From Aquabacter cavernae (lineage in GTDB: Bacteria; Pseudomonadota; Alphaproteobacteria; Rhizobiales; Xanthobacteraceae), in NCBI RefSeq assembly GCF_003993795.1, contig NZ_RWKV01000008.1, positions 186,001 through 250,000 of the forward strand: a DNA stretch of 64,000 nt. The letters are read 5' to 3'. Below the pieces are notes generated by a model. The model was not told the DNA's origin. It did not search any database and saw only the letters and a list, made by a program, of their open reading frames with translations. Position 1 is the first letter of the stretch. Each line of letters begins with the position of its first letter. The position numbers were made by a program, and so were the translations under genes. Positions 1 to 64,000 of the stretch are shown one piece after another.

Positions 1-56
1 GCATCGTGCTCATGGACAATAAGGACGGCACCACGAGCTGGGAGGTGGCGCGATGA
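1..56 (+). CDS. cysS: Cysteinyl-tRNA synthetase, C-terminal end (partial)
   Basis: Only the last 17 codons lie in the window; they read IVLMDNKDGTTSWEVAR before TGA at 54-56. The pattern of Val/Leu-x-Asp followed by DGTT-W-E is the usual C-terminus of bacterial CysRS, the cytosolic enzyme that charges tRNA-Cys. The stop overlaps the ATG of the next gene (ATGA), so the two are translationally coupled. The order cysS, GNAT, cimA is familiar from Hyphomicrobiales and supports the call, although so little protein is visible that identity rests partly on context. Confidence 0.7.
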   Translation, partial: IVLMDNKDGTTSWEVAR

Positions 57-553
57 AAACCGCCGATCCCGTCGCCCTGCGGCCCTTTCTTCCGTCCGAT
101 GCGCCGCGCCTCGTCGCCATCTTCCGCTCCGCCATCGAAGAGCTGACGGACGAGGATTATGACGACGACCAGCGCGAGGCCTGGGCGTCCGCCTCCGACG
201 ACGCGGAAGCCTTTGCGGCGCGCCTTGCGGGCCACCTCACCCTCGTCGCCACGCGCGCCGGGGAGGCGGTGGGCTTCCTCACGCTGAAGGACGACCGGCA
301 CATCGACCTTCTCTATGTGGACCCCACGAGCGTCGGCACCGGCGTTGCGACGGACCTGACCGCGGCGGCGGAGATCCTCTCCAAGGCGCGGGGCGCGGCG
401 TCCTTGTCCGTGGATGCGAGCGACACGGCCCTCGGCTTCTTCCAGGCCCGCGGCTATGTGCCCGAGCGGCGCAACACCGTGCCGCGCGGCGACGTTTGGC
501 TCTCCAACACCACGCTGCGCAAGGCCCTGGATGTGACGAAGGGGCCGAAGTGA
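53..553 (+). CDS. GNAT-family N-acetyltransferase
   Basis: A 166-residue protein with the GNAT fold. The N-terminal ALRPFLPSDAPRLVAIFRSAI is the beta1-alpha1 opening. The segment DLLYVDPTSVGTGVATDL (about residues 85-102) corresponds to motif A, the acetyl-CoA pyrophosphate-binding strand and loop. The Q/RxxGxG/A signature is degenerate here (SVGTGVA). LGFFQARGYVPERRNTV near the C-terminus is the typical 'xFYxxxGF' motif B region. The substrate cannot be deduced. The gene starts inside the cysS stop codon and precedes cimA, so it belongs to the cysS transcript. Cytosolic. Confidence 0.85.
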   Translation: MKTADPVALRPFLPSDAPRLVAIFRSAIEELTDEDYDDDQREAWASASDDAEAFAARLAGHLTLVATRAGEAVGFLTLKDDRHIDLLYVDPTSVGTGVATDLTAAAEILSKARGAASLSVDASDTALGFFQARGYVPERRNTVPRGDVWLSNTTLRKALDVTKGPK

Positions 554-578
554 CCTCCGACACCCCCTCACCCCCCGG

Positions 579-648
579 CCCCTCTCCCGCAAGGGGAGAG
601 GGGAGGTGCAGGCGCGCCGTCCGGCCCTTCTCCCCTCGCGGGAGAAGG
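579..648. repeat. Paired palindromic (REP-like) elements
   Basis: Two GC-rich hairpins lie in the 165-bp gap between the GNAT gene and cimA. The first has arms CCCCTCTCCC (579-588) and GGGAGAGGGG (594-603) around a 5-nt loop. The second has arms CCTTCTCCC (626-634) and GGGAGAAGG (640-648). Both share a CTCCC core, as expected for two units of one dispersed family. Similar CCTCTCCC...GGGAGAGG palindromes are common between genes in GC-rich proteobacteria. They may act as mRNA stabilisers or weak terminators. Confidence 0.7.
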
Positions 649-718
649 TGGCGCGCGGCGCAGCCGCGGGGCGGATGAGGGGGAGGGCGTGAACGGCGCC
701 AAGATTGCGGGAAGAAAC

Positions 719-2314
719 ATGACCAAGGAACGCCTCTATCTCTTCGACACCACGCTGCGCGACGGCGCGCAGACCAATGGCGTGGACTTCACCCTGCCGG
801 ACAAGCTCCGGGTGATGGCGCTGCTGGACACGGTGGGTGTGGACTATGTGGAGGGCGGATATCCCGGCGCCAATCCGCTGGATACAGCGCTGTTCTCGGA
901 GCCCCGCTCCGTCAAGGGCCGCTTCACCGCCTTCGGCATGACCAAGCGGGCGGGCCGTTCCGCCGCCAATGATCCCGGCGTCGCCGCGCTCCTTGATGCG
1001 AAGGCCGATGCCATCTGCTTCGTGGCCAAGGCCTCCGCCTATCAGGTGCGGGTGGCGCTGGAGAGCACGCAGGAGGAAAACCTCGCTTCCATCCGCGAAA
1101 GTGTCGCGGCGGCGGTGGCGGCGGGCCGCGAAGCGCTGGTGGATTGCGAGCATTTCTTCGACGGCTTCAAGGAAAACCGCACGTTCGCCTTGGCCTGCGC
1201 CCGCACGGCCTATGAGGCGGGCGCGCGCTGGGTGGTGCTGTGCGACACCAATGGCGGCACGCTGCCCAACGAGGTGGAAGCCATCGTCGCAGAGGTGACG
1301 CAGGTGGTGCCCGGCGACCACCTGGGCATCCATGCCCATAACGACACCGAGCAGGCGGTGGCCAATTCGCTCGCCGCCGTGCGCGCGGGCGTGCGCCAGA
1401 TCCAGGGCACGCTGAACGGCCTGGGCGAGCGCTGCGGCAATGCCAATCTCTGCTCGCTCATCCCGACTCTTCTCCTGAAGCCGGATTTCGCGGAGCGCTT
1501 CGAGCTGGGCGTGACGCCCGATCAACTCGCGGACCTCACCCACGCTTCGCGGGTGCTGGACGAGATGCTGAACCGCGCCCCGAACCGCCACGCGCCTTAT
1601 GTGGGCGAGAGCGCGTTCGCCACCAAGGCGGGCATCCATGCCTCGGCCATCCTGAAGGATCCGGCCACCTACGAGCATGTGGCTCCCGAACTGGTGGGCA
1701 ACCGGCGCCGGGTGATGGTGTCCGACCAGGCGGGCAAGTCCAATGTGATCGCGGAGCTGGAGCGGCTCGGCGTAGACGTGGACCGCAAGGACCCGCGCCT
1801 CACCCGCCTGCTGGACGAGGTGAAGGAGCGGGAATCGCTGGGCTATGCCTATGAGGCGGCCGACGCCTCCTTCGCGCTGCTGGCCCGGCGCATGCTGGGC
1901 ACAGTGCCGGACTTCTTCGAGGTGGAGCGGTTCAGCGTGAATGTGGAGCGCCGCTACAATGCGCGCGGCGAGATGACCACCGTGGCCGAGGCCATCGTGA
2001 AGGTGCAGGTGGACGGCGAAGTGCTGATCTCCGCCGCCGAGGGCAACGGCCCGGTGAACGCGCTGGACGTGGCGCTGCGCAAGGATCTGGGCAAGTACCA
2101 GCCCTTCATCTCCGGCCTGCGGCTGACCGATTACCGGGTGCGCATCCTGGACGGCGGCACGGAGGCCATCACCCGCGTGCTTATCGAGAGCGCGGACGAG
2201 ACCGGGGCCCGCTGGACCACGGTGGGCGTGTCTCCCAACATCATCGACGCCTCGTTCGAGGCGCTGATCGATTCCATCACCTGGAAGCTGCTGAAGGAAG
2301 GCGCGCCGGAATAG
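719..2314 (+). CDS. cimA: (R)-citramalate synthase
   Basis: A 531-residue DRE-TIM metallolyase that condenses pyruvate with acetyl-CoA to (R)-citramalate, the first step of the threonine-independent route to isoleucine. The N-terminal FDTTLRDGAQTNGVDF carries the DRE-type metal and substrate motif (LRDG). GIHAHND supplies the HxH metal ligands, and NGLGERCGNANL follows the catalytic barrel. The C-terminal LeuA-type allosteric domain covers about residues 390-525. Length and the GAQTNGVDF variant favour CimA over LeuA or homocitrate synthase. The ATG at 719 has a GGGAAG Shine-Dalgarno sequence 5-10 nt upstream; a GTG at 689 would add ten residues and lacks one. The stop codon lies inside the left arm of a palindromic repeat. 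Confidence 0.93.
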   Translation: MTKERLYLFDTTLRDGAQTNGVDFTLPDKLRVMALLDTVGVDYVEGGYPGANPLDTALFSEPRSVKGRFTAFGMTKRAGRSAANDPGVAALLDAKADAICFVAKASAYQVRVALESTQEENLASIRESVAAAVAAGREALVDCEHFFDGFKENRTFALACARTAYEAGARWVVLCDTNGGTLPNEVEAIVAEVTQVVPGDHLGIHAHNDTEQAVANSLAAVRAGVRQIQGTLNGLGERCGNANLCSLIPTLLLKPDFAERFELGVTPDQLADLTHASRVLDEMLNRAPNRHAPYVGESAFATKAGIHASAILKDPATYEHVAPELVGNRRRVMVSDQAGKSNVIAELERLGVDVDRKDPRLTRLLDEVKERESLGYAYEAADASFALLARRMLGTVPDFFEVERFSVNVERRYNARGEMTTVAEAIVKVQVDGEVLISAAEGNGPVNALDVALRKDLGKYQPFISGLRLTDYRVRILDGGTEAITRVLIESADETGARWTTVGVSPNIIDASFEALIDSITWKLLKEGAPE

Positions 2315-2411
2315 AGTATTTCAGCCTTTCGTCGAAACGCTGAAATACTCTATCTCTTTGTTTTTCCGCGTTTCCTTCACGCGAACCGCTTCGCACTTCG
2401 CTCGGAAACGC
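2311..2411. repeat. Dispersed two-module palindromic repeat, copy 1
   Basis: Module A is a perfect 15-bp inverted repeat (ATAGAGTATTTCAGC at 2311-2325 and its complement at 2339-2353). Module B is a hairpin-like unit bounded by GCGTTTCC (2368-2375) and GGAAACGC (2404-2411), with a conserved interior. The element includes the cimA stop codon and separates the convergent cimA and rppH genes, so it may terminate both. Copies 2 and 3 are at 5317-5416 and 23962-24005. Confidence 0.85.
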
Positions 2412-2437
2412 TCTCACGCGCCTTCGCCGGGAAGGCG

Positions 2438-2944
2438 CTACCCCGCGAACGGGCGGAACGCCTTCACCACGTCCTCATAGACGGGGCGCTTGAAGGGAAC
2501 GACCAGTTCCGGCGTCCGGTCCAACTGTTCCCAGCGCCAGTCCACGAATTCCGGCTTATGCTTGCCGCCGCCGGGCTTCAGGATGTTGATCTCGTTTTCC
2601 GAGCCGGTGAAGGCGAAGGCGAACCAGCGCTGGGTCTGGCCGCGATACTTGCCGCGCCACGCCTCGCCCGCGATGCGGCCGGGAAGGTCGTAGGTGAGCC
2701 AGTCCGGCACCTCGCCCAGGAGCCGCACCGAGCGGATGGAGGTTTCCTCGTAAAGCTCGCGATAGGCGGCATCCAGGGGCTCCTCGCCCTTGTCGATGCC
2801 GCCCTGGGGAAGCTGCCAGGAATGGGTCATGTCCACATGCTCGGGCCCGCCCGCGCGCTGGCCCATGAACACGCGGCCCGTCGCGTTGAACACGCAGATG
2901 CCCACGCAGGGGCGATACGGCAGATCTTCGGTAGAGCGCGACAT
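2438..2944 (-). CDS. rppH: RNA pyrophosphohydrolase (Nudix)
   Basis: A 168-residue Nudix hydrolase that removes pyrophosphate from triphosphorylated mRNA 5' ends and so triggers decay. The opening [14 protein letters not shown] is characteristic of RppH. The Nudix box runs from [16 protein letters not shown] through LYEETS (about residues 49-70) and matches GX5EX7REUXEEXGU except that Thr-Ser replaces the final Gly. SWQLPQGGI and the C-terminal [13 protein letters not shown] also fit the family. The ATG at 2944 is chosen because GAGG lies 6 nt upstream. An ATG four codons earlier (2956) has no well-spaced ribosome site. The chosen site sits in the arm of an 11-bp hairpin. Confidence 0.92.
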
Positions 2945-2945
2945 G

Positions 2946-2971
2946 GGAAGCCTCATGGAGATGAGGCTTCC
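2946..2971 (-). promoter_or_regulatory. Hairpin occluding the rppH ribosome-binding site
   Basis: A perfect 11-bp inverted repeat, GGAAGCCTCAT (2946-2956) and ATGAGGCTTCC (2961-2971), with a GGAG loop, immediately precedes the preferred rppH ATG. On the minus-strand transcript the GAGG Shine-Dalgarno sequence lies in the 3' arm and would be paired. No uridine run follows, so translational control or mRNA stabilisation is more likely than termination. Confidence 0.55.
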
Positions 2972-3037
2972 TTCTTAGAGCGCGCGCGGGTCCGGTGGAA
3001 GGCGGTACGCGCCCGGATAGGCGCGCACCTGTTCGCA

Positions 3038-3667
3038 TCAATGATGCGCGAGGCTCATGCGGGGCAAAGCGGTGGAGCCCCAGGCGCGCAGGGAGGCCCA
3101 GGTGCCCTTGTCCAGCTGGAAGCGGTCCACGGGAACCGAGGCGGAGAGGGCCTTCACCCGGCACAGGCCCGCGCCGCACCACTGGAAGCCGCACTTCTCC
3201 AGCACCCGCCGCGAGGCGGGATTGACCACGCGGGCGGCGCCCAGAAGGCGCTCGGCGTCGGTCTCGGAGAAGGCATAGTCGATGATGGCGCGCGCGGCCT
3301 CTGTGGCGATGCCACGGCCCCAGAAGGGTTCGCCGAACCAATAGCCCAGTTCCGGCGCGCTCTCGCCGGGACGGCGGCCGAAGCCGCACATGCCCGCGAA
3401 GACGGGACCCTGCTCGCGCTTGAGGAAGACGGCGAAATGGGCGCCGTCGCCGGTCGCGAGCTGCTCAATGAAGGCGCGCCCGTCGGCGGGACGGTAGGGG
3501 TGGGGCAGGTTCGCGGTCATTTCCGCGATCTTGCGATTGTTGGCGTGCTCCGCGATAGCGGCGACGTCCTCGATCTGCGGCACGCGAAGCACCAGCCGCG
3601 CGGTTTCGAGGACGGGGATACTGCTCTCCCGCAGGAGAACTCCGGGGGGCGCTTCGACGATGGTCAT
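3038..3667 (-). CDS. GNAT-family N-acetyltransferase (RimJ/RimL type)
   Basis: A 209-residue acetyltransferase of the RimJ/RimL-like GNAT branch. ETARLVLRVPQIEDVAAIAEH is the standard opening strand and helix. GYWFGEPFWGRGIATEAARA carries motif A (about residues 107-126), with GRGIAT as the acetyl-CoA loop. NPASRRVLEKCGFQ is the conserved 'N-x-x-S-x-x-x-x-x-x-x-G-F' segment. The ATG at 3667 has AGGAG 7 nt upstream and follows the terminator of rplU-rpmA; the frame stays open upstream to 4012 only as an overlap with rpmA. RimJ/L relatives acetylate ribosomal protein N-termini, but the substrate here is unknown. Confidence 0.85.
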   Translation of the reverse strand: MTIVEAPPGVLLRESSIPVLETARLVLRVPQIEDVAAIAEHANNRKIAEMTANLPHPYRPADGRAFIEQLATGDGAHFAVFLKREQGPVFAGMCGFGRRPGESAPELGYWFGEPFWGRGIATEAARAIIDYAFSETDAERLLGAARVVNPASRRVLEKCGFQWCGAGLCRVKALSASVPVDRFQLDKGTWASLRAWGSTALPRMSLAHH

Positions 3668-3701
3668 GACGGGCTCCTGAGCACCAAGGGGCGGACAAAC
3701 G

Positions 3702-3733
3702 AAAACCGGGGAGACTGCTCGTCTCCCCGGTTT
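3702..3733 (-). terminator. Rho-independent terminator after rpmA
   Basis: A perfect 13-bp stem, AAACCGGGGAGAC (3703-3715) and GTCTCCCCGGTTT (3721-3733), has a 5-nt loop. Read on the minus strand the stem ends in TTTT and continues CGTTTG. It lies 86 nt after the rpmA stop, between rpmA and the downstream GNAT gene, so it should end the rplU-rpmA transcript. Confidence 0.88.
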
Positions 3734-3818
3734 GTCCAGGAGCCAGGACCCTAAGGCCGTGTCAGGCTCCCACCGGTTCGACGAGACCGGCGGGATCCTG
3801 CATTTCAGGTCGCGCCGG

Positions 3819-4088
3819 TTATTCGGCCGCCGCGAGGGCGGGGACGACGGATACGTAGGTTCGGGCGTTGGCTTTGGTACGGAACTCGACTTTGCCGTCG
3901 GTGAGGGCGAACAAGGTATGATCCTTGCCGATGCCGACATTAAGGCCGGGATGCCATTTGGTGCCGCGCTGACGCACGATGATGTTGCCGGCAATGACGG
4001 CCTGGCCGCCAAAGCGCTTCACGCCAAGGCGCTTGCTCTCGGAATCGCGGCCGTTACGGGACGAGCCGCCTGCTTTTTTATGAGCCAT
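3819..4088 (-). CDS. rpmA: 50S ribosomal protein L27
   Basis: An 89-residue protein beginning [19 protein letters not shown], the flexible N-terminal tail of L27 that reaches toward the peptidyl-transferase centre. [20 protein letters not shown] and [18 protein letters not shown] are diagnostic. It lacks the cleaved N-terminal extension found in Firmicutes. It lies 18 nt downstream of rplU in the universal rplU-rpmA operon, followed by a strong terminator. Confidence 0.98.
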
Positions 4089-4106
4089 GTGTGCTCTCCG
4101 TTCCTA

Positions 4107-4418
4107 TCAGGCGCCGGCGGCGATGCTGGTGATGCGCACGACCGTGAGGTCAGCGCGGAAGCCCCGCTTGCGGCGCGAATTCTGACGGCGGCGCTTCTTG
4201 AAGGCGATGACCTTGTCACCGCGCGCCTGCTCCACAACCTCGCCCGTGACGGTCGCACCCTCGACGAGAGGGGCGCCCACGACGATGGTCTCGCCGCCGA
4301 GCATGAGGACGGGGAAAGACACGCTCGCGCCGGCCTCGGCCTCGATACGGTCCACCGTGATGACGTCTTCGGCAGCAACGCGATACTGCTTGCCGCCTGC
4401 TTTGATGACCGCGAACAT
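4107..4418 (-). CDS. rplU: 50S ribosomal protein L21
   Basis: A 103-residue protein starting [18 protein letters not shown], the near-invariant L21 N-terminus. The basic segment [18 protein letters not shown] binds 23S rRNA. The length is standard. It is the first gene of the rplU-rpmA operon; its promoter must lie in 4419-4656, a 238-bp gap shared with the divergent thioesterase gene. Confidence 0.98.
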
Positions 4419-4656
4419 CTTGTCTCGCTTTCGTGTTCCACCAGCCTCGAAGGGCGGGCTTCTTCCGGTCGATGGGGATGCGGGCCCTTTGAGGAGCCCG
4501 CGCGAAGCGGTTCCTTTACCCGCGCGGGGTCTGCATTGTCAATGCGAAACCCGCCGCGAACCCTTGCGGCGCCAAGCCTTGCCGGAGCTTGTCACCTATA
4601 GGCTTTCTAAAGTTACCGCGCACTTGATAAGGTCGCCGCCCAACGGGAAGGGATAC

Positions 4657-5058
4657 ATGCGCGACAAAGAAGCGGTGATGCCGGGCGATGCGCCCGCGAT
4701 TCGCACCATTGCCATGCCGGCGGACACGAATCCCAACGGCGACATTTTCGGCGGCTGGCTCATGTCGCAGATGGACCTTGCGGCCGGCAACGTCTCCGCC
4801 CGCCGTGCCCGCGGGCGCGTGGCGACGGTGGCGGTGGAGGCCATCACCTTCCTCAGCCCGGTGTCGGTGGGCGACGAGGTGAGCCTGTTCGCCAAGGTCC
4901 TCACCATCGGGCGCACCTCCATGCGCATCGAGGTGGAAGCCTGGCGCCGCGCGCGGGCGAGCGAGGAGACCCGCAAGGTGACCGAGGCCACCTTCGTCGC
5001 CATCGACGATGACGGCCGCCCCCGTCATGTTCCCGCCGAGGATGCGCCTCCCGTTTGA
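4657..5058 (+). CDS. Acyl-CoA thioesterase (YciA/hotdog family)
   Basis: A 133-residue single-hotdog protein. PADTNPNGDIFGGWLMSQMD contains the YciA-type motif in which Asn/Asp of N-x-x-G-D-I-F-G-G-W act in thioester hydrolysis. ATVAVEAITFLSPVSVGDEV and GRTSMRIEVEAW complete the domain. YciA-like enzymes hydrolyse a broad range of acyl-CoAs in the cytosol. The ATG at 4657 follows GGGAAGGGA; the longer open frame upstream overlaps the rplU coding strand. It is divergent from rplU and lies just upstream of tRNA-Ser. Confidence 0.9.
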   Translation: MRDKEAVMPGDAPAIRTIAMPADTNPNGDIFGGWLMSQMDLAAGNVSARRARGRVATVAVEAITFLSPVSVGDEVSLFAKVLTIGRTSMRIEVEAWRRARASEETRKVTEATFVAIDDDGRPRHVPAEDAPPV

Positions 5059-5155
5059 GGGGGGCGTTTCATCTGGCGCTTGCGGGGCGCGGGCGCGTCC
5101 GCTATTAGCGCACGACCACACGCCGGACGCCCTTGTGCGTTCGCGGCCCCCGGAT

Positions 5156-5245
5156 GGAGAGGTGGCAGAGTGGTCGAATGCACCGCACTCGAAATGCGGC
5201 ATACGGGCAACCGTATCGGGGGTTCAAATCCCTCCCTCTCCGCCA
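5156..5245 (+). tRNA. tRNA-Ser(CGA), decodes UCG
   Basis: A 90-nt class II tRNA. The acceptor arms GGAGAGG (5156-5162) and CCTCTCC (5235-5241) pair perfectly, with discriminator G and an encoded CCA (5243-5245). The anticodon loop CTCGAAA sits between CCGCA and TGCGG stems and gives anticodon CGA. There is a long variable arm around CATACGGGCAACCGTAT, and the T loop is GGTTCAAATCC. No integrase or duplicated 3' end lies downstream, so it does not look like a used attachment site. Confidence 0.96.
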
Positions 5246-5316
5246 GCTCTCTGCAAGCCGCCTAAATCCGATGGGTTTGCCCTTCAGGGGGGGATCGCCC
5301 TGCAGATCATCCTCTG

Positions 5317-5416
5317 GAGTGTTTCAGCTTTTCACGGAAACGCTGAAACATTCATTCTCTTTGTTTTTGCGCATTTCCTTCACGCGAACCGCGTCACACT
5401 TCGCTTGGAAATGCGC
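5317..5416. repeat. Dispersed two-module palindromic repeat, copy 2
   Basis: Module A arms are GAGTGTTTCAGC (5317-5328) and GCTGAAACATTC (5342-5353), with one G-T mismatch. Module B arms are GCGCATTTCC (5369-5378) and GGAAATGCGC (5407-5416), a perfect 10-bp pairing. Compared with copy 1, a G-C pair in the stem has become A-T on both sides, a compensated change. The element lies between tRNA-Ser and the 3' end of the following minus-strand gene. Confidence 0.85.
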
Positions 5417-5486
5417 TCGGATGCTGCCGACTGTGCGCTTCGGCCCGCTGCTATCCGGGCGACGGTCTGAATGATGATACCGCACA

Positions 5487-7646
5487 TCATGGAACCTCCC
5501 ACAGGCTCTTAAAGCCTCGCGCATTTTTCCAGGCCAGGATCTGAGATTCCTTTCCACACGGGATGGCAACGAAGTCCCGGGTGGCTTGAAATTCGTAGTC
5601 GAAGACTTTCGCAAAGATGAAGCAATGATCTTGATACTCTCCAAGCGTTTGGTTGCGAATCCGAATTTCCGTGCGCGTGGCTCCGACTTCCAGTCGGCGG
5701 CCTTTCCATTCCACCGTGCCGTATTCGAAAACGCTGGATGACACGTTGAACACATCCCATTGGTTGCGCCGCTTTTCATCCAGCCAGTTGAAGAACGCTG
5801 GATAAAGCTCGCGCGGGTCCTTGTCTGTCCCGTCAATGGCCGCCTTCACCTCATTGGCGATGATGCTGGATGCGGCTTGAGCCTTCTGGCCATAGGTCTG
5901 GCGGAGCTGTGTGCGCATCGCGTCCCTGGTGCGTGCGTCCTCTTCCGCGCGGGCTGCGGCGATCCGCGCCGCCTCGCCGGCCGCCCGCTGCCGCTCATAG
6001 CTTTGCGTCTGCGCCTCCGCCAGGGCGGCGTTCACCTGTGCCTTGGCGGCCTCAAGGTCGTCCAGGCTCACCCATAGCGCGAGAAGCTGGTAGGTGGTGC
6101 CGTCCCGCTTCAATGCGTCGATGATGGTCTTGAGATTTGCCGCATCGCTGTAGACGGCCGCGCACCGCCCCCGCTTCACGCCGGCAAAGGCCGCGTCCAG
6201 AGACATCGCCGAGAATTGCGGGGCCGCATTCATGTCGGCGCGAATGGTCTGAACATTATCCGAAAGCACGCGCTCATGGGCCGGCAGGTCCTGCGCCACC
6301 ACCACGCAGACCGTGGGCGAGGCGTTCGACAGCACGACGAAGCCGAAGCCGGTTGCCGTCTGCGCGTCGATCTGCACCGCGCGTTGCGCGGCAAGATCCG
6401 TATTGTTGGAGAGTTCACTGCCGCTGACCGTCCGCAGGTGCACCAGCCCGCCGAGTTCAATCTGCCGCAGCAAGGCCAGCGTGTAGGCTGTGTCTTCCCT
6501 GAACATGGTTGCGCGCCGGACCATGACAACATCGAAGCTGCGCAGCTTGTCGGACGCGCAGGGGCGCGCATCGATGGAGATGGTGTCCAGCCCGTAGCCG
6601 GAGAGAACACGGCGCGCCAGATTCGTGCTGGCGGCATTCTCCTGCTTCTGAAAGATGCAGACCGAAGCGGTGGACCGCTCGAAGACGATGTCGCCCTTCA
6701 GGTTCTTGAGCACATGGGGCGCTTCGCTGGATGCGTTGTAGAGGAAGACCACGTCCTCGACGCTGCCATCCAGTAGGAAGCGGTTTTTCTCGGTGAGGCT
6801 GGTCCGCAGCGCATCCGGGTTCGGTACGGCGGCGGGCGCAGTCGCTCCCGCTGCTGTCGCCGGGGGCGGAGCCGCGCTGGTGCCGGTGTCGGCGAGCGCA
6901 TTCAGATAGGCACTACGCAGGCCAGACTGGCGAAACGCCATGTCCGTGGTCTCGGTAAGGGGCTTCAGGGTCTCGTATGTGGGCTGTTGCAGAGCCTCGT
7001 CCAGCGCCTTCGCCGACGGCAGCAGGGTTTCGACGGCGGGACTTGTGGGGTTGCGGGAAATGAAGCCGACGATGAAGGCGCGTTGGGCCTGCGCCTGCTT
7101 CACCAGCCCGACAAGCTCGCGGGCATTCTGTTCGCGCCGCTCTTCCGCGCGCTGGCGGGCGAAGTCCGCAAACCTGGGGTCCTTCTGCACCAGCCCGTTG
7201 AGTGCGGCGATCTGCTTCTCGACCGCCGCAGGGTCTGTCCCCTTCAGCGCCTTGCCAAGGTTCGCGACGCCACTCGCATAGGTCAACATCTTCGGGTCAT
7301 TGGGGTTTTGCTTCAGGAAAGCGGAGACCTCGTCGATGAGCTGCTCTGCCACAGGCACGATCCTGGCAAATTTTTCCTGCTTTTCGACAGCAGCCTTGTC
7401 TTGCTGTTGCTTCTTTTGCTCGGCCTGCTGCTTCTTCTGCTCCGCTTGCTTCTGTTGCCCTGCCGCCCGTTCGGCTGCGCGGCGCTGGGCCTCAATGGCC
7501 TGTTGCTGCTGCTGCATCTGAATGGCGGAATTGATGACCGAGTTCACAATTCCGAACTGTGCGACCGCTCGGTCGGGACCGGGTAGAAACGTCAGTACAC
7601 CGAGGAAAGCAGAACCCGCCGCAAGTGCGGCCCATGAGAAACGCAT
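5487..7646 (-). CDS. Secreted/periplasmic protein of unknown function, Gln-rich coiled coil
   Basis: A 719-residue protein not recognised as any known family. MRFSWAALAAGSAFLGVLTF followed by LPGPDRAVAQ reads as a Sec signal peptide with an AxA-like cleavage site. Residues about 40-95 are a Gln/Lys/Ala-rich coiled coil with QQQQQ and repeated AEQKKQQ. An alpha-helical middle section contains Asn-Pro-rich helix-turn-helix units. A Pro/Ala linker (APPPATAAGATAPAAV) leads to a region with FLLDGSVEDVVFLYNASSEAP and two further periplasmic-binding-like alpha/beta segments. The last 100 residues include conserved-looking Trp, Cys and aromatic positions. The ATG at 7646 has GGAG nearby; upstream in-frame starts would bury the signal peptide. 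It stands alone next to tRNA-Ser. Confidence 0.75.
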   Translation of the reverse strand: MRFSWAALAAGSAFLGVLTFLPGPDRAVAQFGIVNSVINSAIQMQQQQQAIEAQRRAAERAAGQQKQAEQKKQQAEQKKQQQDKAAVEKQEKFARIVPVAEQLIDEVSAFLKQNPNDPKMLTYASGVANLGKALKGTDPAAVEKQIAALNGLVQKDPRFADFARQRAEERREQNARELVGLVKQAQAQRAFIVGFISRNPTSPAVETLLPSAKALDEALQQPTYETLKPLTETTDMAFRQSGLRSAYLNALADTGTSAAPPPATAAGATAPAAVPNPDALRTSLTEKNRFLLDGSVEDVVFLYNASSEAPHVLKNLKGDIVFERSTASVCIFQKQENAASTNLARRVLSGYGLDTISIDARPCASDKLRSFDVVMVRRATMFREDTAYTLALLRQIELGGLVHLRTVSGSELSNNTDLAAQRAVQIDAQTATGFGFVVLSNASPTVCVVVAQDLPAHERVLSDNVQTIRADMNAAPQFSAMSLDAAFAGVKRGRCAAVYSDAANLKTIIDALKRDGTTYQLLALWVSLDDLEAAKAQVNAALAEAQTQSYERQRAAGEAARIAAARAEEDARTRDAMRTQLRQTYGQKAQAASSIIANEVKAAIDGTDKDPRELYPAFFNWLDEKRRNQWDVFNVSSSVFEYGTVEWKGRRLEVGATRTEIRIRNQTLGEYQDHCFIFAKVFDYEFQATRDFVAIPCGKESQILAWKNARGFKSLWEVP

Positions 7647-7928
7647 CAGCTCCAGCCCCCAGACAAATCGAGGTTTTGTCCTCGATCCCCATGCCCGTTT
7701 CAGCGGCTCATCAGCCCCCGAGAGTCGGCAGAGTAGCGTGGCTCCAATGCAACCGGAAGGTATCTCAAGCGCATAATGCATTGTTGCCGCGCCGCGCCGC
7801 GCAGCCCGGCGGCCGGGGCATGGATGATGCTGCATTGCGGTGCGTTGGATCGCCGGGCCGTTTGGATTAGATTAGCGTCAATGACGGCGCGCCATCGGCT
7901 GCGCCTCCCACTTACAGGCCCATGTGCG

Positions 7929-8129
7929 ATGCCTTCCGACGATACCCTGAGAAAGCTTGCCTTGCCGCTCGCTCTGGTGGCTGCGTTTCTCGCTTCTTCT
8001 GCTGCGAACCGGCCGGGTCCGTTCCAGTCCGGCGCGTCCGCGCACGTTCCGGTCCTCGACAGGGAAACCGCCCGGCATTGGCAGGAGGCCTACCACGTGG
8101 CAGCCCCCATGCTGCAGATGGGCAATTGA
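7929..8129 (+). CDS. Possible small secreted or membrane protein
   Basis: A 66-residue open frame starting MPSDDTLRK, followed by a hydrophobic stretch LALPLALVAAFLASSAA and a short polar tail. This could be a signal peptide or single membrane anchor. No good Shine-Dalgarno sequence precedes the ATG, and other in-frame starts lie upstream (7881). It fills part of the otherwise empty 7647-8140 gap between two minus-strand genes. No family is recognised; it may be spurious. Confidence 0.3.
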   Translation: MPSDDTLRKLALPLALVAAFLASSAANRPGPFQSGASAHVPVLDRETARHWQEAYHVAAPMLQMGN

Positions 8130-8140
8130 GGGCAGCGCTT

Positions 8141-9241
8141 TCACGGAATGGGCCGTCCCGCCGCGCCGCCGGCTGAGGTGGGCAGGGCAAAAGTCTTGGG
8201 GGGCCCGCCGCTGGTCCCGGCTTCTCCGCCGCGCTCCGTACGCCCCCCGGTAAACAATGTCCCGGCCTGCGCGCAGGTGAGCGCGATCATGTGGAAAGCG
8301 TCTTCTTCGGAGCAGCCGCGCGATAGGTCGTTAGCCGGCTTTGCGAGCCCCTGGAGAACGGGCCCAATGGCCTTGGCCCCGCCGATGCGCTGGGCGATCT
8401 TGTAGCCGATATTGGCCGCATCGAGATTGGGGAAGACGAACACGTTCGCATCCCCGCAAATGGCTGCGCGCGGCGCCTTCGCCGCCCCCACGGCGGCCAC
8501 GAACGCGGCGTCGAACTGCAATTCGCCGTCGATGATCAGGTCCGGCTCGGCGGCGCGCACGAGGCGCACCGCTTCCACCACCTTGTCCACCCGCGCATGC
8601 CGCGCGCTGCCGGCGGTGGAGAAGGACAGCATGGCCACCTTGGCGCGCGCGCCCGTCATGGCGGTGTAGGAACGGGCGGAGGCCCGCGCGATATCGGCAA
8701 GTTCCGCCGCGTCCGGATCGATCACGAGGCCGCAATCGGCGAAGACGAAGGCGCCCTTTTGCGGGTGGTAATCCTCGCAGAGGATCATCAGGAAGAAGCT
8801 GGACACGAGCCGCGCGCCGGGCGCGAGGCCGATGATCTGGAGCGCCGCGCGCACCGTCTCGGCCGTGGTGGCGACGGCTCCGCCCACGGTGCCGTCCGCA
8901 TCCCCCTGGCGCACCATCATGGCGGCGAAAGCGAGTGGCTCGCGGATGTGTCGATGGGCGGCGGCGAGGTCCATGCCCTTGGCGTGGCGCAGGAGATGGA
9001 GCGCCTCCGCATAGGATTGGGTGTGCCCGGACGTGGCGGGATCCTCGATGGCGATGCCCCCCGCCTCGCCGTCGAGGGCCGCCGTCACCTCCCGGCGCGG
9101 GCCGAGAAGGATGGGCCGGGCGATGCCCTCGGCCACCGCACGCCGGGCGGCGGCGGCAATGCGCCGGTCCGTGCCCTCGGGCAGCACGATCCTGCGGGGC
9201 ACCGCGCGGGCCGCATCGATGATGTGGTCGAGGGCGAGCAT
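8141..9241 (-). CDS. pta: Phosphate acetyltransferase
   Basis: A 366-residue PTA/PTB-family enzyme converting acetyl phosphate and CoA to acetyl-CoA. Diagnostic segments are IVLPEGTDRRIAAAARRAVA near the N-terminus, DGTVGGAVATTAETVRAAL, the FADCGLVIDPDAAELADIA stretch and ELQFDAAF. ANVFVFPNLDAANIGYKIAQ and GPVLQGLAKPANDLSRG lie toward the C-terminus. The length matches the short, DRTGG-domain-free Pta typical of alphaproteobacteria, with an extra low-complexity tail of about 30 residues. It lies last in the xsc operon, where it turns the acetyl phosphate released by Xsc into acetyl-CoA. Confidence 0.95.
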   Translation of the reverse strand: MLALDHIIDAARAVPRRIVLPEGTDRRIAAAARRAVAEGIARPILLGPRREVTAALDGEAGGIAIEDPATSGHTQSYAEALHLLRHAKGMDLAAAHRHIREPLAFAAMMVRQGDADGTVGGAVATTAETVRAALQIIGLAPGARLVSSFFLMILCEDYHPQKGAFVFADCGLVIDPDAAELADIARASARSYTAMTGARAKVAMLSFSTAGSARHARVDKVVEAVRLVRAAEPDLIIDGELQFDAAFVAAVGAAKAPRAAICGDANVFVFPNLDAANIGYKIAQRIGGAKAIGPVLQGLAKPANDLSRGCSEEDAFHMIALTCAQAGTLFTGGRTERGGEAGTSGGPPKTFALPTSAGGAAGRPIP

Positions 9242-9280
9242 TGTGGGCTCCGGGCTTGAAGGACGGAACGCAAGAAAGAG

Positions 9281-9308
9281 CCGGGACCGGCCGGGCGGCC
9301 GGTCCCGG
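9281..9308 (-). promoter_or_regulatory. Intercistronic hairpin between xsc and pta
   Basis: Perfect 12-bp stem CCGGGACCGGCC (9281-9292) / GGCCGGTCCCGG (9297-9308) with a GGGC loop, starting 8 nt after the xsc stop. On the minus strand it is followed by CTCTTTCTT, only weakly U-rich. It could partially terminate transcription or protect the 3' end of xsc mRNA, making pta less abundant than xsc. Confidence 0.6.
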
Positions 9309-9316
9309 GTTCGCGG

Positions 9317-11092
9317 TCAGCGCGCCATTTGCTCGCGCATGTCGGCGCGCGCGATGCCCGCCAGGGGAACCGGCTTCTTCATGGCGTCGCGCCGGAAGGG
9401 CTCGCCCAGTTCCTGGTTCAAGATCACCTCGATAAAGGTGGTGATGCCGCGCTTCTGGTCCTCGGCGCCGGCTTGGATGGCTTCCCGCAGGCTGTCGGGC
9501 GTGTCCACGCGCACGCCCTTGAAGCCGCAGCCCTCCGCGATCTTGGCGTAGGAGAGCTTGGGGTCCAGCTCGGTGCCGACGAAATTGTTGTCGTACCAGA
9601 GCGTCGTGTTCCGCTTCTCCGCGCCCCACTGGAAATTGCGGAACACCACCATGGTCACGGCCGGCCATTCCTCGCGGCCGATGGAGGTCATCTCGTTGAT
9701 GGAGATGCCGAACGCACCGTCCCCCGCAAAACCGAAGACGGGCACGTCGGGACGGCCGATCTTGGCGCCGATGATGGCCGGGAAGGCATAGCCGCACGGG
9801 CCGAACATGCCGGGGGCGAGATAGTTGCGGCCCTCCTCGAAGCTCGGATAGGCATTGCCGATGGCGCAATTGTTGCCGATGTCCGTGGACATGATGGCGG
9901 TCTTCGGCATCGCCGCCTGGATGGCCCGCCACGCCTGGCGGGGCGACATGCGGTGGCGGTCGCGGGCGCGCGCATCCTCGTTCCAGGAGGTGCCGGGATC
10001 GTCGTCTTCATGATCCATGGAGGCGAGCTGCTGGAGCCAGCGCGAGCGGGTCTGGTGGATCAGCGCGCGGCGCTCCTCGCGGCCCTTGTCGCCGGCCTCG
10101 CGGGTGAGCTGGTCGAGGATCTGGTTCGCCACTTCCCGCGCGTCGCCGCAGATCCCCACGGAGATCTTCTTGGTGAGGCCGATCCGGTCGGGATTGATAT
10201 CCACCTGGATGATCTCGGCCTCGCGCGGCCAATAGTCGATGCCGTAGCCGGGCAGGGTGGAGAAGGGGTTGAGGCGGGTGCCCAGCGCCAGCACCACGTC
10301 CGCCTTGGAGATCAACTCCATGGCCGCCTTCGAGCCGTTATAGCCCAGCGGACCCACGGCCAGCGGATGGCTGCCGGGGGCGGCATCGTTGTGCTGGTAG
10401 CCCGCGCAGACCGGGGCATCCAGCCGATCGGCCAGCGCCATGGCCTCGCCGATAGCATTGCCGATGACCACGCCCGCGCCGTTGAGGATGACGGGGAATT
10501 GCGCGTTCGAAAGCAGCCGCGCCGCATCGGCGATGGCCTTGCGCCCGCCCGCCGGGCGCTCCAGCCGCACGATCTGCGGAAGCTGAATGTCGATGACCTG
10601 GGTCCAGAAATCGCGCGGCACGTTGATCTGCGCGGGGGCGCAGGCGCGCCACGCCTTCTCGATCACCCGGTTCAGCACCTCGGCCACGCGGGTGGGGTCG
10701 CGCACCTCTTCCTGGTAGCAGACCATGTCCTGGAACATGGCCATCTGGGACACTTCCTGGAACCCGCCCTGGCCGATGGTCTTGTTGGCCGCCTGGGGGG
10801 TCACCAGCAGCATGGGCGTGTGGTTCCAGTAGGCGGTCTTCATGGCGGTGACGAAGCCGGTCACGCCCGGCCCGTTCTGCGCGATGGCCATGGCCATGCG
10901 TCCCGTGGAGCGGGTGTAGCCGTCGCAGATGAGGCCGGCATTGGTCTCGTGCGCGCAGTCCCAGAAGCGGATGCCGGCTTTGGGGAACAGATCGGACACC
11001 GGCATCATGGCCGAGCCGATGATGCCGAAGGCTTCGTTGATGCCGTGCGCCTGGAGGACTTTGATGAACGCCTCTTCGGTGGTCATCTTCAT
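9317..11092 (-). CDS. xsc: Sulfoacetaldehyde acetyltransferase
   Basis: A 591-residue thiamine-diphosphate enzyme that converts sulfoacetaldehyde and phosphate to acetyl phosphate and sulfite, the C-S bond cleavage common to C2-sulfonate degradation. The N-terminal half has the acetolactate-synthase fold with Glu49 in CAHETNAGLICDGYTR as the cofactor-activating glutamate. FAGDGAFGISINEM starts the ThDP-Mg binding motif. Xsc-specific features are FGIIGSAMMPVSDLFPKAGI at the N-terminus, GGFQEVSQMAMFQDMV and FRNFQWGAEKRNTTLWYDNN. It is flanked by an MHS permease upstream and pta downstream, exactly the sulfonate context. ATG at 11092 with AAAGGA upstream; ATG two codons later is possible. Confidence 0.96.
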   Translation of the reverse strand: MKMTTEEAFIKVLQAHGINEAFGIIGSAMMPVSDLFPKAGIRFWDCAHETNAGLICDGYTRSTGRMAMAIAQNGPGVTGFVTAMKTAYWNHTPMLLVTPQAANKTIGQGGFQEVSQMAMFQDMVCYQEEVRDPTRVAEVLNRVIEKAWRACAPAQINVPRDFWTQVIDIQLPQIVRLERPAGGRKAIADAARLLSNAQFPVILNGAGVVIGNAIGEAMALADRLDAPVCAGYQHNDAAPGSHPLAVGPLGYNGSKAAMELISKADVVLALGTRLNPFSTLPGYGIDYWPREAEIIQVDINPDRIGLTKKISVGICGDAREVANQILDQLTREAGDKGREERRALIHQTRSRWLQQLASMDHEDDDPGTSWNEDARARDRHRMSPRQAWRAIQAAMPKTAIMSTDIGNNCAIGNAYPSFEEGRNYLAPGMFGPCGYAFPAIIGAKIGRPDVPVFGFAGDGAFGISINEMTSIGREEWPAVTMVVFRNFQWGAEKRNTTLWYDNNFVGTELDPKLSYAKIAEGCGFKGVRVDTPDSLREAIQAGAEDQKRGITTFIEVILNQELGEPFRRDAMKKPVPLAGIARADMREQMAR

Positions 11093-11130
11093 GGCGAAAC
11101 AATCCTTTGGAGTCTGGAACCTTGAGAAGG

Positions 11131-11156
11131 CCGGGAGGCGGCTGGCCGCCTCCCGG
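11131..11156 (-). promoter_or_regulatory. Intercistronic hairpin between permease gene and xsc
   Basis: Stem CCGGGAGGCGG (11131-11141) / CCGCCTCCCGG (11146-11156), 11 bp with a CTGG loop, 9 nt after the permease stop and 38 nt before xsc. No U-run follows. A second hairpin of the same style lies between xsc and pta. Confidence 0.55.
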
Positions 11157-11164
11157 ATAGGGGG

Positions 11165-12520
11165 TCAGCGCGCGGGCTGGCGCACTGCGTCCGCGGACCG
11201 TTCAGGGTGCGCGGAGGGCAGGGCGCCCGGCGAAGGGACGCGGATGGCCATGGCCGAAAGCATGGAGACGAGGGCGGCGAACACCACATAGGCGCACACC
11301 TGCCAGGGCGAGCCGCCACCCTGGGCGAGCAAATAGGTGGCGATGATGGGGGTGATGCCGCTCGCGACGATCCCGGAGAATTGGTAGACGAACGAGATGC
11401 CGGTGTAGCGCACCCGGGCGTCGAACAGGTCCGAGAACAGGGCGGCTTCCGGCCCGTAGCACATGGCGTAGAGCACGCCGAACGGGAAGATGATGCCGAG
11501 CGCGATGAGCGGCAGAGATCCCGTGGACATGAGCCAGAAGGCCGGGAAGGCGGAGAGCGCCAGCAGGGCCGAGCCCACCGCATAGGTCCGAGGACGGCCC
11601 CAGCGATCCGACAGGCGGCCGAACATGGGGATGGTGAACACCATCACGAAGGCTGCCGCCGTCACCAGCCACAACGCGGTGGTGCGGGGCACCTTCACGT
11701 AGTTCGCCAGATAGACGATGGAGAAGACGGCGAACACGTTGAAGAAGACGCCGTCGATATAGCGCACGCCCATGCCCAGCAGGACGTTGCGCGGATATTC
11801 CTTCAGCATCACGAAGAAGGGGATGGTGGCGGCCTTGTTCTCGGCCTTCACCTGCTCGAATTCCGGCGTTTCGTGCACGTTCAGGCGGATATACATGCCC
11901 ACCAGAATGAGCGCGACGGAGCCCACGAAGCCCACGCGCCAGCCCCAGCTCATGAACTGCTCTTCCGGCAGCATGGAGACGAGGGCGGTGACGCCGGAGG
12001 CGAGGCACAGGCCGAGCGCGAGGCCGATCTGCGGGATGGAGGCGAAGAAGCCGCGCTTGTTTTCCGGCGCATATTCATACGCCATCAGCACCGCGCCGCC
12101 CCATTCGCCGCCGATGCCGATGCCCTGCGCGATACGCAGGATCAGCAGCAGGATCGGCGCGGCGATGCCGATCTGCGCATAGGTGGGCAGAAGGCCGATG
12201 GCCACGGTCGCCACGCCCATGATCATCAGGGTGATGATGAGCATGCTCTTGCGGCCCAGCTTGTCGCCGAAATGGCCGAAGATGAGCCCGCCCACCGGCC
12301 GCGCCACGAAGCCGATGGCGAAGGTGGTGTAGGCAAGTAGAATGGAGACGACCGGGTCGTCTGCCGGAAAGAACAGCTTGTTGAAGACGATGCCGGCGAC
12401 AATGCCGTAAAGAAAGAAGTCATACCATTCGATGGTGGCGCCGATGACGCTGGCACCGACCACGCGCCTCAGCTGGCGACGTGCAGCTGCCGCGTCTCTT
12501 TCTCCCGTGTCCCTTGCCAT
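11165..12520 (-). CDS. iseU: MHS-family MFS permease, predicted isethionate uptake
   Basis: A 451-residue, twelve-helix metabolite:H+ symporter. ASVIGATIEWYDFFLYG is the hallmark first helix of the MHS family. GHFGDKLGRKSMLI is the loop 2-3 MFS motif, and LRIAQGIGIGGEWGGAVLMA is helix 4-5. It is located in the inner membrane. Related MHS permeases carry shikimate, proline/betaine or dicarboxylates. Placement between a GMC dehydrogenase and xsc argues for isethionate, as in the ise cluster known from Cupriavidus. The ATG at 12520 has a very strong GGGAGGAG site, located inside the 3' end of the upstream gene (52-nt overlap). The substrate is inferred from context. Confidence 0.75.
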   Translation of the reverse strand: MARDTGERDAAAARRQLRRVVGASVIGATIEWYDFFLYGIVAGIVFNKLFFPADDPVVSILLAYTTFAIGFVARPVGGLIFGHFGDKLGRKSMLIITLMIMGVATVAIGLLPTYAQIGIAAPILLLILRIAQGIGIGGEWGGAVLMAYEYAPENKRGFFASIPQIGLALGLCLASGVTALVSMLPEEQFMSWGWRVGFVGSVALILVGMYIRLNVHETPEFEQVKAENKAATIPFFVMLKEYPRNVLLGMGVRYIDGVFFNVFAVFSIVYLANYVKVPRTTALWLVTAAAFVMVFTIPMFGRLSDRWGRPRTYAVGSALLALSAFPAFWLMSTGSLPLIALGIIFPFGVLYAMCYGPEAALFSDLFDARVRYTGISFVYQFSGIVASGITPIIATYLLAQGGGSPWQVCAYVVFAALVSMLSAMAIRVPSPGALPSAHPERSADAVRQPAR

Positions 12521-14187
12521 TGTGTTCTCCTCCCATCAGTTATGTCGATTGGGGCGTTGGCGCGCCCGGCGGGGTTTCTTGTGTCCTCGCGGATCATGTC
12601 GGCGGCTTTTTCTCCCACCATGATCGCGGGGATATTGGTGTTGCCCGACACCACGGTGGGCATTACGGAGCAGTCCACGACCCACAGGCCATCGACGCCG
12701 CGCACCTTCAGGCGCGGGTCCACCACAGCCTCGCGGTCATCGTCCGCGCCCATGCGGCAGGTGCCGGCGGGGTGGAAGATGGTGGCGCCATATTCCCGCG
12801 CGAAGGCGAGCAGGCCGTCATCGTCGGCGACGCCGGGGCCGGGCAGCTTCTCCTCCGCCACGAAGTCCCGGAGCGGGGCGGTGGCGGCGAGGCGGCGGGC
12901 GAACTTCATGGCCTCCACGGCGCAGCGCCGGTCGGTCTCGGTGGCGAGATAGTTGGCGGTGATCCGGGGCGTATCCAGGGGATCCGCCGAGCCGAGGCGC
13001 ACATGGCCCTTGCTCTCCGGCCGCAACTGGCAGACCGACAGGGTGAAGCCGGAATAATCATGCACCTTGCCGCCCGCCATGTCGGCGGACAGGGTGCCGA
13101 TATGGAACTGGATGTCGGGCGTCTTCGAGTCCGGCAGAACCCGCGTGAACAGGCCGCCCTGGTTGATGCCGATGGATAGCGGGCCACCCCGGAACAGCAG
13201 ATATTCCAGCCCCATGCGCATGCGCCCAATGAGCGAGTTCAGCGCATCGTTCGTGGTGATGGGCTTGGTGCAGCGATAGAGCAGGCGGTGCTGCAGGTGG
13301 TCCTGCAGGTTGCCGCCGACGCCGGGGCTGTCCACCAGGACGCCGATGCCCTTCTCCCTCAGGTGCTCCGCCGGGCCGATGCCGGAGAGCATGAGCAGGT
13401 GCGGCGACTGCACCGCGCCCGCTGAAAGGATGACGCCGCGCCGGGCCCGGAGCACGCGCACGCCGTCGCTTGTGCCCACTTCCACGCCCGTTGCGCGCCC
13501 GTTCTCGAACAGCACCCGCCGCGCCTGCGTCTCCGTGAGGACCGACAGATTGGTCCGCTCCCGCGCGGGGGCGAGATAGGCCTTGGCGGCGCTCACCCGC
13601 AGGCCGTTGCGGGTGGTGAGCTGGTAATAACCGACGCCCTCCTGGCTCGCGCCATTGAAGTCTTGCGTCTCCGGCACGCCGAGGCGCACGGCGCTGGCCT
13701 TGATGGCCTCGATGAGCGGGTGCTTGCGCGGGATGGACGAGACGGTGACCGGGCCGCCCCTGCCGTGGAGCGGATCGCCCGCGAGGCTCGCATTGTCTTC
13801 GAGCTTCACGAAATAGGGCAGCACGTCCGCATAGGACCAGCCGGTGGCGCCACGCTCGGCCCAGCCGTCATAATCCTCCCGCTGGCCGCGGATGACGATG
13901 AGCCCGTTGATGGACGAGCAACCGCCCAGCACGCGCCCGCGCGGCCAATAGATGCGCCGTCCCTCCATGGTGGGTTCCGGCTCGGTGTGGAAGCGCCAGT
14001 TGAGGCGGTTGTTCCACATGGTCTTCCCATAGCCGATGGGGACGTGAATCCACGGATTCCGGTCTTTCGGTCCGGCCTCCACCAGAGCGACGCGGCTTGT
14101 GCCGTCTTCACTCAGGCGATTGGCCAGGACACATCCGGACGACCCCGCGCCGATGACGACGAAGTCGAAGTTTTCCTCGCCTTGCAT
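12469..14187 (-). CDS. iseJ: GMC-family FAD dehydrogenase, predicted isethionate dehydrogenase
   Basis: A 572-residue GMC oxidoreductase close to choline dehydrogenases. FVVIGAGSSGCVLANRLSED is the FAD-binding Rossmann motif (residues 9-28) with the following Glu in VEAGP. GRVLGGCSSINGLIVIRGQR is GMC signature 1, and GAVQSPHLLMLSGIGPAEHL is signature 2. FHPAGTCRMG carries the active-site His, and NTNIPAIMVGEKAADMI the second catalytic position (Asn). It would oxidise isethionate to sulfoacetaldehyde, the Xsc substrate; isethionate dehydrogenase of Cupriavidus is of this family and membrane-linked. The GMC fold ends near residue 537, and the last 35 residues overlap the next gene. AGAGGA precedes the ATG. 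Confidence 0.78.
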   Translation of the reverse strand: MQGEENFDFVVIGAGSSGCVLANRLSEDGTSRVALVEAGPKDRNPWIHVPIGYGKTMWNNRLNWRFHTEPEPTMEGRRIYWPRGRVLGGCSSINGLIVIRGQREDYDGWAERGATGWSYADVLPYFVKLEDNASLAGDPLHGRGGPVTVSSIPRKHPLIEAIKASAVRLGVPETQDFNGASQEGVGYYQLTTRNGLRVSAAKAYLAPARERTNLSVLTETQARRVLFENGRATGVEVGTSDGVRVLRARRGVILSAGAVQSPHLLMLSGIGPAEHLREKGIGVLVDSPGVGGNLQDHLQHRLLYRCTKPITTNDALNSLIGRMRMGLEYLLFRGGPLSIGINQGGLFTRVLPDSKTPDIQFHIGTLSADMAGGKVHDYSGFTLSVCQLRPESKGHVRLGSADPLDTPRITANYLATETDRRCAVEAMKFARRLAATAPLRDFVAEEKLPGPGVADDDGLLAFAREYGATIFHPAGTCRMGADDDREAVVDPRLKVRGVDGLWVVDCSVMPTVVSGNTNIPAIMVGEKAADMIREDTRNPAGRANAPIDITDGRRTQWQGTREKETRQLHVAS

Positions 14188-14230
14188 TGGCAGTTTCCTC
14201 TCTGCGGGACTGACGATGCGACGAAGGTAT

Positions 14231-14278
14231 GAGATGAGTCAATCGATAATTTGAACCAAAACGTCTCATTAAATGAGA
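14231..14278. promoter_or_regulatory. Candidate IclR-type operator in divergent promoter region
   Basis: The 245-bp gap between the dehydrogenase and the regulator is AT-rich around 14240-14285. It holds a perfect palindrome TCTCATTAAATGAGA (14264-14278). An ATGAGATGAGTC stretch at 14229-14240 repeats the ATGAGA half-site about 44 bp away. Short A/T-centred palindromes of this size are typical of IclR operators. The assignment rests on position and symmetry only. Confidence 0.45.
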
Positions 14279-14432
14279 TTTATGTTGTGCATCGCGAAGG
14301 CTCCCTTCGCATCTGCGTGGCCGTGCCGGTTCATGCCCAGCTTGGGTTTGACTTGACCGTTCGAGCCGATAAGGGTGGCCCAAGGATTGGGTGCGGTTGG
14401 CTAGCCGGGGCAGCTGACGGCGGACGGCAGCG

Positions 14433-15290
14433 GTGAACATGGTTCAGAAGAAGGCCGGGCGGGCTCGGGCGGAAGAACGGGATACAAAAGCGGCGGACAC
14501 GGCGCTGCCGGAGGTCGCTGCCCCTGAGCGGCCGGAGGAGCGCGACAACGCCTCGGCCATGCTCCGGGCGTTGGATCTGCTGGGCGAGATCGCCCGCTCC
14601 GAAACGGCGCTGAGCGTACCGGACCTGTGCGCCCGCTTGGCCTTGCCCAAGCCCACCGTCCACCGCCTGTGCCAGAAGCTGGAAGCCGAATCCTATCTGC
14701 TGCGCGAGCCGGACGGGCGGCGCTTCGCCGTGGGGCCGCGCTTCCTGCGCATGGGCTTCGACATGCTCCGCAACACGGTGAGCGCGGAGCGGCGCGGCAT
14801 TCTGGAAGAGCTGGTGGCCCTGGCGGGCGAGACCTGCAATTTCGTGACGCGGGTGGGCAGCGAGGCCATCTATCTGGATCGCGTGGAGGCGAGCTGGCCG
14901 CTGCGGCTCCATCTGGAGGTGGGCTCGCGGGTGCCCATGCACTGCACGGCCAGCGGCAAGCTCTTTCTCGCGTCCATGCGCCCCGCCCAGCGCCGCCGCA
15001 TCCTGGAAAGCCTGCATCTGAAGGTGCAGACGCCCAACACCATCACCACCGTCCCCGCGCTGGAAGCGGAGCTGGAGCGCATCTCTGCACGCGGCTACAG
15101 CACTGACGACCAGGAATTCCTGGAGGGCCTGTGCGCCATCGCTGTGCCGGTGCGCGATGCGGGCGGCACGGTGGTGGCGGCGGTGGCCTGCCACGGCCCG
15201 TTGCCGCGCTTTTCGCTGGAGAAGGCGGTTTCCCTCGTGGTGCCGCTCCAGCGTGCGGCCGAGAAGCTCGCCCGCACGCTGCCGGAATAG
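14433..15290 (+). CDS. iseR: IclR-family transcriptional regulator of the sulfonate operon
   Basis: A 285-residue regulator. After a charged 40-residue N-terminal tail, SAMLRALDLLGEIARSETAL begins the winged helix, and LCARLALPKPTVHRLCQKLE is the recognition helix-turn-helix. LRMGFDML and the effector domain follow, with GSEAIYLDRVEASWPLRLHL, MHCTASGKLFLA and RGYSTDDQEFLEGLCAIAVPV, all classic IclR ligand-pocket segments. It is divergent from the isethionate operon, and the known ise clusters carry an IclR-type regulator, so it probably controls that operon with isethionate or sulfoacetaldehyde as effector. GTG at 14433 or ATG at 14439; neither has a strong ribosome site. Confidence 0.82.
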   Translation: MNMVQKKAGRARAEERDTKAADTALPEVAAPERPEERDNASAMLRALDLLGEIARSETALSVPDLCARLALPKPTVHRLCQKLEAESYLLREPDGRRFAVGPRFLRMGFDMLRNTVSAERRGILEELVALAGETCNFVTRVGSEAIYLDRVEASWPLRLHLEVGSRVPMHCTASGKLFLASMRPAQRRRILESLHLKVQTPNTITTVPALEAELERISARGYSTDDQEFLEGLCAIAVPVRDAGGTVVAAVACHGPLPRFSLEKAVSLVVPLQRAAEKLARTLPE

Positions 15291-15321
15291 CGATCACGCT
15301 CCCTGCCCCGAAGGGCAGGCG

Positions 15322-18300
15322 TCAGAATTTCAGCGAGAAGCTGCCCTTCACCATGTTGCTGGTGTCGGTCTCCGACAACTGTCCGGCATAGAAGACCGCC
15401 AGCGCGGCATTGGCGGAGACCTTCAGGTCGAGCCCCGCCTCCACCAGCGCCGCATCGCTGGCGATGGGCACACCCGAGATGGCGAACGGCAGGGCGCCCG
15501 CACCGAAGGCGAACGCCATGTCCGGCGTCGTGTCGCCGAAGGCATGCTGCCAGGCGAGGGTGCCGTTGAAGGTGGCGGGCAGGGCACCCAGGCTGAACGG
15601 CACGCTCACGCGCGCGCCCAGGGTGGAATAGGTGACGCCCGCGTTCGACCCGGACGTGGTGAGCGCGGCCGGGCCGCCCAGCTCGGTGAAGCCGCTCATG
15701 TCCACATTCACATAGGCAAGGCCCGCGAACGGCTCCAGCTGGATCTGCGCGAAGGAGAGGCCGTAGCCGACTTCGCCGAACACCTGTCCCGTATGCGCCG
15801 ACGTGTCGGCATTCAGGGCGTTCACGAAGCCGGGGAACACCACCGTGCGGCTGGCGCTGATGTCCGCCCAGCTATAGGCGCCGCCGAGCCGCAGGCCGAG
15901 CGCGCCGAGGCTCGCCCCGCCATAGAGCGACACATGGGCGTTGTCGCTGGAGAAGGAGGAGGAGCGCGCGTCCACCTGATAGTTGGACGACGAATAGCCC
16001 GCCGCGAAGCCCAGCCGCCAGTCCGCCGCGCCCGCCGCGAAGGTGCGATCATAGCCCACGAACACGCCCGCCGTGTCGCCGGAAATGGTGGCGGCATTGC
16101 CGTTGCCGTCGATCCGGTTCCAGGCACCGAACGCCTGAGCCCAGAAGGCATTGGGGCTGTCCGGCGCGCTGATCACGTCCGCGCCTCCGGAGGAGCCGGC
16201 GGCATAGGCCAGCGGGGCGCTCGCGGTGGTGCGGGCGGGAACCCGCGCCCGGTCCAGCACCGCCCGGCGCAGGAACAGGCTCTCGTCCTGGAGCACGGAG
16301 AGGGCGGAGGGATAAAGCTCGCCGCTCAGCATGTTGAAAGCCTGCTGGGCGCCGACGACCGTGGTCTGCGAGACCACGCCATTATAGACCGCATTGCCCT
16401 GGCCCAGTGCTTCCACCGCGAAGGCGGTGGACCGCTGATTGGCCGTCACCGCCACGGACGGGAAGGGCGTCGCGTTGCGCGCCACGTCCAGATAAACGTC
16501 GTTCGGGTCATAGGCGAGCTGCAGGTCGATGAAGGGCAGGTCCTGGCCGGGGCCGGTGAACGCGCCGACGATGCCGCCCTGCGCGGTGAGGATGGTGTAG
16601 CGCGTGCCCGGCAGGTAGGTGCCGGCCGCCTTGGTCACCTCCACGGAGGCGCCGCCGAGGGTGGCCGTTCCCGTGACGAGGATGAAGTCCGACGCGCCGG
16701 TGGTTTCGATCTCCACCGCATAGGTGGCGCCGGAGGCGAAGGTCAGCGTGCCGTCCACAGTGAGGGCACCGATGGAATTGCCGGGCGCGATGGTGCCGCC
16801 CGCGGCGATGGAGGTGGATCCCACCGTTCCGTTGCCCTTCAGCGTGCCGCCAGTCTCCACCGTGACGGTGCCGCCCAGGCGGTCGTTCACCGCAAGCGTC
16901 CCGTCCACCACCGTCTCGCCCGCGAAGGCGGAGCCGTCGCCCGTGAGAGAGATGCGGCCCGAGCCGGTGAAGGCCATGGTCCCCGTGCCCGATAGCGCGC
17001 CGGAGAGGGTGGCGGTGCCGGAGGCGAGGTCGAACGTGACGGTGCCGCCGAGATCGAGGGCGTTGGCCACGCTCACCGTGTCCAGAAGGGCCAGCGTGGT
17101 GCCGTCGAGCAGGGCGATGGCGCCGGTGCCCGCCGCCGTCGAGGAGCCGAGCACCAGGGTGCCGCCTGTGACGCTGGTGCCGCCGGAATAGCTGCTGGCG
17201 CCAGTCAGGATGAGCGTGCCGGGGCCCGTCTGGGTCAGCGATCCCGTGCCCGAGATGGCGCCGGCCAGGGTGAGGCTGCCGGAGCGGTTGAACACCAGCG
17301 CGCCGTTATTCACCACATTGCCCAGGATGGCGCCCGTCGCGCCGCCTGCGCCGATCTGGAGCGTGCCCCCGGTGATGGTTGTGCCGCCCGTATAGGTGCT
17401 GTCGCCCGTGAGGATGAGCGTGCCGGGGCCGACCTGCGTCAACGATCCGCCGCCCGAGACCGCGCCCGAGAAGGTGACGCTGCCGGAGCGGTTGAACACC
17501 AGCACGCCGTTATTCACCACGTCGCCCTGGATGCTGCCCTGGGTGCCGCCATTGCCCACCTGGAGGGTGCCGGCCGCAATGGTCGTGCCGCCCGTATAGC
17601 TGTTGTCGCCGGTGAGGATGAGCGTGCCGGGGCCCATCTGGGTCAGCCCGCCGGTGCCCGAGACATCGCCCGCGAAGGTGGCGGTGCCGGAGCGGTTGAA
17701 GGCCAGCGTGCCGCTGTTCGCCACATCGCCCTGGATGGAGCCGGATGTGCCGCCGTTTCCGAGCTGGAGCGTGCCCTGGAGGATGGTGGTGCCGCCTGTA
17801 TAGGTGTGGTCTGCCGTCAACACCTGCGTGCCGGGGCCATTCAGTACTAAGCCGAGGCTAGCGCCGGCTGCGGCGGTCAGGTTGCCCCAGAAGTTCACCA
17901 GGAGTGTCGCAGCGGCGATGGGGTCCGTATAGCTGTTCTCGCCAGTGAGAATGAGCGTGTCGTTCGCCACCTCATCGTCCTGAACGGAGTCAGACGTGCC
18001 AATGATTCTGATCACGGGCGTGCCCGGCAATATGGTGACGCCGGCAGTGGAAGTCAGGCTGCCGGCGAACACCGACGTGCTGCCCGAGGCCGGCGCGATG
18101 ACGAGGCTGGCGGTGCCGCTCGGCATCGTCACCGTGCCGGTGCCGGTCAGGCCGCCGATGGTGGCGGTGGTCGCCGTGATCTGGAGCGTGCCCTCCAGAT
18201 TGACCGGGCCGCCGGACATAGCCCCCGACGAGGTGGCGATGAGGGTTGCGCCCGCGGCGATTGTGGTGGTGCCGGAATAGCTGTTGGTGCCGCTGAGCAT

Positions 18301-21300
18301 CTGGGTGCCGCTGCCGAGCGTGAGCCCGCCCGTGCCCGAGATGCCGCCCTGGAAGTTCCCAGCCGCGTTGGTGAGGGTGAGGACATTGGCCCCGAGCACC
18401 ACCGTGCCCGCGCCGCTCAGCGTGCGGATGGAGGTGCCGCCGCCCGAGACGCCGGAAATGTCGAACGTGCCGCCCACCTGCAGGCCGCTGGAAGCCGCGA
18501 GGCTGCCTGTACCGGTGAGGGCCAACGTGCCGCCGGCAATGTTGGTGGCGCCGGTGAAGCCGTTGACGCCGGACAGGGCCTGGGTGCCGCCGGAGAGGGT
18601 GAGCCCGCCCGTGCCGCCGATGGTGCCGGAGAAGGCGCCGGAGGCATTGGTGAGGGTGAGCGTCTGCGCGCCCAGCGCCACGGAGCCGGTGCCGGACAGG
18701 CTGGTAATGCTGGCGCCCGCCGTGGTGCCGGAAATGTCGAGGGTGCCGTCGGCCTGCACCCCCGACGAGGTGGCGATGGAGCCGGTGCCGGTGAGGGAGA
18801 GGGTGCCGCCCCCGATGATGGTGGCGCCCTGATAGGTGTTGGTGCCCGTGAGGACCAGCGTGCCGCCGCCGAAGGCCAGGCTGCCCGTGCCGGAAATGAT
18901 GCCGGTCAGGGTGAAAGTGGAATCCTCGTCCACGCTGATGACGCCCTGGGTGTTCAGCACGATGTTGCGCGCGCTGGTCAGGGTGGTGCGGGCCTCCAGT
19001 TCGCCGCCCGCGAAGGTGATGGTCCCGGCCGCATCGCCCAGATTGGCGTCGGAGTAGATTTCCAGCGTGCCCGCCTGGAGGATCGTGCCGCCCAGATAGG
19101 TATTGTTGCCGGAGAGCACGACGGTGCCCTCGCCGATCTTGGTGAGGGCGCCGGTGCCGATGATGGGCGCGGACACGGTGACGATGATGTCCTCGCCTTC
19201 CGCCCACAGGCGCCCGCCCGTGCCGAGGTTCAACTGTCCGGAGACGCCCGCCTGCAGCACATAGCCGGAGGAAAGGAATTCGATGGTGTTGAAGGACTGC
19301 GTCCCATCGACGGACACCGAGCCGATGGGGCCGTCGAATACGGCGGTGCCGCCTGCCCACACGGCATAGCCGCCATCGGCGCCCAGCCAGTTGTTGAAGG
19401 AGGTCCAGTTTCCGCCGCCGCCCCGCGTGGTGCCGTCGGCACTCCAATATTGGACGGTGGTGTCGAGCGTGGTCACGACCACGTCCAGGCTCTGCGCCTG
19501 GGTATCAATGCGGAACGTGTAGTCGGGCTGCGTTTCGCCGAGCACCAGGCCGTTATTGGTGAGCGTGCCGCCGGTGGTGATCACGCGGTAGACGCCCGCG
19601 CCGTTGTCCGGCGCGCTCACGAGGTTCAGCGTGCCGTTCACCGCGGCATTGCCGCTGACCTGGAAGATGCTGGTTCCGCTGGCGGGGGCCTTCAGATTGA
19701 TGCGGGTGACGGAGCCGGCATCCAAGGTGAGGGAGCCCATCTCCACATTGCCGATGGTCGGCCCGTTCCGGGTCCATTCGAGAATGCCGCCCGAGGCGAT
19801 GGTCACCGCCCCGTCGATGGTGGCGCCCGCCGCTTCCAAGGTGCCGCCGGAGGCCACCGAGACGTTGCCGCCCACATGACCGGCGGTGGTCGCGCCCCAG
19901 TCGGTGATGCTGAGGGTGCCGGCATTCACCTGGACGGTGCCGGAATAGGTGCTGCTGTCGCCGCTCAGCGTGAGCACTTCCGCGCCCTGCTTGATGAGCG
20001 TGCCGCTGCCGGTGAGGCCGCCGGCCAGTTGCAGGAACTCGGTCTGCTGGGTCACGGTCAGCGTCTTGGTGCCCAGCGCCACGATGCCCGTGGTGGTGTC
20101 GCCCGACAGGTTGGTGACGGAGGTTCCCGCGCCGCTGATGCCGGAAATATCAAACGTGCCGTCCACCAGCACGCTCGCCGAAGTGGCGATGCTGCCGCTG
20201 CCGGACAAAGCGAGGGTGCCCGCGGTGATGGTGGTGGCGCCGGTATAGGTGTTGGCGGCGGTCAGCGTCAGCGTGCCGGTGCCCAGTTTGGTGAGCGTGC
20301 CGCCTGCCGTGCCGATGACGCCGGAGATGACGGTGTTTCCCGCGCCGCTCACGGTCAGGCCCATGCCCGCGCCGGAAATGGTGCCCTCCAGGTTCAGCGT
20401 GCCGCTGTCGCTGGCGATGCGGGTCGCGGATCCCAGCGTGATGAAGCCGGCGAAAGTGCTGTCCCCCGATGTGTGCCGCAGGGCTCCCCCGTCCGAGACG
20501 CCGGAGCCGTTGAGGGTGAGGCTCTGGCCGATAGAGAGGCCCGGAGCCTCCAGGGTGGCGCCTGAGGAGACGATGATGTCGCCCAGGCCAAGGGCAGCCT
20601 CATCGGTCGCATTCACCGTGCCGCCGCTGACCGTCATGTTGCCGGCGAAGCTGTTCGCGCTCCCCAGGGTCAGCCTGCCGGTGCCGGTCTTCGTCAGGGC
20701 GCCCGCGCCGTCGATGGTGCCGGAGAAGGTGCTGTCGGTGTTGTCGCCGCCGACGGTGAGGCTCGCGTTCAGATGAACGGTGCCCGAGCCGGCCAGCGAG
20801 CCCACGGTTTCGGCGGCGGTGTTCACGTTCAGCGTGGTGCCCGAATCCAGCGTCAGGCGCGCGGTATCCGACAATGCGCTGCCGCTGGTGATGGTGAGCG
20901 TGCCGCCGGACACGCTGGTGGCGCCGGCGAAGCTGTTGCTGCCTGCCAGGGTCAGCGTGCCGGTGCCCTGCTTGGTGAAACCGCCCGTGCCTGAAAGATC
21001 CTGGGTGATGGTGATGGCGTTGCCGTTGCTATCGATGAAGGCGCCGCCCGCCTGGATATCGATGTCGGAAGACGCGAAACCGAAGAGGAAATCGGACTGG
21101 GCGGCGGTCGCGCGCAATCCGCCGCCATTGAAGACGATCTGCCCGCTTCCCTGCCGTTTCCGGACCTGGGTCGTGGCGACCATGCCGCGCCCGTCGGTGT
21201 CGTTGCCGGTAAGGGTCAGCGTGCCCGCGCCGGTGGTCGCATAGCCGAGGAAGACGGTCTGGGAGGTCAGGAGGCCGCCGGCACCGACGGTCAGCGAGCC

Positions 21301-22905
21301 GGCACCGCCGTCGCCGACCACAAACTGGCCGCCCGATGCGATGGTCCAGCTTGCGTCCGCGCCGCTCACGCTCATCGCGCCGGTCGAGCCGGCGGCAACG
21401 CCGACGCTCGTGTCTCCACTGCTCATGACCCCGCCGGCGCCCAAGGCGAGGGTTCCGGCCGTGACGTTCACGGTCCCCGTGAAGGTGCCGGCGGTGCCGG
21501 TGAGGGTGGTGGTGCCCGACCCGTTCTGGTTCAGGCTGCCGGCCCCGGTGATGCTGGCGGCGAAGGTGTAGGTGCTGTTGGACTGGTTGAAATTGATGAT
21601 GCCGTTATTGGCGACGCTGGACAGGCCCGTGATCGCGCCCGTGGTGGATGCCCCCGGGACGGCGGTTCCGAGATTGAAGGTGCTGCCGGAATTGATGGTG
21701 AAGCCGGCGCCCGCTCCGAAGGTGATCGCGCCGGCGCTGGTCAGCGTTCCGCTGGCGCCAGTACCGCCAATGCCTTGCCTACCGCCCTGTTCAACTGAGT
21801 TGCCCCCACTGGCGCCGCCAAGAATAAGCTGGCCGCCCGCACCGATGGTGATGGCACTGCTGCTGCCCACAGTGATCGCACCGGCACCGCCGTTGCCACC
21901 ATTTCCTACGGTAGAGCCATTGCCGCCGCCGCCCCCGCTGCCGCCGATAAGCAGGGTCTCGGCCACCGAGAGGCTGGCACTGTTGGTGAGCACGAGCGTA
22001 CCGCTGCCGCCGTCGCCTCCGTTCTCATAGCCTCCGCCGCCGCCCGCGCCGCCGACCAGAATGCTGTAATTCACGGTTACCTGAGCGCCGTCCAGGGTGA
22101 GGGATCCGTTCGAGCCGGCGCTGCCGGGCGTGCTGTTGTCGTCGCCGCTCCCGCCGCCGCCACCACCACCGCCGATGCCCACAAAATCGTAGGTGCGCGT
22201 GTTGCTAAAGGTCAGGCTGTTGGGCGCATTTGCGCCAGCACCGGCCGTCTTACCGGAGACATCGGCGCCGCTCCCGTCCACCACCTTTCCGCCACCACCG
22301 CCGCCACCGCCGCCGGGTTGGCCACCGGGACTCGATGCGCCGCCGCCGCCATACAGGCTGCCGCTTCCGGCTGCTGCTCCTCCGCCTCCATTGGCGCCTG
22401 AGCCATCACCATTGGCGCCGGCAATGCCACCCGCACCACCAGAAATGCTGCTGCCGCCGGCGCCGCCCAAGGCGCCACCGCCGCCACCAAATCTGTACGC
22501 GGCGCCGCCACCGCCCAATCCGCCTGCGCCGCCTTGGGCCTCACCCGTGCCACCTGCACCGCCAATCGCGCCGTTTCCACCCTCGCCACCTGTGATAACA
22601 CCGAAGGCCGCAATATAGGCACCACCGCCGCCACCGATACCGCCGCCGCCGCCGGCGGCCCCGCCGGTGACTATTCCACCGCCGCCACCACCGATGCCGC
22701 CGCCGCCGCCGCCGCCGCCGGCTATAGTGGTATTTCCGGTTACGCCGCCCGCACCTCCGGCTCCGACGAGCAGGCTATCCGCCTGGGTGCCGCCGCTGGC
22801 GAGGGACAGAGCAAGAAGCGAGACGCCGGCAAGGGCCGCGAAATGCAGGCGGCTCTTCGCAGCCCGCTGCCCGCGAACGTGGTGTGCTTCAGCCGACTGA
22901 CCCAT
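15322..22905 (-). CDS. Giant autotransporter adhesin-like protein (type Va)
   Basis: A 2,527-residue outer-membrane autotransporter. The N-terminus has a Sec signal (LHFAALAGVSLLALSLASGG, then TQA|DS). About 270 residues of extreme glycine-rich sequence (runs of GGGGG) follow. The long passenger is built of beta-helical passenger-associated repeats of the type GTLTLTAANTYTGATTITAG. Residues about 1,680-1,900 contain near-identical 68-residue repeats. The C-terminal 280 residues form an autotransporter barrel (FWAQAFGAWNRIDGNGN to the final SFSLKF, ending in Phe as required for Bam insertion). ATG at 22905 has GGGGA upstream; the frame continues to a TTG at 22968 that would only lengthen the signal. 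A LuxR-type gene lies upstream. Function is unknown; adhesion or aggregation is usual. Confidence 0.9.
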   Translation of the reverse strand: MGQSAEAHHVRGQRAAKSRLHFAALAGVSLLALSLASGGTQADSLLVGAGGAGGVTGNTTIAGGGGGGGGIGGGGGGIVTGGAAGGGGGIGGGGGAYIAAFGVITGGEGGNGAIGGAGGTGEAQGGAGGLGGGGAAYRFGGGGGALGGAGGSSISGGAGGIAGANGDGSGANGGGGAAAGSGSLYGGGGASSPGGQPGGGGGGGGGKVVDGSGADVSGKTAGAGANAPNSLTFSNTRTYDFVGIGGGGGGGGSGDDNSTPGSAGSNGSLTLDGAQVTVNYSILVGGAGGGGGYENGGDGGSGTLVLTNSASLSVAETLLIGGSGGGGGNGSTVGNGGNGGAGAITVGSSSAITIGAGGQLILGGASGGNSVEQGGRQGIGGTGASGTLTSAGAITFGAGAGFTINSGSTFNLGTAVPGASTTGAITGLSSVANNGIINFNQSNSTYTFAASITGAGSLNQNGSGTTTLTGTAGTFTGTVNVTAGTLALGAGGVMSSGDTSVGVAAGSTGAMSVSGADASWTIASGGQFVVGDGGAGSLTVGAGGLLTSQTVFLGYATTGAGTLTLTGNDTDGRGMVATTQVRKRQGSGQIVFNGGGLRATAAQSDFLFGFASSDIDIQAGGAFIDSNGNAITITQDLSGTGGFTKQGTGTLTLAGSNSFAGATSVSGGTLTITSGSALSDTARLTLDSGTTLNVNTAAETVGSLAGSGTVHLNASLTVGGDNTDSTFSGTIDGAGALTKTGTGRLTLGSANSFAGNMTVSGGTVNATDEAALGLGDIIVSSGATLEAPGLSIGQSLTLNGSGVSDGGALRHTSGDSTFAGFITLGSATRIASDSGTLNLEGTISGAGMGLTVSGAGNTVISGVIGTAGGTLTKLGTGTLTLTAANTYTGATTITAGTLALSGSGSIATSASVLVDGTFDISGISGAGTSVTNLSGDTTTGIVALGTKTLTVTQQTEFLQLAGGLTGSGTLIKQGAEVLTLSGDSSTYSGTVQVNAGTLSITDWGATTAGHVGGNVSVASGGTLEAAGATIDGAVTIASGGILEWTRNGPTIGNVEMGSLTLDAGSVTRINLKAPASGTSIFQVSGNAAVNGTLNLVSAPDNGAGVYRVITTGGTLTNNGLVLGETQPDYTFRIDTQAQSLDVVVTTLDTTVQYWSADGTTRGGGGNWTSFNNWLGADGGYAVWAGGTAVFDGPIGSVSVDGTQSFNTIEFLSSGYVLQAGVSGQLNLGTGGRLWAEGEDIIVTVSAPIIGTGALTKIGEGTVVLSGNNTYLGGTILQAGTLEIYSDANLGDAAGTITFAGGELEARTTLTSARNIVLNTQGVISVDEDSTFTLTGIISGTGSLAFGGGTLVLTGTNTYQGATIIGGGTLSLTGTGSIATSSGVQADGTLDISGTTAGASITSLSGTGSVALGAQTLTLTNASGAFSGTIGGTGGLTLSGGTQALSGVNGFTGATNIAGGTLALTGTGSLAASSGLQVGGTFDISGVSGGGTSIRTLSGAGTVVLGANVLTLTNAAGNFQGGISGTGGLTLGSGTQMLSGTNSYSGTTTIAAGATLIATSSGAMSGGPVNLEGTLQITATTATIGGLTGTGTVTMPSGTASLVIAPASGSTSVFAGSLTSTAGVTILPGTPVIRIIGTSDSVQDDEVANDTLILTGENSYTDPIAAATLLVNFWGNLTAAAGASLGLVLNGPGTQVLTADHTYTGGTTILQGTLQLGNGGTSGSIQGDVANSGTLAFNRSGTATFAGDVSGTGGLTQMGPGTLILTGDNSYTGGTTIAAGTLQVGNGGTQGSIQGDVVNNGVLVFNRSGSVTFSGAVSGGGSLTQVGPGTLILTGDSTYTGGTTITGGTLQIGAGGATGAILGNVVNNGALVFNRSGSLTLAGAISGTGSLTQTGPGTLILTGASSYSGGTSVTGGTLVLGSSTAAGTGAIALLDGTTLALLDTVSVANALDLGGTVTFDLASGTATLSGALSGTGTMAFTGSGRISLTGDGSAFAGETVVDGTLAVNDRLGGTVTVETGGTLKGNGTVGSTSIAAGGTIAPGNSIGALTVDGTLTFASGATYAVEIETTGASDFILVTGTATLGGASVEVTKAAGTYLPGTRYTILTAQGGIVGAFTGPGQDLPFIDLQLAYDPNDVYLDVARNATPFPSVAVTANQRSTAFAVEALGQGNAVYNGVVSQTTVVGAQQAFNMLSGELYPSALSVLQDESLFLRRAVLDRARVPARTTASAPLAYAAGSSGGADVISAPDSPNAFWAQAFGAWNRIDGNGNAATISGDTAGVFVGYDRTFAAGAADWRLGFAAGYSSSNYQVDARSSSFSSDNAHVSLYGGASLGALGLRLGGAYSWADISASRTVVFPGFVNALNADTSAHTGQVFGEVGYGLSFAQIQLEPFAGLAYVNVDMSGFTELGGPAALTTSGSNAGVTYSTLGARVSVPFSLGALPATFNGTLAWQHAFGDTTPDMAFAFGAGALPFAISGVPIASDAALVEAGLDLKVSANAALAVFYAGQLSETDTSNMVKGSFSLKF
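17207..17818. repeat. 204-bp tandem coding repeats in the autotransporter
   Basis: The string AGGATGAGCGTGCCGGGGCC, or a one-base variant, recurs at 17207, 17411 and 17615, exactly 204 bp (68 codons) apart. Each unit encodes a strand-turn series containing LILTGDNSYTGGTTI and VVNNGVLVFNRSGS, with a fourth, more diverged unit toward 17,818. High nucleotide identity implies recent duplication or ongoing homogenisation. Confidence 0.85.
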
Positions 22906-23094
22906 TTCCGTCCCCAGCAGCAATTTCGTCGAAAAAATTATCCGGCGCTGAATATGCACACGGATCAAACAATCTTGCGGTCAAATGATACCGGAGGCGC
23001 CGCTTCGAGCCGGATTGCCCGCACCCACGGCATAGCCGCATGGACAGCCGACTCGCAAGCTTCACCATAAGGGCGGAGCTTTCTGCGCTTCCAC

Positions 23095-23110
23095 TCCCCT
23101 AATCAGGGGA
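23095..23110. promoter_or_regulatory. CCCCT/AGGGG palindrome upstream of the autotransporter
   Basis: TCCCCT (23095-23100) AATC AGGGGA (23105-23110) lies between the LuxR-type gene and the autotransporter, 190 bp before the latter's start. The symmetric spacing resembles response-regulator-type operators. It may also be a short 3' hairpin of the regulator transcript; no U-run follows. Confidence 0.35.
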
Positions 23111-23130
23111 TGCGCCCTGTGGGCACGAGA

Positions 23131-23898
23131 TCAGCCGCCGCTGTTCAGCCACAGGCTCATCAGTTCGGCGCGGCTGCGCACGCCGAACTTGCGGAAGATG
23201 CGCGTCACATGCTGGTGGGCAGTGGAGGTGGCGATGCCGCTTTGGCGGGCGATCTCCTTTTCCGACGCCTTGGTGAGCAGCAGTTGAAGCACGCGCCGCT
23301 CGCCGGGCGTCAACGGGGCGCTGGCCATGAGAAGCCCGTTGGCCATGAGCAGGGTGCGGTGGAACCATTTGATGCCGCGCAGCGCATAGGCGAGGTGGGC
23401 GATCTCGTCATCGGTGAAGCGCCGGCGCGCGTAGAAGCCAAAATGGGATTCGCAGTCCGCATTCATGGGAAAGGCCACGAAAACCGCATCGTGCGTGCCC
23501 ACGGCTTCATAATGGCGCCGGTAGAAGTCGGAGGAGAACCAGTCCTCGGGCAGTTCGCGGCGGAAGGAATAGGTGCGGAACGTGCCCACATTGCGCATGG
23601 GCAGGAGGAAGGAGGGGTCGATCTCCCGCCGCTCCCACACCTCCAAGATGTCCTTGAAATGCTGCGCGTCGGGATGGGGCGGCACCGGGTGGAGGGCCTG
23701 GACGGCGGCGACGCGCCAGCCCTGCAGCGGATCCGCGCCGGTCGTGTCCTCCAGGCGGATGGCGCCCGCCCATGTGGCGTTCCATGCGCCGCAGGCTTCG
23801 CACAAGGCGGCCATCAGATGGGCGGCCGCCTGGGTGGAGTTGGGAACCTCGAAGTCCGACAGCTCGTCCCAGATGCGGTGCACCGCTTCCGTGTCCAT
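23131..23898 (-). CDS. LuxR-family transcriptional regulator
   Basis: A 255-residue protein. The C-terminal LuxR/GerE helix-turn-helix (residues about 190-252) starts at LTPGERRVLQLLLTKASEKE and contains the recognition helix in GIATSTAHQHVTRIFRKFGV. The N-terminal 180 residues form no recognised acyl-homoserine-lactone or receiver domain; WAGAIRLEDTTGADPLQGWR and the aromatic-rich middle suggest a GAF/PAS-like sensory fold. It has no cognate kinase nearby. The gene is upstream of the autotransporter on the same strand and divergent from the nitrilase operon, so it could control either. Confidence 0.87.
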   Translation of the reverse strand: MDTEAVHRIWDELSDFEVPNSTQAAAHLMAALCEACGAWNATWAGAIRLEDTTGADPLQGWRVAAVQALHPVPPHPDAQHFKDILEVWERREIDPSFLLPMRNVGTFRTYSFRRELPEDWFSSDFYRRHYEAVGTHDAVFVAFPMNADCESHFGFYARRRFTDDEIAHLAYALRGIKWFHRTLLMANGLLMASAPLTPGERRVLQLLLTKASEKEIARQSGIATSTAHQHVTRIFRKFGVRSRAELMSLWLNSGG

Positions 23899-24344
23899 GG
23901 CGTTCCTTCCGGGGCGCGGCGCCGTCGAGGGCGGGTGTCGCGCGCGTTCGAGCGTCCTTATGCGTTTCCTTCACGCGAACCGCTTCACACGTCGCTCGGA
24001 AACGCTCCTGGCGGATAGCATGCCACCGGAAAGGTGCCCATCCCTGGCCGTGCGTGCGTTTCCACGGCCCGGCAAAGGCGGGGCCATGGGTGGAAATCCG
24101 CAATGGGGTGTGCGGAGATCCCGACACGAGGGCGCGCGGCGGGCGTCGCGCGCGCCACATGCCCAAGAGCGCGGCGATATGGACACCCCTGTGCACCCGG
24201 ATGCATCGCTTTGCGCCCGGCGGCGATCCGGGCTGGGCATGCGTGCAAGGGCCTGTGCAGTTTTCCGTTCTTCCCCCGGGGGAGTGGGAGCGGCACCTTT
24301 TTGCGGTGCGCAGTCCGCGCCCCTCAAAACGGCAAACGAGCCCG
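23899..24344. other. 446-bp intergenic region upstream of the nitrilase operon
   Basis: The divergent gap between the LuxR-type gene and the nitrilase gene. Module B of the dispersed palindrome lies at 23962-24005. The rest holds no convincing ORF or RNA; several frames stay open only because of high GC. Promoters for both flanking genes must lie here, but no clear -35/-10 pair could be picked. Confidence 0.6.
23962..24005. repeat. Dispersed palindromic repeat, copy 3 (module B only)
   Basis: Bounded by GCGTTTCC (23962-23969) and GGAAACGC (23998-24005) with the same interior TTCACGCGAACCGCTTCACAC as the other copies. The TTTCAGC palindrome (module A) of copies 1 and 2 is absent. The module therefore exists independently. 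Confidence 0.8.
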
Positions 24345-25412
24345 ATGACCGTCAGCTATCCCCGCTTCAAGGCCGCCGCCTGCCATGCTTCGTCCGTGTT
24401 CCTGGACGCCGAGAAGACTGCCGAGAAGGCGTGCGACCTGATCGCCGAGGCCGCCTCGAACGGGGCCGCGCTCGTGGTGTTTCCGGAATCCTTCCTGCCG
24501 GGCTTCCCGGTCTGGGCCGCGCTGCAGGCGCCCATCTACAATCACGGCTTCTTCCGCGCCTTGGCGGCGGAAGCCCAGAAGCTGTCGGACGGGGCCATCC
24601 GCGCCATTCGCATGGCGGCCCGCCGCCACGGCCTGTTCGTGTCGCTCGGCTTCACCGAGGGGACCGAGGCCAGCGTCGGATGCCTCTGGAATTCCAACAT
24701 CCTAATCGGCCCGGACGGCGCCATCCTCAACCATCACCGCAAGCTCGTGCCCACCTTCTATGAGAAGCTGGTGTGGGCGAACGGCGATGCGCGGGGCTTG
24801 CGCGTCACCAATACGGAACTGGGCCGCGTGGGCATGCTGATCTGCGGGGAGAACACCAATCCCCTCTCGCGCTATGCCCTCATGGCCCAGGGCGAGCAGG
24901 TGCACATCTCCACCTATCCGCCCATGTGGCCGACCCGCCCGCCCGAGGAGGATGGCGCCTATGACCTGAAGCGCGCCATCGAGATCCGCGCGGGCGCGCA
25001 TGCCTTTGAGGCAAAGGTGTTCAACATCGTCGCCTCCGGCTACGTGGATGCCGCCATGCGCGAGGCCATGGGTGCGCTGGGCCGGGAAAGCCTGGAGGTG
25101 ATGGACAAGTCGCCGCGCGGCATCTCCATGGTGCTCGACCCGTCCTCGCAGGTGGTGGGCGATGTGCTCTGCGAGCACGAGGGCATCCTCTATGCCGACA
25201 TCGACACGGCGCGCTGCGTGGAGCCCAAGCAGTTCCATGACGTGGTGGGCTATTACAATCGCTTCGACATCTTCCACCTCCAGGTGGACCGCACCGCGCG
25301 CGAGCCTGCCTACTTCGCCGAATCCGCCGCGCTGAAGGAGACGCTGGGGGCACCCGCGCCCGCGCTTGGCGGTACGGACGACATGTTCGCGGACATGGAC
25401 GGCATGCGCTGA
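24345..25412 (+). CDS. Nitrilase (arylacetonitrilase-like)
   Basis: A 355-residue carbon-nitrogen hydrolase that converts nitriles to carboxylic acids and ammonia. The catalytic triad is visible: Glu48 in VVFPESFLPG, Lys133 in HHRKLVPTFYEK and Cys167 in MLICGENTNPLSRYAL; Glu140 is the conserved second glutamate. CGENTNP and AALQAPIYNHGFF are typical of true nitrilases (branch 1) rather than amidases. The ATG at 24345 is chosen because MTVSYPRFKAAA aligns with nitrilase N-termini; the open frame continues far upstream without a plausible start. It is the first gene of a nitrilase / ABC importer / aldoxime dehydratase run, so its substrate is probably the nitrile made by the dehydratase. Confidence 0.93.
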   Translation: MTVSYPRFKAAACHASSVFLDAEKTAEKACDLIAEAASNGAALVVFPESFLPGFPVWAALQAPIYNHGFFRALAAEAQKLSDGAIRAIRMAARRHGLFVSLGFTEGTEASVGCLWNSNILIGPDGAILNHHRKLVPTFYEKLVWANGDARGLRVTNTELGRVGMLICGENTNPLSRYALMAQGEQVHISTYPPMWPTRPPEEDGAYDLKRAIEIRAGAHAFEAKVFNIVASGYVDAAMREAMGALGRESLEVMDKSPRGISMVLDPSSQVVGDVLCEHEGILYADIDTARCVEPKQFHDVVGYYNRFDIFHLQVDRTAREPAYFAESAALKETLGAPAPALGGTDDMFADMDGMR

Positions 25413-25498
25413 CCACCGGCGCGATGCCCAACGGTTTCACCCGGCGCGCGACGCCGGGATCTCAAAAAACAAAACAAACCTATCCAGAGGATCGAAAC

Positions 25499-26677
25499 AT
25501 GAAGATGAAGAAGAGCCTTTCAGCCCTTGCCTGCGCGGCGCTCACCGCGCTGACCCTCCAGCCCTCGGCGGGTTTCGCCAAGGACACGGTGAAGATCGCC
25601 TTCATCGGCCCGCTCACCGGCGGCAATTCGGCGACCGGCCTCGGCGGGCGCAATTCGGCCGCCCTGGCGGTGGACCTGCACAATGCCAAGCCCGACGCCA
25701 AATACACCTACGAGCTTGTCCCGTTCGATGACGAGTGCAAGCCCAATGTGGGCGTGCAGGTGGCCACGAAGGCGGCGTCCGACAAGTCCATCATCGCCGG
25801 CATCACCCATTATTGCTCGGCGGTGGCCATCGCCACGGTGGAAACCTACAACCGCTTCGGCCTGCCGGTGGTGGTGTGGGGCGCGGTGCTGCCGGAGATC
25901 ACCTATGGCAACGACTTCAAGGAGATCCACCGCGTCAACGGCACCATGATCAACGAAGGCAAGATGGCGGCCGAGTTCCTGACCAAGCAGGGCTTCAAGA
26001 CCTTCGTGGTGATCCATGACACCACGGATTACGGTAAGGGCCAGAACAAGTATTTCGCTGAGAACCTGAAGCCCCAGGGCGGCGATATCGTCGCCACCTT
26101 CGCGGTCTCGCCGGACCAGCAGGACTTCACCGCCGAACTCACCAAGGTGAAGGAGCTGAAGCCCGACGTGGTGTTCATCGGCGGCCTCACCCCGCTCGGC
26201 GTGCGCGTGCGCTCGCAGATGGACCGGCTCGGCATTCCCGCGCAGCTCGCCGGCGTCTCCGGCATCATGAGCGCGGGCTTCATCGAGGGCGCCGGGCAGG
26301 CGGCCGAAGGCACCGTCTCCTTCCATAACGGCGCGCCGCTGACCAAGTATGCGGACGGCAAGGCGTTCATGGACGCCTACACCAAGGCCGGCTACCGCGA
26401 GGATCCCGACGCCTACGGCCCGTTCGCCTTCTCCGCCGCGAACCTCGTCATGGACGCCATCGACAAGGTGGGGCCGGACCGCAAGAAGGTGCGCGACGTG
26501 CTCAACACCACCAAGGGCTACAAGGCGCTGGTGGGCGAGGTGAATTTCGACGATCACCGCCAAAACATCGTCTCGGCCAATGTCTACGTGGCCCAGGACG
26601 GCAAGTGGGTCTACTGGCCCGACAGCGCCTATGCGGCGGGCACCAAGAAGCTCCCCGGAAAGACGGCCGGAAACTGA
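25499..26677 (+). CDS. Branched-chain-type ABC transporter, substrate-binding protein (system 1)
   Basis: A 392-residue periplasmic protein of the Peripla_BP_6 (LivJ/LivK) family. MKMKKSLSALACAALTALTL and then QPSAGFAKD form a Sec signal with AxA-type cleavage. VKIAFIGPLTGGNSATGLGG is the standard first strand and helix. DDECKPNVG and ITHYCSAVAI place two cysteines as in the LivK disulfide loop. Its ligand is unlikely to be leucine given the operon; an aldoxime, nitrile or related aromatic compound is inferred. AGAGGA precedes the ATG. A GC hairpin follows the stop, as often seen after highly expressed binding proteins. Confidence 0.9.
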   Translation: MKMKKSLSALACAALTALTLQPSAGFAKDTVKIAFIGPLTGGNSATGLGGRNSAALAVDLHNAKPDAKYTYELVPFDDECKPNVGVQVATKAASDKSIIAGITHYCSAVAIATVETYNRFGLPVVVWGAVLPEITYGNDFKEIHRVNGTMINEGKMAAEFLTKQGFKTFVVIHDTTDYGKGQNKYFAENLKPQGGDIVATFAVSPDQQDFTAELTKVKELKPDVVFIGGLTPLGVRVRSQMDRLGIPAQLAGVSGIMSAGFIEGAGQAAEGTVSFHNGAPLTKYADGKAFMDAYTKAGYREDPDAYGPFAFSAANLVMDAIDKVGPDRKKVRDVLNTTKGYKALVGEVNFDDHRQNIVSANVYVAQDGKWVYWPDSAYAAGTKKLPGKTAGN

Positions 26678-26683
26678 GAAGCG

Positions 26684-26713
26684 GGAGGCCGGGCTTCTCC
26701 GGGCCCGGCCTCC
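26684..26713 (+). promoter_or_regulatory. Hairpin after the binding-protein gene
   Basis: GGAGGCCGGGC (26684-26694) pairs with GCCCGGCCTCC (26703-26713) across an 8-nt loop, 6 nt after the stop of the binding-protein gene and 93 nt before the permease. It lacks a U-run. It probably stabilises or partially terminates, raising binding-protein expression over the membrane subunits. Confidence 0.55.
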
Positions 26714-26806
26714 GTCCTTCCCGCGCGGCGCCCTTCTTGCAGGGGCTCGCCCGACCCGGGCGGCCCCCATGCGGCGCCGCCACCGCCCCTCTCGCGGAGA
26801 CCTTCC

Positions 26807-27727
26807 ATGGATCCCGGCCTTCTCGCGCAATATGTGTTCAACGGGCTCATGCTCGGCACCATCTACGCCATCGTGGCGGTGGGCTTCTCGCTGTTCTTCG
26901 GCGTGCTCGACGTCATCAAGTTTTCCCATGGCGACGTGGTCACCGTGGGCGCCTTCTCCGCCTTCGGAGCGGCGGGACTGGTGGCGGCCGCCGTCACGCT
27001 TCCCGGCCCACTCGCTCTGGCTCTGGGCCTCTTGGCCGCGCTGGGGGCAGGGGCCGCGTCCGGTATGCTCATCGGCCGCGTGCTGGTGCTGCCGCTGAAG
27101 AACGCGCCCGCCGTCAACGTGCTCCTCGCCACCCTCATGGCCGGAACAGTGCTGCGGGAGGTGATCCGCCTGGGCGTGCCGAACGGCGGCAATCCCAAGC
27201 CCTTCCCGGCGCTGCTGCCCGAGGGCGTTTTGGCGGCCGGCTCCTTCAGCGTGGGCATCGACAGCGTGATCATCCTGGTGGCGGGGATCGCGGTGGTGGT
27301 GGCCACCCATCTGGTCATCACCCGCACGCGCCTCGGCCTCGCCATCCGCGCGGTGGCGCAGGACGGGGAGGTGGCCCAGCTCGCGGGCATCAGCTTCTCC
27401 CGCACGGTGCTCGGCACCTTTGCCCTCGGCTCCATGCTCGCCGGCCTCGCGGGGCTGATGCTCGGGCTCTATTATCGGGAAATCAATTTCAACATGGGCG
27501 TTCTCCTCGGCATCATCGGCTTCGCCTGCGCGGTGGTGGGCGGGCTCGGCAGCCTCATCGGCCCCATCCTGGGCGGCTTCCTGTTCGCGGGCATCCAGAC
27601 CGGCGTCACGGTCGTTCTGCCCTTCACCAGCGCCTACAAGGATGTGGTGGCCTTCGCCGTCATCATCCTGCTGATCGGACTGTTCCCCACCGGCCTCATC
27701 GCCGAAAAGAGCAGCGAGCGGGTGTGA
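26807..27727 (+). CDS. Branched-chain-type ABC permease, LivH-like (system 1)
   Basis: A 306-residue inner-membrane permease with about eight helices. NGLMLGTIYAIVAVGFSLFF followed by GVLDVIKFSHGD is the LivH N-terminal signature. GLAIRAVAQDGEVAQLAGIS is the cytoplasmic coupling loop that contacts the ATPases, and AVVGGLGSLIGPILGGFLFA is the conserved C-terminal glycine-rich helix. GGAGA precedes the ATG. It pairs with the LivM-like permease one nucleotide downstream. Confidence 0.92.
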   Translation: MDPGLLAQYVFNGLMLGTIYAIVAVGFSLFFGVLDVIKFSHGDVVTVGAFSAFGAAGLVAAAVTLPGPLALALGLLAALGAGAASGMLIGRVLVLPLKNAPAVNVLLATLMAGTVLREVIRLGVPNGGNPKPFPALLPEGVLAAGSFSVGIDSVIILVAGIAVVVATHLVITRTRLGLAIRAVAQDGEVAQLAGISFSRTVLGTFALGSMLAGLAGLMLGLYYREINFNMGVLLGIIGFACAVVGGLGSLIGPILGGFLFAGIQTGVTVVLPFTSAYKDVVAFAVIILLIGLFPTGLIAEKSSERV

Positions 27728-27728
27728 C

Positions 27729-28922
27729 ATGAGCATGCTCCAGCTTGCCCCCACGCTCGACACCGCCAACGGCCGCTCGGTCGGCCTCCAGCGCGTTGTC
27801 GTCGCCCTCACCGTGGCCGTCCTGTTCGCCGGTGGCGGCTTCCTGCTCCACACCGAGGAGCAGGGCCAGGTCATCGCGCTGCTGGCCGCCTTCGTGGCGC
27901 TGTTCGCCCTGGGCGAGAAGCTGCCCGCCGGCCGGCGCGTCGCCGCCTTGTGCGTCGCCCATCCCGGCACGGTCAATCTCACGGCTGCCGTCATGGTGCT
28001 CGCCATCGCAGCGGCGCTGCGGGAGGAGCATTACACGCTCCTGATGATGGCCACCGTCGCCTTGTTCGCCACCGCCGCGGCGGGGCTGACTCTCCAGATG
28101 GCGTTCGCGGGCGTGCCCAATTTCGCGGGCGCCGCCTTCTTCGCGGTTGGCTCCTATGTGGCCGCCGTGCTGGGGACCAGCGGCATCCCGCATTTGCTGG
28201 TGCTGGTCATTGCGGGCCTCGCGGCGGCGGTGCTTGGGCTGCTGCTGCTGCTGCCGGTGCTGCGCACGCGGGGCCATTACGCGGCGCTGGTCACCATCGC
28301 CTTCGGCCTGCTGCTGCGCTCGTTCCTCGAAGTGAACGACGTGCTGGGCGGGCCGCAGGGCATGAAGGTGCCGTCCTTCTCCCTCTTCGGCCTGTCCTTC
28401 AGCCGCGTCACCGAGATCGGCCCCTACGACGTGTCCTTCTACCTGCCCTATGCGCTGGCGGGCTGCTTTCTGTTCGCGCTCGCCTTCGCGGTGGTGCGGC
28501 GGCTGGAATTCTCCTTCGCCGGCGTCGCGCTGGATGCGGTGCGCTCCGACGAGGTGTCGGCCAGCGTGTTCGGCCTCTCCATCGCCCGCTGGAAGGCGAC
28601 CGCCTTCCTCATGGGCAATGCCTTGATCGGGGTGGCGGGCGCGCTTTACGGCATGATGAATGCGTTCGTGAACCCCAACAGCGCCAATTTCGGCGACAGC
28701 CTCATCATGCTGTCCATCCTGGTGCTGGGCGGGCTCGGCAATCTCTGGGGCGCGGTGGTGGCCTCGGTGGTGATCCTCGTCATCCCCGAGAAGCTCCAGG
28801 CCATCCAGGAGTTCCGGCTGGTCATCTTCGCCCTCCTGGTCATCGCCATCCTGCGCTTCCGTCCTTCTGGCCTCATGCCCCGGGTCACGCGCGACTTCTC
28901 CAGCTTCGCGAAGGAGGGGTGA
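27729..28922 (+). CDS. Branched-chain-type ABC permease, LivM-like (system 1)
   Basis: A 397-residue membrane protein with about ten helices. AAAGLTLQMAFAGVPNFAGA is the LivM core. RTRGHYAALVTIAFGLLLRS, with the preceding helix, and FGLSIARWKATAFLMGNALI (coupling loop) are typical. ILVLGGLGNLWGAVVASVVI is the C-terminal conserved segment. The first 80 residues are a poorly conserved hydrophobic extension. It starts immediately after the LivH stop (TGACATG), so the two are coupled. Confidence 0.92.
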   Translation: MSMLQLAPTLDTANGRSVGLQRVVVALTVAVLFAGGGFLLHTEEQGQVIALLAAFVALFALGEKLPAGRRVAALCVAHPGTVNLTAAVMVLAIAAALREEHYTLLMMATVALFATAAAGLTLQMAFAGVPNFAGAAFFAVGSYVAAVLGTSGIPHLLVLVIAGLAAAVLGLLLLLPVLRTRGHYAALVTIAFGLLLRSFLEVNDVLGGPQGMKVPSFSLFGLSFSRVTEIGPYDVSFYLPYALAGCFLFALAFAVVRRLEFSFAGVALDAVRSDEVSASVFGLSIARWKATAFLMGNALIGVAGALYGMMNAFVNPNSANFGDSLIMLSILVLGGLGNLWGAVVASVVILVIPEKLQAIQEFRLVIFALLVIAILRFRPSGLMPRVTRDFSSFAKEG

Positions 28923-28924
28923 GC

Positions 28925-29701
28925 ATGAGCGCGCTCCTGGCCTGCAACGGCCTCACAATGCGCTTCGGCGGCCTGACGGCGCTGGACGGCGTGGATATCG
29001 CGGTGGGGAAGGGGGAGACGGTGGGGCTGGTGGGTCCCAACGGCTCCGGAAAGACCACCTTCTTCAACGTGCTCACCGGCCTCTACAAGCCCTCGTCCGG
29101 CGCGGTGCGGTTCGCGGAAGCGGACCTGTTCGCCCGCTCCCCCCAGGAGATCGGCCGGGCCGGGGTGGCGCGCACCTTCCAGCGCTCCCGGCTCATGCTG
29201 GACCAGACCGTGTTTGACAATATCGCGGTCGGGGCGCTCGGGCGGCTCGATCTCGGACTGATGACGGCGCTGGTGCGCCGCAGCCGGTTCCGTCGCCAGC
29301 TCTCCGCGCTGGTGGAACAGGCCACCGCGCTCACCCGCCGGTTCAACCCGCAGATCGCGGCCAACCTGTTCCGCCCGGCGGGCAGCTTCACCATGATCGA
29401 CCGGCGGCGCATCGAGATCTGCCGGGCGCTCATCGGCGCCCCGCGCCTGCTGCTGCTGGACGAGCCCTCCGCCGGCATGACCCACGAGGAGACCCGCCAG
29501 CTCATGGACGACCTGCTCGCCTTCCGGGAGGAGATGCCGGACCTCGCCATCGTGCTCGTGGAACACGAGATGGACGTGATCCGCCGCATTTCGGACCGCT
29601 GCATCGTGCTGAATTTCGGCAAGAAGATCTTCGAGGGGCCGTTCGACGCTTTGATCGCCGATCGCGAGGTGCAGACGGCCTATCTGGGAGGCGGCGAATG
29701 A
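28925..29701 (+). CDS. Branched-chain-type ABC ATPase, LivG-like (system 1), signature motif degenerate
   Basis: A 258-residue nucleotide-binding subunit. Walker A GPNGSGKT is at residues 37-44, Walker B LLLLDE at 175-180 with catalytic Glu180, and the H-loop His in LVEHEMD at about 214. VARTFQRSRL is the LivG-type Q-loop region. Where LivG proteins have LxYGQQRRLEIAR, this protein reads FTMIDRRRIEICR, so the Ser/Gly-Gly-Gln signature is lost while the flanking RRxEI helix is intact. The partner LivF has a normal LSGGE, so the pair would have one standard and one degenerate composite site. Starts 3 nt after the LivM stop. Confidence 0.92.
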   Translation: MSALLACNGLTMRFGGLTALDGVDIAVGKGETVGLVGPNGSGKTTFFNVLTGLYKPSSGAVRFAEADLFARSPQEIGRAGVARTFQRSRLMLDQTVFDNIAVGALGRLDLGLMTALVRRSRFRRQLSALVEQATALTRRFNPQIAANLFRPAGSFTMIDRRRIEICRALIGAPRLLLLDEPSAGMTHEETRQLMDDLLAFREEMPDLAIVLVEHEMDVIRRISDRCIVLNFGKKIFEGPFDALIADREVQTAYLGGGE

Positions 29702-30432
29702 CCGTGGAGCCGAAGGGAAGCCGCCGCCTGTCCGTCATGGGCGTGACCACCGGCTATGACGGGGCGGACGTGCTGCATGACGTCTCCATCGAGGCGAAGC
29801 CGGGGCGCATCACCTGCATCCTGGGGGCCAACGGGGCGGGCAAGTCCACGCTCATCCGCTCCATTCTCGGCCTCACGCCGGTGCGGCGCGGACAGGTGGC
29901 GTTCGGCGGTGACACCATCACCAACCTCGCCACCCACCGCATCGCGGCCCTGGGCATCGCCACCGTGCCGGAGGGCAATCGGGTTCTGCCGCGCATGAGC
30001 GTGCTGGAGAATTTGCAGGTGGGCGGCCTGCTGGAGAAGGACCGCCGACGCCTCGCGGCGCGCATGGAGGGCCTGTTCGAGACCTTCCCGCGCCTGAAGG
30101 AGCGGCGCAACCAACTGGCGGGCACGCTCTCGGGCGGCGAGCGCTCCATGCTCTCCATCGCGCGCGGGCTCATGACGGACCCGGAGTTGATCGTCTTCGA
30201 CGAGCCTTCGCTTGGCCTCTCGCCGCTCTTCGTCGCCGAGGTGTTCCGCATCGTCCGGCGGCTCAAGGAGGAGGGCTACACCATCCTGCTCGTGGAGCAG
30301 AATGTGCGCCAGACCCTGGATGTGGCGGATGACGGCTATGTGCTCGCGCAGGGCCGGGTGGTCGCCTCCGGCACCAGCACGGCGCTGTCCGAGGACCAGG
30401 AACTCCACAAGGCCTATTTCGGCGTTCACTGA
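29698..30432 (+). CDS. Branched-chain-type ABC ATPase, LivF-like (system 1)
   Basis: A 244-residue ATPase. Walker A is GANGAGKST and the signature LSGGERSMLSIARGL is intact. Walker B is ELIVFDEPSLGLSP and the H-loop position is LVEQNVRQTL, where LivF proteins normally have Gln-Asn instead of His. GIATVPEGNRVLPRMSVLEN is the typical LivF segment. It overlaps the LivG gene by 4 nt (ATGA). It is the last importer gene; the aldoxime dehydratase follows 56 nt later. Confidence 0.93.
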   Translation: MTVEPKGSRRLSVMGVTTGYDGADVLHDVSIEAKPGRITCILGANGAGKSTLIRSILGLTPVRRGQVAFGGDTITNLATHRIAALGIATVPEGNRVLPRMSVLENLQVGGLLEKDRRRLAARMEGLFETFPRLKERRNQLAGTLSGGERSMLSIARGLMTDPELIVFDEPSLGLSPLFVAEVFRIVRRLKEEGYTILLVEQNVRQTLDVADDGYVLAQGRVVASGTSTALSEDQELHKAYFGVH

Positions 30433-30488
30433 GCCATCGGCATCACGGACGCAGGCCAGAAAACAGACAAGGAAACAGGGAAGGGATC

Positions 30489-31538
30489 ATGGGAATACCC
30501 GTCTATGAGCGCATCAACCCGCTGCGCAAGCCCAAGGGGTTCGAGCCGGTGGTGCAGCGCTGGTCCGCTGCCTTCCTCAACACTTGCCGGACCGTCTGCG
30601 TCACCTTCCACGGCGTCCAGGGAGAGAGCGCGGAGGCGGTCTATGGCTCGTCCTTCTTCCCCTGGATGGCCGGCATACTCGAAGGCCCCGATGCCCCCAC
30701 GCTGAGCGACCATGCCTGGTTCGTGGACCAGAACGGGCTCTACACCCACATCGTCGCCTCCTATTGGGTGGACGAGGCGCGGCGCGACCGCTTCCTCGCC
30801 GCCCCGCAGGTGCGCGGCTGGTGGGAGGATGCCGCCCGGCTCAGCGAGGCCACCGGCTATTTCCGCGAAAGCCTGACCGTGCCCCTGGAGCGGCAAGAGA
30901 CGCTCTACTGGCAGGATTATGCGGGGGGCATTTCGGCCGCGCCGGACGTGGGCATCTATCCCACCCCCTGGTGCGGCTATTACGGCGCCATGCGCGACCG
31001 CATCCCGCTGGCGGCGGTGGACGCTCTGGAGAGCCCGCTTCCGGAACTCGTGCCCGTGGCGCGGGAGACCAAGGGGCGGCGTTGGCGGCTTGCGGCGCCT
31101 CACAATCTGGCGGTCATCCGCTCGGCCGCCTTCTGGGGCCGCTGCGATCCCGTGCAGGAAGAAGACTACATGCGCGACCTGCGCGCGCCGCTCCTGCGGG
31201 GCATGGACTTCCTGAAGGAGAATCCGGAAGTGACGGGCTGCGCCTCGCTGCGCTTCCAGCAGACCTGCGACGCGGCCGGCGCGCCGGTTCTGGAGACCCA
31301 TGCGCTCGGCTATTTCCTGTCGCTGGGCCATATGGAGCATTGGGCGGAGCACCATCCCACCCATGAGGCCATCTTCAAGGCGGCCATCGCCCGCTATCGC
31401 AAATACGGCAAGGCGAACCAGCTCCGCACCTGGCACGAGGTGTTCATCCTGCCGGCGGATGAGGCGCAGGCGTTCGAATATATCAATTGCGCGCCGGGCA
31501 CGGGCCTCCTCGGCTTCCTGCTGGGGGAGAGCGTTTAA
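30489..31538 (+). CDS. oxd: Aldoxime dehydratase (heme-dependent)
   Basis: A 349-residue protein of the phenylacetaldoxime dehydratase family, which dehydrates aldoximes to nitriles with a b-type heme bound directly by substrate. The family core is visible: GSSFFPWMAG, GLYTHIVASYWVDEA, YYGAMRDRIP, HNLAVIRSAAFWG and the heme region GYFLSLGHMEHWAEHHPTH. By alignment from memory to characterised enzymes, His292 (in HPTH) would be the proximal heme ligand. Arg171, Ser212 and His316 (TWHEVFIL) would be the distal substrate-handling residues. AAGGGA precedes the ATG. With the nitrilase six genes upstream it completes an aldoxime to nitrile to acid route. Confidence 0.92.
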   Translation: MGIPVYERINPLRKPKGFEPVVQRWSAAFLNTCRTVCVTFHGVQGESAEAVYGSSFFPWMAGILEGPDAPTLSDHAWFVDQNGLYTHIVASYWVDEARRDRFLAAPQVRGWWEDAARLSEATGYFRESLTVPLERQETLYWQDYAGGISAAPDVGIYPTPWCGYYGAMRDRIPLAAVDALESPLPELVPVARETKGRRWRLAAPHNLAVIRSAAFWGRCDPVQEEDYMRDLRAPLLRGMDFLKENPEVTGCASLRFQQTCDAAGAPVLETHALGYFLSLGHMEHWAEHHPTHEAIFKAAIARYRKYGKANQLRTWHEVFILPADEAQAFEYINCAPGTGLLGFLLGESV

Positions 31539-31579
31539 GGCGAACCGGAATTCGCGAACGAGACATCCCTCAAGAGCAC

Positions 31580-31674
31580 GTCATGGCCGGGCTTGTCCCG
31601 GCCATCCACGCGGTTCGGCCAGATCGATGCGTGACGGATAGCCGTGGATACCCGGGACAAGCCCGGGCATGACG
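31580..31674. repeat. Long imperfect inverted repeat (dispersed type) after oxd
   Basis: Left arm 31580-31610 contains CCGGGCTTGTCCCGGCCATC; right arm 31643-31674 contains GGATACCCGGGACAAGCCCG, with GTCATG/CATGAC ends. Each arm is itself partly self-complementary. Elements of this CCGGGCTTGTCCCGG type are widely dispersed between genes in Hyphomicrobiales. It separates the convergent oxd and lysR genes and may terminate both. Confidence 0.75.
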
Positions 31675-31705
31675 ACTGGAAATGCGTTGTGTGCATCGGG
31701 CCATC

Positions 31706-32599
31706 CTAGAACTCGGTCAGGAAAGCCGTGTCGCGCCGTACCACTTCCGTGAGGTGCTGGAGCACGGCGCGGAACCGGCCCATGAATTCCAGGTCTTCGT
31801 GCACGCTCACATAGATGTCGCGCATCACCACCACCTCGTCGGGCAGGATGGGAATAAGGCGCGGATTGCTCTTGGCAGAGAAGAGCGGCAGCAGGCCGAT
31901 GCCCGCCCCGCGCGCCACCGCATTCTGCTGGGCATGCATGGAGGTGGAGCGGAACGCCACCTTGTTGGGATCGAGCACATCCAGCAGCCAGTGAACGGGC
32001 TGGATGGCGACCAGATCCTCCACATAGTCCACGAACAGATGCGACGGCAGTTCCTCGCGCGTGCGCGGCATGCCGAAGCGGCGCACATAATCGGGCGCGG
32101 CATAGAGGGCGAGGCGGAAGCTGCCGATCTTGCGCACCGCGAGCCGCTGGCCCTGGGGCGGCACGAAGGAGACGAACACGTCCGCCTCGCGCTTGGTCAG
32201 GTTGATGAGGTGGCGCTCGGTGACCAGCTCCACCACGAGGCCCGGTTCCTTCTCCGCCAGTTCCGCGAAGCACCCGGCGAGGTAGAAGGCGCCGATCCCC
32301 TCCATGGAAGCCACCCGCACCGCGCCCTTGGGCGCGCTGGGGACAGCCTGGATGGTCTCCTCGATGGCCACGGCTTCCTGCTCAATGCGCTCGGCCATGG
32401 CGAACAGGCGATGGCCCACTTCCGTGAGCACGAAGCCGTCAGGCTTGCGGTCGAACAGCTTGAGGGCGAGGTCGCGCTCCAGTTCGCTGATGCGGCGGGA
32501 GACCGTGGTGTGGTCCACCTTCAGGCGACGGGCGACGGGCAGAAGCCGGCCCTGCCGGGCCAGTTCCAGGAAGAAAATGAGGTCGTTCCAGTTGAACAT
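31706..32599 (-). CDS. LysR-family transcriptional regulator
   Basis: A 297-residue LysR regulator. The winged helix-turn-helix covers residues 1-60: FNWNDLIFFLELARQGRLLP then ARRLKVDHTTVSRRISELE, the recognition helix. The effector domain begins near GAVRVASMEGIGAFYLAG. The HTTVSRRI form is common in regulators of one small LTTR group that controls oxidative catabolism. The ATG at 32599 has GGAG 5 nt upstream; a GTG at 32608 would add three residues. A 9-bp hairpin (32608-32630) sits just before the start. It is downstream of the flavin monooxygenase gene on the same strand and convergent with oxd. Confidence 0.9.
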   Translation of the reverse strand: MFNWNDLIFFLELARQGRLLPVARRLKVDHTTVSRRISELERDLALKLFDRKPDGFVLTEVGHRLFAMAERIEQEAVAIEETIQAVPSAPKGAVRVASMEGIGAFYLAGCFAELAEKEPGLVVELVTERHLINLTKREADVFVSFVPPQGQRLAVRKIGSFRLALYAAPDYVRRFGMPRTREELPSHLFVDYVEDLVAIQPVHWLLDVLDPNKVAFRSTSMHAQQNAVARGAGIGLLPLFSAKSNPRLIPILPDEVVVMRDIYVSVHEDLEFMGRFRAVLQHLTEVVRRDTAFLTEF

Positions 32600-32753
32600 C
32601 GGCTCCACCCGGCGCGGTGCGCGCGCCGGGAGCGACGATAGGAAAAATCACCGGGACGATAAAGCCTTGAACGAGAAACGGAGCGGAAAGGCGCACCCGC
32701 AAGGACGATCCGAAGGGCGGGAAAGTCACGCCCTTCGAATGCCGCACGCGCCC

Positions 32754-34037
32754 TCAGCGTGCCGCGTCTGCCCGGCAGGCGTCGTCATAGGCGATATAGG
32801 CGCGCTGGATGGAGATCTGGTCCGCCAGATACTTCGCATCGTGCCACACGCCCCAGATGAAGCTGGAGCCGCGCCGGGACTGCCAGGGCAGGCCGAGGAA
32901 ATAGATGCCCGGCTCGCACGACACGCCCCGCTGGTGGCGCGGCTTGCCGTCGGCGTCGAACGCATCCACCTGCATCCAGCCATAGTCCAGCGCGAAGCCG
33001 GTGGCCCAGATGATGGTGGAGACGCCCGCCGCCTTGAGGTCGAGCGCGCGGAGCGGATCGCGCACGCAGGGGGCGTCCGGCACGCTCACCCGCGCCTCCG
33101 GGTCTTCCGGCAGGTCGAGGCCGTTGCGCGCCACATAAGCGTCCGCCTCGTCCAGCAAAGCGCGGTTATTGGCGTCCCCGTTGTTCAAGTTCTCGACAAG
33201 GTCGGACCCGAACCGGACCACGTCGTCGGTGCAGCCCTCGGTGCGGCCCACCAGGATCATGCCGTCCGCCGCGAGGCGGCGGAAATCGATGGTGTGGCCG
33301 CCATTGGCGCCGCTTACCGCGATGGTCACATGCTCCTTGCCGGGCTCCTGGGCGGCGGCGTCCCACTTGCCGAGCACGCCCAGCCACCACACGAAGTCAC
33401 GCCCGCGATAGGCCCGGGGCGGGCGGTCATGGGGCCCAACGGAGAGATAGACGGTGCGCCCGGCGCGCAGCAATTCCTCGGCGATCTGGACGCCGGACGA
33501 GCCCGCGCCCACCACGAGCACAGCACCTTCGGGCAGGGCCTGCGGGTTCCGATAGCCGGTGGAGTGCATCTGCACCACGCCCGTCTCGGCCGGGATCACG
33601 GGCGGCATGATGGGCCGCTGGAAGGGGCCGGTGGCGGCAACCACGCGGGCGGCCTCGATGACGCCGTCCGAGGTCTCTACCCGGAAGCCGGGACGGCCGG
33701 AATTGCGCTCCAGCTTCAGCACCTCGACGCCGCAGCGGATGGGCGCGGCGATCTTGTCCGCATAGGCCACGAAATAATCAGCCACCTGTTCCTTGGCCGG
33801 GAAGTCGTCCGGGCCGATGGCGGCATCGAAATCGGTGAAGGTGAGGCCGGGAAAGCGGTCGTGCCAGGCGGGGCCGTTCGCCACCAGCGAATCCCACCGC
33901 TCCGAACGCCAGCGCTCGGCAATCCGGCGGCGCTCCAGGACGAGGTGCGGCACGCCGGCCTTGCTCAGATGCTCGCTCATGGCCAGCCCGGCCTGCCCGG
34001 CGCCGATGACCAGCGTGTCGATCGTCTCAACTGACAT
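32754..34037 (-). CDS. Flavin-containing monooxygenase-like FAD/NAD(P)H oxidoreductase
   Basis: A 427-residue two-dinucleotide-binding flavoprotein. TLVIGAGQAGLAMSEHL (residues 8-24) binds FAD and VLVVGAGSSGVQIAEELL (about 155-172) binds NAD(P)H. AATGPFQRPIMPP and STIIWATGFALDYGWMQV are the family's ATG motifs. The FMO/BVMO fingerprint FxGxxxHxxxW is not intact; MHSTGYRNP occupies that place. The protein resembles YUCCA/CzcO-like flavoproteins. Possible roles are N- or S-oxygenation of a transported compound. ATG at 34037 has AAGGGA upstream; 14 extra residues are open before it. It sits between the aldoxime locus and the second importer. Confidence 0.83.
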   Translation of the reverse strand: MSVETIDTLVIGAGQAGLAMSEHLSKAGVPHLVLERRRIAERWRSERWDSLVANGPAWHDRFPGLTFTDFDAAIGPDDFPAKEQVADYFVAYADKIAAPIRCGVEVLKLERNSGRPGFRVETSDGVIEAARVVAATGPFQRPIMPPVIPAETGVVQMHSTGYRNPQALPEGAVLVVGAGSSGVQIAEELLRAGRTVYLSVGPHDRPPRAYRGRDFVWWLGVLGKWDAAAQEPGKEHVTIAVSGANGGHTIDFRRLAADGMILVGRTEGCTDDVVRFGSDLVENLNNGDANNRALLDEADAYVARNGLDLPEDPEARVSVPDAPCVRDPLRALDLKAAGVSTIIWATGFALDYGWMQVDAFDADGKPRHQRGVSCEPGIYFLGLPWQSRRGSSFIWGVWHDAKYLADQISIQRAYIAYDDACRADAAR

Positions 34038-34227
34038 TTGGGGTCCCTTTTCTGGCGCATCCGGCGCCGGATTCGGCATGTGCCGAAGACTTCTTCTTCA
34101 ATCTAGGGGCGTGATCTGGATCGTTAAATAATTAAACAAATTATCATTGCTTCAGAAAAACAAAATTTACCGGCGATGAATCTCGTAATTGTCTGGAACA
34201 GGGCAGTGAATATTCCAGGAAAACGCT

Positions 34228-34313
34228 ATCCCTGCCGCCCGATGTCGGCAGGGATGCTCAGCTCTGAAGGATCAGAGGGGCACGGCGGGCGCAGGGGGGA
34301 GCTGCGCCCGCCG
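34228..34313 (-). terminator. Two hairpins after the second binding-protein gene
   Basis: Hairpin 1: CGGCGGGCGCA (34283-34293) / TGCGCCCGCCG (34303-34313), 7 nt after the stop. Hairpin 2: ATCCCTGCCG (34228-34237) / CGGCAGGGAT (34246-34255), followed on the minus strand by AGCGTTTTCC. The second is the better terminator. The remaining gap toward 34038 is AT-rich and probably holds the monooxygenase promoter. Confidence 0.6.
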
Positions 34314-34320
34314 CTGGGCG

Positions 34321-35478
34321 TCACTGGCGGGTGGTCCAGGCGCCGTCCTTGACCTCGCGCAGCTCAAGCACGACTTCGCGCTTGGTCTGGCCATTCTCGT
34401 CGAAGGTTGTGCGGCCCATGGCGCCGTCATAGTCGATGGCGCGGATGGCCTTCGCAATGGCGGCCTTGTCCTTCACGCCGGCGGTCTTCAGCGCGTCGAT
34501 GATGATGTTGGTCGCGTCATAGGCGTTCTTCGTATAGGAGCCGATGGGCTCGGCGAAGTTCGCGGCCTTGTAGGCGGTGGTCATGGCATCCAGCTTCGGA
34601 TTCCCCACTTCCTTGGCGATGCCCGCGATGGTGCCGTTGGCCGCCGCGCCGGCGATCTTCAGGAACTCGCTGTCATAGAAGCCGTCCACGCCGATCATGG
34701 GCTGGTTCATGCCAAGCTGCACCATCTGCTGGCGCACGAGGCCCGCTTCCGCCACCACGCCGCCGAAATAGATGGCGTCGGGATTGGTGCCCTTGATCTT
34801 GGTGAGCAGGGCGCGGAAGTCGGTGGTGCCCACGGGCGCGCTCTCGGCCGCGACGATGGTGCCGCCGTCCGCCTCGTAGAACTTCCGGAAATTGTCCGTG
34901 TTGGCGACACCGTAATCGCTGGTGTCGGAGACGATGGCGATGCGCTTGCCGAGGTTCGTCGCGGCCCACTTGGCGAGCGGGGCGTTGGTGTTCACGAGCG
35001 TGGTCACCACGCGCGAGACCATGGGATTGTTCTTCTCGGTGATCTTCGGGCTGATGGCGCCCCACACCACAAAGGGCACGTTGGCGCGGCTGAAGACCGG
35101 GATGGTGGCGAGCGCGACGCCGCTGTTCCAGTGGCCGGTGGCGGCAACGACCTTCGGGTCGTTGGTGAGCTTCAGGGCGGCGGCGACGCCGGTCTGGGGA
35201 TTGGCCGCGTCATCGAGGATGACGGGCTCGATCTTGAAGGGCAGGCCGGCCGCATTGGCCTGGTCGATGGCGAGCTGGAAGCCGTTGCGGGCCGCGATGC
35301 CCTGCTGGGCATTGCCGCCGCTGAGCGGGCCGATGAAGCCAAGCTTCACGGTCTCCTGGGCGAGTGCGGAGCCGGTGCCGAGGCCGGAGACGGCGAGGGC
35401 GCCGGCGAGCGCGGCAAGGCCCAGGGAAAAGGTGCGGCGTGCGGGACGCGACGGCCGCTGGATGGGCGCGAAGGCCAT
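34321..35478 (-). CDS. Branched-chain-type ABC transporter, substrate-binding protein (system 2)
   Basis: A 385-residue Peripla_BP_6 protein. The signal region has twin arginines: RPSRPARRTFSLGLAALAGA, then SALAQ|ET, so Tat export is possible though the motif is imperfect. VKLGFIGPLSGGNAQQGIAA is the family opening, and TGHWNSGVALATIPVFSRAN and YFGGVVAEAGLVRQQM line the hinge and ligand cleft. No cysteine pair is present, unlike system 1. AGGAG precedes the ATG. It is divergent from the permease and ATPase genes that start at 35772, sharing a 293-bp promoter region, so the importer is split over two transcripts. Confidence 0.9.
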   Translation of the reverse strand: MAFAPIQRPSRPARRTFSLGLAALAGALAVSGLGTGSALAQETVKLGFIGPLSGGNAQQGIAARNGFQLAIDQANAAGLPFKIEPVILDDAANPQTGVAAALKLTNDPKVVAATGHWNSGVALATIPVFSRANVPFVVWGAISPKITEKNNPMVSRVVTTLVNTNAPLAKWAATNLGKRIAIVSDTSDYGVANTDNFRKFYEADGGTIVAAESAPVGTTDFRALLTKIKGTNPDAIYFGGVVAEAGLVRQQMVQLGMNQPMIGVDGFYDSEFLKIAGAAANGTIAGIAKEVGNPKLDAMTTAYKAANFAEPIGSYTKNAYDATNIIIDALKTAGVKDKAAIAKAIRAIDYDGAMGRTTFDENGQTKREVVLELREVKDGAWTTRQ

Positions 35479-35771
35479 GATCTCAAACTCCTCTGGACCG
35501 GCCTTTGGACGGCCATGATGGTTGGTCGGGAGGCGCGCCTCCCACGGCTGAAACTCTGAACCCGCCCGCGTCCGAACGAAAATCGGAACTTCAAAACCTT
35601 TGACGTTGGATTTTCCGAACCAAGGGTCAGTGCCCCCGCTCTGCCTGCCGCAGCGTCGCACTTCAAAACATCGGACCCATTGATTTGGAAAAAACTATTC
35701 TGATCGCGGCCTGCTTTAGGGCAAATTCGGCCGATGCGCCGCTGAAAACAGAGCCAGAAAGAGGGCCGGAC

Positions 35772-36689
35772 GTGAGTGAACTCTTCTTCCAGCAGATCGT
35801 GAACTGGATAACATTGGGCAGCATTTACGCCCTGATCGCTGTCGGATTCAGCTTGCTGTTCGGCGTCCTGAACATCATCCACTTCTCGCACGGCGATGTT
35901 TCCCTGCTGGCACCCTTCTTCGGGCTGGCGGTTATTTCCGCCCTCGGCTCAGTGCTTGGCGATGCGGGAACGATCACCACCTTTCTCCTGGCCCTGGTGG
36001 TGTCCATCGCGGTGACGGGCGCGGTGGGCGTGCTGCTGGATCTCGTGGTCATCCAGCGCTTCCGCAAGGCGCCCGCCATGATGGCGCTGGTGGCCACGGT
36101 GGCGCTCGGCATCGTGCTCCGGGAACTGATCCGCCACCTCTTTCCCAATGGCAGCAATCCCCACGCCTTTCCGCGCCTCGTGGACGGGGACATCGCCATT
36201 GCCGGCTACTCCGTCCCCCTGTTCAGCCTCACGGTGGTCGCTGTGTCGGCGCTCTCGGTGTGTGCCCTGTTCTTCATGCTGAACAACACGCGCCTCGGCC
36301 TGCATATCAAGGCGGTGTCGCAGGATCGCGACGCGGCGCGGCTCATGGCGATCCATCCCGGCCGCATCTTCCGCGCCACCTTCTTCGTGGCCTCCGCCAT
36401 CGGCGCCGTGGGTGGCCTGTTCTTCTCCTCCTATGCGGGCATGGCGCGGTTCGATTTCAGCATTGATGTGGGCCTCATCGGCTTCTCGGCGGCGGTGGTG
36501 GGCGGCCTCGGCTCCATGCCGGGCGCCATCATCGGCAGCCTGCTCATCGCCGGGCTCGACACGCTGGTTCAGGCCACCGTGCCCAACGGCGCCTCTTATC
36601 GCCTGGTCTTCGTGTTCCTGCTGGTCATCGGCGTGCTGGTGTTCCGCCCCTCCGGCCTGCTGGGCCGCACCCTGGTGGAGAAGGTGTGA
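35772..36689 (+). CDS. Branched-chain-type ABC permease, LivH-like (system 2)
   Basis: A 305-residue inner-membrane permease. QIVNWITLGSIYALIAVGFS followed by LLFGVLNIIHFSHGD is the LivH start. LGLHIKAVSQDRDAARLMAI is the ATPase-coupling loop, and AAVVGGLGSMPGAIIGSLLI the C-terminal glycine-rich helix. GTG at 35772 is preferred over upstream in-frame TTG/ATG codons because the membrane domain starts there. Its stop overlaps the next ATG (TGATG). Confidence 0.9.
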   Translation: MSELFFQQIVNWITLGSIYALIAVGFSLLFGVLNIIHFSHGDVSLLAPFFGLAVISALGSVLGDAGTITTFLLALVVSIAVTGAVGVLLDLVVIQRFRKAPAMMALVATVALGIVLRELIRHLFPNGSNPHAFPRLVDGDIAIAGYSVPLFSLTVVAVSALSVCALFFMLNNTRLGLHIKAVSQDRDAARLMAIHPGRIFRATFFVASAIGAVGGLFFSSYAGMARFDFSIDVGLIGFSAAVVGGLGSMPGAIIGSLLIAGLDTLVQATVPNGASYRLVFVFLLVIGVLVFRPSGLLGRTLVEKV

Positions 36690-37861
36690 TGGCGCACGCT
36701 TCTTCCTCCTCCACCTCGGGCAACCCTGTGTCCGGCATGCTCACCGTGATCGCCGTGCAGGCGGCGGGGGCGCTGTATCTGCGGCAGTTCCTGCTGATCG
36801 ATGACTGGCGCTTCGTGCTCGGCCTGCTCGTCCTGTTCGCGGCGGTCCTCGTCTTCCTGGAGCGGGTTCCGTCCGTGGAAACCCGGATCGAGGCCGCCTT
36901 CGCGCGCCATTCGCGGCTCGCGCTGCTCATGGGCATCGCGCTGGTGCTGGGCTTTCCCTTCGTGCTGGAGGGCAACACCTATGCGTTGCACCTGTGCGTC
37001 ATCTCCATGCTCTATGCAGTTCTCGCCCTGGCGCTGAATTTCCAGCTTGGCAGCGCGAATATCCCGAACTTCGCGACCGGCGCCTCCTACGGCATCGGCG
37101 CCTATGCCTCGGCGCTGCTGGCGCTGAATTTCGGGGTGAGCTTCTGGCTGGCGCTGCCCGCCGCGGCGGTGGTGGCCACCGTTTTCGGCTTCCTGCTGGG
37201 CATCCCGTCCATGCGCACGCGGGACAGCTATCTCGCCCTCGTCACCATCGCTTTTGGTGTGGTGGTGCACCAGCTTCTCAATAATCTGGAGTTCACCGGC
37301 GGCCCCAACGGCCTCGTCGGCATTCCGGTGCCGGAGCTGTTCGGCCATGCCTTCAGCGATCCGCTGGTGATCCTTGGCCACACGCTGCCGCCGCAGGCGA
37401 ACTTCTATTATCTCTCCGCGCTGCTCGTTTTCATTTCCATCGTGTTCGCCGAGCGCCTGCATGATTCTCGCGTCGGCCTCGCCTGGAACGCGCTGCGGGC
37501 GGACGAGCTGGCGGCGCGCTGCCAGGGCATCAATGTCACCTGGTACAAGGTGCTGGCCTTCGCGGTGGATGCGTTCCTCGCGGGCTTCGCGGGCACCATC
37601 TACGCCTTCTATGTGGGCTTCATCTCGCCCGACAATTTCACCTTCCTGGTCTCCGTCACCATCATGACCATGGTGATCGCGGGCGGCATGGACAACATCC
37701 TGGGCGTCATCGTCGGCGCCTTCCTGCTCACCATGCTGCCCGAGAAGCTCAGGGCCTTCTCCGACTACCGGATCCTGTTCTTCGGCATCACCGTCATCCT
37801 GTTCCTCATGATCCGGCCCCAGGGACTCTTCCCCCAGCGCCTGCGCCGCTACGGAGACTGA
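36689..37861 (+). CDS. Branched-chain-type ABC permease, LivM-like (system 2)
   Basis: A 390-residue membrane protein. YAVLALALNFQLGSANIPNF is the LivM core. MRTRDSYLALVTIAFGVVVH is characteristic, and CQGINVTWYKVLAFAVDAFL is the coupling segment. GGMDNILGVIVGAFLLTMLP is the conserved end. The first 90 residues hold two or three less conserved helices. ATG overlaps the LivH stop by one base, and the ATPase gene starts 4 nt after its own stop. Confidence 0.92.
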   Translation: MAHASSSSTSGNPVSGMLTVIAVQAAGALYLRQFLLIDDWRFVLGLLVLFAAVLVFLERVPSVETRIEAAFARHSRLALLMGIALVLGFPFVLEGNTYALHLCVISMLYAVLALALNFQLGSANIPNFATGASYGIGAYASALLALNFGVSFWLALPAAAVVATVFGFLLGIPSMRTRDSYLALVTIAFGVVVHQLLNNLEFTGGPNGLVGIPVPELFGHAFSDPLVILGHTLPPQANFYYLSALLVFISIVFAERLHDSRVGLAWNALRADELAARCQGINVTWYKVLAFAVDAFLAGFAGTIYAFYVGFISPDNFTFLVSVTIMTMVIAGGMDNILGVIVGAFLLTMLPEKLRAFSDYRILFFGITVILFLMIRPQGLFPQRLRRYGD

Positions 37862-37864
37862 CCC

Positions 37865-38677
37865 ATGGGCATTTCCCCATCCGCTCCCGTGGTCCTGGAG
37901 GGCGAGAACCTCACCATGCGCTTCGGCGGCCTCGTCGCCATGGCGGAGGTGGCGTTCACGCTGAAGCGCGGCGAGATCCTCGGCATCATCGGCCCCAACG
38001 GCGCGGGCAAGTCCACGCTGCTCAACATCATCACGGGCATCTACATCCCCTCCTCGGGGGAGGTGCGCCTGGAGGGGCAGCGGCTCAACGGCGTGCCCGC
38101 CCACAGGATCGTGGCGCGCGGCATCGCCCGCACCTTCCAGTCGAGCCGCCTGTTCGCGGACCTCAGCGTCCTGGACAATGTGGTGATCGGCCGGCATGTC
38201 CACACCAAGGCGGGCGTGTTCGACGCCATCTTCCGGCGTGGGCGCGCCAAGGCGGAACTCGATGCCGCCGCCGCCCATGCGGAAGGGCTGCTGAAGAGCG
38301 TCTCGCGCGGCCTTTACGACCAGCGTCACCGCCCGGCGGGCGAACTGGCCCAGGCCGACCGCCGCCGCCTGGAGATCGCCCGCGCGCTCGCCACCGATCC
38401 CAAGGTGCTGCTGCTGGACGAGCCGTCCTCCGGCATGGATGACGCCGACACCGACGCGCTCATGGACGACATCCGCGCCGTCTGCGCCCAGCGGCCGGAG
38501 CTCGCGCTCATGATCATCGAGCATGATATGCGCCTCGTGGCGAGCCTGCCGGACCGGGTGATGGTTCTCGATTACGGGCAGAAACTGGCCGACGGCCCCT
38601 ATGAGGAGATCCGCAAGATCCCGCGGGTCCAGGAAGCCTATCTCGGACGCAAGGCGACGCAGCATGCTGGAGCTTGA
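37865..38677 (+). CDS. Branched-chain-type ABC ATPase, LivG-like (system 2), signature motif degenerate
   Basis: A 270-residue ATPase with Walker A GPNGAGKS (residues 43-50), GIARTFQSSRLFADLSVLDN at the Q-loop, Walker B KVLLLDEPSSGM (about 180-191) and H-loop IIEHDMRLVASL. In place of the LSGGQ/LAYGQ signature it reads LAQADRRRLEIARAL (residues 161-175), with both glycines missing. This matches the loss seen in the system 1 LivG, implying a shared subfamily rather than a mutation. The last 14 nt overlap the LivF gene. Confidence 0.92.
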   Translation: MGISPSAPVVLEGENLTMRFGGLVAMAEVAFTLKRGEILGIIGPNGAGKSTLLNIITGIYIPSSGEVRLEGQRLNGVPAHRIVARGIARTFQSSRLFADLSVLDNVVIGRHVHTKAGVFDAIFRRGRAKAELDAAAAHAEGLLKSVSRGLYDQRHRPAGELAQADRRRLEIARALATDPKVLLLDEPSSGMDDADTDALMDDIRAVCAQRPELALMIIEHDMRLVASLPDRVMVLDYGQKLADGPYEEIRKIPRVQEAYLGRKATQHAGA

Positions 38678-39362
38678 GAAGGTCGATACCGACTATGGCG
38701 TCGTGGCCATGCTGCGCGACGTGTCGTTCAAGGTGTCGGCCGGTGAACTGGTCTGCATCCTCGGTCCCAACGGGGCGGGCAAGACCACCACCTTCCGCGC
38801 CATTTCGGGCCTGCTGCCGCTCTCCGGCGGCACCGTCCGCATCATGGGCCAGGACCTCGCGCGCACCCGCACGGAGGCGCTGAGCGCGCTGGGCATCGGC
38901 TTCGTGCCGGAGGGCCGCCGCCTGTTCGCGGATGTGAGCGTGCGCGACAATATCCGCCTGGGCTTCGAGGCCCAGAAAGGGCAGGGGCGCTTTTCCGACA
39001 AGCTGGAAGGCATGCTGGACCTGTTCCCCCGCGTGCGCGATCGCATCAACCAGCGGGCGGGCACGCTCTCGGGCGGCGAGCAGGCCATGGTGGCGTTGGC
39101 GCGCGCGCTCATCGGCGAGCCGAAGCTGGTCGTCATGGACGAGCCCTCGCTCGGCCTCTCGCCCAAGCTCATCGACGAATATTTCGACACGGTGGCCGAG
39201 ATCAACCGGCGCGGCACCACCGTCCTGCTCATCGAGCAGAATGCGGAGACCGCGCTCTCCATCGCCCATCGCGGCATCATGCTGGTGAAGGGGCGGGTGG
39301 TGGCCACAGGCAATGCGGCCGAGCTTCTGGCCAATGATGCCGTGCGGCATCTCTATCTATGA
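38664..39362 (+). CDS. Branched-chain-type ABC ATPase, LivF-like (system 2)
   Basis: A 232-residue ATPase. Walker A is GPNGAGKTTTFRAI, the signature LSGGEQAMVALARAL is intact, Walker B is LVVMDEPSLGLSP and the switch region is LLIEQNAETALSI. GIGFVPEGRRLFADVSVRDN is the LivF-type Q-loop segment. ATG at 38664 aligns MLELEKVDTDYG with family starts and overlaps the LivG end by 14 nt. Its own stop overlaps the next gene by 4 nt. Confidence 0.93.
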   Translation: MLELEKVDTDYGVVAMLRDVSFKVSAGELVCILGPNGAGKTTTFRAISGLLPLSGGTVRIMGQDLARTRTEALSALGIGFVPEGRRLFADVSVRDNIRLGFEAQKGQGRFSDKLEGMLDLFPRVRDRINQRAGTLSGGEQAMVALARALIGEPKLVVMDEPSLGLSPKLIDEYFDTVAEINRRGTTVLLIEQNAETALSIAHRGIMLVKGRVVATGNAAELLANDAVRHLYL

Positions 39363-40537
39363 GCACGCTCGATCTTCTCGACCGGCTCATCGCCTTTCCA
39401 ACCGCGAGCCGCGATCCCAATCGCGACCTCATCGCCTTCGTAGCGGAGTATCTTGGCGCGCGGGGCGTCGCGGCCGAGATCATCGCCACGCCGGACGGCC
39501 GCAAGGCCAATCTCTACGCCACCATCGGGCCGAAGGACCGGCCCGGAATCCTCCTGTCCGGCCATACGGACGTGGTGCCGGTGGACGGGCAGGCCTGGAG
39601 CAGCGATCCCTTCCGCCTGCGCGTGGCGGATGGGCGCGCCTATGGGCGCGGGGCGGCGGACATGAAGGGCTTCCTGGCCTGCGCGCTCGCGCTCGCGGAC
39701 CGGGCGGCGGCGCAGGACGCTGCACAGGACTTGGCCGTGCCGCTCCATCTCGCCTTCAGCCATGACGAGGAAGTGGGGTGCCTGGGTGTGCGCTCGCTCA
39801 TCGAGCGGCTGGCGCAGGCGCCCGTGCGCCCGCGCCTGTGCATCATCGGCGAGCCCACCTCGCTGCGCATCGCCACCGGCCACAAGGGCAAGCTGGCGGC
39901 CCGCGCCACCTGCTGCGGGGTGGAAGGCCATTCGGCCCTGGCCCCCAAGGCGCTCAACGCCATCCATCTCGCCTGCGATTTCGTCGGTCTGCTGCGCGCC
40001 GGGCAGGAGCGCCTCGCGGCCGAGGGCCCACGCGACGACGATTATGACGTGCCCTACACCACGCTCCATGCGGGCGTGATCGCGGGGGGCACCGCGCTGA
40101 ACATCGTGCCGAACCGCTGCACCGTGGATTTCGAGATCCGCAACATCGCCCAGGACGATGCCTCCGCCATCCTCGCGGGGCTGATGGACGAGGCGGCCCG
40201 GCTGGTGGCCACGCGACGGGCGCAGTTTCCGCAGGCGGATATCGCCGTGGAGGTGGTGAATTCCTATCCCGGCCTCGCCACCCCGCCCGATGCGGAGGTG
40301 GTCTGCTTCGTGAAGGCGCTGGTGGCGGACCCCACCACCTTCAAGGTGGCTTTCGGTACCGAGGGCGGCCTGTTCGACGGCGCCCTCGCCATTCCCACCG
40401 TGGTCTGCGGGCCGGGCTCCATGGACCAGGGCCACAAGCCGGACGAGTTCGTGGCGCTGGACCAGCTCGCCGCCTGCGACCGGATGATGGACCGCCTGCT
40501 CGCGCGCCTGTCCGGCGCGCCTTCCCCTTCACTCTGA
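39359..40537 (+). CDS. M20-family deacylase (ArgE/acetylornithine deacetylase-like)
   Basis: A 392-residue zinc metallohydrolase. LLSGHTDVVPVDGQAW carries the first metal His and Asp, YGRGAADMKGFLACALALAD the bridging Asp, and AFSHDEEVGCLG the catalytic Glu and metal Glu. IIGEPTSLRIATGHKGKL starts the dimerisation (lid) domain, and CGPGSMDQGHKPDEFV contains the last metal His (GHKPDE). Sequence is closest to ArgE, but arginine genes are absent and the gene is coupled (4-nt overlap) to an importer. Hydrolysis of an imported N-acyl amino acid is therefore the better guess. Confidence 0.9.
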   Translation: MSTLDLLDRLIAFPTASRDPNRDLIAFVAEYLGARGVAAEIIATPDGRKANLYATIGPKDRPGILLSGHTDVVPVDGQAWSSDPFRLRVADGRAYGRGAADMKGFLACALALADRAAAQDAAQDLAVPLHLAFSHDEEVGCLGVRSLIERLAQAPVRPRLCIIGEPTSLRIATGHKGKLAARATCCGVEGHSALAPKALNAIHLACDFVGLLRAGQERLAAEGPRDDDYDVPYTTLHAGVIAGGTALNIVPNRCTVDFEIRNIAQDDASAILAGLMDEAARLVATRRAQFPQADIAVEVVNSYPGLATPPDAEVVCFVKALVADPTTFKVAFGTEGGLFDGALAIPTVVCGPGSMDQGHKPDEFVALDQLAACDRMMDRLLARLSGAPSPSL

Positions 40538-40546
40538 GGTAACGCC

Positions 40547-40960
40547 ATGATCCACAAGCGTATCCGCCCGTTCAACACGGCCAAGACCTATCCCGAGCAG
40601 AAGCTGGACAACGACCTCGCCCAGGCGGTGGTGGCGCGCGGCACCACCATCTTCCTGCGCGGCCAGTGCCCGCAGGACCTGGACACGGCTGTGGACGTGG
40701 GCATCGGCGATCCCGTGGCCCAGACCCACAAGGTGATGCAGAACATCCGCCAGCTTGTGGAAGAGTCCGGCGGCACCATGGAGCATGTGTGCAAGCTGGT
40801 GGTCTATCTCACCGACGTGCGCCACCGCGAGCCGGTCTATCGCACCATGGGCGAGTATATCAAAGGCGTGCACCCGGTCTGCACCGGCCTCGTGGTGGTG
40901 GCGCTGGCCCGTCCCAGCTGGCTGGTGGAGATCGACGCCACCGCCGTGATCCCGGACTGA
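40547..40960 (+). CDS. RidA/YjgF-family protein (Rid subgroup uncertain)
   Basis: A 137-residue RidA-like protein. It forms trimers that, in the RidA subgroup, hydrolyse reactive enamines and imines from amino-acid breakdown. TTIFLRGQCPQDLDTAVDVG and MQNIRQLVEESGGTMEHVCK are the family core; the C-terminal VEIDATAVIPD ends the domain. The catalytic arginine of RidA (about residue 105, usually in R-x-x-V/A) is not obvious: the equivalent region reads VVVALARPSWLVEIDA, and the R in ALARPSW may serve. GAGG precedes the ATG. Its place after an M20 deacylase suggests handling of an unstable deacylated product. Confidence 0.9.
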   Translation: MIHKRIRPFNTAKTYPEQKLDNDLAQAVVARGTTIFLRGQCPQDLDTAVDVGIGDPVAQTHKVMQNIRQLVEESGGTMEHVCKLVVYLTDVRHREPVYRTMGEYIKGVHPVCTGLVVVALARPSWLVEIDATAVIPD

Positions 40961-40971
40961 CGGGGCACACC

Positions 40972-41646
40972 ATGACCTTCTCCCTCGCCGCGCGCTGCGC
41001 GAAGACGGGCCGGTTCGGCATCGTCATCTCCTCCTCCTCGCCGGCGGTGGCCGCCCGCTGCGCCCATGTGCGCGCGGGCGTGGGCGCCGTCTGCTCGCAG
41101 AACATCACGGACCCGCGCCTCGGCCCGGCGGCGCTGGACCTGATGGCGCTTGGGGCGTCCGCCTCGGTCGCCGTGGAGACGCTGGTCGCCTCCCGGCCGC
41201 ATATGGACCATCGCCAGCTCACCGCCGTGGACGGAAAGGGGCGCACCGCCACCTTCTCCGGCTCGGGCACGCTGGGCACCTGGGGGCTGAAGGAAGGGCG
41301 CGACTGCGTCGCCGCCGGAAACCTGCTGGCCCATGACGGGGTGCCCGCGGTGATGGTTGCCGCCTTCGAGGGCGCGGAAGGTGATTTGGGCGACCGGCTG
41401 ATCGCGGCGCTGCAGGCGGGCCTTGCGGCGGGCGGGGAGGCAGGTCCGGTCCATTCCGCCGGTCTGCTCATGGCGGGCGAGGAAGCCTGGCCCATCACGG
41501 ACCTGCGGGTGGACTGGGACGAGAGCGACCCCATCGGCCGCCTCGCCGCGCTCTGGACGCTGTGGAAGCCGCAGATGGAGGCTTACGTGCAGCGCGCCCT
41601 GGAGCCGGTGGCCGCGCCCAGCTACGGCGTGCCGGGAGACGAATGA
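40972..41646 (+). CDS. DUF1028 family protein (Ntn-hydrolase-like)
   Basis: A 224-residue DUF1028 protein. TFSLAARCAKTGRFGIVISS is the conserved start, followed by SSPAVAARCAHVRAGVGAVC and SQNITDPRLGPAALDLMALG. GSGTLGTWGLKEGRDCVAAG and AGEEAWPITDLRVDWDESDP complete it. DUF1028 proteins have an Ntn-hydrolase-like fold; no reaction is firmly assigned. Genomes often place them beside RidA proteins and peptide or amide hydrolases, as here, so amide-bond hydrolysis is an inference. The stop overlaps the following LysR start. Confidence 0.9.
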   Translation: MTFSLAARCAKTGRFGIVISSSSPAVAARCAHVRAGVGAVCSQNITDPRLGPAALDLMALGASASVAVETLVASRPHMDHRQLTAVDGKGRTATFSGSGTLGTWGLKEGRDCVAAGNLLAHDGVPAVMVAAFEGAEGDLGDRLIAALQAGLAAGGEAGPVHSAGLLMAGEEAWPITDLRVDWDESDPIGRLAALWTLWKPQMEAYVQRALEPVAAPSYGVPGDE

Positions 41647-42662
41647 AAGGCCGCGCAAGCACCGGCCGGGGCGCCTCGCGCGGAGCCCCGGAACAGGCTA
41701 TTCAACGCTCCATGCGCTACACGCTGAGGCAGCTCGAATATTTCATCGCCGCCGGGGAGACGGGCTCCATCACGCTCGCCTCCGAGCGTATCAGCATTTC
41801 CCAGCCCTCCATCTCCACGGCCATCAGCCATCTGGAGCAGGAACTGGGCGTGCAGCTTTTCGTGCGCCACCATGCGCAGGGCCTGTCGCTCACGCCTGTG
41901 GGCCGCAAGCTGCTGGCGGAAGCCAAGCACCTGATAGAGCAGGCGGAAGGGCTTTATGCGGTGGCGTCCGAGGCCACCGACCAGGTGCGCGGTCAGCTTT
42001 CCGTGGGCTGCATGATCACGCTGGCGCCCATGATCATCCCGGAACTCTCCCACGGCTTCACCTCCGCCTTTCCGGGCACGCAGATCCGCCATGTGGAGGC
42101 CAACCAGGAATTGCTGCTGGAGGGGCTGCGGCGGGCGGAGATCGACATCGCCGTCACCTATGACCTGAAGATCCCGGACGGCATTTCCTTCACGCCCTTG
42201 GCCAGCCTGCCGCCCCATGTGGTGGTGAGCGAGGCCCATCCCTTCGCGCAGGCGTCCGCCGTGAGCCTTCAGGAACTGGCCGAGGAGCCCCTGATCCTCC
42301 TCGATCTGCCCATCAGCGCGGAATATTTCCTCGCGCTGTTCCTGAAGGAAGGTCTCCAGCCCCGGGTCCATTCGCGCTCCGCCCACCAGGAGGTGGTGCG
42401 CACCATGGTGGCCAATGGCTACGGCTATACGCTCGCCAATGTCCGGCCCCGCTCCGACCTTGCTTTGGACGGCCGCCGCGTGGTGCGGGTGCGCCTTGCG
42501 GGCGAGCACCGCCCCATGGTGGTGGGCCTGGCGACGGTGACCCATTTCAAGAAATCGCGGCTGCTCCAGGCGTTCCAGACGCACTGCCGCTCCTTCATTT
42601 CGGATGCCTACATCCCCGGCATGGTGGCCCCCGCCATCGACAGGCGCCAGCGCAAGGGGTGA
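41643..42662 (+). CDS. LysR-family transcriptional regulator
   Basis: A 339-residue LysR protein with a 23-residue basic N-terminal extension. MRYTLRQLEYFIAAGETGSI then ASERISISQPSISTAISHLE is the winged helix-turn-helix. The effector domain runs from GQLSVGCMITLAPMIIPELS and contains FPGTQIRHVEANQELLLEGL. ATG at 41643 has GGGAGA upstream and overlaps the DUF1028 stop; the internal ATG at 41712 has no ribosome site. As last gene of the importer/deacylase/RidA run it probably autoregulates that cluster. Confidence 0.9.
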   Translation: MKGRASTGRGASRGAPEQAIQRSMRYTLRQLEYFIAAGETGSITLASERISISQPSISTAISHLEQELGVQLFVRHHAQGLSLTPVGRKLLAEAKHLIEQAEGLYAVASEATDQVRGQLSVGCMITLAPMIIPELSHGFTSAFPGTQIRHVEANQELLLEGLRRAEIDIAVTYDLKIPDGISFTPLASLPPHVVVSEAHPFAQASAVSLQELAEEPLILLDLPISAEYFLALFLKEGLQPRVHSRSAHQEVVRTMVANGYGYTLANVRPRSDLALDGRRVVRVRLAGEHRPMVVGLATVTHFKKSRLLQAFQTHCRSFISDAYIPGMVAPAIDRRQRKG

Positions 42663-42707
42663 GGCGGGAGGCCCGTGCGTAACCCACGGACCTCCCTCAT
42701 GCCTGCT

Positions 42708-45700
42708 TCAGACCAGCCACTCATCGTGGGGCAGGGTGATGGTGGCGCCCGCCGCGAGGGTGACCATGGAGCCGCCGATCACGTTCCAGATCTCCGCCGT
42801 GACGCTGCCGCCCGTGAAGTCCTGGAATGCGCCGTCGGCGCTGATGAGGCCGCGTCCGTCCGTATAGGCTTCCGCGCCCACCGCATTGTCGGTCGCGAAA
42901 TACTGGTAGGTCTCCGTCCGGTCCGCCGTGCCGTCGCCGTCGAAATCGAAGGTGAGGCGCATCTGCGTGCCGTTGGCGATGCCGGTTCCCGCATCCACCG
43001 GAAGGTTGAAGGCGATGCGGCCGCCATCATAGGCCCCGTGAATGTCCTGGGCGGTGAGCACCAGGGCCTCGTGGGGCGTGCCGATATAGCGGCCATGGTT
43101 CGCGCCCTCGATCTCCATGGCGGCGGCGGTGGTGAGCCGGATGCCGGCGGGGCCGGAGGACACCAGGAAATCACCGTCCGCCGGTATTTCCGGCTGGGGC
43201 TCGGGCTCCGGCTCCGGCTCGGGCTCGGGCTCGGGCATGGTGCCGGGGCCGGTCCCCGGCGTCGAGCTGCCGTCGAACTGGAATGGCAGGCTGAGGGAGG
43301 AGGTGGCGAGGTTCACCGCCAGCGCATGGGTTCCCAGCGCCGACCAGAGGTCCACCTTCACCGTGCCGCCATCGAGATCCTGCAGCGCCGCTCCGATGAC
43401 GGACTTCAGGCCCCACGTGCTGGAATAGGCTTCCCAGCCGGGCACGTCATTGGTGGCGAAATAGGCGTAGGTCTCCACCCGGTCGAAGGTGCCGTCGCCG
43501 TCGAAGTCGTAGGAGACGGAGGCCTGCACCGCATCGCCCGCGCCGCCCGCATCCACGTTCAACAGGAAGCCGGTGGCCTGTCCCGAGATATGTGTCGCGG
43601 TCAGGTTCTCCAGCGTGAGGCTGGCGGCGGCATGGGGCGTGCCGTCATGGTTCGCGCCGCCCGCCGCGGCGAGCGTGACGGTGCCGCGCGCGGGGTCGAA
43701 GTCGGCCGCGCCGTCCACCAGGATCAGGCCGTTGCCGACCGCGTCCGGATTGGGTTCGGGATTGGGTTCCGGCTCCGGCTCCGGCTCGGGTTCCGGCTGG
43801 GGCTCGGGGTCCGGGTTCGGCCCGGCGGAGGCCGAGGCGAAAGGCAGGTCGAGGAGCGAGGCGGCAAGGTCCACCTTCACCGGGTGGGTGCCGAGCGCGG
43901 TCCACAGCTCGATGGTGACGGTGCCCCCCGTCATGTCCCGCAGCGCGCCGCCGGTGACCGAGCGCGGGCCGGAGGCGCTGGCATAGGTCTCCCATCCGTT
44001 CACCGGGTCGGTGGCGAAATAGCGATAGGTCTCCACCCGGTCGATCACGCCATCGCCGTCAAAGTCATAGGAGATGGCGGCCTGCACCGCATCGCCCGCA
44101 CCGGAGCCCGCATCCACCTTCAGCGCGAAGGCGGCGGCCTGCCCGGCCTCATAGCCGGCGGTGACGTTCTCCAGCGTGAGCTTCGTGGAGGCGACCGGCG
44201 TGCCGTCCTGGTTGCGGCCCTGCGCCGAAACCAGGGTGACGGCGCCGCGCGCCGGATCGAAGCCGATCTGCCCGCCGGCCAGGACCAGTCCGTCGCCCGT
44301 GACCGGGACTTCCGGATCGGTGGGGACTTCGGGGTCCGTGGGCACTTCCGGATCGGTCGGCACTTCGGGATCGGTGGGCGTGCTGGTGCCCTCGAAGGTG
44401 AAGGGCAGGTCGAGCGAGGAGGCCGCGAGCGACACGGTTACCGCATGGGTGCCGAGCGCGGTCCACAGCTCCACCTTCACCGTGCCGCCGTCGAGGTCGC
44501 GCATGGCGCTGCCGGTGGCCGATTTGAGGCCCCAGTTCGCCCCGTAGGTCTCCCATCCGCTCACCGGGTCGGTGGCGAAATAGCGGTAGATCTCCACCCG
44601 GTCGATGATGCCGTCGCCGTTGAAATCATAGGAGATGGCGGCCTGCACCGCGTCGCCCGCGCCCGCCGCATCGATCTTCAGCGCGAAGCCGGTGGCGGAG
44701 GCATCATAATGTCCGGTGACGCCGGAAATGGTGAAGCTGGCCGGGGCATGGGGCGCCCCGTCATGGTTCGCGCCGCCCGCCGAGGCAAGCGTCACCGTGC
44801 TCCGCGCCGGATCAAATGCCAGAACGCCGTTTGACAGGACCAGCCCGGCGCTCACGGGCGCGGGGTCGGGATCGGTGCCAGGATCGGTGCCAGGATCCGT
44901 TCCGGGGTCCGTACCAGGATCCGTTCCGGGGTCCGTGCCCGGATCCGTCCCGGGCTCGGTGCCTGGTTCCGCTTCGGTGTCGCTGGAGAGGTCGAACAGG
45001 GTGACCACGCCGTCCCGCAGGGTGCCCATGGTGTCCGGCACCACGGTGAGCACGGTGCCGTCGGTGAAGTGCACCACGAGGTTCGCTTCGCCGGTATTGT
45101 AGGCCACGTAGGTGTTGACGCCGTTCTTGGTGAAGACGGCGTGGAAGGGCGTGTCGGCGCGCACGTCGGTGTTCAGCGTGCCCAGCGTGCTGAGCGAGGC
45201 GATCCAGAACAGGGTCTGCACATAGGAGCCCGAGCCGCCCTCATTGAGGCTGTAGTTCGGGTCCGCCATCAGCTCGGCCAGCGCCTGGTCGGGATTGGCC
45301 AGCGCCAGATAGCTCCACTGGATGTTCTTCCAATAACGTGGCTCGCCGCCGCTCTCGGCGGCCATCTCGGCGTAATTGGCGAGGATCTTCGCCTGCTCGG
45401 TGGCCAGATGCAGCGAGGTGGCCGCGCTGAAGGGCATCAGGTTGATGCCGTGGATGCGCTCGGGATCGTCGCTGAACCAGGTGGTGTGGCTGCCGCCGTC
45501 GCTCCACACCATGCCGAGCGCTTCATAGGGGAAGTCGTCCGGGAAGACGGCGTCGTCCACATCGAACCAATATTGCATTACCGCCGCGCTCTCCATGGAA
45601 TGGAGGGCGATGCCGAAATCGCGCACCGCGTCCCGGTCCGTCACCGCGCCCCAGAGCGCGACCGAGGCCGCGAAATTGAGGGATTCGGAGGAGGATTCCA

Positions 45701-47780
45701 GGTTGTTGCCGGAGGCGAAGGCCGCGTGGCCCGACGCCCAGCTATGGCCGGCATAGGGATCGAGGCTGCGCAGATAGGGGAAGAGGTCGCTGTCGCGGTC
45801 GGTATTGGCCACGTCCGCGATCAGCACGTCCACCATGCCGCCCCACTGGTCCTGGGAGGCCCAGGCCTGGTCGAACATGCCCACCGTGGCCGCCGCCTGC
45901 ACGAAATAGCCGTAGTGGAAATTGTGGTCGTTGAGCTGCTTCTCGCTGTCGAAGCTGGCGGGATAGCCGACCAGCGTGCCCCATTCGGCGTTGTAGACGA
46001 AGTGCTTGTCGTCGCCGCCCTCGGCGGTGAACCAGTCCTCCAGCTCCGCCTTCAGCACCGCCAAATAGGTGTCGCGGATGGCGATCTCGCCCAGCTGGTT
46101 GGCGATCTGCGCCAGCTCGGAGAGCCGGCCCAGCTCCTTGCCCGCCGTGTAGGTGTCCTGGAAGGGAATCTTGATGGAGCGGCTGTTCAGCTCCGCCACG
46201 TCCGCCTGCAGAAGCTGGCGCACCTGGGCCGCCAGCGCGCCGTCCAGCAGCGGCAGGACCGGCAGCATGGGGCTGGCGTCATAGGTGACGGTGAAGCTCG
46301 AATCCGAGGCGAGCTTCATCTCGCCCTTGGCGGAGATGTAGCTGAGGTCGCTGAGCGGCTCGTCGGTATTGATCCATTGGTGGCGATAAAGCGCCGCCAG
46401 CGGGTCCTCGCCGGTGGAGGTGGTGACGGAGAAGGTCTGCGTCACCGTTCCGGTGGCCGCGTCATAGTCGAACGCGACCGTGCTACCGGTCACCGCATTG
46501 TCCGCATGTTCAGCGAAATACTGGAGCGTCGCCACAGACTTCTCGGGCAGGACGGCCACCGAGAAGGTCTCCGCGCCGCCGAGATCGGACTTCAGCCCGG
46601 TCTCCGTCATCACCCAATTGGCGCCCGCCGGGCCGAAGATGCCGTAGTGCACGCCCTGGATGGTGACGCCCACCACGCCGTCGGCGTTGAACCACACCTC
46701 GCCCTTGCCGTCCCAGGAGAGGTTTTCCTGGGTGTTGCCCATGGTGTCCGTGACCGCCGCCGTTCCCGCCACCGGGGACAAAGCGGAGGGCGTGTCCGGG
46801 GTGGCGCCGCTGCGCAGATAGAGCGTGTCCACCGCCGTACCGGAGGCAACGAGGTTCGCGAAGGGGAGGGTGATGTTGGAGGGATGCGCCGCGCCCGCGG
46901 GCGTGTCGGTGCGCACGCCCGGCGTGCCCTCGCCGATGGCGTTCCACATCTCCACCTTCACGGAGCCGCCGGTGAAGTTGGCCATGGCGCCGGTAACGGA
47001 GGAGAGGCCCGCGCCCTGGGTGTAGGTCTCCCAGCCGGAAGCGTTGTCGGTGGGGAAGTAATTATAGGTCTCGACCCGGTCGAACTTTCCGTCGCCGTTG
47101 AAATCGTAGGAAACGCGCACCTGCGGCCCGTTGCCGATGCCGCTGGCGGCATCGATGGGCAAGGTGAAGGCGGTATTTCCCCCGTTGAAGGCGCCGCTCA
47201 GGCCGTCGATCGTGTAGACGAGCGGCATCACGGGATTGCCCACCCGGCTGATGGGCGCGGCTTCCAGCACATTGATGACCGCCGCCCCGTCCCCGCTGCG
47301 GTTGAAATAGACGAAGGGCAGGCCGTGGCCGAAGGTCGCCTGGAGCCCGCCGTCGCCATCGGCGTCCGCCCAGTCGGTCGTCACCGTCCAGTCCCCGTAA
47401 TCGGAGACGGTCACCGTGCCGTTGCCCAGGTCTTCCACGCCCACATGCAGGCCGGGCGAGAAGAAATACTTGTATTGGATGTTGTCCTCGACCTGGAGGC
47501 CGGGCCCATCGATGAGCGTGACGTTGGTCTGATGGCCGATCCGGATGCCGGTGCTGTCCGTCTGCAGCGTCATGGGGTCCGCGAAGAGCGGGGCGGAGGT
47601 GGCGGATTCGAAATAGTTGAAGACCAGCGAGGACCACCAGTCATTTGTGGGCACGGGCGCCCCTGCGGCGCCGCCGCTCACCTGGGGAACGGCGTGCGTC
47701 CCGCTCCAGGTTTGGGGAGATGCAGCCCCTTCGGGCACGACAGTGGAATAGCCACCCAGACCAACCTTCTTCACAGACAT
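42708..47780 (-). CDS. GH81 endo-beta-1,3-glucanase with five repeated accessory modules
   Basis: A 1,690-residue protein. PTNDWWSSLVFNYFES and FADPMTLQ near the N-terminus are the GH81 beta-sandwich. NDHNFHYGYFVQAAATVGMF (about 618-637) holds the likely catalytic Asp, and GNNLESSSESLNFAASVALW (about 692-711) the catalytic Glu. Around residues 197-305 a module with YDFNGDGKFDRVETYNYF interrupts the N-terminal domain. Four more copies follow residue 970, each with a DxDGDG calcium-type loop, separated by PGTD, PTDPEV and PEPEP linkers. No Sec signal is visible, so type I or other leaderless secretion is inferred. It hydrolyses beta-1,3-glucans such as curdlan, callose or fungal wall. GAGGG precedes the ATG. 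Confidence 0.9.
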   Translation of the reverse strand: MSVKKVGLGGYSTVVPEGAASPQTWSGTHAVPQVSGGAAGAPVPTNDWWSSLVFNYFESATSAPLFADPMTLQTDSTGIRIGHQTNVTLIDGPGLQVEDNIQYKYFFSPGLHVGVEDLGNGTVTVSDYGDWTVTTDWADADGDGGLQATFGHGLPFVYFNRSGDGAAVINVLEAAPISRVGNPVMPLVYTIDGLSGAFNGGNTAFTLPIDAASGIGNGPQVRVSYDFNGDGKFDRVETYNYFPTDNASGWETYTQGAGLSSVTGAMANFTGGSVKVEMWNAIGEGTPGVRTDTPAGAAHPSNITLPFANLVASGTAVDTLYLRSGATPDTPSALSPVAGTAAVTDTMGNTQENLSWDGKGEVWFNADGVVGVTIQGVHYGIFGPAGANWVMTETGLKSDLGGAETFSVAVLPEKSVATLQYFAEHADNAVTGSTVAFDYDAATGTVTQTFSVTTSTGEDPLAALYRHQWINTDEPLSDLSYISAKGEMKLASDSSFTVTYDASPMLPVLPLLDGALAAQVRQLLQADVAELNSRSIKIPFQDTYTAGKELGRLSELAQIANQLGEIAIRDTYLAVLKAELEDWFTAEGGDDKHFVYNAEWGTLVGYPASFDSEKQLNDHNFHYGYFVQAAATVGMFDQAWASQDQWGGMVDVLIADVANTDRDSDLFPYLRSLDPYAGHSWASGHAAFASGNNLESSSESLNFAASVALWGAVTDRDAVRDFGIALHSMESAAVMQYWFDVDDAVFPDDFPYEALGMVWSDGGSHTTWFSDDPERIHGINLMPFSAATSLHLATEQAKILANYAEMAAESGGEPRYWKNIQWSYLALANPDQALAELMADPNYSLNEGGSGSYVQTLFWIASLSTLGTLNTDVRADTPFHAVFTKNGVNTYVAYNTGEANLVVHFTDGTVLTVVPDTMGTLRDGVVTLFDLSSDTEAEPGTEPGTDPGTDPGTDPGTDPGTDPGTDPGTDPDPAPVSAGLVLSNGVLAFDPARSTVTLASAGGANHDGAPHAPASFTISGVTGHYDASATGFALKIDAAGAGDAVQAAISYDFNGDGIIDRVEIYRYFATDPVSGWETYGANWGLKSATGSAMRDLDGGTVKVELWTALGTHAVTVSLAASSLDLPFTFEGTSTPTDPEVPTDPEVPTDPEVPTDPEVPVTGDGLVLAGGQIGFDPARGAVTLVSAQGRNQDGTPVASTKLTLENVTAGYEAGQAAAFALKVDAGSGAGDAVQAAISYDFDGDGVIDRVETYRYFATDPVNGWETYASASGPRSVTGGALRDMTGGTVTIELWTALGTHPVKVDLAASLLDLPFASASAGPNPDPEPQPEPEPEPEPEPNPEPNPDAVGNGLILVDGAADFDPARGTVTLAAAGGANHDGTPHAAASLTLENLTATHISGQATGFLLNVDAGGAGDAVQASVSYDFDGDGTFDRVETYAYFATNDVPGWEAYSSTWGLKSVIGAALQDLDGGTVKVDLWSALGTHALAVNLATSSLSLPFQFDGSSTPGTGPGTMPEPEPEPEPEPEPQPEIPADGDFLVSSGPAGIRLTTAAAMEIEGANHGRYIGTPHEALVLTAQDIHGAYDGGRIAFNLPVDAGTGIANGTQMRLTFDFDGDGTADRTETYQYFATDNAVGAEAYTDGRGLISADGAFQDFTGGSVTAEIWNVIGGSMVTLAAGATITLPHDEWLV
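44873..44965. repeat. 12-bp coding microrepeats (PGTD linker)
   Basis: Eight or so tandem 12-bp units of the type GGATCGGTGCCA / GGATCCGTTCCG read on the minus strand as repeated Pro-Gly-Thr-Asp. They form the flexible linker between the GH81 catalytic part and the first C-terminal module. Similar low-complexity linkers lie at about 44300-44385 and 43740-43835. Such tracts are prone to slippage, so length may vary between strains. Confidence 0.8.
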
Positions 47781-48132
47781 GACAAGACCCTCGCCTTACG
47801 GCCGCAAATACAAAGCGATACCGTTCGGAATGGCGTGCGCCATCACCGCCCGTCGAAAGACACGACAGGGTCTCGGGCTAGTGCTGCCAGATCTCGGTGA
47901 AGTAAGGAGGCGTGCAGTCGCGGGTCAGCATGGGGTAGCGGTCATTCGCATTTGGCATATGGCACGCTTAAGCCGGACGGAAAGCGCCCGGCCTGACGGC
48001 CAAATCTGTCGGAAAAGGAATACACCGCCGCGCTGAAGCATGGCGTAAGAGATCATTACAATGTCACCTCCCATTTGGATATGGGAGATAACGGTAGGGA
48101 GGGTCACGCTCGCGTGAGCGTAACTGCGCCCG
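47781..48132. other. 352-bp intergenic region upstream of the GH81 gene
   Basis: Holds the GH81 promoter region. A 7-bp hairpin CTCCCAT (48068-48074) / ATGGGAG (48081-48087) and an ACGCTC/GAGCGT stem at 48106-48121 lie just after the diguanylate cyclase stop on its transcript and may end it. No further ORF or RNA is convincing. Confidence 0.5.
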
Positions 48133-49677
48133 TCAGGCGCCGGTGCCGGGAGGGTCCATCGGCGTGCGGTTGTGCGGCATCATCGACACCACGCCCCCCT
48201 GGAACACCACGATGCTGTCCCGACCCGATTGCTTGGCTTGATAGAGGGCCGCGTCGGCCTCCTGGAACAGGCGGCACTGCTCCTTTTCATCGCCGGGCCC
48301 CATGCTTGAAACGCCGAGGCTGACGGTCGCCGCGAGCACGCGCCCATCGGACAGGGTGATGCGCGCCCGGTTGACCCGCCCCCGGATGTTCTCGGCCACG
48401 TTCAGGGCGCCATCGGGCAAGGTATTGGGCAGGAGCACGACGAACTCTTCACCGCCATAGCGGGCCACCACGTCGCTCGGCCGGCGCACGGCGCGGCTGA
48501 GGCGATCGGCGATCATCTGGAGCACCAGGTCGCCGCCCGCATGGCCGAATTCGTCATTGATCGCCTTGAAGTGGTCCCCGTCCAGCACGATCAGGCTCAG
48601 GGGCGTCTTGTTGCGGTTCGCGCGCTTCCATTCCCGCTGCAGGGCGTCGTCAAAGGCGCGGCGGTTGGCGAGGCCCGTGAGCGAATCCGTGAGGGCGGCG
48701 AGTTCGAGCGTCTCCTCCATGCGGTAGCTGCGCATGAGCATGCGGCGCAGCGCCAGCACCAGGGCGATGATGCCGGCGCTCATGGCCAGGGTCACGCCGG
48801 AGATGATCAGCGCCCGCTGGCGCCATTCCGCCATGGCGTCCGGCACGCTGAAGCCCACCGACAGGATCAGCGGAAAATTGGCCACGCGGGAATGCACATA
48901 GAAGCGCTTGGTGCCGTCGATGCGGGAGCGTTCCTCGAAAGGCCCCGCACCATGAAGCATGCGTTGGAAGATCGGGCTCGCCGACATGTTCTCGCCGAGA
49001 TAGTCGGCGCCGTTCTCCGTGGGAGGATGCCGCAGGACGATGGTTCCGTCGGTGAGGATCAGCGTGATCACGTCGCCCGGGCGCAGCTTCACCTCTTTGA
49101 AAATGCTCGTGAAGAAGGCGAGCCGCATGGTGGCTGCCGCAACGCCCTGGAACGCGCCGCCGGGGCCGTTCAGGCGGCGGCTGACAGTGATGCTGGGATC
49201 GTTGTTGCGCAGTCGGCTGCGGAAGGGATGGCTGAGATAGGTCCCGGCATCCTTCTCGCGCTGCGCGGTGAAATAGTCGCGGTCGCCGAGATGGAGCGTG
49301 CGCGGCGTGGGCGAGGCGGAATCGTATTTGATGTGGCCCTGATCATCCAGGACCAGGAGGGAGCCGAGAAATTGCGCGCTGCTGGCCCTGTCGAAGAGGA
49401 TGGTGTTGCGCAGGGATGGCGGCATGGCGTCGAGGCCGTCGATCTTCAGCGTGTCCTGGACGCCGATGAGCGACAATTCGAGGAGCGCCAGATTGCGCTC
49501 AATGCTGACGCGCAGCGTGGACTGGACATTCTCCGCCGACTGGATGGCGGCCCGCCACGCATCCTGCCGCGCCTGCCAGAGTGTCACGGCCTGCAGAAGG
49601 ATGAAGGCGAAGACCAGGGCGAACGCGAAGAAGAGGGCGGAACGGCTCGCGAAAAGCCGGCGGGACCCCGTCACCAT
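48133..49677 (-). CDS. Membrane-bound diguanylate cyclase, Cache-GGDEF
   Basis: A 514-residue enzyme making cyclic di-GMP from two GTP. The first transmembrane helix is ALFFAFALVFAFILLQAVTL (about residues 14-33). A periplasmic Cache sensor domain follows, with LVLDDQGHIKYDSASPTPRT and RDYFTAQREKDAGTYLSHPF, and the second helix is near residue 290. The GGDEF domain starts at DSLTGLANRRAFDDAL. The active-site motif is GGEEF, and the RPSD tetrad five residues before it matches the inhibitory I-site RxxD, so product inhibition is expected. No EAL domain is present. GGAGG precedes the ATG. Upstream of the glucanase on the same strand. Confidence 0.94.
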   Translation of the reverse strand: MVTGSRRLFASRSALFFAFALVFAFILLQAVTLWQARQDAWRAAIQSAENVQSTLRVSIERNLALLELSLIGVQDTLKIDGLDAMPPSLRNTILFDRASSAQFLGSLLVLDDQGHIKYDSASPTPRTLHLGDRDYFTAQREKDAGTYLSHPFRSRLRNNDPSITVSRRLNGPGGAFQGVAAATMRLAFFTSIFKEVKLRPGDVITLILTDGTIVLRHPPTENGADYLGENMSASPIFQRMLHGAGPFEERSRIDGTKRFYVHSRVANFPLILSVGFSVPDAMAEWRQRALIISGVTLAMSAGIIALVLALRRMLMRSYRMEETLELAALTDSLTGLANRRAFDDALQREWKRANRNKTPLSLIVLDGDHFKAINDEFGHAGGDLVLQMIADRLSRAVRRPSDVVARYGGEEFVVLLPNTLPDGALNVAENIRGRVNRARITLSDGRVLAATVSLGVSSMGPGDEKEQCRLFQEADAALYQAKQSGRDSIVVFQGGVVSMMPHNRTPMDPPGTGA

Positions 49678-50066
49678 CCCTACGCCTCCACGCCTGATCC
49701 GCTTTCGGAGCGGTAGACGACCGTCCGAGCTGGATTCTCCGAATCTAGCGCATGCCCGCCAGCCCCGGAAGCAGCAAGACTATTCGGGCCTTCCCTAAGG
49801 TTCGGTTGAGGCGGCGGCCGTGGTGTAGGCATGTATCCGGCAGGCCCATAAAACTCACGCCATCAAGTGGTTAGCGGTAGGTTTTCTGCGGACGCCGTCT
49901 GAAGTGGGCGCGGGAGGCTCCCGCCGCATCAATCTTCCGTTCACGACGGCAGCGAGGAAAGCGCGCTCCCATAAGCCCGAGGGCCGCTCCTTAGGGTTCG
50001 CTTAAAGCCTGCCGTGCCACGTTTCAAAACGGTTCGGAGGGAGGGCGCGCGGGCGCCAGTGGCAAG
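49678..50066. promoter_or_regulatory. 389-bp divergent promoter region with two related 15-bp motifs
   Basis: Between the diguanylate cyclase (minus) and the histidine kinase (plus). Two related motifs, CTAAGGTTCGGTTGA (49796-49810) and TTAGGGTTCGCTTAA (49991-50005), have the spacing TTAA-N7-TTAA of CtrA boxes with one or two mismatches. A GC palindrome GCGGGAG-G-CTCCCGC lies at 49910-49924. No ORF is evident. Confidence 0.4.
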
Positions 50067-51596
50067 GTGAGTGGCTTTCGACCAGAGAGTGCGGGAGCAG
50101 CATTCCTTGCCCGTTCGGCGCGCGCCGCGCGCACGGCGGGTGCCCTGGGGCATGTCCTCGGCCATGCCCGGCCGGATCTGGCCGCCGATCCCGGAAGCCT
50201 CGCCGTCTTTTCCGCCCATGCGGGCCGGGCCCTGCTGATGCTCGCCGTGCTGGCGGGCGGCTCGGGCGGTGCGCTCCTGGTGGCGCAGGCGACGGGTCTT
50301 CTTGTGGGCGCAGGCCCCGAGGCCGGATGGCTTCTGGCCTGCGGGCTCATCGCGGCGGCGCTGTCGGCCGTGGCCGTGGGCCTCTCACGGGCCGCCGCCG
50401 CCATGGTGCAGGCCGCCGCTTCGGCGCCCGTGTCCATGGAGATCGCGCGGGAAGAGACCGCGCCGCAGGGTTTCATCACGCTCCATGCCCGCACCGGCGA
50501 GACGCTGGCCATCGAGCGCGCGCCGGAGGGGATTGCCGGCCTTGCCCCCGAGGATCTGTCCGGGGCGGGCCTGTCGGAGCGCATTCAGGTGGCGGATCGT
50601 CCCGCCTTTCTTGCCGCGCTGTCGGCCTGCGCCGCCGATGGGCGGACGCGCCTTGTGGATCTTCGCCTGCGCTGCGGGGCGCTGGGCGAGGTGCCGCGCT
50701 TCATGGCGCTGGAGGCCCGCATCTGTGGAGACGGGCAGGGCACCGCACGGGTTCAGTGGCAGGACCGCGCCGCCCTGGCGGCGGCGGAGCTTCCGGTGGC
50801 GGACGACGCCCGCGCCAAGGCGGAACGGGCCAACGACGCCAAGAGCCGCTTCCTGCGCACCATGAGCCATGAATTGCGCACGCCGCTCAATTCCATCCTC
50901 GGCTTCTCGGAACTGCTCACCGGGGACGTGGGCGAGATGGACGCGGCGCGGCGGGCCGACTATGCGCGCATCATCCATGAGAGCGGGCAGCACCTGCTGG
51001 GCCTCGTCAACGGCATCCTCGATCTGTCGCGGGTGGAGGCGGGCGCCTATGAGCTGGCCTGCGAGGATCTGGACATTCACGGCATCGTGGCAGGCGCGCT
51101 GGAAATGCTGGCGCTGGAGGCCGACCGTCGCGGCATCCGCCTCGTCAATGCCATGCCGGCGCACTTGCCGCCTCTGGCCGCCGACCAGCGGGCGCTGCGC
51201 CAGGTTCTGCTCAACCTGTTGTCCAACGCGGTGAAGTTCACGCCCGCCGGCGGCGAGGTCGTGGTGGATGCCTCCGTGAGCGGCGGCTTGATGCACCTGA
51301 AGGTGCGCGACACGGGCGCGGGCATGCGGGCGGCGGATGTGGAACGGCTCGGCGAGCCCTTCTTCCAGGCCGGCGACATGGACCAGCGCCGGGCGGGCCA
51401 CGGGCTCGGGCTCGCGGTGGTGCGGGCGCTGGTGGAATTGCACCGGGGTGCGTTCCAGGTGGCGAGCGTGCTGGGTGTCGGGACCACCGTCACCGTGGCT
51501 CTGCCCCTGTGCGGCCCCGAAGGGGTGGCGGCAACGCCCCTGCGCATCGCCCTTCCCATGATGGATGCCGGTGATGTTGACCGGAGGTCCGCATGA
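50067..51596 (+). CDS. Sensor histidine kinase
   Basis: A 509-residue membrane kinase. Two hydrophobic helices lie near residues 52-75 and 88-112, followed by a PAS-like linker (about 125-255). The HisKA box FLRTMSHELRTPLNSILGFS carries the phosphoacceptor His. The ATPase domain has N-box LRQVLLNLLSNAVKFTPAGG, G1 DTGAGM and G2 GHGLGLAVVRAL. No response regulator is adjacent, as for many alphaproteobacterial cell-cycle or envelope kinases. GTG at 50067 has only a weak ribosome site, so the N-terminus is uncertain. Its stop overlaps the peptidoglycan-binding protein gene (ATGA), coupling the two. Confidence 0.9.
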   Translation: MSGFRPESAGAAFLARSARAARTAGALGHVLGHARPDLAADPGSLAVFSAHAGRALLMLAVLAGGSGGALLVAQATGLLVGAGPEAGWLLACGLIAAALSAVAVGLSRAAAAMVQAAASAPVSMEIAREETAPQGFITLHARTGETLAIERAPEGIAGLAPEDLSGAGLSERIQVADRPAFLAALSACAADGRTRLVDLRLRCGALGEVPRFMALEARICGDGQGTARVQWQDRAALAAAELPVADDARAKAERANDAKSRFLRTMSHELRTPLNSILGFSELLTGDVGEMDAARRADYARIIHESGQHLLGLVNGILDLSRVEAGAYELACEDLDIHGIVAGALEMLALEADRRGIRLVNAMPAHLPPLAADQRALRQVLLNLLSNAVKFTPAGGEVVVDASVSGGLMHLKVRDTGAGMRAADVERLGEPFFQAGDMDQRRAGHGLGLAVVRALVELHRGAFQVASVLGVGTTVTVALPLCGPEGVAATPLRIALPMMDAGDVDRRSA

Positions 51597-52588
51597 GCCA
51601 CGCCATCCATGCCCGCCATTATGACGACGACGACCGGCATGATCCGCACCTGGACGCCTCCCATCTGGGCGCGGGACAGGGGAGTGGACGGGCCGGGCGC
51701 CTCGCCCATCGTTTTGCCGATGGGTTTGCTGCGCTTGCGGCGGTGGCTGCCACCGGGGCGGTGATCGCCAACATCTTCTTCCTGCAGCATGCCACGCTAC
51801 GCTCGGCCTCCACGGGGGCCACCACCGTTTCCGTGGAGCCGAAAGCCCGTGCGTCCGCGTCGGGCGCGCCCGGCACGCCCGCCATGATCTTCGGGCCGCC
51901 CTCCGCCGCGACCGCTTCGCCGCCCGCCCCTGCGCGGTCCGCATCGGTGCCCGTCGCGCCTCCGCCGGCCGCCGCGCCCGTTCCGGCCGATGTGGCGGCA
52001 TTGCTGCCGCCCGCGAGCCTGCCCACGCCCCGCACGCCCTCTCCCCTGGTGGCCGACATCCAGCGCGAGCTGGCCCGGCGCGGCTTCTATGACGGCACGG
52101 TGGACGGCCTCAGCGGGCCGCGCACCGAGGCGGCGGTGCGCGCCTTCGAGCAGGCGGCGCGCCTGCGCGTCTCCAGCGGCGAGCCGAACGAGACCGTCAT
52201 GGCCGAACTGCGCCGTGTTCCGGCCGCCCAGGCGGTCGCCGCTCCGACGGCGCCTGCGGTCGCGCGGCCCGTGGCGGCGCCTCCTGCCGCGGCTCCTTCG
52301 GCCGGCCGTCCCATGCTGCCGCCCGCCGCCGTTCCGGGCGATGCGGGCGTTACCGGCTCGGTGCGCCCGCCCAGTGATCTCCAGGCTGCGTCCCCGCGCA
52401 TCCTCTCCGTTCAGAAGGCGCTGGCGCGCCTCGGCTACGGACCCATCAAGCTGGACGGCCAGCCGGGCACCGAGACGCGCCTCGCCATCCAGCGCTTCGA
52501 GCGGGACCGGAACCTGCCCGCCACCGGCGATATCTCGGACCGCATGATGCGCGAACTGGCCGCCGTCTCCGGCGCGCCCATCGAGTGA
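51593..52588 (+). CDS. Membrane-anchored protein with two peptidoglycan-binding domains
   Basis: A 331-residue protein. An N-terminal His/Asp-rich cytoplasmic tail precedes one membrane helix (AALAAVAATGAVIANIFFLQ, about 46-65) and a Pro/Ala-rich periplasmic linker. The first PG_binding_1 domain contains DIQRELARRGFYDGTVDGLS (about 156-175). The second contains VQKALARLGYGPIKLDGQPG (about 273-292) with TETRLAIQRFERDRNLPATG. This fold binds the stem peptide of peptidoglycan non-covalently. It starts in the kinase stop and ends in the DUF1491 start, so the three are one coupled operon, possibly a wall-sensing signalling module. Confidence 0.88.
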   Translation: MSHAIHARHYDDDDRHDPHLDASHLGAGQGSGRAGRLAHRFADGFAALAAVAATGAVIANIFFLQHATLRSASTGATTVSVEPKARASASGAPGTPAMIFGPPSAATASPPAPARSASVPVAPPPAAAPVPADVAALLPPASLPTPRTPSPLVADIQRELARRGFYDGTVDGLSGPRTEAAVRAFEQAARLRVSSGEPNETVMAELRRVPAAQAVAAPTAPAVARPVAAPPAAAPSAGRPMLPPAAVPGDAGVTGSVRPPSDLQAASPRILSVQKALARLGYGPIKLDGQPGTETRLAIQRFERDRNLPATGDISDRMMRELAAVSGAPIE

Positions 52589-52932
52589 TGCGGCTCAAGA
52601 GCGCCATCTTCGTCGCGGCCCTGGTGCGCACCGCCAATGGTGCGGGCGCCTTCGCCGCCGTGCGTCGCCGGGGTTCGGAGGAGGCGGGCGCTGTGTTCGT
52701 GAAGGTCGCGACCTTGGACGGGCACGCCGCACTCTATGCGCCCGCGCCCCAGACCGACTTCGACGCCTCCTTTCCCGTCGACCGCCTGTTCCGCCTTGCG
52801 GTGGAGCCGGGCCATCCCGAAGCGGACAGCGAGGAGCGGATGGTCAAGGAAATGCGCTTCGATCCCGACCTTTGGTTCGTGGAGATCGAGGACCGGGAGG
52901 GGCGCTGCTTCGTGGATCTGGCGCCCGCGTGA
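52588..52932 (+). CDS. DUF1491 family protein
   Basis: A 114-residue protein matching DUF1491 of alphaproteobacteria. SAIFVAALVRTANGAGAFAA is the typical start, then RRGSEEAGAVFVKVATLDG and a C-terminal FDPDLWFVEIEDREGRCFVD. No function is known. ATG at 52588 shares its A with the preceding stop (ATGA overlap form). It is last in the kinase operon. Confidence 0.88.
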   Translation: MRLKSAIFVAALVRTANGAGAFAAVRRRGSEEAGAVFVKVATLDGHAALYAPAPQTDFDASFPVDRLFRLAVEPGHPEADSEERMVKEMRFDPDLWFVEIEDREGRCFVDLAPA

Positions 52933-53013
52933 AAACCGGGCTTAAGCTTTGGGAAACCATCCGGCCTTAAAGAGAGTTGTCATCACGCTACTCCCGAGGA
53001 TCGGAGACAGGTG

Positions 53014-53214
53014 ATGGGCACGCTGATTGCTTTTCTCTTGGAGCGTAACGCCCGCCAGAGCGCGCGGGTCGAGCCGGGACACGGTGCTGACATCGTCATC
53101 CTTCCGGTGGTGCGGATCGAGCGGCAGGAGGCTCCGGCATCGACGCCGATCCCGCTGCCCAGCCGCCTGCTGGAAGAGCCGCGTCCCGACACGTCCGGTC
53201 GCAAGGTCCGCTGA
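53014..53214 (+). CDS. Small protein of unknown function
   Basis: A 66-residue ORF: MGTLIAFLLERNARQSARVE then a middle VILPVVRIERQEAP and a Pro/Arg-rich tail. GGAGACAGGTG precedes the ATG and gives a plausible ribosome site. Similar short 'I-A-F-x-x-E-R' proteins are recalled from Hyphomicrobiales but without known function. It lies between the DUF1491 operon and a convergent gene. Confidence 0.55.
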   Translation: MGTLIAFLLERNARQSARVEPGHGADIVILPVVRIERQEAPASTPIPLPSRLLEEPRPDTSGRKVR

Positions 53215-53245
53215 GCGCGGCGCCTGAGCCCGTGTCGGCGGCGCC

Positions 53246-53905
53246 TCAGTTGGACGAGGTGCAGCTCGCCGCTTCCAGCTGGCGTCGGATGGACTCGCGC
53301 AGGTCCGGATAGCGCGCATAGGCGCGGATCAGCACGATGCCCCGGTCCGCGGGGGATTCCACCACAAGGCGGTCCGCCGCCGTGATTTCCTCGTCCTCCG
53401 GCAGCGCCGCGCGCTGGCTGGGAGACAGCAGGTCCAATTCGATCACGCGCCCCGCCGCCTGATCGTTCAGCGCATAAAAGGCCAGGCCACGCGCGGTGTA
53501 GAACGACACCGACGTATAGTCCGCCGTGGCCGGAACGCGCACCCGCAGCGGGCGCTCCCGCAGATCATACAGGCACACTGCGCTCACGAAGGCCGGGTCC
53601 GTCATGGGCAAGGTCATGTCGGCGGGCGTGGCGTCGGGCAGCAGCGTCATGTGGTTCGGCTGCGCCATGTCCAGGAGCCGCTGGTACGCGCTCTTCTGAG
53701 CCAGCACCGGCATGGCCAGCACGGAGGCCAGATGCACGATGCCCGCAATCACCAGGATGAAGGCGAGCGGAAGCAGCACATGCTCCGGCAAGGCGGCGCG
53801 CATCCTGTCGAAGGCGCGGCGGACCCGGCGCAGCGGGTGCAGGCGCGACGTGCGCGGCAGCAGGCGCTGGCGGCGCAGGGAGGGGAGGAAGTCCGAGAGG
53901 CTCAC
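53246..53905 (-). CDS. DUF1254-family membrane-anchored protein
   Basis: A 219-residue protein. A basic N-terminus (LRRQRLLPRTSRLHPLRRVR) precedes one membrane helix (LPLAFILVIAGIVHLASVLA). The periplasmic part has DATPADMTLPMTDPAFVSAV and YTSVSFYTARGLAFYALND, a pattern seen in the DUF1254 proteins of Hyphomicrobiales, here in short form. GTG at 53905 has GGAG 8 nt upstream and overlaps the stop of the preceding DUF1214 gene (GTGA); a TTG at 53911 is less likely. Function is unknown. It pairs with DUF1214 as elsewhere. Confidence 0.75.
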   Translation of the reverse strand: MSLSDFLPSLRRQRLLPRTSRLHPLRRVRRAFDRMRAALPEHVLLPLAFILVIAGIVHLASVLAMPVLAQKSAYQRLLDMAQPNHMTLLPDATPADMTLPMTDPAFVSAVCLYDLRERPLRVRVPATADYTSVSFYTARGLAFYALNDQAAGRVIELDLLSPSQRAALPEDEEITAADRLVVESPADRGIVLIRAYARYPDLRESIRRQLEAASCTSSN

Positions 53906-54477
53906 GGGCAATGCTCCGTGGTCACCTGCGGCAGCGTCGAGCTTTCGCCGGTGGCGGACGAGAAGCTGAAGGGGGCATCATAGAGCCGCAGCGCCACCTT
54001 CACGCGCCCCCTGGCGCCCGTGGGCAGCCAGTTGCCCGCCTGGGCGCGGGGGGAGAGAACGAGGTCGATGGCGCCGTCCGGTCGATACACCACTTCATTG
54101 CTGGTGAAGCCGTAGCGATGGGCGTCGTTGGGGATCAGGTGGCCCTCCTCGTCCATGAGGGTCACGGTCCAGACCTGCGCCTGGGGGAGCGTGCCGGCAA
54201 TGCGGATGTCGCAGCGTCCATCCAGAGGCGCGCCCGCCGAATCCTGCGCGGCCAGGAACAGCAGCCCGTCCGCCAGTTCCAGCGGCAGTTCGCCGGAGCG
54301 GGCGAAGGCGGCGCGGGCATAGGGATCGGCCTGGGTGGTGCCGGAGCGGGGCCATCCCGTCCAGGCGCCCGAGCGCACCGCGTCCATGCCGCGCGACTGG
54401 GTCACCGACACATAGGTGAGGCCGAGGCCGAGGGTCACGGCGACGGCGAGGGTGACGGCGAGGGGAAGAGGGCGCAC
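53902..54477 (-). CDS. DUF1214-family membrane-anchored protein
   Basis: A 191-residue protein with an N-terminal helix (LPLAVTLAVAVTLGLGLTYV) and a periplasmic DUF1214 domain containing WTVTLMDEEGHLIPNDAHRY, LVLSPRAQAGNWLPTGARGR and VKVALRLYDAP, the family's conserved end. Larger single-chain DUF1254-DUF1214 proteins exist, and here the two parts are separate coupled genes. GTG at 54477 starts 5 nt after the stop of the penicillin-binding protein gene. No enzymatic function is established. Confidence 0.8.
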   Translation of the reverse strand: MRPLPLAVTLAVAVTLGLGLTYVSVTQSRGMDAVRSGAWTGWPRSGTTQADPYARAAFARSGELPLELADGLLFLAAQDSAGAPLDGRCDIRIAGTLPQAQVWTVTLMDEEGHLIPNDAHRYGFTSNEVVYRPDGAIDLVLSPRAQAGNWLPTGARGRVKVALRLYDAPFSFSSATGESSTLPQVTTEHCP

Positions 54478-54481
54478 GGCG

Positions 54482-56644
54482 TCAGTTGGCTTTGGTGGAA
54501 GGGCCGGGAATGGCGGCGGTGGGGCCTGTCGCGGGCACGGGCGGCGCCGCGCGCCGGAACAGCTTCTCCAGTTCCGACAGGCGCGCGGCCGAGCGGGGCG
54601 AGAGGGTGAGCGGGCGCAGCGAGGATTCCAGGCCCGGCACGTCCAGCGGGGCTGGCGGCTCGTCCAGCTTGGGCGCGGGCTGGTTGCCGATGCCGGGAAT
54701 GTATTTCGGCTCGATGCCCTGATGGGCATAGGCCATCACCTTCTGCCAGGTCATGGCGGGCAGCGAGCCGCCGGTCATGCGGTTCATGGAGGTGTAGTCG
54801 TCATTGCCGAACCAGACGCCGCCCACATAATTGCCGGTGAAGGCCATGAACCACGCATCGCGATAGGCATTGGTGGTGCCGGTCTTGCCGGCCACCTTCA
54901 CGTCCGGCAGCCGCGAGCGCCGCCCCGTGCCGTTCTCGATCACGTTGTTGAGCATGGGGTTGATCATGTCGATGGCGGAGGGCGGGATGACCTGGAGCGG
55001 CTGGGGCGCGTCGCGGTCATAGCGCCAGAGCACCTCGCCCGCGCCCGCCCGCATCTCCACCACGGCGTGAGGATAGACGCTCTTGCCGCCATTGGCGAAC
55101 ACCGCATAGGCGGTGGTCATGTCCACCACGGTCACTTCCACGGCGCCCAGCGGCAGGGGGGCGGTGGGGGTGAGATTGGCGGTGATGCCCATCTTGTGGG
55201 AGAGATCGATGATCTTCTGGCGCCCGAAGCGCTCGGCGAGCCGCACCGCCACCGTGTTCAGCGAGTGCTGGAGCGCGGTCTGGAGGGTGATGGAGCCCAT
55301 ATAGGAGCGCCCGTAATTCTGCGGGCACCAATTGCCCAGGCAGATGGGGGCGTCCTGCACGATGGTGTTGGGCTTCATGCCGTTCATGAGCGCCACAGTG
55401 TAGACGAACGGCTTGAACGAGGAGCCGGGCTGGCGCAGGGCGTCGGTGGCGCGGTTGAACTGGCTCTCGCCATAATCCCGCCCGCCCACCATGGCCCGCA
55501 CCGTGCCGTTGGGCTCCATGATGACGATGGCGCCCTGGTTGACCTTGTAGTCCTTGCCGAACTGGCGGAGTGAGGAATCCAGCGCCGCTTCCGACACCTT
55601 CTGGATGTTCGGATCGAGGCCCGTGCGCACCACGAAGATGCGCTCCGTCACGCTCTTGGGGAAGGCATCCACGAGGCGGCGGACTTCGGAGAAGGCATAG
55701 TCGAGATAATAGTCCGGCACCGCCATGTCGCGCCGGTCCACGGGGGTGGCGGGGTTGCGGCGAGCGCCGAACACCTGACCCTCGGTCATGAAGCCCGCTT
55801 CCACCAGATTATCGAGCACCGTGGATGCCCGGGCGCGGGCGGCGGGCAGGTTGACGTGGGGCGCGAATTTGGAGGGCGCCTTGAACAGGCCCGCCAGCAT
55901 GGCGGCCTCGGCGAGGTTCACCTCGCGGATGGACTTGCCGAAATAGTATTTCGCCGCCGCGTCCGCCCCATAGGCGCCGCCGCCCAGATAGGCGCGGTCC
56001 AGATAGAGCTTGAGGATCTGGCTCTTGGTGAGGCGGCTTTCCAGCCACAAGGCGAGGAACGCCTCCTTCACCTTGCGCTCGATGGTGCGCTCGTTGGAGA
56101 GGAACAGGTTCTTGGCGAGCTGCTGGGAGAGCGAGGAGCCGCCCTGTCGCACGCCGCCCGCCCGCGCATTAGTGACCACCGCGCGCAGCGTGCCCGCCAC
56201 GTCGATGCCGAAATGCTCGTAGAAGCGCCGGTCCTCCGTGGCGAGAACGGCCTTCAGCAGATAATCGGGGAAATCCTCCAGCGGTACCGTGTCGTTCTGC
56301 CGGACACCGCGCTCGCCGATCACATTGCCGTAGCGATCGAGGAAGGTGACGGCGAGTTCGGTGCGCTTCAGCCAGTCGTCGGAGGTCTCGCGGAAGGCGG
56401 GAAGGGCCAGCGCCAGCAGGGCGATGGCACCGAACGTGCCCAGCGTGAAGCCTTCGGAGGTGAGGCCCACCAGCCAGCGTCGCCAGCCGGACAGCGAGAA
56501 GCGCTCCATGAAGGCGGAATAGCCGGAGGCCGCGCGCATGAACGCGGTTCCGATGCGGAACAGCGTGGAATCGATGCGCGCATCCGCGTCCAGCCACGCA
56601 TTGCGCAGCCGCTTCTTCGAGGATGGGTCTTCGCTCTCGCTCAC
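54482..56644 (-). CDS. Class A penicillin-binding protein (PBP1-type)
   Basis: A 720-residue bifunctional murein synthase in the inner membrane with its catalytic domains in the periplasm. One helix lies at about 67-84. The GT51 transglycosylase has Glu137 in LATEDRRFYEHFG and GGSSLSQQLAKNLFL. The transpeptidase has Ser408 in PGSSFKPF, an SLN motif in ALQHSLNTVAVRLAE, and KTGT in VAGKTGTTNAYRDAWF. The C-terminal 80 residues are Pro-rich and disordered. GTG at 56644 has AGGAC close upstream. It is first in a run with the DUF1214 and DUF1254 genes. Confidence 0.94.
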   Translation of the reverse strand: MSESEDPSSKKRLRNAWLDADARIDSTLFRIGTAFMRAASGYSAFMERFSLSGWRRWLVGLTSEGFTLGTFGAIALLALALPAFRETSDDWLKRTELAVTFLDRYGNVIGERGVRQNDTVPLEDFPDYLLKAVLATEDRRFYEHFGIDVAGTLRAVVTNARAGGVRQGGSSLSQQLAKNLFLSNERTIERKVKEAFLALWLESRLTKSQILKLYLDRAYLGGGAYGADAAAKYYFGKSIREVNLAEAAMLAGLFKAPSKFAPHVNLPAARARASTVLDNLVEAGFMTEGQVFGARRNPATPVDRRDMAVPDYYLDYAFSEVRRLVDAFPKSVTERIFVVRTGLDPNIQKVSEAALDSSLRQFGKDYKVNQGAIVIMEPNGTVRAMVGGRDYGESQFNRATDALRQPGSSFKPFVYTVALMNGMKPNTIVQDAPICLGNWCPQNYGRSYMGSITLQTALQHSLNTVAVRLAERFGRQKIIDLSHKMGITANLTPTAPLPLGAVEVTVVDMTTAYAVFANGGKSVYPHAVVEMRAGAGEVLWRYDRDAPQPLQVIPPSAIDMINPMLNNVIENGTGRRSRLPDVKVAGKTGTTNAYRDAWFMAFTGNYVGGVWFGNDDYTSMNRMTGGSLPAMTWQKVMAYAHQGIEPKYIPGIGNQPAPKLDEPPAPLDVPGLESSLRPLTLSPRSAARLSELEKLFRRAAPPVPATGPTAAIPGPSTKAN

Positions 56645-56893
56645 GTCCTGACGGTCTCGCGTTCGTGGACGCGCCGCAGCTTCGCGTCCCTCTCGGCCAG
56701 CCTGGAACCGCGACCGCCGGGTTGCCCCTTGCGATCCGGTCCGCCCTTATCCCGCCCCATCATCCTTCATGGTCGCGGTCCGGGGCGGAAACGCGGCAGG
56801 AAGGAGCCTGCCTCCGTCTATAGCGCGGGGCGGCGCCGACCGCGAGTCGCCCGCGCCCTTTGCGGCCGGCCGCAAGGCGGGTAGGAAGGCGGC

Positions 56894-57379
56894 ATGGTTG
56901 ATATCCCGTTCTGGCGCCGCAAGTCGCTTGCCGAAATGACCGCCCCGGAGTGGGAGAGCCTGTGCGACCGGTGCGGGCGGTGCTGCCTCGTGAAGCTGGA
57001 AGACGAGGACAGCGGTGACATCGCCTATACGGACGTGGCCTGCCGCCTGTTCGACACGGGGGCCTGCCGCTGCGCGGACTATGAGAACCGCCAGTCCAAG
57101 GTGCCGGACTGCGTTCGCCTGACGCCGGACGTGGTGGAGACCTTGTCCTGGCTGCCGCCCACCTGCGGCTATCGGCTGGTGCAGGAGGGGAAGGATTTGC
57201 CCTGGTGGCATCCCCTGGTCTCCGGCGATCCCGAGACCGTGCACAAAGCGGGCATTTCGGTGCGCGACCGCGTGGCGGGGCTGGAGGGGGCCTATGGGGT
57301 GTTCGAGCTGCTGGACCGCATCGTGTCCTGGCCGCTCAAATGGCCGCGTGGGGCTCGGGGGCGCCCCCGCGCCCCCTGA
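56894..57379 (+). CDS. YcgN/UPF0260-family cysteine-cluster protein
   Basis: A 161-residue protein with the cysteine pattern of the UPF0260/YkgJ type: [17 protein letters not shown], then C in [26 protein letters not shown] and PTCGYRL. The CxxCxxCC start probably binds zinc or an iron-sulfur cluster. [20 protein letters not shown] is diagnostic of the family. Function is unknown. GGAAGG precedes the ATG. It is divergent from the penicillin-binding protein gene and convergent with atzF. Confidence 0.9.
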
Positions 57380-57401
57380 GCATTTTGGAAACTTGCCGCG
57401 G

Positions 57402-59192
57402 TCAGGCGCTTTTGGCGCGGCTCGCCATGAAGGTGCGGAAGCTGCCATAGGCGGTGATGTCCAGGCAGCCCTCGGCGCCCGCCGCCTCCGCCAGGAAGCC
57501 CGCCACCTCGCGCCCATCGGACAGGACCACGCGGCCGAACCCCAGCGGGCCGGGAATGCGGGCGAGCAGCCGCCCGATGCCCTCGAAGGGCAGGGACCAG
57601 ACCTCGCCCGCAATGGCCGCGCCGCCGCTTGCCACGCGGGTGACGCCGGGGCGCGGGACGGCGCCCTTCAGCAGCGTCATGCGATAGAGCGGCGCGGTTT
57701 CCACCGGCGCCACGAGGCGGGCGCCCAGTTCCAGCAACTCGCCGTTCAGCCCCATGCCGGAGAGGTGGGCGCCGAACACGCACAAATCCATGCGCCCCGC
57801 CGTTTCCGCCGGCGGCAGGGCCGTGACGGGCGCGGTCTGGCCGCTGGCGCCCAGCGGCAGGTCGCCCGCCGCCACGAAGGCTCGGGCGATGGAGGCGACT
57901 TCCGCATCCTGTCCCGCCGGGGCGAGCAGGGTGATGCCGTAGGGAATGCCCTCCGGCGAGATGATGTTGGGCACGGCGGTGCCGCACAGATCCATCAGGT
58001 TCACGAAATTGGTGTAGGTGCCGTTGCGTGAATTGAGCCGGATATTGTCCGCCAGCACCGCTTCCAGCGTGTAGGCCGTGGGGGCGGTGGGCAGGAGGAT
58101 GGCGTCGAAGTCGGCCAGGATGGGGTCCACCTTGGCCTTCAGCTCCCGCAGGCGGTAGGTGGCGCGGAAGGCGTCCGCGGCGCTCGCCTTGCCGCCGGGC
58201 TCGGTGATGGCGCGGGTGACGGGATGCACCGCGTCGGGATCGGTGGTGAGCAGCGGCTCCGCCACGATCCAGCGCTCGGCCACCCACGGGCCCTCATAGA
58301 GCAGGCGGGCGCATTCCGCGAAGGGCGCATAGTCGAATTCGACGGTTTCCGCGCCCAGCGACTGGAAGCGCGCGATGGCGGCCTCATAGGCGGCGGCGGC
58401 GGTGGCGTCGCCGAAGAATTCCCGCTGGTCCGGCGGCAGGATGCCGAGGCGCGGCGGGCGGGGGAGGGTGCCCAGCGTGCCGAGCGGCAGGGGGCGGGAG
58501 AAGGCGTCGGCGGCGTCATAGCCGGCCATCACCGCCAACGCGGCCATGGCATCGTCCACGGTGAGGGCGAAAATCGAGATGCAGTCCAAGGTCTTGCAGG
58601 CCGGGACGAGGCCGGTATTGGGCACGAGGCCGAGGCTCGGCTTCACGCCCACGATATTCTGGAGCATGGCAGGCACGCGGCCCGAGCCGGCGGTGTCGGT
58701 GCCGAGCGCGAGGGGCACGATGCCCGCCGACACGGCGCTGGCGGAGCCGGAGGAGGAGCCGCCGGGCACCAGGGTGGCGTTGAAGGCGTTGCGCGGCACG
58801 CCATAGGGCGAGCGGGTGCCCACGAGGCCGGTGGCGAACTGGTCGAGATTGGTCTTGCCGATGATGAGCGCACCGGCCGCTTTCAGGCGGGCGACCACAG
58901 TGGCGTCGGCCGTTGCCTCATAGGCGAAGGCGGGGCAGGCGGCGGTGGTGGGCACGCCCGCCACGTCGATATTGTCCTTTATCGCCATAGGGATGCCGTA
59001 GAGCGGCAGGTCGGTCTTGCCGCCCGCTTCCAAAGCGGCGGCTTCCGCCAGCAGCTCGGCCTCGGGGCGCAGGGTGATGAACATGGCCGGGTCGTCATGA
59101 TCGGCGATCCGCCGATAGGTCTCGCGGACCGTGTCGCTCGGCGTGCGCCGTCCTTCGCGATGGGCGGAAAGAAGGGAGGCGAGCGTGTTCAT
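57402..59192 (-). CDS. atzF: Allophanate hydrolase
   Basis: A 596-residue two-domain enzyme that converts allophanate to ammonia and CO2. The amidase-signature domain (about 1-440) has the Ser-cisSer-Lys triad: Lys in MAIKDNIDVAG and serines in VPGGSSSGSASAVSAGIVPL. The C-terminal AtzF domain (about 470-596) begins at MDLCVFGAHLSGMGLNGELL and ends GCLDITAYGSFRTFMASR. ATG at 59192 has AGGAG 6 nt upstream; an upstream in-frame extension of 26 codons has no domain. Urea carboxylase, its usual partner, is not in the window, so allophanate may come from elsewhere, such as cyanurate or distant urea genes. Confidence 0.93.
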   Translation of the reverse strand: MNTLASLLSAHREGRRTPSDTVRETYRRIADHDDPAMFITLRPEAELLAEAAALEAGGKTDLPLYGIPMAIKDNIDVAGVPTTAACPAFAYEATADATVVARLKAAGALIIGKTNLDQFATGLVGTRSPYGVPRNAFNATLVPGGSSSGSASAVSAGIVPLALGTDTAGSGRVPAMLQNIVGVKPSLGLVPNTGLVPACKTLDCISIFALTVDDAMAALAVMAGYDAADAFSRPLPLGTLGTLPRPPRLGILPPDQREFFGDATAAAAYEAAIARFQSLGAETVEFDYAPFAECARLLYEGPWVAERWIVAEPLLTTDPDAVHPVTRAITEPGGKASAADAFRATYRLRELKAKVDPILADFDAILLPTAPTAYTLEAVLADNIRLNSRNGTYTNFVNLMDLCGTAVPNIISPEGIPYGITLLAPAGQDAEVASIARAFVAAGDLPLGASGQTAPVTALPPAETAGRMDLCVFGAHLSGMGLNGELLELGARLVAPVETAPLYRMTLLKGAVPRPGVTRVASGGAAIAGEVWSLPFEGIGRLLARIPGPLGFGRVVLSDGREVAGFLAEAAGAEGCLDITAYGSFRTFMASRAKSA

Positions 59193-59377
59193 GGCAACTC
59201 CTGAGGCCGGTCCAAAGGCAAGCGGCGCGGGGCCGCATGCGCGCGGAAGACCTAGCAGGAAGTGCGCCACTTCAGAGGAGGGGATCTGAAAAAGATAAGC
59301 TGTTGTTTTGTATTGTATTTTGTCCGCGCGGCCAGGGCTTGACCGTGCGGATGCGGCGGTGGTGGGCGGGCAAAATA

Positions 59378-59414
59378 TGATTATAAAATATGCAAATTGA
59401 TCATTTAATAATCA
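59378..59414. promoter_or_regulatory. AT-rich segment with inverted repeat upstream of atzF
   Basis: TGATTAT (59378-59384) and ATAATCA (59408-59414) form a 7-bp inverted repeat with a 23-bp spacer, embedded in about 50 bp of AT-rich DNA in a GC-rich genome. It lies 190 bp before atzF. An atzF promoter with a regulator site is a reasonable reading. Confidence 0.4.
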
Positions 59415-59481
59415 AAAAAGTGCGACTTGCATGCAGTTAAGCACGCTGTGCGCGTCCCCCGGAGCTTGCGCCCGGCGGGCC

Positions 59482-59640
59482 TCATCGCGTCGGAGTGGCG
59501 GGGGCCATGGGCGCGGCGGGCACGTTGGCCGGTGCGCTCTCGGTGGGCTCGGGCGTGCCGCGGCCGGAAAACATCACGGCAGCGCCCAGCGCCGCCGCAA
59601 AGATGACGGCGCCGAAGATCAAAGTCATGGAACGGGTCAT
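59482..59640 (-). CDS. Small single-helix membrane protein
   Basis: A 52-residue ORF: MTRSMTLIFGAVIFAAALGA then a Pro/Ala-rich tail (TPEPTESAPANVPAAPMAPA). The first 25 residues are a membrane helix or signal anchor. GGAGTGA lies 8 nt before the ATG, and the frame ends in TGA at 59482. It sits between atzF and purU on the same strand. No family is recognised; possibly a small periplasmic-facing anchor protein. Confidence 0.6.
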   Translation of the reverse strand: MTRSMTLIFGAVIFAAALGAAVMFSGRGTPEPTESAPANVPAAPMAPATPTR

Positions 59641-59714
59641 GGTGCGTCACTCCGATGCTCTTTCGGATGTAACGCTGGGGAAGCGGAGATGGTTCACCTC
59701 CGCTTCGCCGTGGA

Positions 59715-60599
59715 TCAGTCGCGGAACACCACGGTCTTGCTGCCGTTCAGCAGAACGCGGTCTTCCAGATGCCAGGAAATGGCCCGCGCCAGCACCCGGC
59801 GCTCGATGTCGCGGCCCTTGCGCACAAGATCGTCGGGCGTATCCTGGTGGGAAATACGCTCCACATCCTGCTCGATGATGGGGCCTTCATCCAGGTCCGA
59901 GGTGACGTAATGGGCGGTGGCGCCCATGAGCTTCACGCCGCGGGCATGGGCCTGGTGATAGGGCTTGGCACCCTTGAAGCCGGGCAGGAAGGAATGGTGG
60001 ATGTTGATGCACCGGCCGCTCAATTTGGCCGACAAACCGTCCGAGAGCACCTGCATGTAACGCGCAAGAACCGCCAGTTCCGACTTGCTCTCGCGGAATA
60101 TCCGCCAGATCTCCGCTTCCTGTTCCAGCTTCGTCGCCTTGGTCACCGGCAGGTGGAAAAACGGTATCGGGTTGAGGTCGAGATGGGCATAGGTCTCGCG
60201 GGGATGGTTCGAGATGATGCCGGAGATCTCCATGGGGATCTCGCCGATCCGCCAGCGATAGAGGAGGTCGGCCAGGCAGTGGTCGAACTTCGAGGCCAGC
60301 AGCAGCACCCGGCGCTTCTCGGCGCGGTCGCGCATCTGCCACGTCAGCGACAGGCCCTCGGCCACCTCCACGAAGGCGGCGCGGATCGCCGCCAGGTCCG
60401 CCTCGCCCTCCACCATGTTGAAGACGACGCGCATGAAGAAGCGGTTGCTCTCCCGGTCGTCGAACTGCTGGGCGTCGAGGATGTTGCCGCCCTGTTCGAA
60501 CAGGAAGGTGGAGACCCGCGCCACGATGCCGGGGCGGTTGGGGCAGGAGAGGGTGAGGATGAACTGGCGGTCGGGCGCGGTATTTTCAGGCGCGGTCAT
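59715..60599 (-). CDS. purU: Formyltetrahydrofolate deformylase
   Basis: A 294-residue enzyme that hydrolyses 10-formyl-THF to formate and THF. An N-terminal ACT domain ([20 protein letters not shown], about 14-90) precedes the formyltransferase-like domain with [40 protein letters not shown] carries the conserved His-rich catalytic region, and [11 protein letters not shown] follows. ATG at 60599 fits family starts; the frame is open 31 codons upstream inside soxG. PurU commonly follows sarcosine oxidase genes, where it recycles the C1-folate made during demethylation. Confidence 0.94.
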
Positions 60600-60663
60600 A
60601 AGTCGTCTCGTCAGGAAAAGGGGATGTGAAAGGGCGGGGAGGGCAGCGCGCGTCGCGCCGCCG

Positions 60664-61275
60664 TCAACCTCGCGCGGGGCCCGCCATTTCAAGGCCGGCC
60701 GAGGCCGCGGCGCTCGCCAGTGCCCGCAGGAAGGCGGGGGCGAAGGAGCGGGGAATGGCGAAGCGATAGGCGGGGGAATCGTTGAGCTGCCAGAAGGTGA
60801 GCGGCATCAGCGCCACCAGGGTGGCGGCGGCATCGCCCGGCCTGAAGACGCTCGGGTCGAGGTCCACGGGCACCAGCTTGGCGAGCGTTTCCCCCACGGC
60901 CGGGCCGTAGAGGTCCAGCATCAGGTTGGCGTCGCTCTGGTCGGTGAGGGCGGCACCGTCGCCGAAGGCGTCCGTGAGGCGCGCCATCAGGGCTTCGGGC
61001 GCCTGCGAGGCGGTCACCAGCCAGCGGCCCGGGCCGGTGCCGATGAAGGCGATATCGGCGGTGAAGCTCACCTTCGGGGCATCCGCCAGCGCCACGCCGA
61101 ACGCAGCCAGGGCCGCCTCGGTGATGCGGGGCACAGCACCCTTGCAGGCCACCAGGGTCGCCACGGCAAGGCGGGACAGAGGATGGGCGATGACACCGGG
61201 CGCGCCGTCGGCACGGCCATGGCGGCCGGGCGGCAGCAGGTCGGTGACGGGCAGGTCGGACAGGATCTCAGACAC
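60664..61275 (-). CDS. soxG: Sarcosine oxidase gamma subunit
   Basis: A 203-residue subunit of heterotetrameric sarcosine oxidase. The sequence has [20 protein letters not shown], a core with [20 protein letters not shown], the segment [20 protein letters not shown] and [20 protein letters not shown] near the end, all typical of SoxG. GTG at 61275 has AAGGGGAG upstream and overlaps the soxA stop by 8 nt, the standard soxA-soxG coupling. Confidence 0.93.
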
Positions 61276-64000
61276 GCAACCGCTCCCCTTCCGGATCAAC
61301 GAACGCCGGATGGCAGATTTCGACGGGAATGTCGCCGCCCCGCACCGGGTCATAGGCGCGCACGCTCTCGCCGATCCGCTCAGTGCCGCGCGCGATGAGC
61401 CCGAGGCCGATCCAGTGACCGAGCAGGGGCGAGAAGGCAACCGAGGTCATGTAGCCCTCGTCATTGGCCGTGGTGCCGCTGCGCCCATGGGGCAGGAAAT
61501 GGGCGCCCGCCCGCAGCCGGTCGCCGGGATTGACCGGCTTGAAGCCCACGAAGCTCACCCGTCCCTCTTCGAGGAAGGCGGGGCGCTGGGAGAGGACGCG
61601 GCCCACATAGTCTTTCTTGGTGGAGGCCATGCGGCCGAGCCCGAGGTCGCGGGCCGAGGTCTGGCCGTTCAGTTCGTTGCCCGAGACATGGCCCTTCTCG
61701 ATGCGCATGACGCCGAGCGCCTCGGTGCCGTAGGGCGTGATGCCGAAGGGCGCCCCGGCGGCCATGAGCGCTTCCGCGAGCCTGCGCCCCTGGCGGGCGG
61801 GAACGGCGATCTCATAGCCCAGCTCCCCGGAGAAGGAGACCCGGAAGATGCGGGCGGCCACGCCGCTGAGCACCGTGCCCTGCGCCACGCCCATATAGGG
61901 CAAGGCGGCATTGGACACGTCCAGTCCGTCCACCACCTGTTCCAGCACGGCGCGGGCCTGGGGGCCGGCAATGGAAATCTGCGCCCATTGCTCGGAGACC
62001 GAGGCCATCTGCACGTCCAGCTCCGGCCACAGCACCTGCAGGCAGAATTCCAGGTGCTGATAGACCTTGGCGGCATTGGCCGTGGTGGTGGTCATCAGAT
62101 AATGGCGCTCGCCGAGGCGCGAGGTTGTGCCGTCATCCATGACGATGCCGTCCTCGCGCAGCATCACGCCATAGCGCGCGCGGCCCACCGGCAAGGTGGA
62201 GAAGGTGTTGATATAGACCCGGTCGAGGAAGGCGCCTGCGTCCGGCCCCTGGATGTCGATCTTGCCGAAGGTGGATACGTCGATGAGGCCGACGCCGGTG
62301 CGCGTGGCGGTCACCTCGCGGTTCACGGTCTCCAGCCAGTCCGTCTCTCCGGGGCGCGGGAAATATTGCGCCCGCAGCCACAGCCCGGCTTCCACGAACA
62401 CCGCGCCCTGCGCGCGTGCCCAGTCATGGGTGGGCGTCGGCCGGGTGGCGCGGAAATCCTTGCCGCGATGGTGCCCCGCGATGGCGCCGAGCGCCACCGG
62501 CGTATAAGGCGGGCGGAACAGGGTGGTGCCGGTGGCGCCCACATCCTGGCCGGTGAGCACGGCCATCATGGCTAGGCCGGTCACGTTGGAGGTGCGCCCC
62601 TGGTCGGTGGCCATGCCCAGCGTGGTGTAGCGCTTCAGCAGTTCCACCGCCCGGAATCCTTCCGTGTGGGCGATGGTGATGTCCTTGGCGGTCACATCAT
62701 TCTGCAGGTCCACGAAGGCCGGGCCGCGTGAGCCCGGCACATGCCAGAAGGGCGTGACGGTGATGGCGTTGTCCCGCGCCTGGGGAACCGGCGTGGCATA
62801 AGCGGAGAAGCCCAGTTCGCTCACGGCTTCCGCCGCCTCGGCCGCACCGGCCGCAAGGCAGCGGGCGAGCGAATAGTCGCCCCGCGCCGCGCCCGCCACC
62901 CGCATGCCGGGCGGGCAGGCGCCGGGCACGAAGCCCGCAATGTCGGCCCGGTAGACGGGCTTGCCGCCGAAATGGCTGGTGAGGCCCACATTGGGGCTGG
63001 AGCCGCCGGAAATGGCGAGCACCTCGGCGGCGATCTTCTCCTCCCCCGTGGCGCTGCGCACGGTGACGGAGGAGAGGAGCCGCCCCGAGGTCGCCACCAC
63101 CTGACCGCCCTGGATGACGCGCACGCCGCGCCGCTTCGCCCGCTCCAGCTGGATGGGCGGGGCTTCCGGGCGCACATCCACGATGGCGGCGATGTCCACC
63201 CCGGCCTCGGCCGCGTCGAAGGCGGCGGACCAGGCATAGCCGTTATTGGCGAACACCACGGCGCGCTTGCCGGGATTGGCCGCGTAGCGCACGGCATAGG
63301 TGCGCAGCGCCTGGGCCGACATGACGCCCGGCCGGTCATTGCCGCCGAACACGATGGGCCGGTCGATGGCGCCCGCGCACAGCAGCGAGCGCTTGGCGAC
63401 GATCTTCCAATAGCGCTGGCGGGGCGTGAAGGCGGGCGGAAGGGGCAGATGGTCCGCCACCCGCTCCAGTGCGCCGAACGTGCCGCCGTCATAGGCGCCG
63501 AAAACGGTGGTGCGGGGCAGCAGGCGCACATTGGGCAGAGCGGCCAGTTCCGCCACCGCCCGCTCCACGAAGGCGAGGGAAGGGGCGTCGTCAATCTCCG
63601 CGCGCTCGGCGAGGATGCGCCCGCCGAAGCGGAAATCCTCGTCGGCCAGGATCACCCGCGCGCCGCTGCGGCCCGCCGTGAGCGCGGCCATGAGCCCGGC
63701 CGCGCCGCCGCCGATCACCAGCAGGTCGCAGAAGGCGAAAGAGCGATCATAGCTGTCCGGGTCCGGCGCTTCCGCCGCCCGGCCGAGGCCCGCCGCGCGG
63801 CGGATGAGCGGCTCGTAGAGCTTTTCCCACAGCGCCGCCGGCCACATGAAGGTCTTGTAGTAGAAGCCGGCGCCCAGCAGCGGGCCCAACAGGCCGTTCA
63901 CCGACTGGATGTCGAAATCGAGGCTCGGCCAGCGGTTCTGGCTGGCGGCGGAGAGGCCGTCATACAGCTCCACCACCGTGGCGCGGCTGTTGGGCTCGCG
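61268..64000 (-). CDS. soxA: Sarcosine oxidase alpha subunit (5' end outside window)
   Basis: The visible 910 C-terminal residues of the roughly 1,000-residue alpha subunit. The protein is already open at 64000 (REPNSRATVVELYDG). It has the NAD-binding motif LLVIGGGAAGLMAALTAGRS and GGRILAERAE. A GcvT-like folate-binding C-terminal half follows, with DVSTFGKIDIQGPDAGAFLD, SGELGYEIAVPARQGRRLAE and RIEKGHVSGNELNGQTSARD. The complex demethylates sarcosine to glycine, H2O2 and 5,10-methylene-THF. soxB and soxD should lie beyond 64000. The downstream soxG-purU order confirms the assignment. Confidence 0.95.
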   Translation of the reverse strand, partial: REPNSRATVVELYDGLSAASQNRWPSLDFDIQSVNGLLGPLLGAGFYYKTFMWPAALWEKLYEPLIRRAAGLGRAAEAPDPDSYDRSFAFCDLLVIGGGAAGLMAALTAGRSGARVILADEDFRFGGRILAERAEIDDAPSLAFVERAVAELAALPNVRLLPRTTVFGAYDGGTFGALERVADHLPLPPAFTPRQRYWKIVAKRSLLCAGAIDRPIVFGGNDRPGVMSAQALRTYAVRYAANPGKRAVVFANNGYAWSAAFDAAEAGVDIAAIVDVRPEAPPIQLERAKRRGVRVIQGGQVVATSGRLLSSVTVRSATGEEKIAAEVLAISGGSSPNVGLTSHFGGKPVYRADIAGFVPGACPPGMRVAGAARGDYSLARCLAAGAAEAAEAVSELGFSAYATPVPQARDNAITVTPFWHVPGSRGPAFVDLQNDVTAKDITIAHTEGFRAVELLKRYTTLGMATDQGRTSNVTGLAMMAVLTGQDVGATGTTLFRPPYTPVALGAIAGHHRGKDFRATRPTPTHDWARAQGAVFVEAGLWLRAQYFPRPGETDWLETVNREVTATRTGVGLIDVSTFGKIDIQGPDAGAFLDRVYINTFSTLPVGRARYGVMLREDGIVMDDGTTSRLGERHYLMTTTTANAAKVYQHLEFCLQVLWPELDVQMASVSEQWAQISIAGPQARAVLEQVVDGLDVSNAALPYMGVAQGTVLSGVAARIFRVSFSGELGYEIAVPARQGRRLAEALMAAGAPFGITPYGTEALGVMRIEKGHVSGNELNGQTSARDLGLGRMASTKKDYVGRVLSQRPAFLEEGRVSFVGFKPVNPGDRLRAGAHFLPHGRSGTTANDEGYMTSVAFSPLLGHWIGLGLIARGTERIGESVRAYDPVRGGDIPVEICHPAFVDPEGERLRV

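Follow-up and report, generated by a model that had tools for sequence, protein, structure and literature searches.

Organization of the gene cluster

The window, the 64-kb stretch of Aquabacter cavernae DNA analyzed here, carries at positions 24345-31538 of the plus strand seven genes, one for a nitrilase, five for a full LIV-type importer, and one for a heme aldoxime dehydratase (Oxd), as found by an open-reading-frame check and profile search. The arrangement described in the first-pass annotation, seven same-strand genes with short gaps, is confirmed: all seven genes run from an ATG start to a stop codon with zero internal stops, and the intergenic gaps are, from 5' to 3', 86, 129, 1, 2, -4, and 56 bases. 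The nitrilase gene (24345-25412, +) is followed by those of the binding protein (25499-26677, +), a LivH-like permease (26807-27727, +), a LivM-like permease (27729-28922, +), a LivG-like ATPase (28925-29701, +), and a LivF-like ATPase (29698-30432, +), and the oxd gene (30489-31538, +) closes the cluster. An oxd gene and a gene for a nitrile-converting enzyme within one cluster are characteristic of an aldoxime-nitrile pathway operon. A scan of the plus strand between 23900 and 31800 for promoter- and terminator-like patterns, limited to the sigma-70 consensus and neutral as to a single transcript, returned none; on the minus strand of the same stretch three terminator-like patterns were found, below the yield from shuffled sequence.

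Upstream, a gene for a LuxR-type (GerE) regulator (23131-23898, -; PF00196, 1e-11) is divergent from the nitrilase gene. It has no counterpart among the matches listed for the other loci (the contig of the nearest genome, L038, ends before that place) and is probably not a core part of the cluster. Downstream, a convergent gene encodes a LysR-type regulator (31706-32608, -; PF03466, PF00126), and of 24 further chromosomal neighbourhoods from the clade of the window Oxd, 13 contain a LysR protein 65-98% identical to it; judged by its position, it is a possible regulator of the cluster. Next lies a FAD oxidoreductase (32754-34079) distantly related to the MSMEG_0569 flavoprotein model, which we take to cover the flavoprotein of the Nit1C cluster. 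Its score of 359.9 bits, against a family cut-off of 498.35, led us to reject Nit1C membership. Another LIV importer, the second in the window, is encoded at 34321-39362 and followed by genes for an M20 enzyme resembling acetylornithine deacetylase and for a DUF1028 protein; among the mapped loci it occupies the same place only in L038. For these reasons it was rejected as a part of the system and treated as a separate operon.

The aldoxime dehydratase and the nitrilase

The Oxd (349 residues) belongs by sequence to the Pfam family Dehydratase_hem (PF13816; 1.2e-70, 238.8 bits against a cut-off of 25), which bears out its earlier assignment, and is predicted to dehydrate aldoximes with ferrous heme. 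Phmmer matches it to 7f2y (1.5e-51) and 3w08 (1.6e-49). In the alignment, Glu137, Arg171, Ser212, His292, and His316 correspond to Glu143, Arg178, Ser219, His299, and His320 of OxdA, of which His299 is presumably the axial and His320 the distal histidine, the other three also being catalytic-site residues. All five are kept in the 11 aligned sequences; a broader alignment leaves H292, H316, R171, and E137 unchanged in 19 of 19 sequences and shows variation at S212. The predicted structure (pLDDT 91.6) has the Oxd fold, with a TM score of 0.91 to OxdB (7f2z) and 0.87 to 3w08 and 3a15. The score against NF050090, the NCBIfam model of the aliphatic aldoxime dehydratase OxdA, is 202.3 bits, below the equivalog cut-off of 600. 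A second Oxd of the same genome, 35% identical to that of the window, is also found near a LIV importer and a nitrilase-type gene.

The nitrilase (355 residues, CGEN type) matches PF00795 at 6.8e-38 (130.9 bits, cut-off 23.2). The intact Glu-Lys-Cys triad noted previously (Glu48-Lys133-Cys167) is, together with Glu140, invariant across the 19 aligned nitrilases. The closest solved relatives are NitA (6zby) and Nit6803 (3wuy), and with TIGR04048, the model of the Nit6803 family, the protein scores 198 bits, below the equivalog cut-off of 502.6. In the whole genome the nitrilase query matches just two genes, each of them adjoining one of the two Oxds.

The importer and its binding protein

Pfam matches for all five components agree with the complete importer claimed in the first-pass annotation: a binding protein (392 residues; Peripla_BP_6, 1.1e-44), two BPD_transp_2 permeases (PF02653; 3.5e-43 for LivH-like, 2.1e-31 for LivM-like), and two ATPases (PF00005; 8.5e-24 for LivG-like, 3.6e-28 for LivF-like), the composition of a LIV/HAAT-type ABC importer. 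LivG and LivF are the best NCBIfam models of the respective ATPases, and all the branched-chain NCBIfam cut-offs are missed: 126.5 bits against 379 for LivH, 148.9 against 366 for LivM, 213.3 against 362 for LivG, 225.6 against 441 for LivF, and 122.6 against 477 for the binding protein (PRK15404).

The binding protein begins with a hydrophobic segment that, by eye, reads as a signal peptide. Its AlphaFold model (pLDDT 78.9) gives Z scores of 37.4 to 3ip5, 4gnr, and 4n0q, and of 37.2 and 33.8 to the aromatic-acid binders 4q6w and 4evs; since the model comes about as close to amino-acid binders as to aromatic-acid binders, the fold does not reveal the ligand. In LBP, Thr102 and the acidic residue 226 are presumably the ligand-pocket contacts to the amino acid, and five solved chains from four amino-acid binders have Thr and Asp/Glu at the aligned positions. 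In all 13 homologues, that of the window included, Thr102 is replaced by Val/Ile and Glu226 by Ser. These replacements weakly support, from the sequence, that the window protein is not an ordinary amino-acid binder, and so speak weakly against a specificity for ordinary amino acids, named at the outset as a finding contrary to the proposed system. They were rejected as proof of an aldoxime ligand, as the full pair is also missing from 26 of 27 other binding proteins of the family in the genome and only L160 keeps both (34 such proteins exist, 30 were fetched and 27 aligned, the positions being less sure in such divergent proteins).

Recurrence of the cluster in relatives

The genome has 50 PF02653 permease matches, or about 25 such importers in 4.5 Mb if they are paired, so a single LIV neighbour is not striking, whereas its recurrence is. 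In a tree of 77 Oxds, an ABC importer lies in the cluster in 37 of the 44 rows of the window's group and in 1 of the 30 rows of the OxdA group, where the OxdA row itself, its neighbourhood not viewed, was scored as lacking an importer by default (Fisher p 7e-13, with relatedness ignored). The importer and the aldoxime-to-acid enzymes, proposed to form a unit, do recur as one, and the arrangement is not missing from all relatives, an absence that the first-pass annotation had named as counting against it. OxdA, in the 30-row group, and OxdB, the characterized enzymes, both fall outside the window's group.

The seven rows of the window's group with no importer seen in the cluster are L088, L102, L104, L105, L110, L112, and L113; a contig end truncates the L105 locus, the Oxds of L102 and L110 have in-frame stops, and L110 has ABC ATPases 6-7 kb off on the opposite strand. 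L048, with one ABC ATPase 4.5 kb off, was likewise scored as lacking an importer, as were L066 and L082 (LIV-like ATPases 6-8 kb off), which are outside the compared groups. L059 was scored as having one (ATPases 3-4 kb from oxd, with a permease and the nitrilase between), the importers of L175 and L176 rest on the annotation of the record, and those of L037, L040, and L045 are cut by contig ends, L040 showing binding proteins only. L084, 28% identical and on a long branch, with ABC ATPases at 2.3 and 3.1 kb, was excluded from the second tree; L094, L095, L096, L100, L101, and L106, whose contigs match in length those of L038, L050, L039, L064, L063, and L052, were not recounted; fragmentary matches scoring below the family cut-off were left out, as was G335, which matches over 60 residues. 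From the 34 plasmid records with an Oxd match, H1, H9, and H10 (the last without annotation) were examined. Importer, oxd, and nitrilase adjoin in plasmid pCC829_2, and in plasmid p4_1 the nitrilase is ~14 kb from oxd.

The distance between livF and oxd is 17-96 bases in 13 of the 17 genome loci with the window-type importer; it is 211 bases in L052 and 641 bases in L107, and the two genes are on opposite strands in L109 and L077. The gene that shifts or switches strand in these loci is the nitrilase. In loci of the second type the importer is on the strand opposite oxd in 8 of 12, with the ATPases ~5 kb off where seen.

The importers around Oxd and nitrilase are not all orthologous and have more than one origin. 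The LivF of the window forms one clade with those of 11 other cluster members. In L103, L111, and L114 other LIV importers adjoin oxd, and their LivF lie beyond a 98% branch from that of the window; in one subgroup, with L054, L067, and L069, an NMT1/THI5-type importer stands between nitrilase and oxd. The LivF proteins of the window-type and second-type importers are possible sisters (SH-aLRT 80), and these two importers need not be independent recruitments. The use of such unlike importers by relatives with these two kinds of enzyme suggests that uptake genuinely belongs to the pathway. A working link between the two is likely in view of this replacement and the recurrence of the importer, which together weaken the reading of the importer as a chance neighbour.

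Proposed function and alternatives

Aldoximes are small nitrogen-oxygen compounds, a kind of plant defence chemical. We interpret the cluster, with a probability of roughly 0.6, as a catabolic operon of the aldoxime-nitrile pathway that has its own high-affinity importer. In the periplasm the binding protein would capture the aldoxime, which the LIV-type permease and ATPase pair would carry into the cell; the heme Oxd would dehydrate it to the nitrile, and the CGEN nitrilase would hydrolyze the nitrile to an acid and ammonia, the ammonia serving as a nitrogen source and the other product perhaps also as a carbon source. The neighbouring LysR protein may switch the cluster on. We infer the single transcript, the aldoxime as imported ligand, the order of the steps, their regulation, and the purpose, be it nutrient use or detoxification.

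A different division of labour, with the importer taking up a nitrile, a precursor, or a conjugate in place of the free aldoxime and with the Oxd acting on a minor or internally formed aldoxime, is suggested by two Bosea plasmids in which a nitrilase of the same kind (the CGEN motif was checked for one of the two) adjoins an NrtA/CmpA-type importer, with no Oxd annotated in the stretch, and by L103 and p4_1, where the nitrilase is beside an NrtA/CmpA-type importer and oxd is 6 to 14 kb off. We consider it rather unlikely, since with the window-type importer it is oxd that mostly stays within a hundred bases of livF, whereas the nitrilase is mobile. That the importer is an ordinary LIV-type nutrient system for an amino acid or amide, next to the enzymes by chance or sharing with them only a regulation by nitrogen starvation, would agree with its matches to LIV models and with the abundance of such importers and binding proteins in the genome; the recurrence of importers that differ in class and origin, and the loss of both LBP contacts in every homologue compared, make it improbable.

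The first-pass annotation had named phenylacetaldoxime or indole-3-acetaldoxime as the imported substrate and phenylacetic acid or auxin as the product. Root-nodule relatives carry the cluster, and some characterized Oxds accept such aldoximes according to Table 2 of PMC8955678, in the part consulted. Against this stands the position of OxdA and OxdB outside the window's group, so that their specificities do not carry over to the window Oxd, and neutral arylacetaldoximes should need no ATP-driven importer to cross membranes; the need for active uptake points to a polar or scarce substrate rather than a freely diffusing arylacetaldoxime. We regard this proposal as highly improbable: the recurring importer-enzyme unit of the original interpretation stands, and its arylacetaldoxime and auxin part is unsupported.

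As to what polar substrate the preferred aldoxime-uptake operon might serve, a candidate put forward here on chemical grounds is 3-(hydroxyimino)propanoate, the carboxylated aldoxime given by ring opening of isoxazolin-5-one. Conceivably, and at long odds, the cluster is one of a wider group of systems that let plant-associated bacteria feed on small, polar N-O and nitrile toxins from legumes, the importer taking up 3-(hydroxyimino)propanoate, the Oxd converting it to cyanoacetate, and the nitrilase converting this to malonate and ammonia. A hint of a small polar, legume-type substrate comes from genes for a nitronate monooxygenase and/or a malonate-semialdehyde-type dehydrogenase within 10 kb of window-clade oxd genes in L047, L077, L102, L105, L113, and p4_1 (raw counts, called at 60% identity or more). 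Neither gene was found in the 64-kb window, in most loci of the clade, or in any of the 12 second-type loci. Both enzymes act in 3-nitropropionate breakdown, as described in the consulted part of PMC9552603, and natural toxins combine isoxazolin-5-one with 3-nitropropionate according to that of PMC12383939; the word "oxime" does not occur in the accessible text of the toxin papers searched, the latter among them. Were the legume-toxin reading true, the system would contain the first ABC importer specific for aldoximes, and lineages would have exchanged one importer class for another around a constant pair of enzymes.

Comparison with known systems

Fewer than thirty of the thousands of bacterial Oxds have been studied as proteins, as stated in the consulted portion of PMC11568032, and their natural substrates are poorly known; a linked binding protein offers a direct handle, as its ligand would name the substrate of the pathway. 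The reviews PMC8955678 and PMC11568032, in the portions consulted, describe the pathway by enzymes only, with no mention of transport, and titles and abstract openings of the matches in a literature search report no aldoxime or nitrile importer; the cluster would supply an uptake step. It would also offer an Oxd and nitrilase lineage to biocatalysis.

The Nit1C cluster (Podar 2005, PMC1199592) is, like that of the window, a conserved nitrilase-centred cluster; its other partners, as far as the consulted text goes, differ, and that text nowhere uses the words "aldoxime", "transporter", or "permease". With other LIV/HAAT importers (LivJHMGF, the urea importer UrtABCDE, and the systems of the Rhodopseudomonas aromatic-acid binders) the window importer shares the five components and the binding-protein fold, but it differs in its linkage to aldoxime enzymes and in the loss of two amino-acid contacts of LBP. 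In the clusters of Bacillus sp. OxB-1 and Bradyrhizobium sp. LTSPM299, outlined in the consulted part of PMC8955678, oxd is combined with nit and an AraC-type regulator. As in the window, Oxd adjoins a nitrilase and the route leads from aldoxime through nitrile to acid; those clusters have no described transporter, whereas the window has a LysR-type regulator, an importer, an Oxd of another group, and a CGEN nitrilase. In Pseudomonas chlororaphis B23 and Rhodococcus (same source and extent), oxd is clustered with genes for a nitrile hydratase and an amidase; there too the Oxd supplies a nitrile-converting enzyme, in place of which the window has a nitrilase, and in addition an importer.

Organization of the gene cluster and its enzymes

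At 24345-31538, seven forward-strand genes specify a nitrilase, the five components of a LIV-type importer (one binding protein, two permeases, and two ATPases), and a heme aldoxime dehydratase (Oxd). The Pfam matches over the cut-off and the short gaps (86, 129, 1, 2, -4, and 56 bases, i.e. from -4 to 129) bear out the arrangement of seven same-strand genes described in the first-pass annotation; all reading frames are intact. A divergent LuxR-type regulator gene is located upstream of the cluster and a convergent LysR-type regulator gene downstream. The genome containing the window is 4.5 Mb in size.

Elsewhere in the window, a 2548-residue open frame (15322-22968, reverse strand) with 11 passenger-associated transport repeats (PATR) points to a giant autotransporter-like protein, for which Pfam called no barrel domain. 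An FAD oxidoreductase related to the MSMEG_0569 family (32754-34079, reverse strand) scores below the model cut-off (360 vs 498 bits). In the region 34321-42662, a second LIV importer and its divergent binding protein precede genes for an M20 enzyme that resembles acetylornithine deacetylase (TIGR01892, over cut-off), for a DUF1028 protein, and for a LysR regulator. A GGDEF diguanylate cyclase bearing a Cache-type sensor is encoded at 48133-49677 (reverse strand).

The Oxd of the window matches the characterised OxdB (7f2y, 1.5e-51) and OxdA (3w08, 1.6e-49), and its predicted model (pLDDT 91.6) fits OxdB with a TM of 0.91. Residues E137, R171, S212, H292, and H316 correspond to Glu143, Arg178, Ser219, His299, and His320 of OxdA and are kept in 11/11 close relatives; in a wider set (n=19) S212 varies and the other four are invariant. 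In the nitrilase, the triad Glu48, Lys133, and Cys167 is intact, as had been annotated, and together with Glu140 it is invariant in all 19 aligned sequences. The score of the Nit6803 model against this protein is below the cut-off. The nitrilase motif is CGEN in the window, CWEN at the second Oxd locus of the same genome, and CWEH at locus L041.

This second locus (L036) holds the only further Oxd of the genome, 35% identical to that of the window, and lies beside a LIV importer, a pair of binding proteins, and a nitrilase-type carbon-nitrogen hydrolase. The window nitrilase used as a query found only two matches in the genome, one per Oxd locus.

Distribution and linkage to importers

The Oxd family (PF13816) is present in 35/248 genomes of the Xanthobacteraceae, in 24/397 of the order sample (22 over cut-off), and in 17/398 of the phylum sample (13 over cut-off), the three samples overlapping. 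The loci compared comprise 58 neighbourhoods, 21 loci with record titles, and plasmid records. The combination of nitrilase, LIV importer, and Oxd, for which a genome search had been proposed, recurs in relatives: Oxd, nitrilase, and an adjoining window-type importer are found in, among others, Xanthobacter, Aquabacter, Bradyrhizobium algeriense, Azorhizobium, Methylorubrum, and Methylobacterium symbioticum, and, outside the order, in Corticibacter populi. Bradyrhizobium plasmids hold copies too, and on pCC829_2 the importer, Oxd, and nitrilase lie side by side.

In an unrooted tree of 77 Oxds (L084 left out), where a group is one side of a branch, the window's Oxd falls in a group of 44 rows (support 100/98). 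In 37 of these rows the cluster includes an ABC importer, LIV-type in 34 and NMT1-type in 3. The 37 are 22/27 rows of clade A, which includes the window, 12/14 rows of the second type, B, and its neighbours, among them 12/12 rows from the family, and 3/3 of clade D. No importer was seen in the clusters of L088 and L112 (both with type B), L102, L104, L105, L110, and L113; the neighbourhood of L105 ends at a contig edge. OxdB is placed outside the importer-linked group, and the OxdA group (30 rows including OxdA) shows an importer in one row, L059; in L048, of the same group, an ABC ATPase of no assigned type lies 4.5 kb away. Fisher's test for the 44-row vs the 30-row group gives 7e-13, with kinship among rows ignored and OxdA entered as importer-less, its own neighbourhood not being inspected. 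A nitrilase is present in the neighbourhood of 25/27 clade A rows (all except L105 and L113; ~14 kb away on the Bradyrhizobium plasmid p4_1), 9/12 family rows of type B (contig ends truncate the other three), and 3/3 of clade D. Two clade A Oxds carry in-frame stops, L102 (10001-11020, two) and L110 (10001-10930, one); both clusters lack an importer, and Oxd and importer have perhaps decayed together.

The importers differ in kind. At L054, L067, and L069 the nitrilase comes first, then PF00528 permeases (one of two shown for L069), an ATPase, an NMT1/THI5-type binding protein, and finally Oxd, i.e. the plan of the window's cluster with a non-homologous importer class. In Variovorax (L103) and Bradyrhizobium (L111, L114) a window-clade Oxd adjoins a LIV importer of non-window type, the LivF of which is separated from the window LivF by a 98% branch in a tree from a short search. 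The window-type and type B LivF proteins each form one clade and, since these may be sisters (SH-aLRT 80), both importers may share a single origin. In our reading, an importer was recruited on no fewer than three separate occasions, with the window and B types, the NMT1 type, and the L103 and L111/L114 types as products of different events; L059 in the other Oxd group adds to these. Window-kind nitrilases also have NrtA/CmpA-type importers, or the binding protein of such an importer, as neighbours, along with a molybdopterin oxidoreductase, at L177, L180, L182, and L103 (14108-17742), from nodule or legume isolates and Variovorax; the CGEN motif was seen in the three checked (L177, L180, L103).

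Ligand, substrate, and role

The binding-protein model (pLDDT 78.9) fits amino-acid binders with Z 37.4 (3ip5 and 4gnr) and aromatic-acid binders with Z 37.2 (4q6w) and 33.8 (4evs). Two ligand contacts of the amino-acid binder LBP, Thr102 and Glu226, are replaced by Val/Ile and Ser in 13/13 homologues, whereas Thr and Asp/Glu occupy these positions in the five solved chains aligned, which represent four amino-acid binders. Among 27 binding proteins examined of the 34 in the genome, only L160 keeps both contacts. An ordinary amino acid is thus unlikely as the ligand, but none of this evidence singles out an aldoxime.

A lead to the substrate comes from the neighbourhoods. Breakdown of the legume toxin 3-nitropropionate uses nitronate monooxygenase and (methyl)malonate-semialdehyde dehydrogenase, according to PMC9552603. 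Nitronate monooxygenases that share 60% or more identity with the p4_1 enzyme are found within 10 kb of a window-clade Oxd at L047, L102, L105, and L113, as is a malonate-semialdehyde-type dehydrogenase at L047, L077, L102, and L113 (and at L084). On plasmid p4_1, from an Acmispon nodule, a stretch of ~16 kb includes the importer and Oxd together with nitrilase, nitronate monooxygenase, and the dehydrogenase; a tautomerase follows after another 3 kb. An island on Methylobacterium nodulans pMNOD01 (L178), in which no Oxd is annotated, combines acetate symporters and a tautomerase with two nitronate monooxygenases and a nitrilase 70% identical to that of the window. The proximity of such genes to some Oxd or nitrilase copies suggests a substrate among small polar legume compounds. 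This is only a lead, because both genes are absent from the window's 64 kb and from within 10 kb of most window-clade loci. Auxin production from an indolic aldoxime, raised in the first-pass annotation, found no support, and a nutrient or detoxification role appears likelier.

Comparison with known aldoxime-nitrile systems

A 2022 review on how plant-associated bacteria metabolise aldoximes and nitriles (PMC8955678) does not contain the words 'transport', 'permease', or 'uptake', nor, in the passages covered, does a 2024 review of Oxds (PMC11568032) contain 'transport' or 'uptake'. Open-access titles and abstract openings, a scope largely outside the subscription literature, yielded no report of an importer in an aldoxime-nitrile cluster. 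Set beside these systems, the cluster is a real, conserved operon type and represents a new form of aldoxime-nitrile pathway, one with a predicted uptake system of its own.
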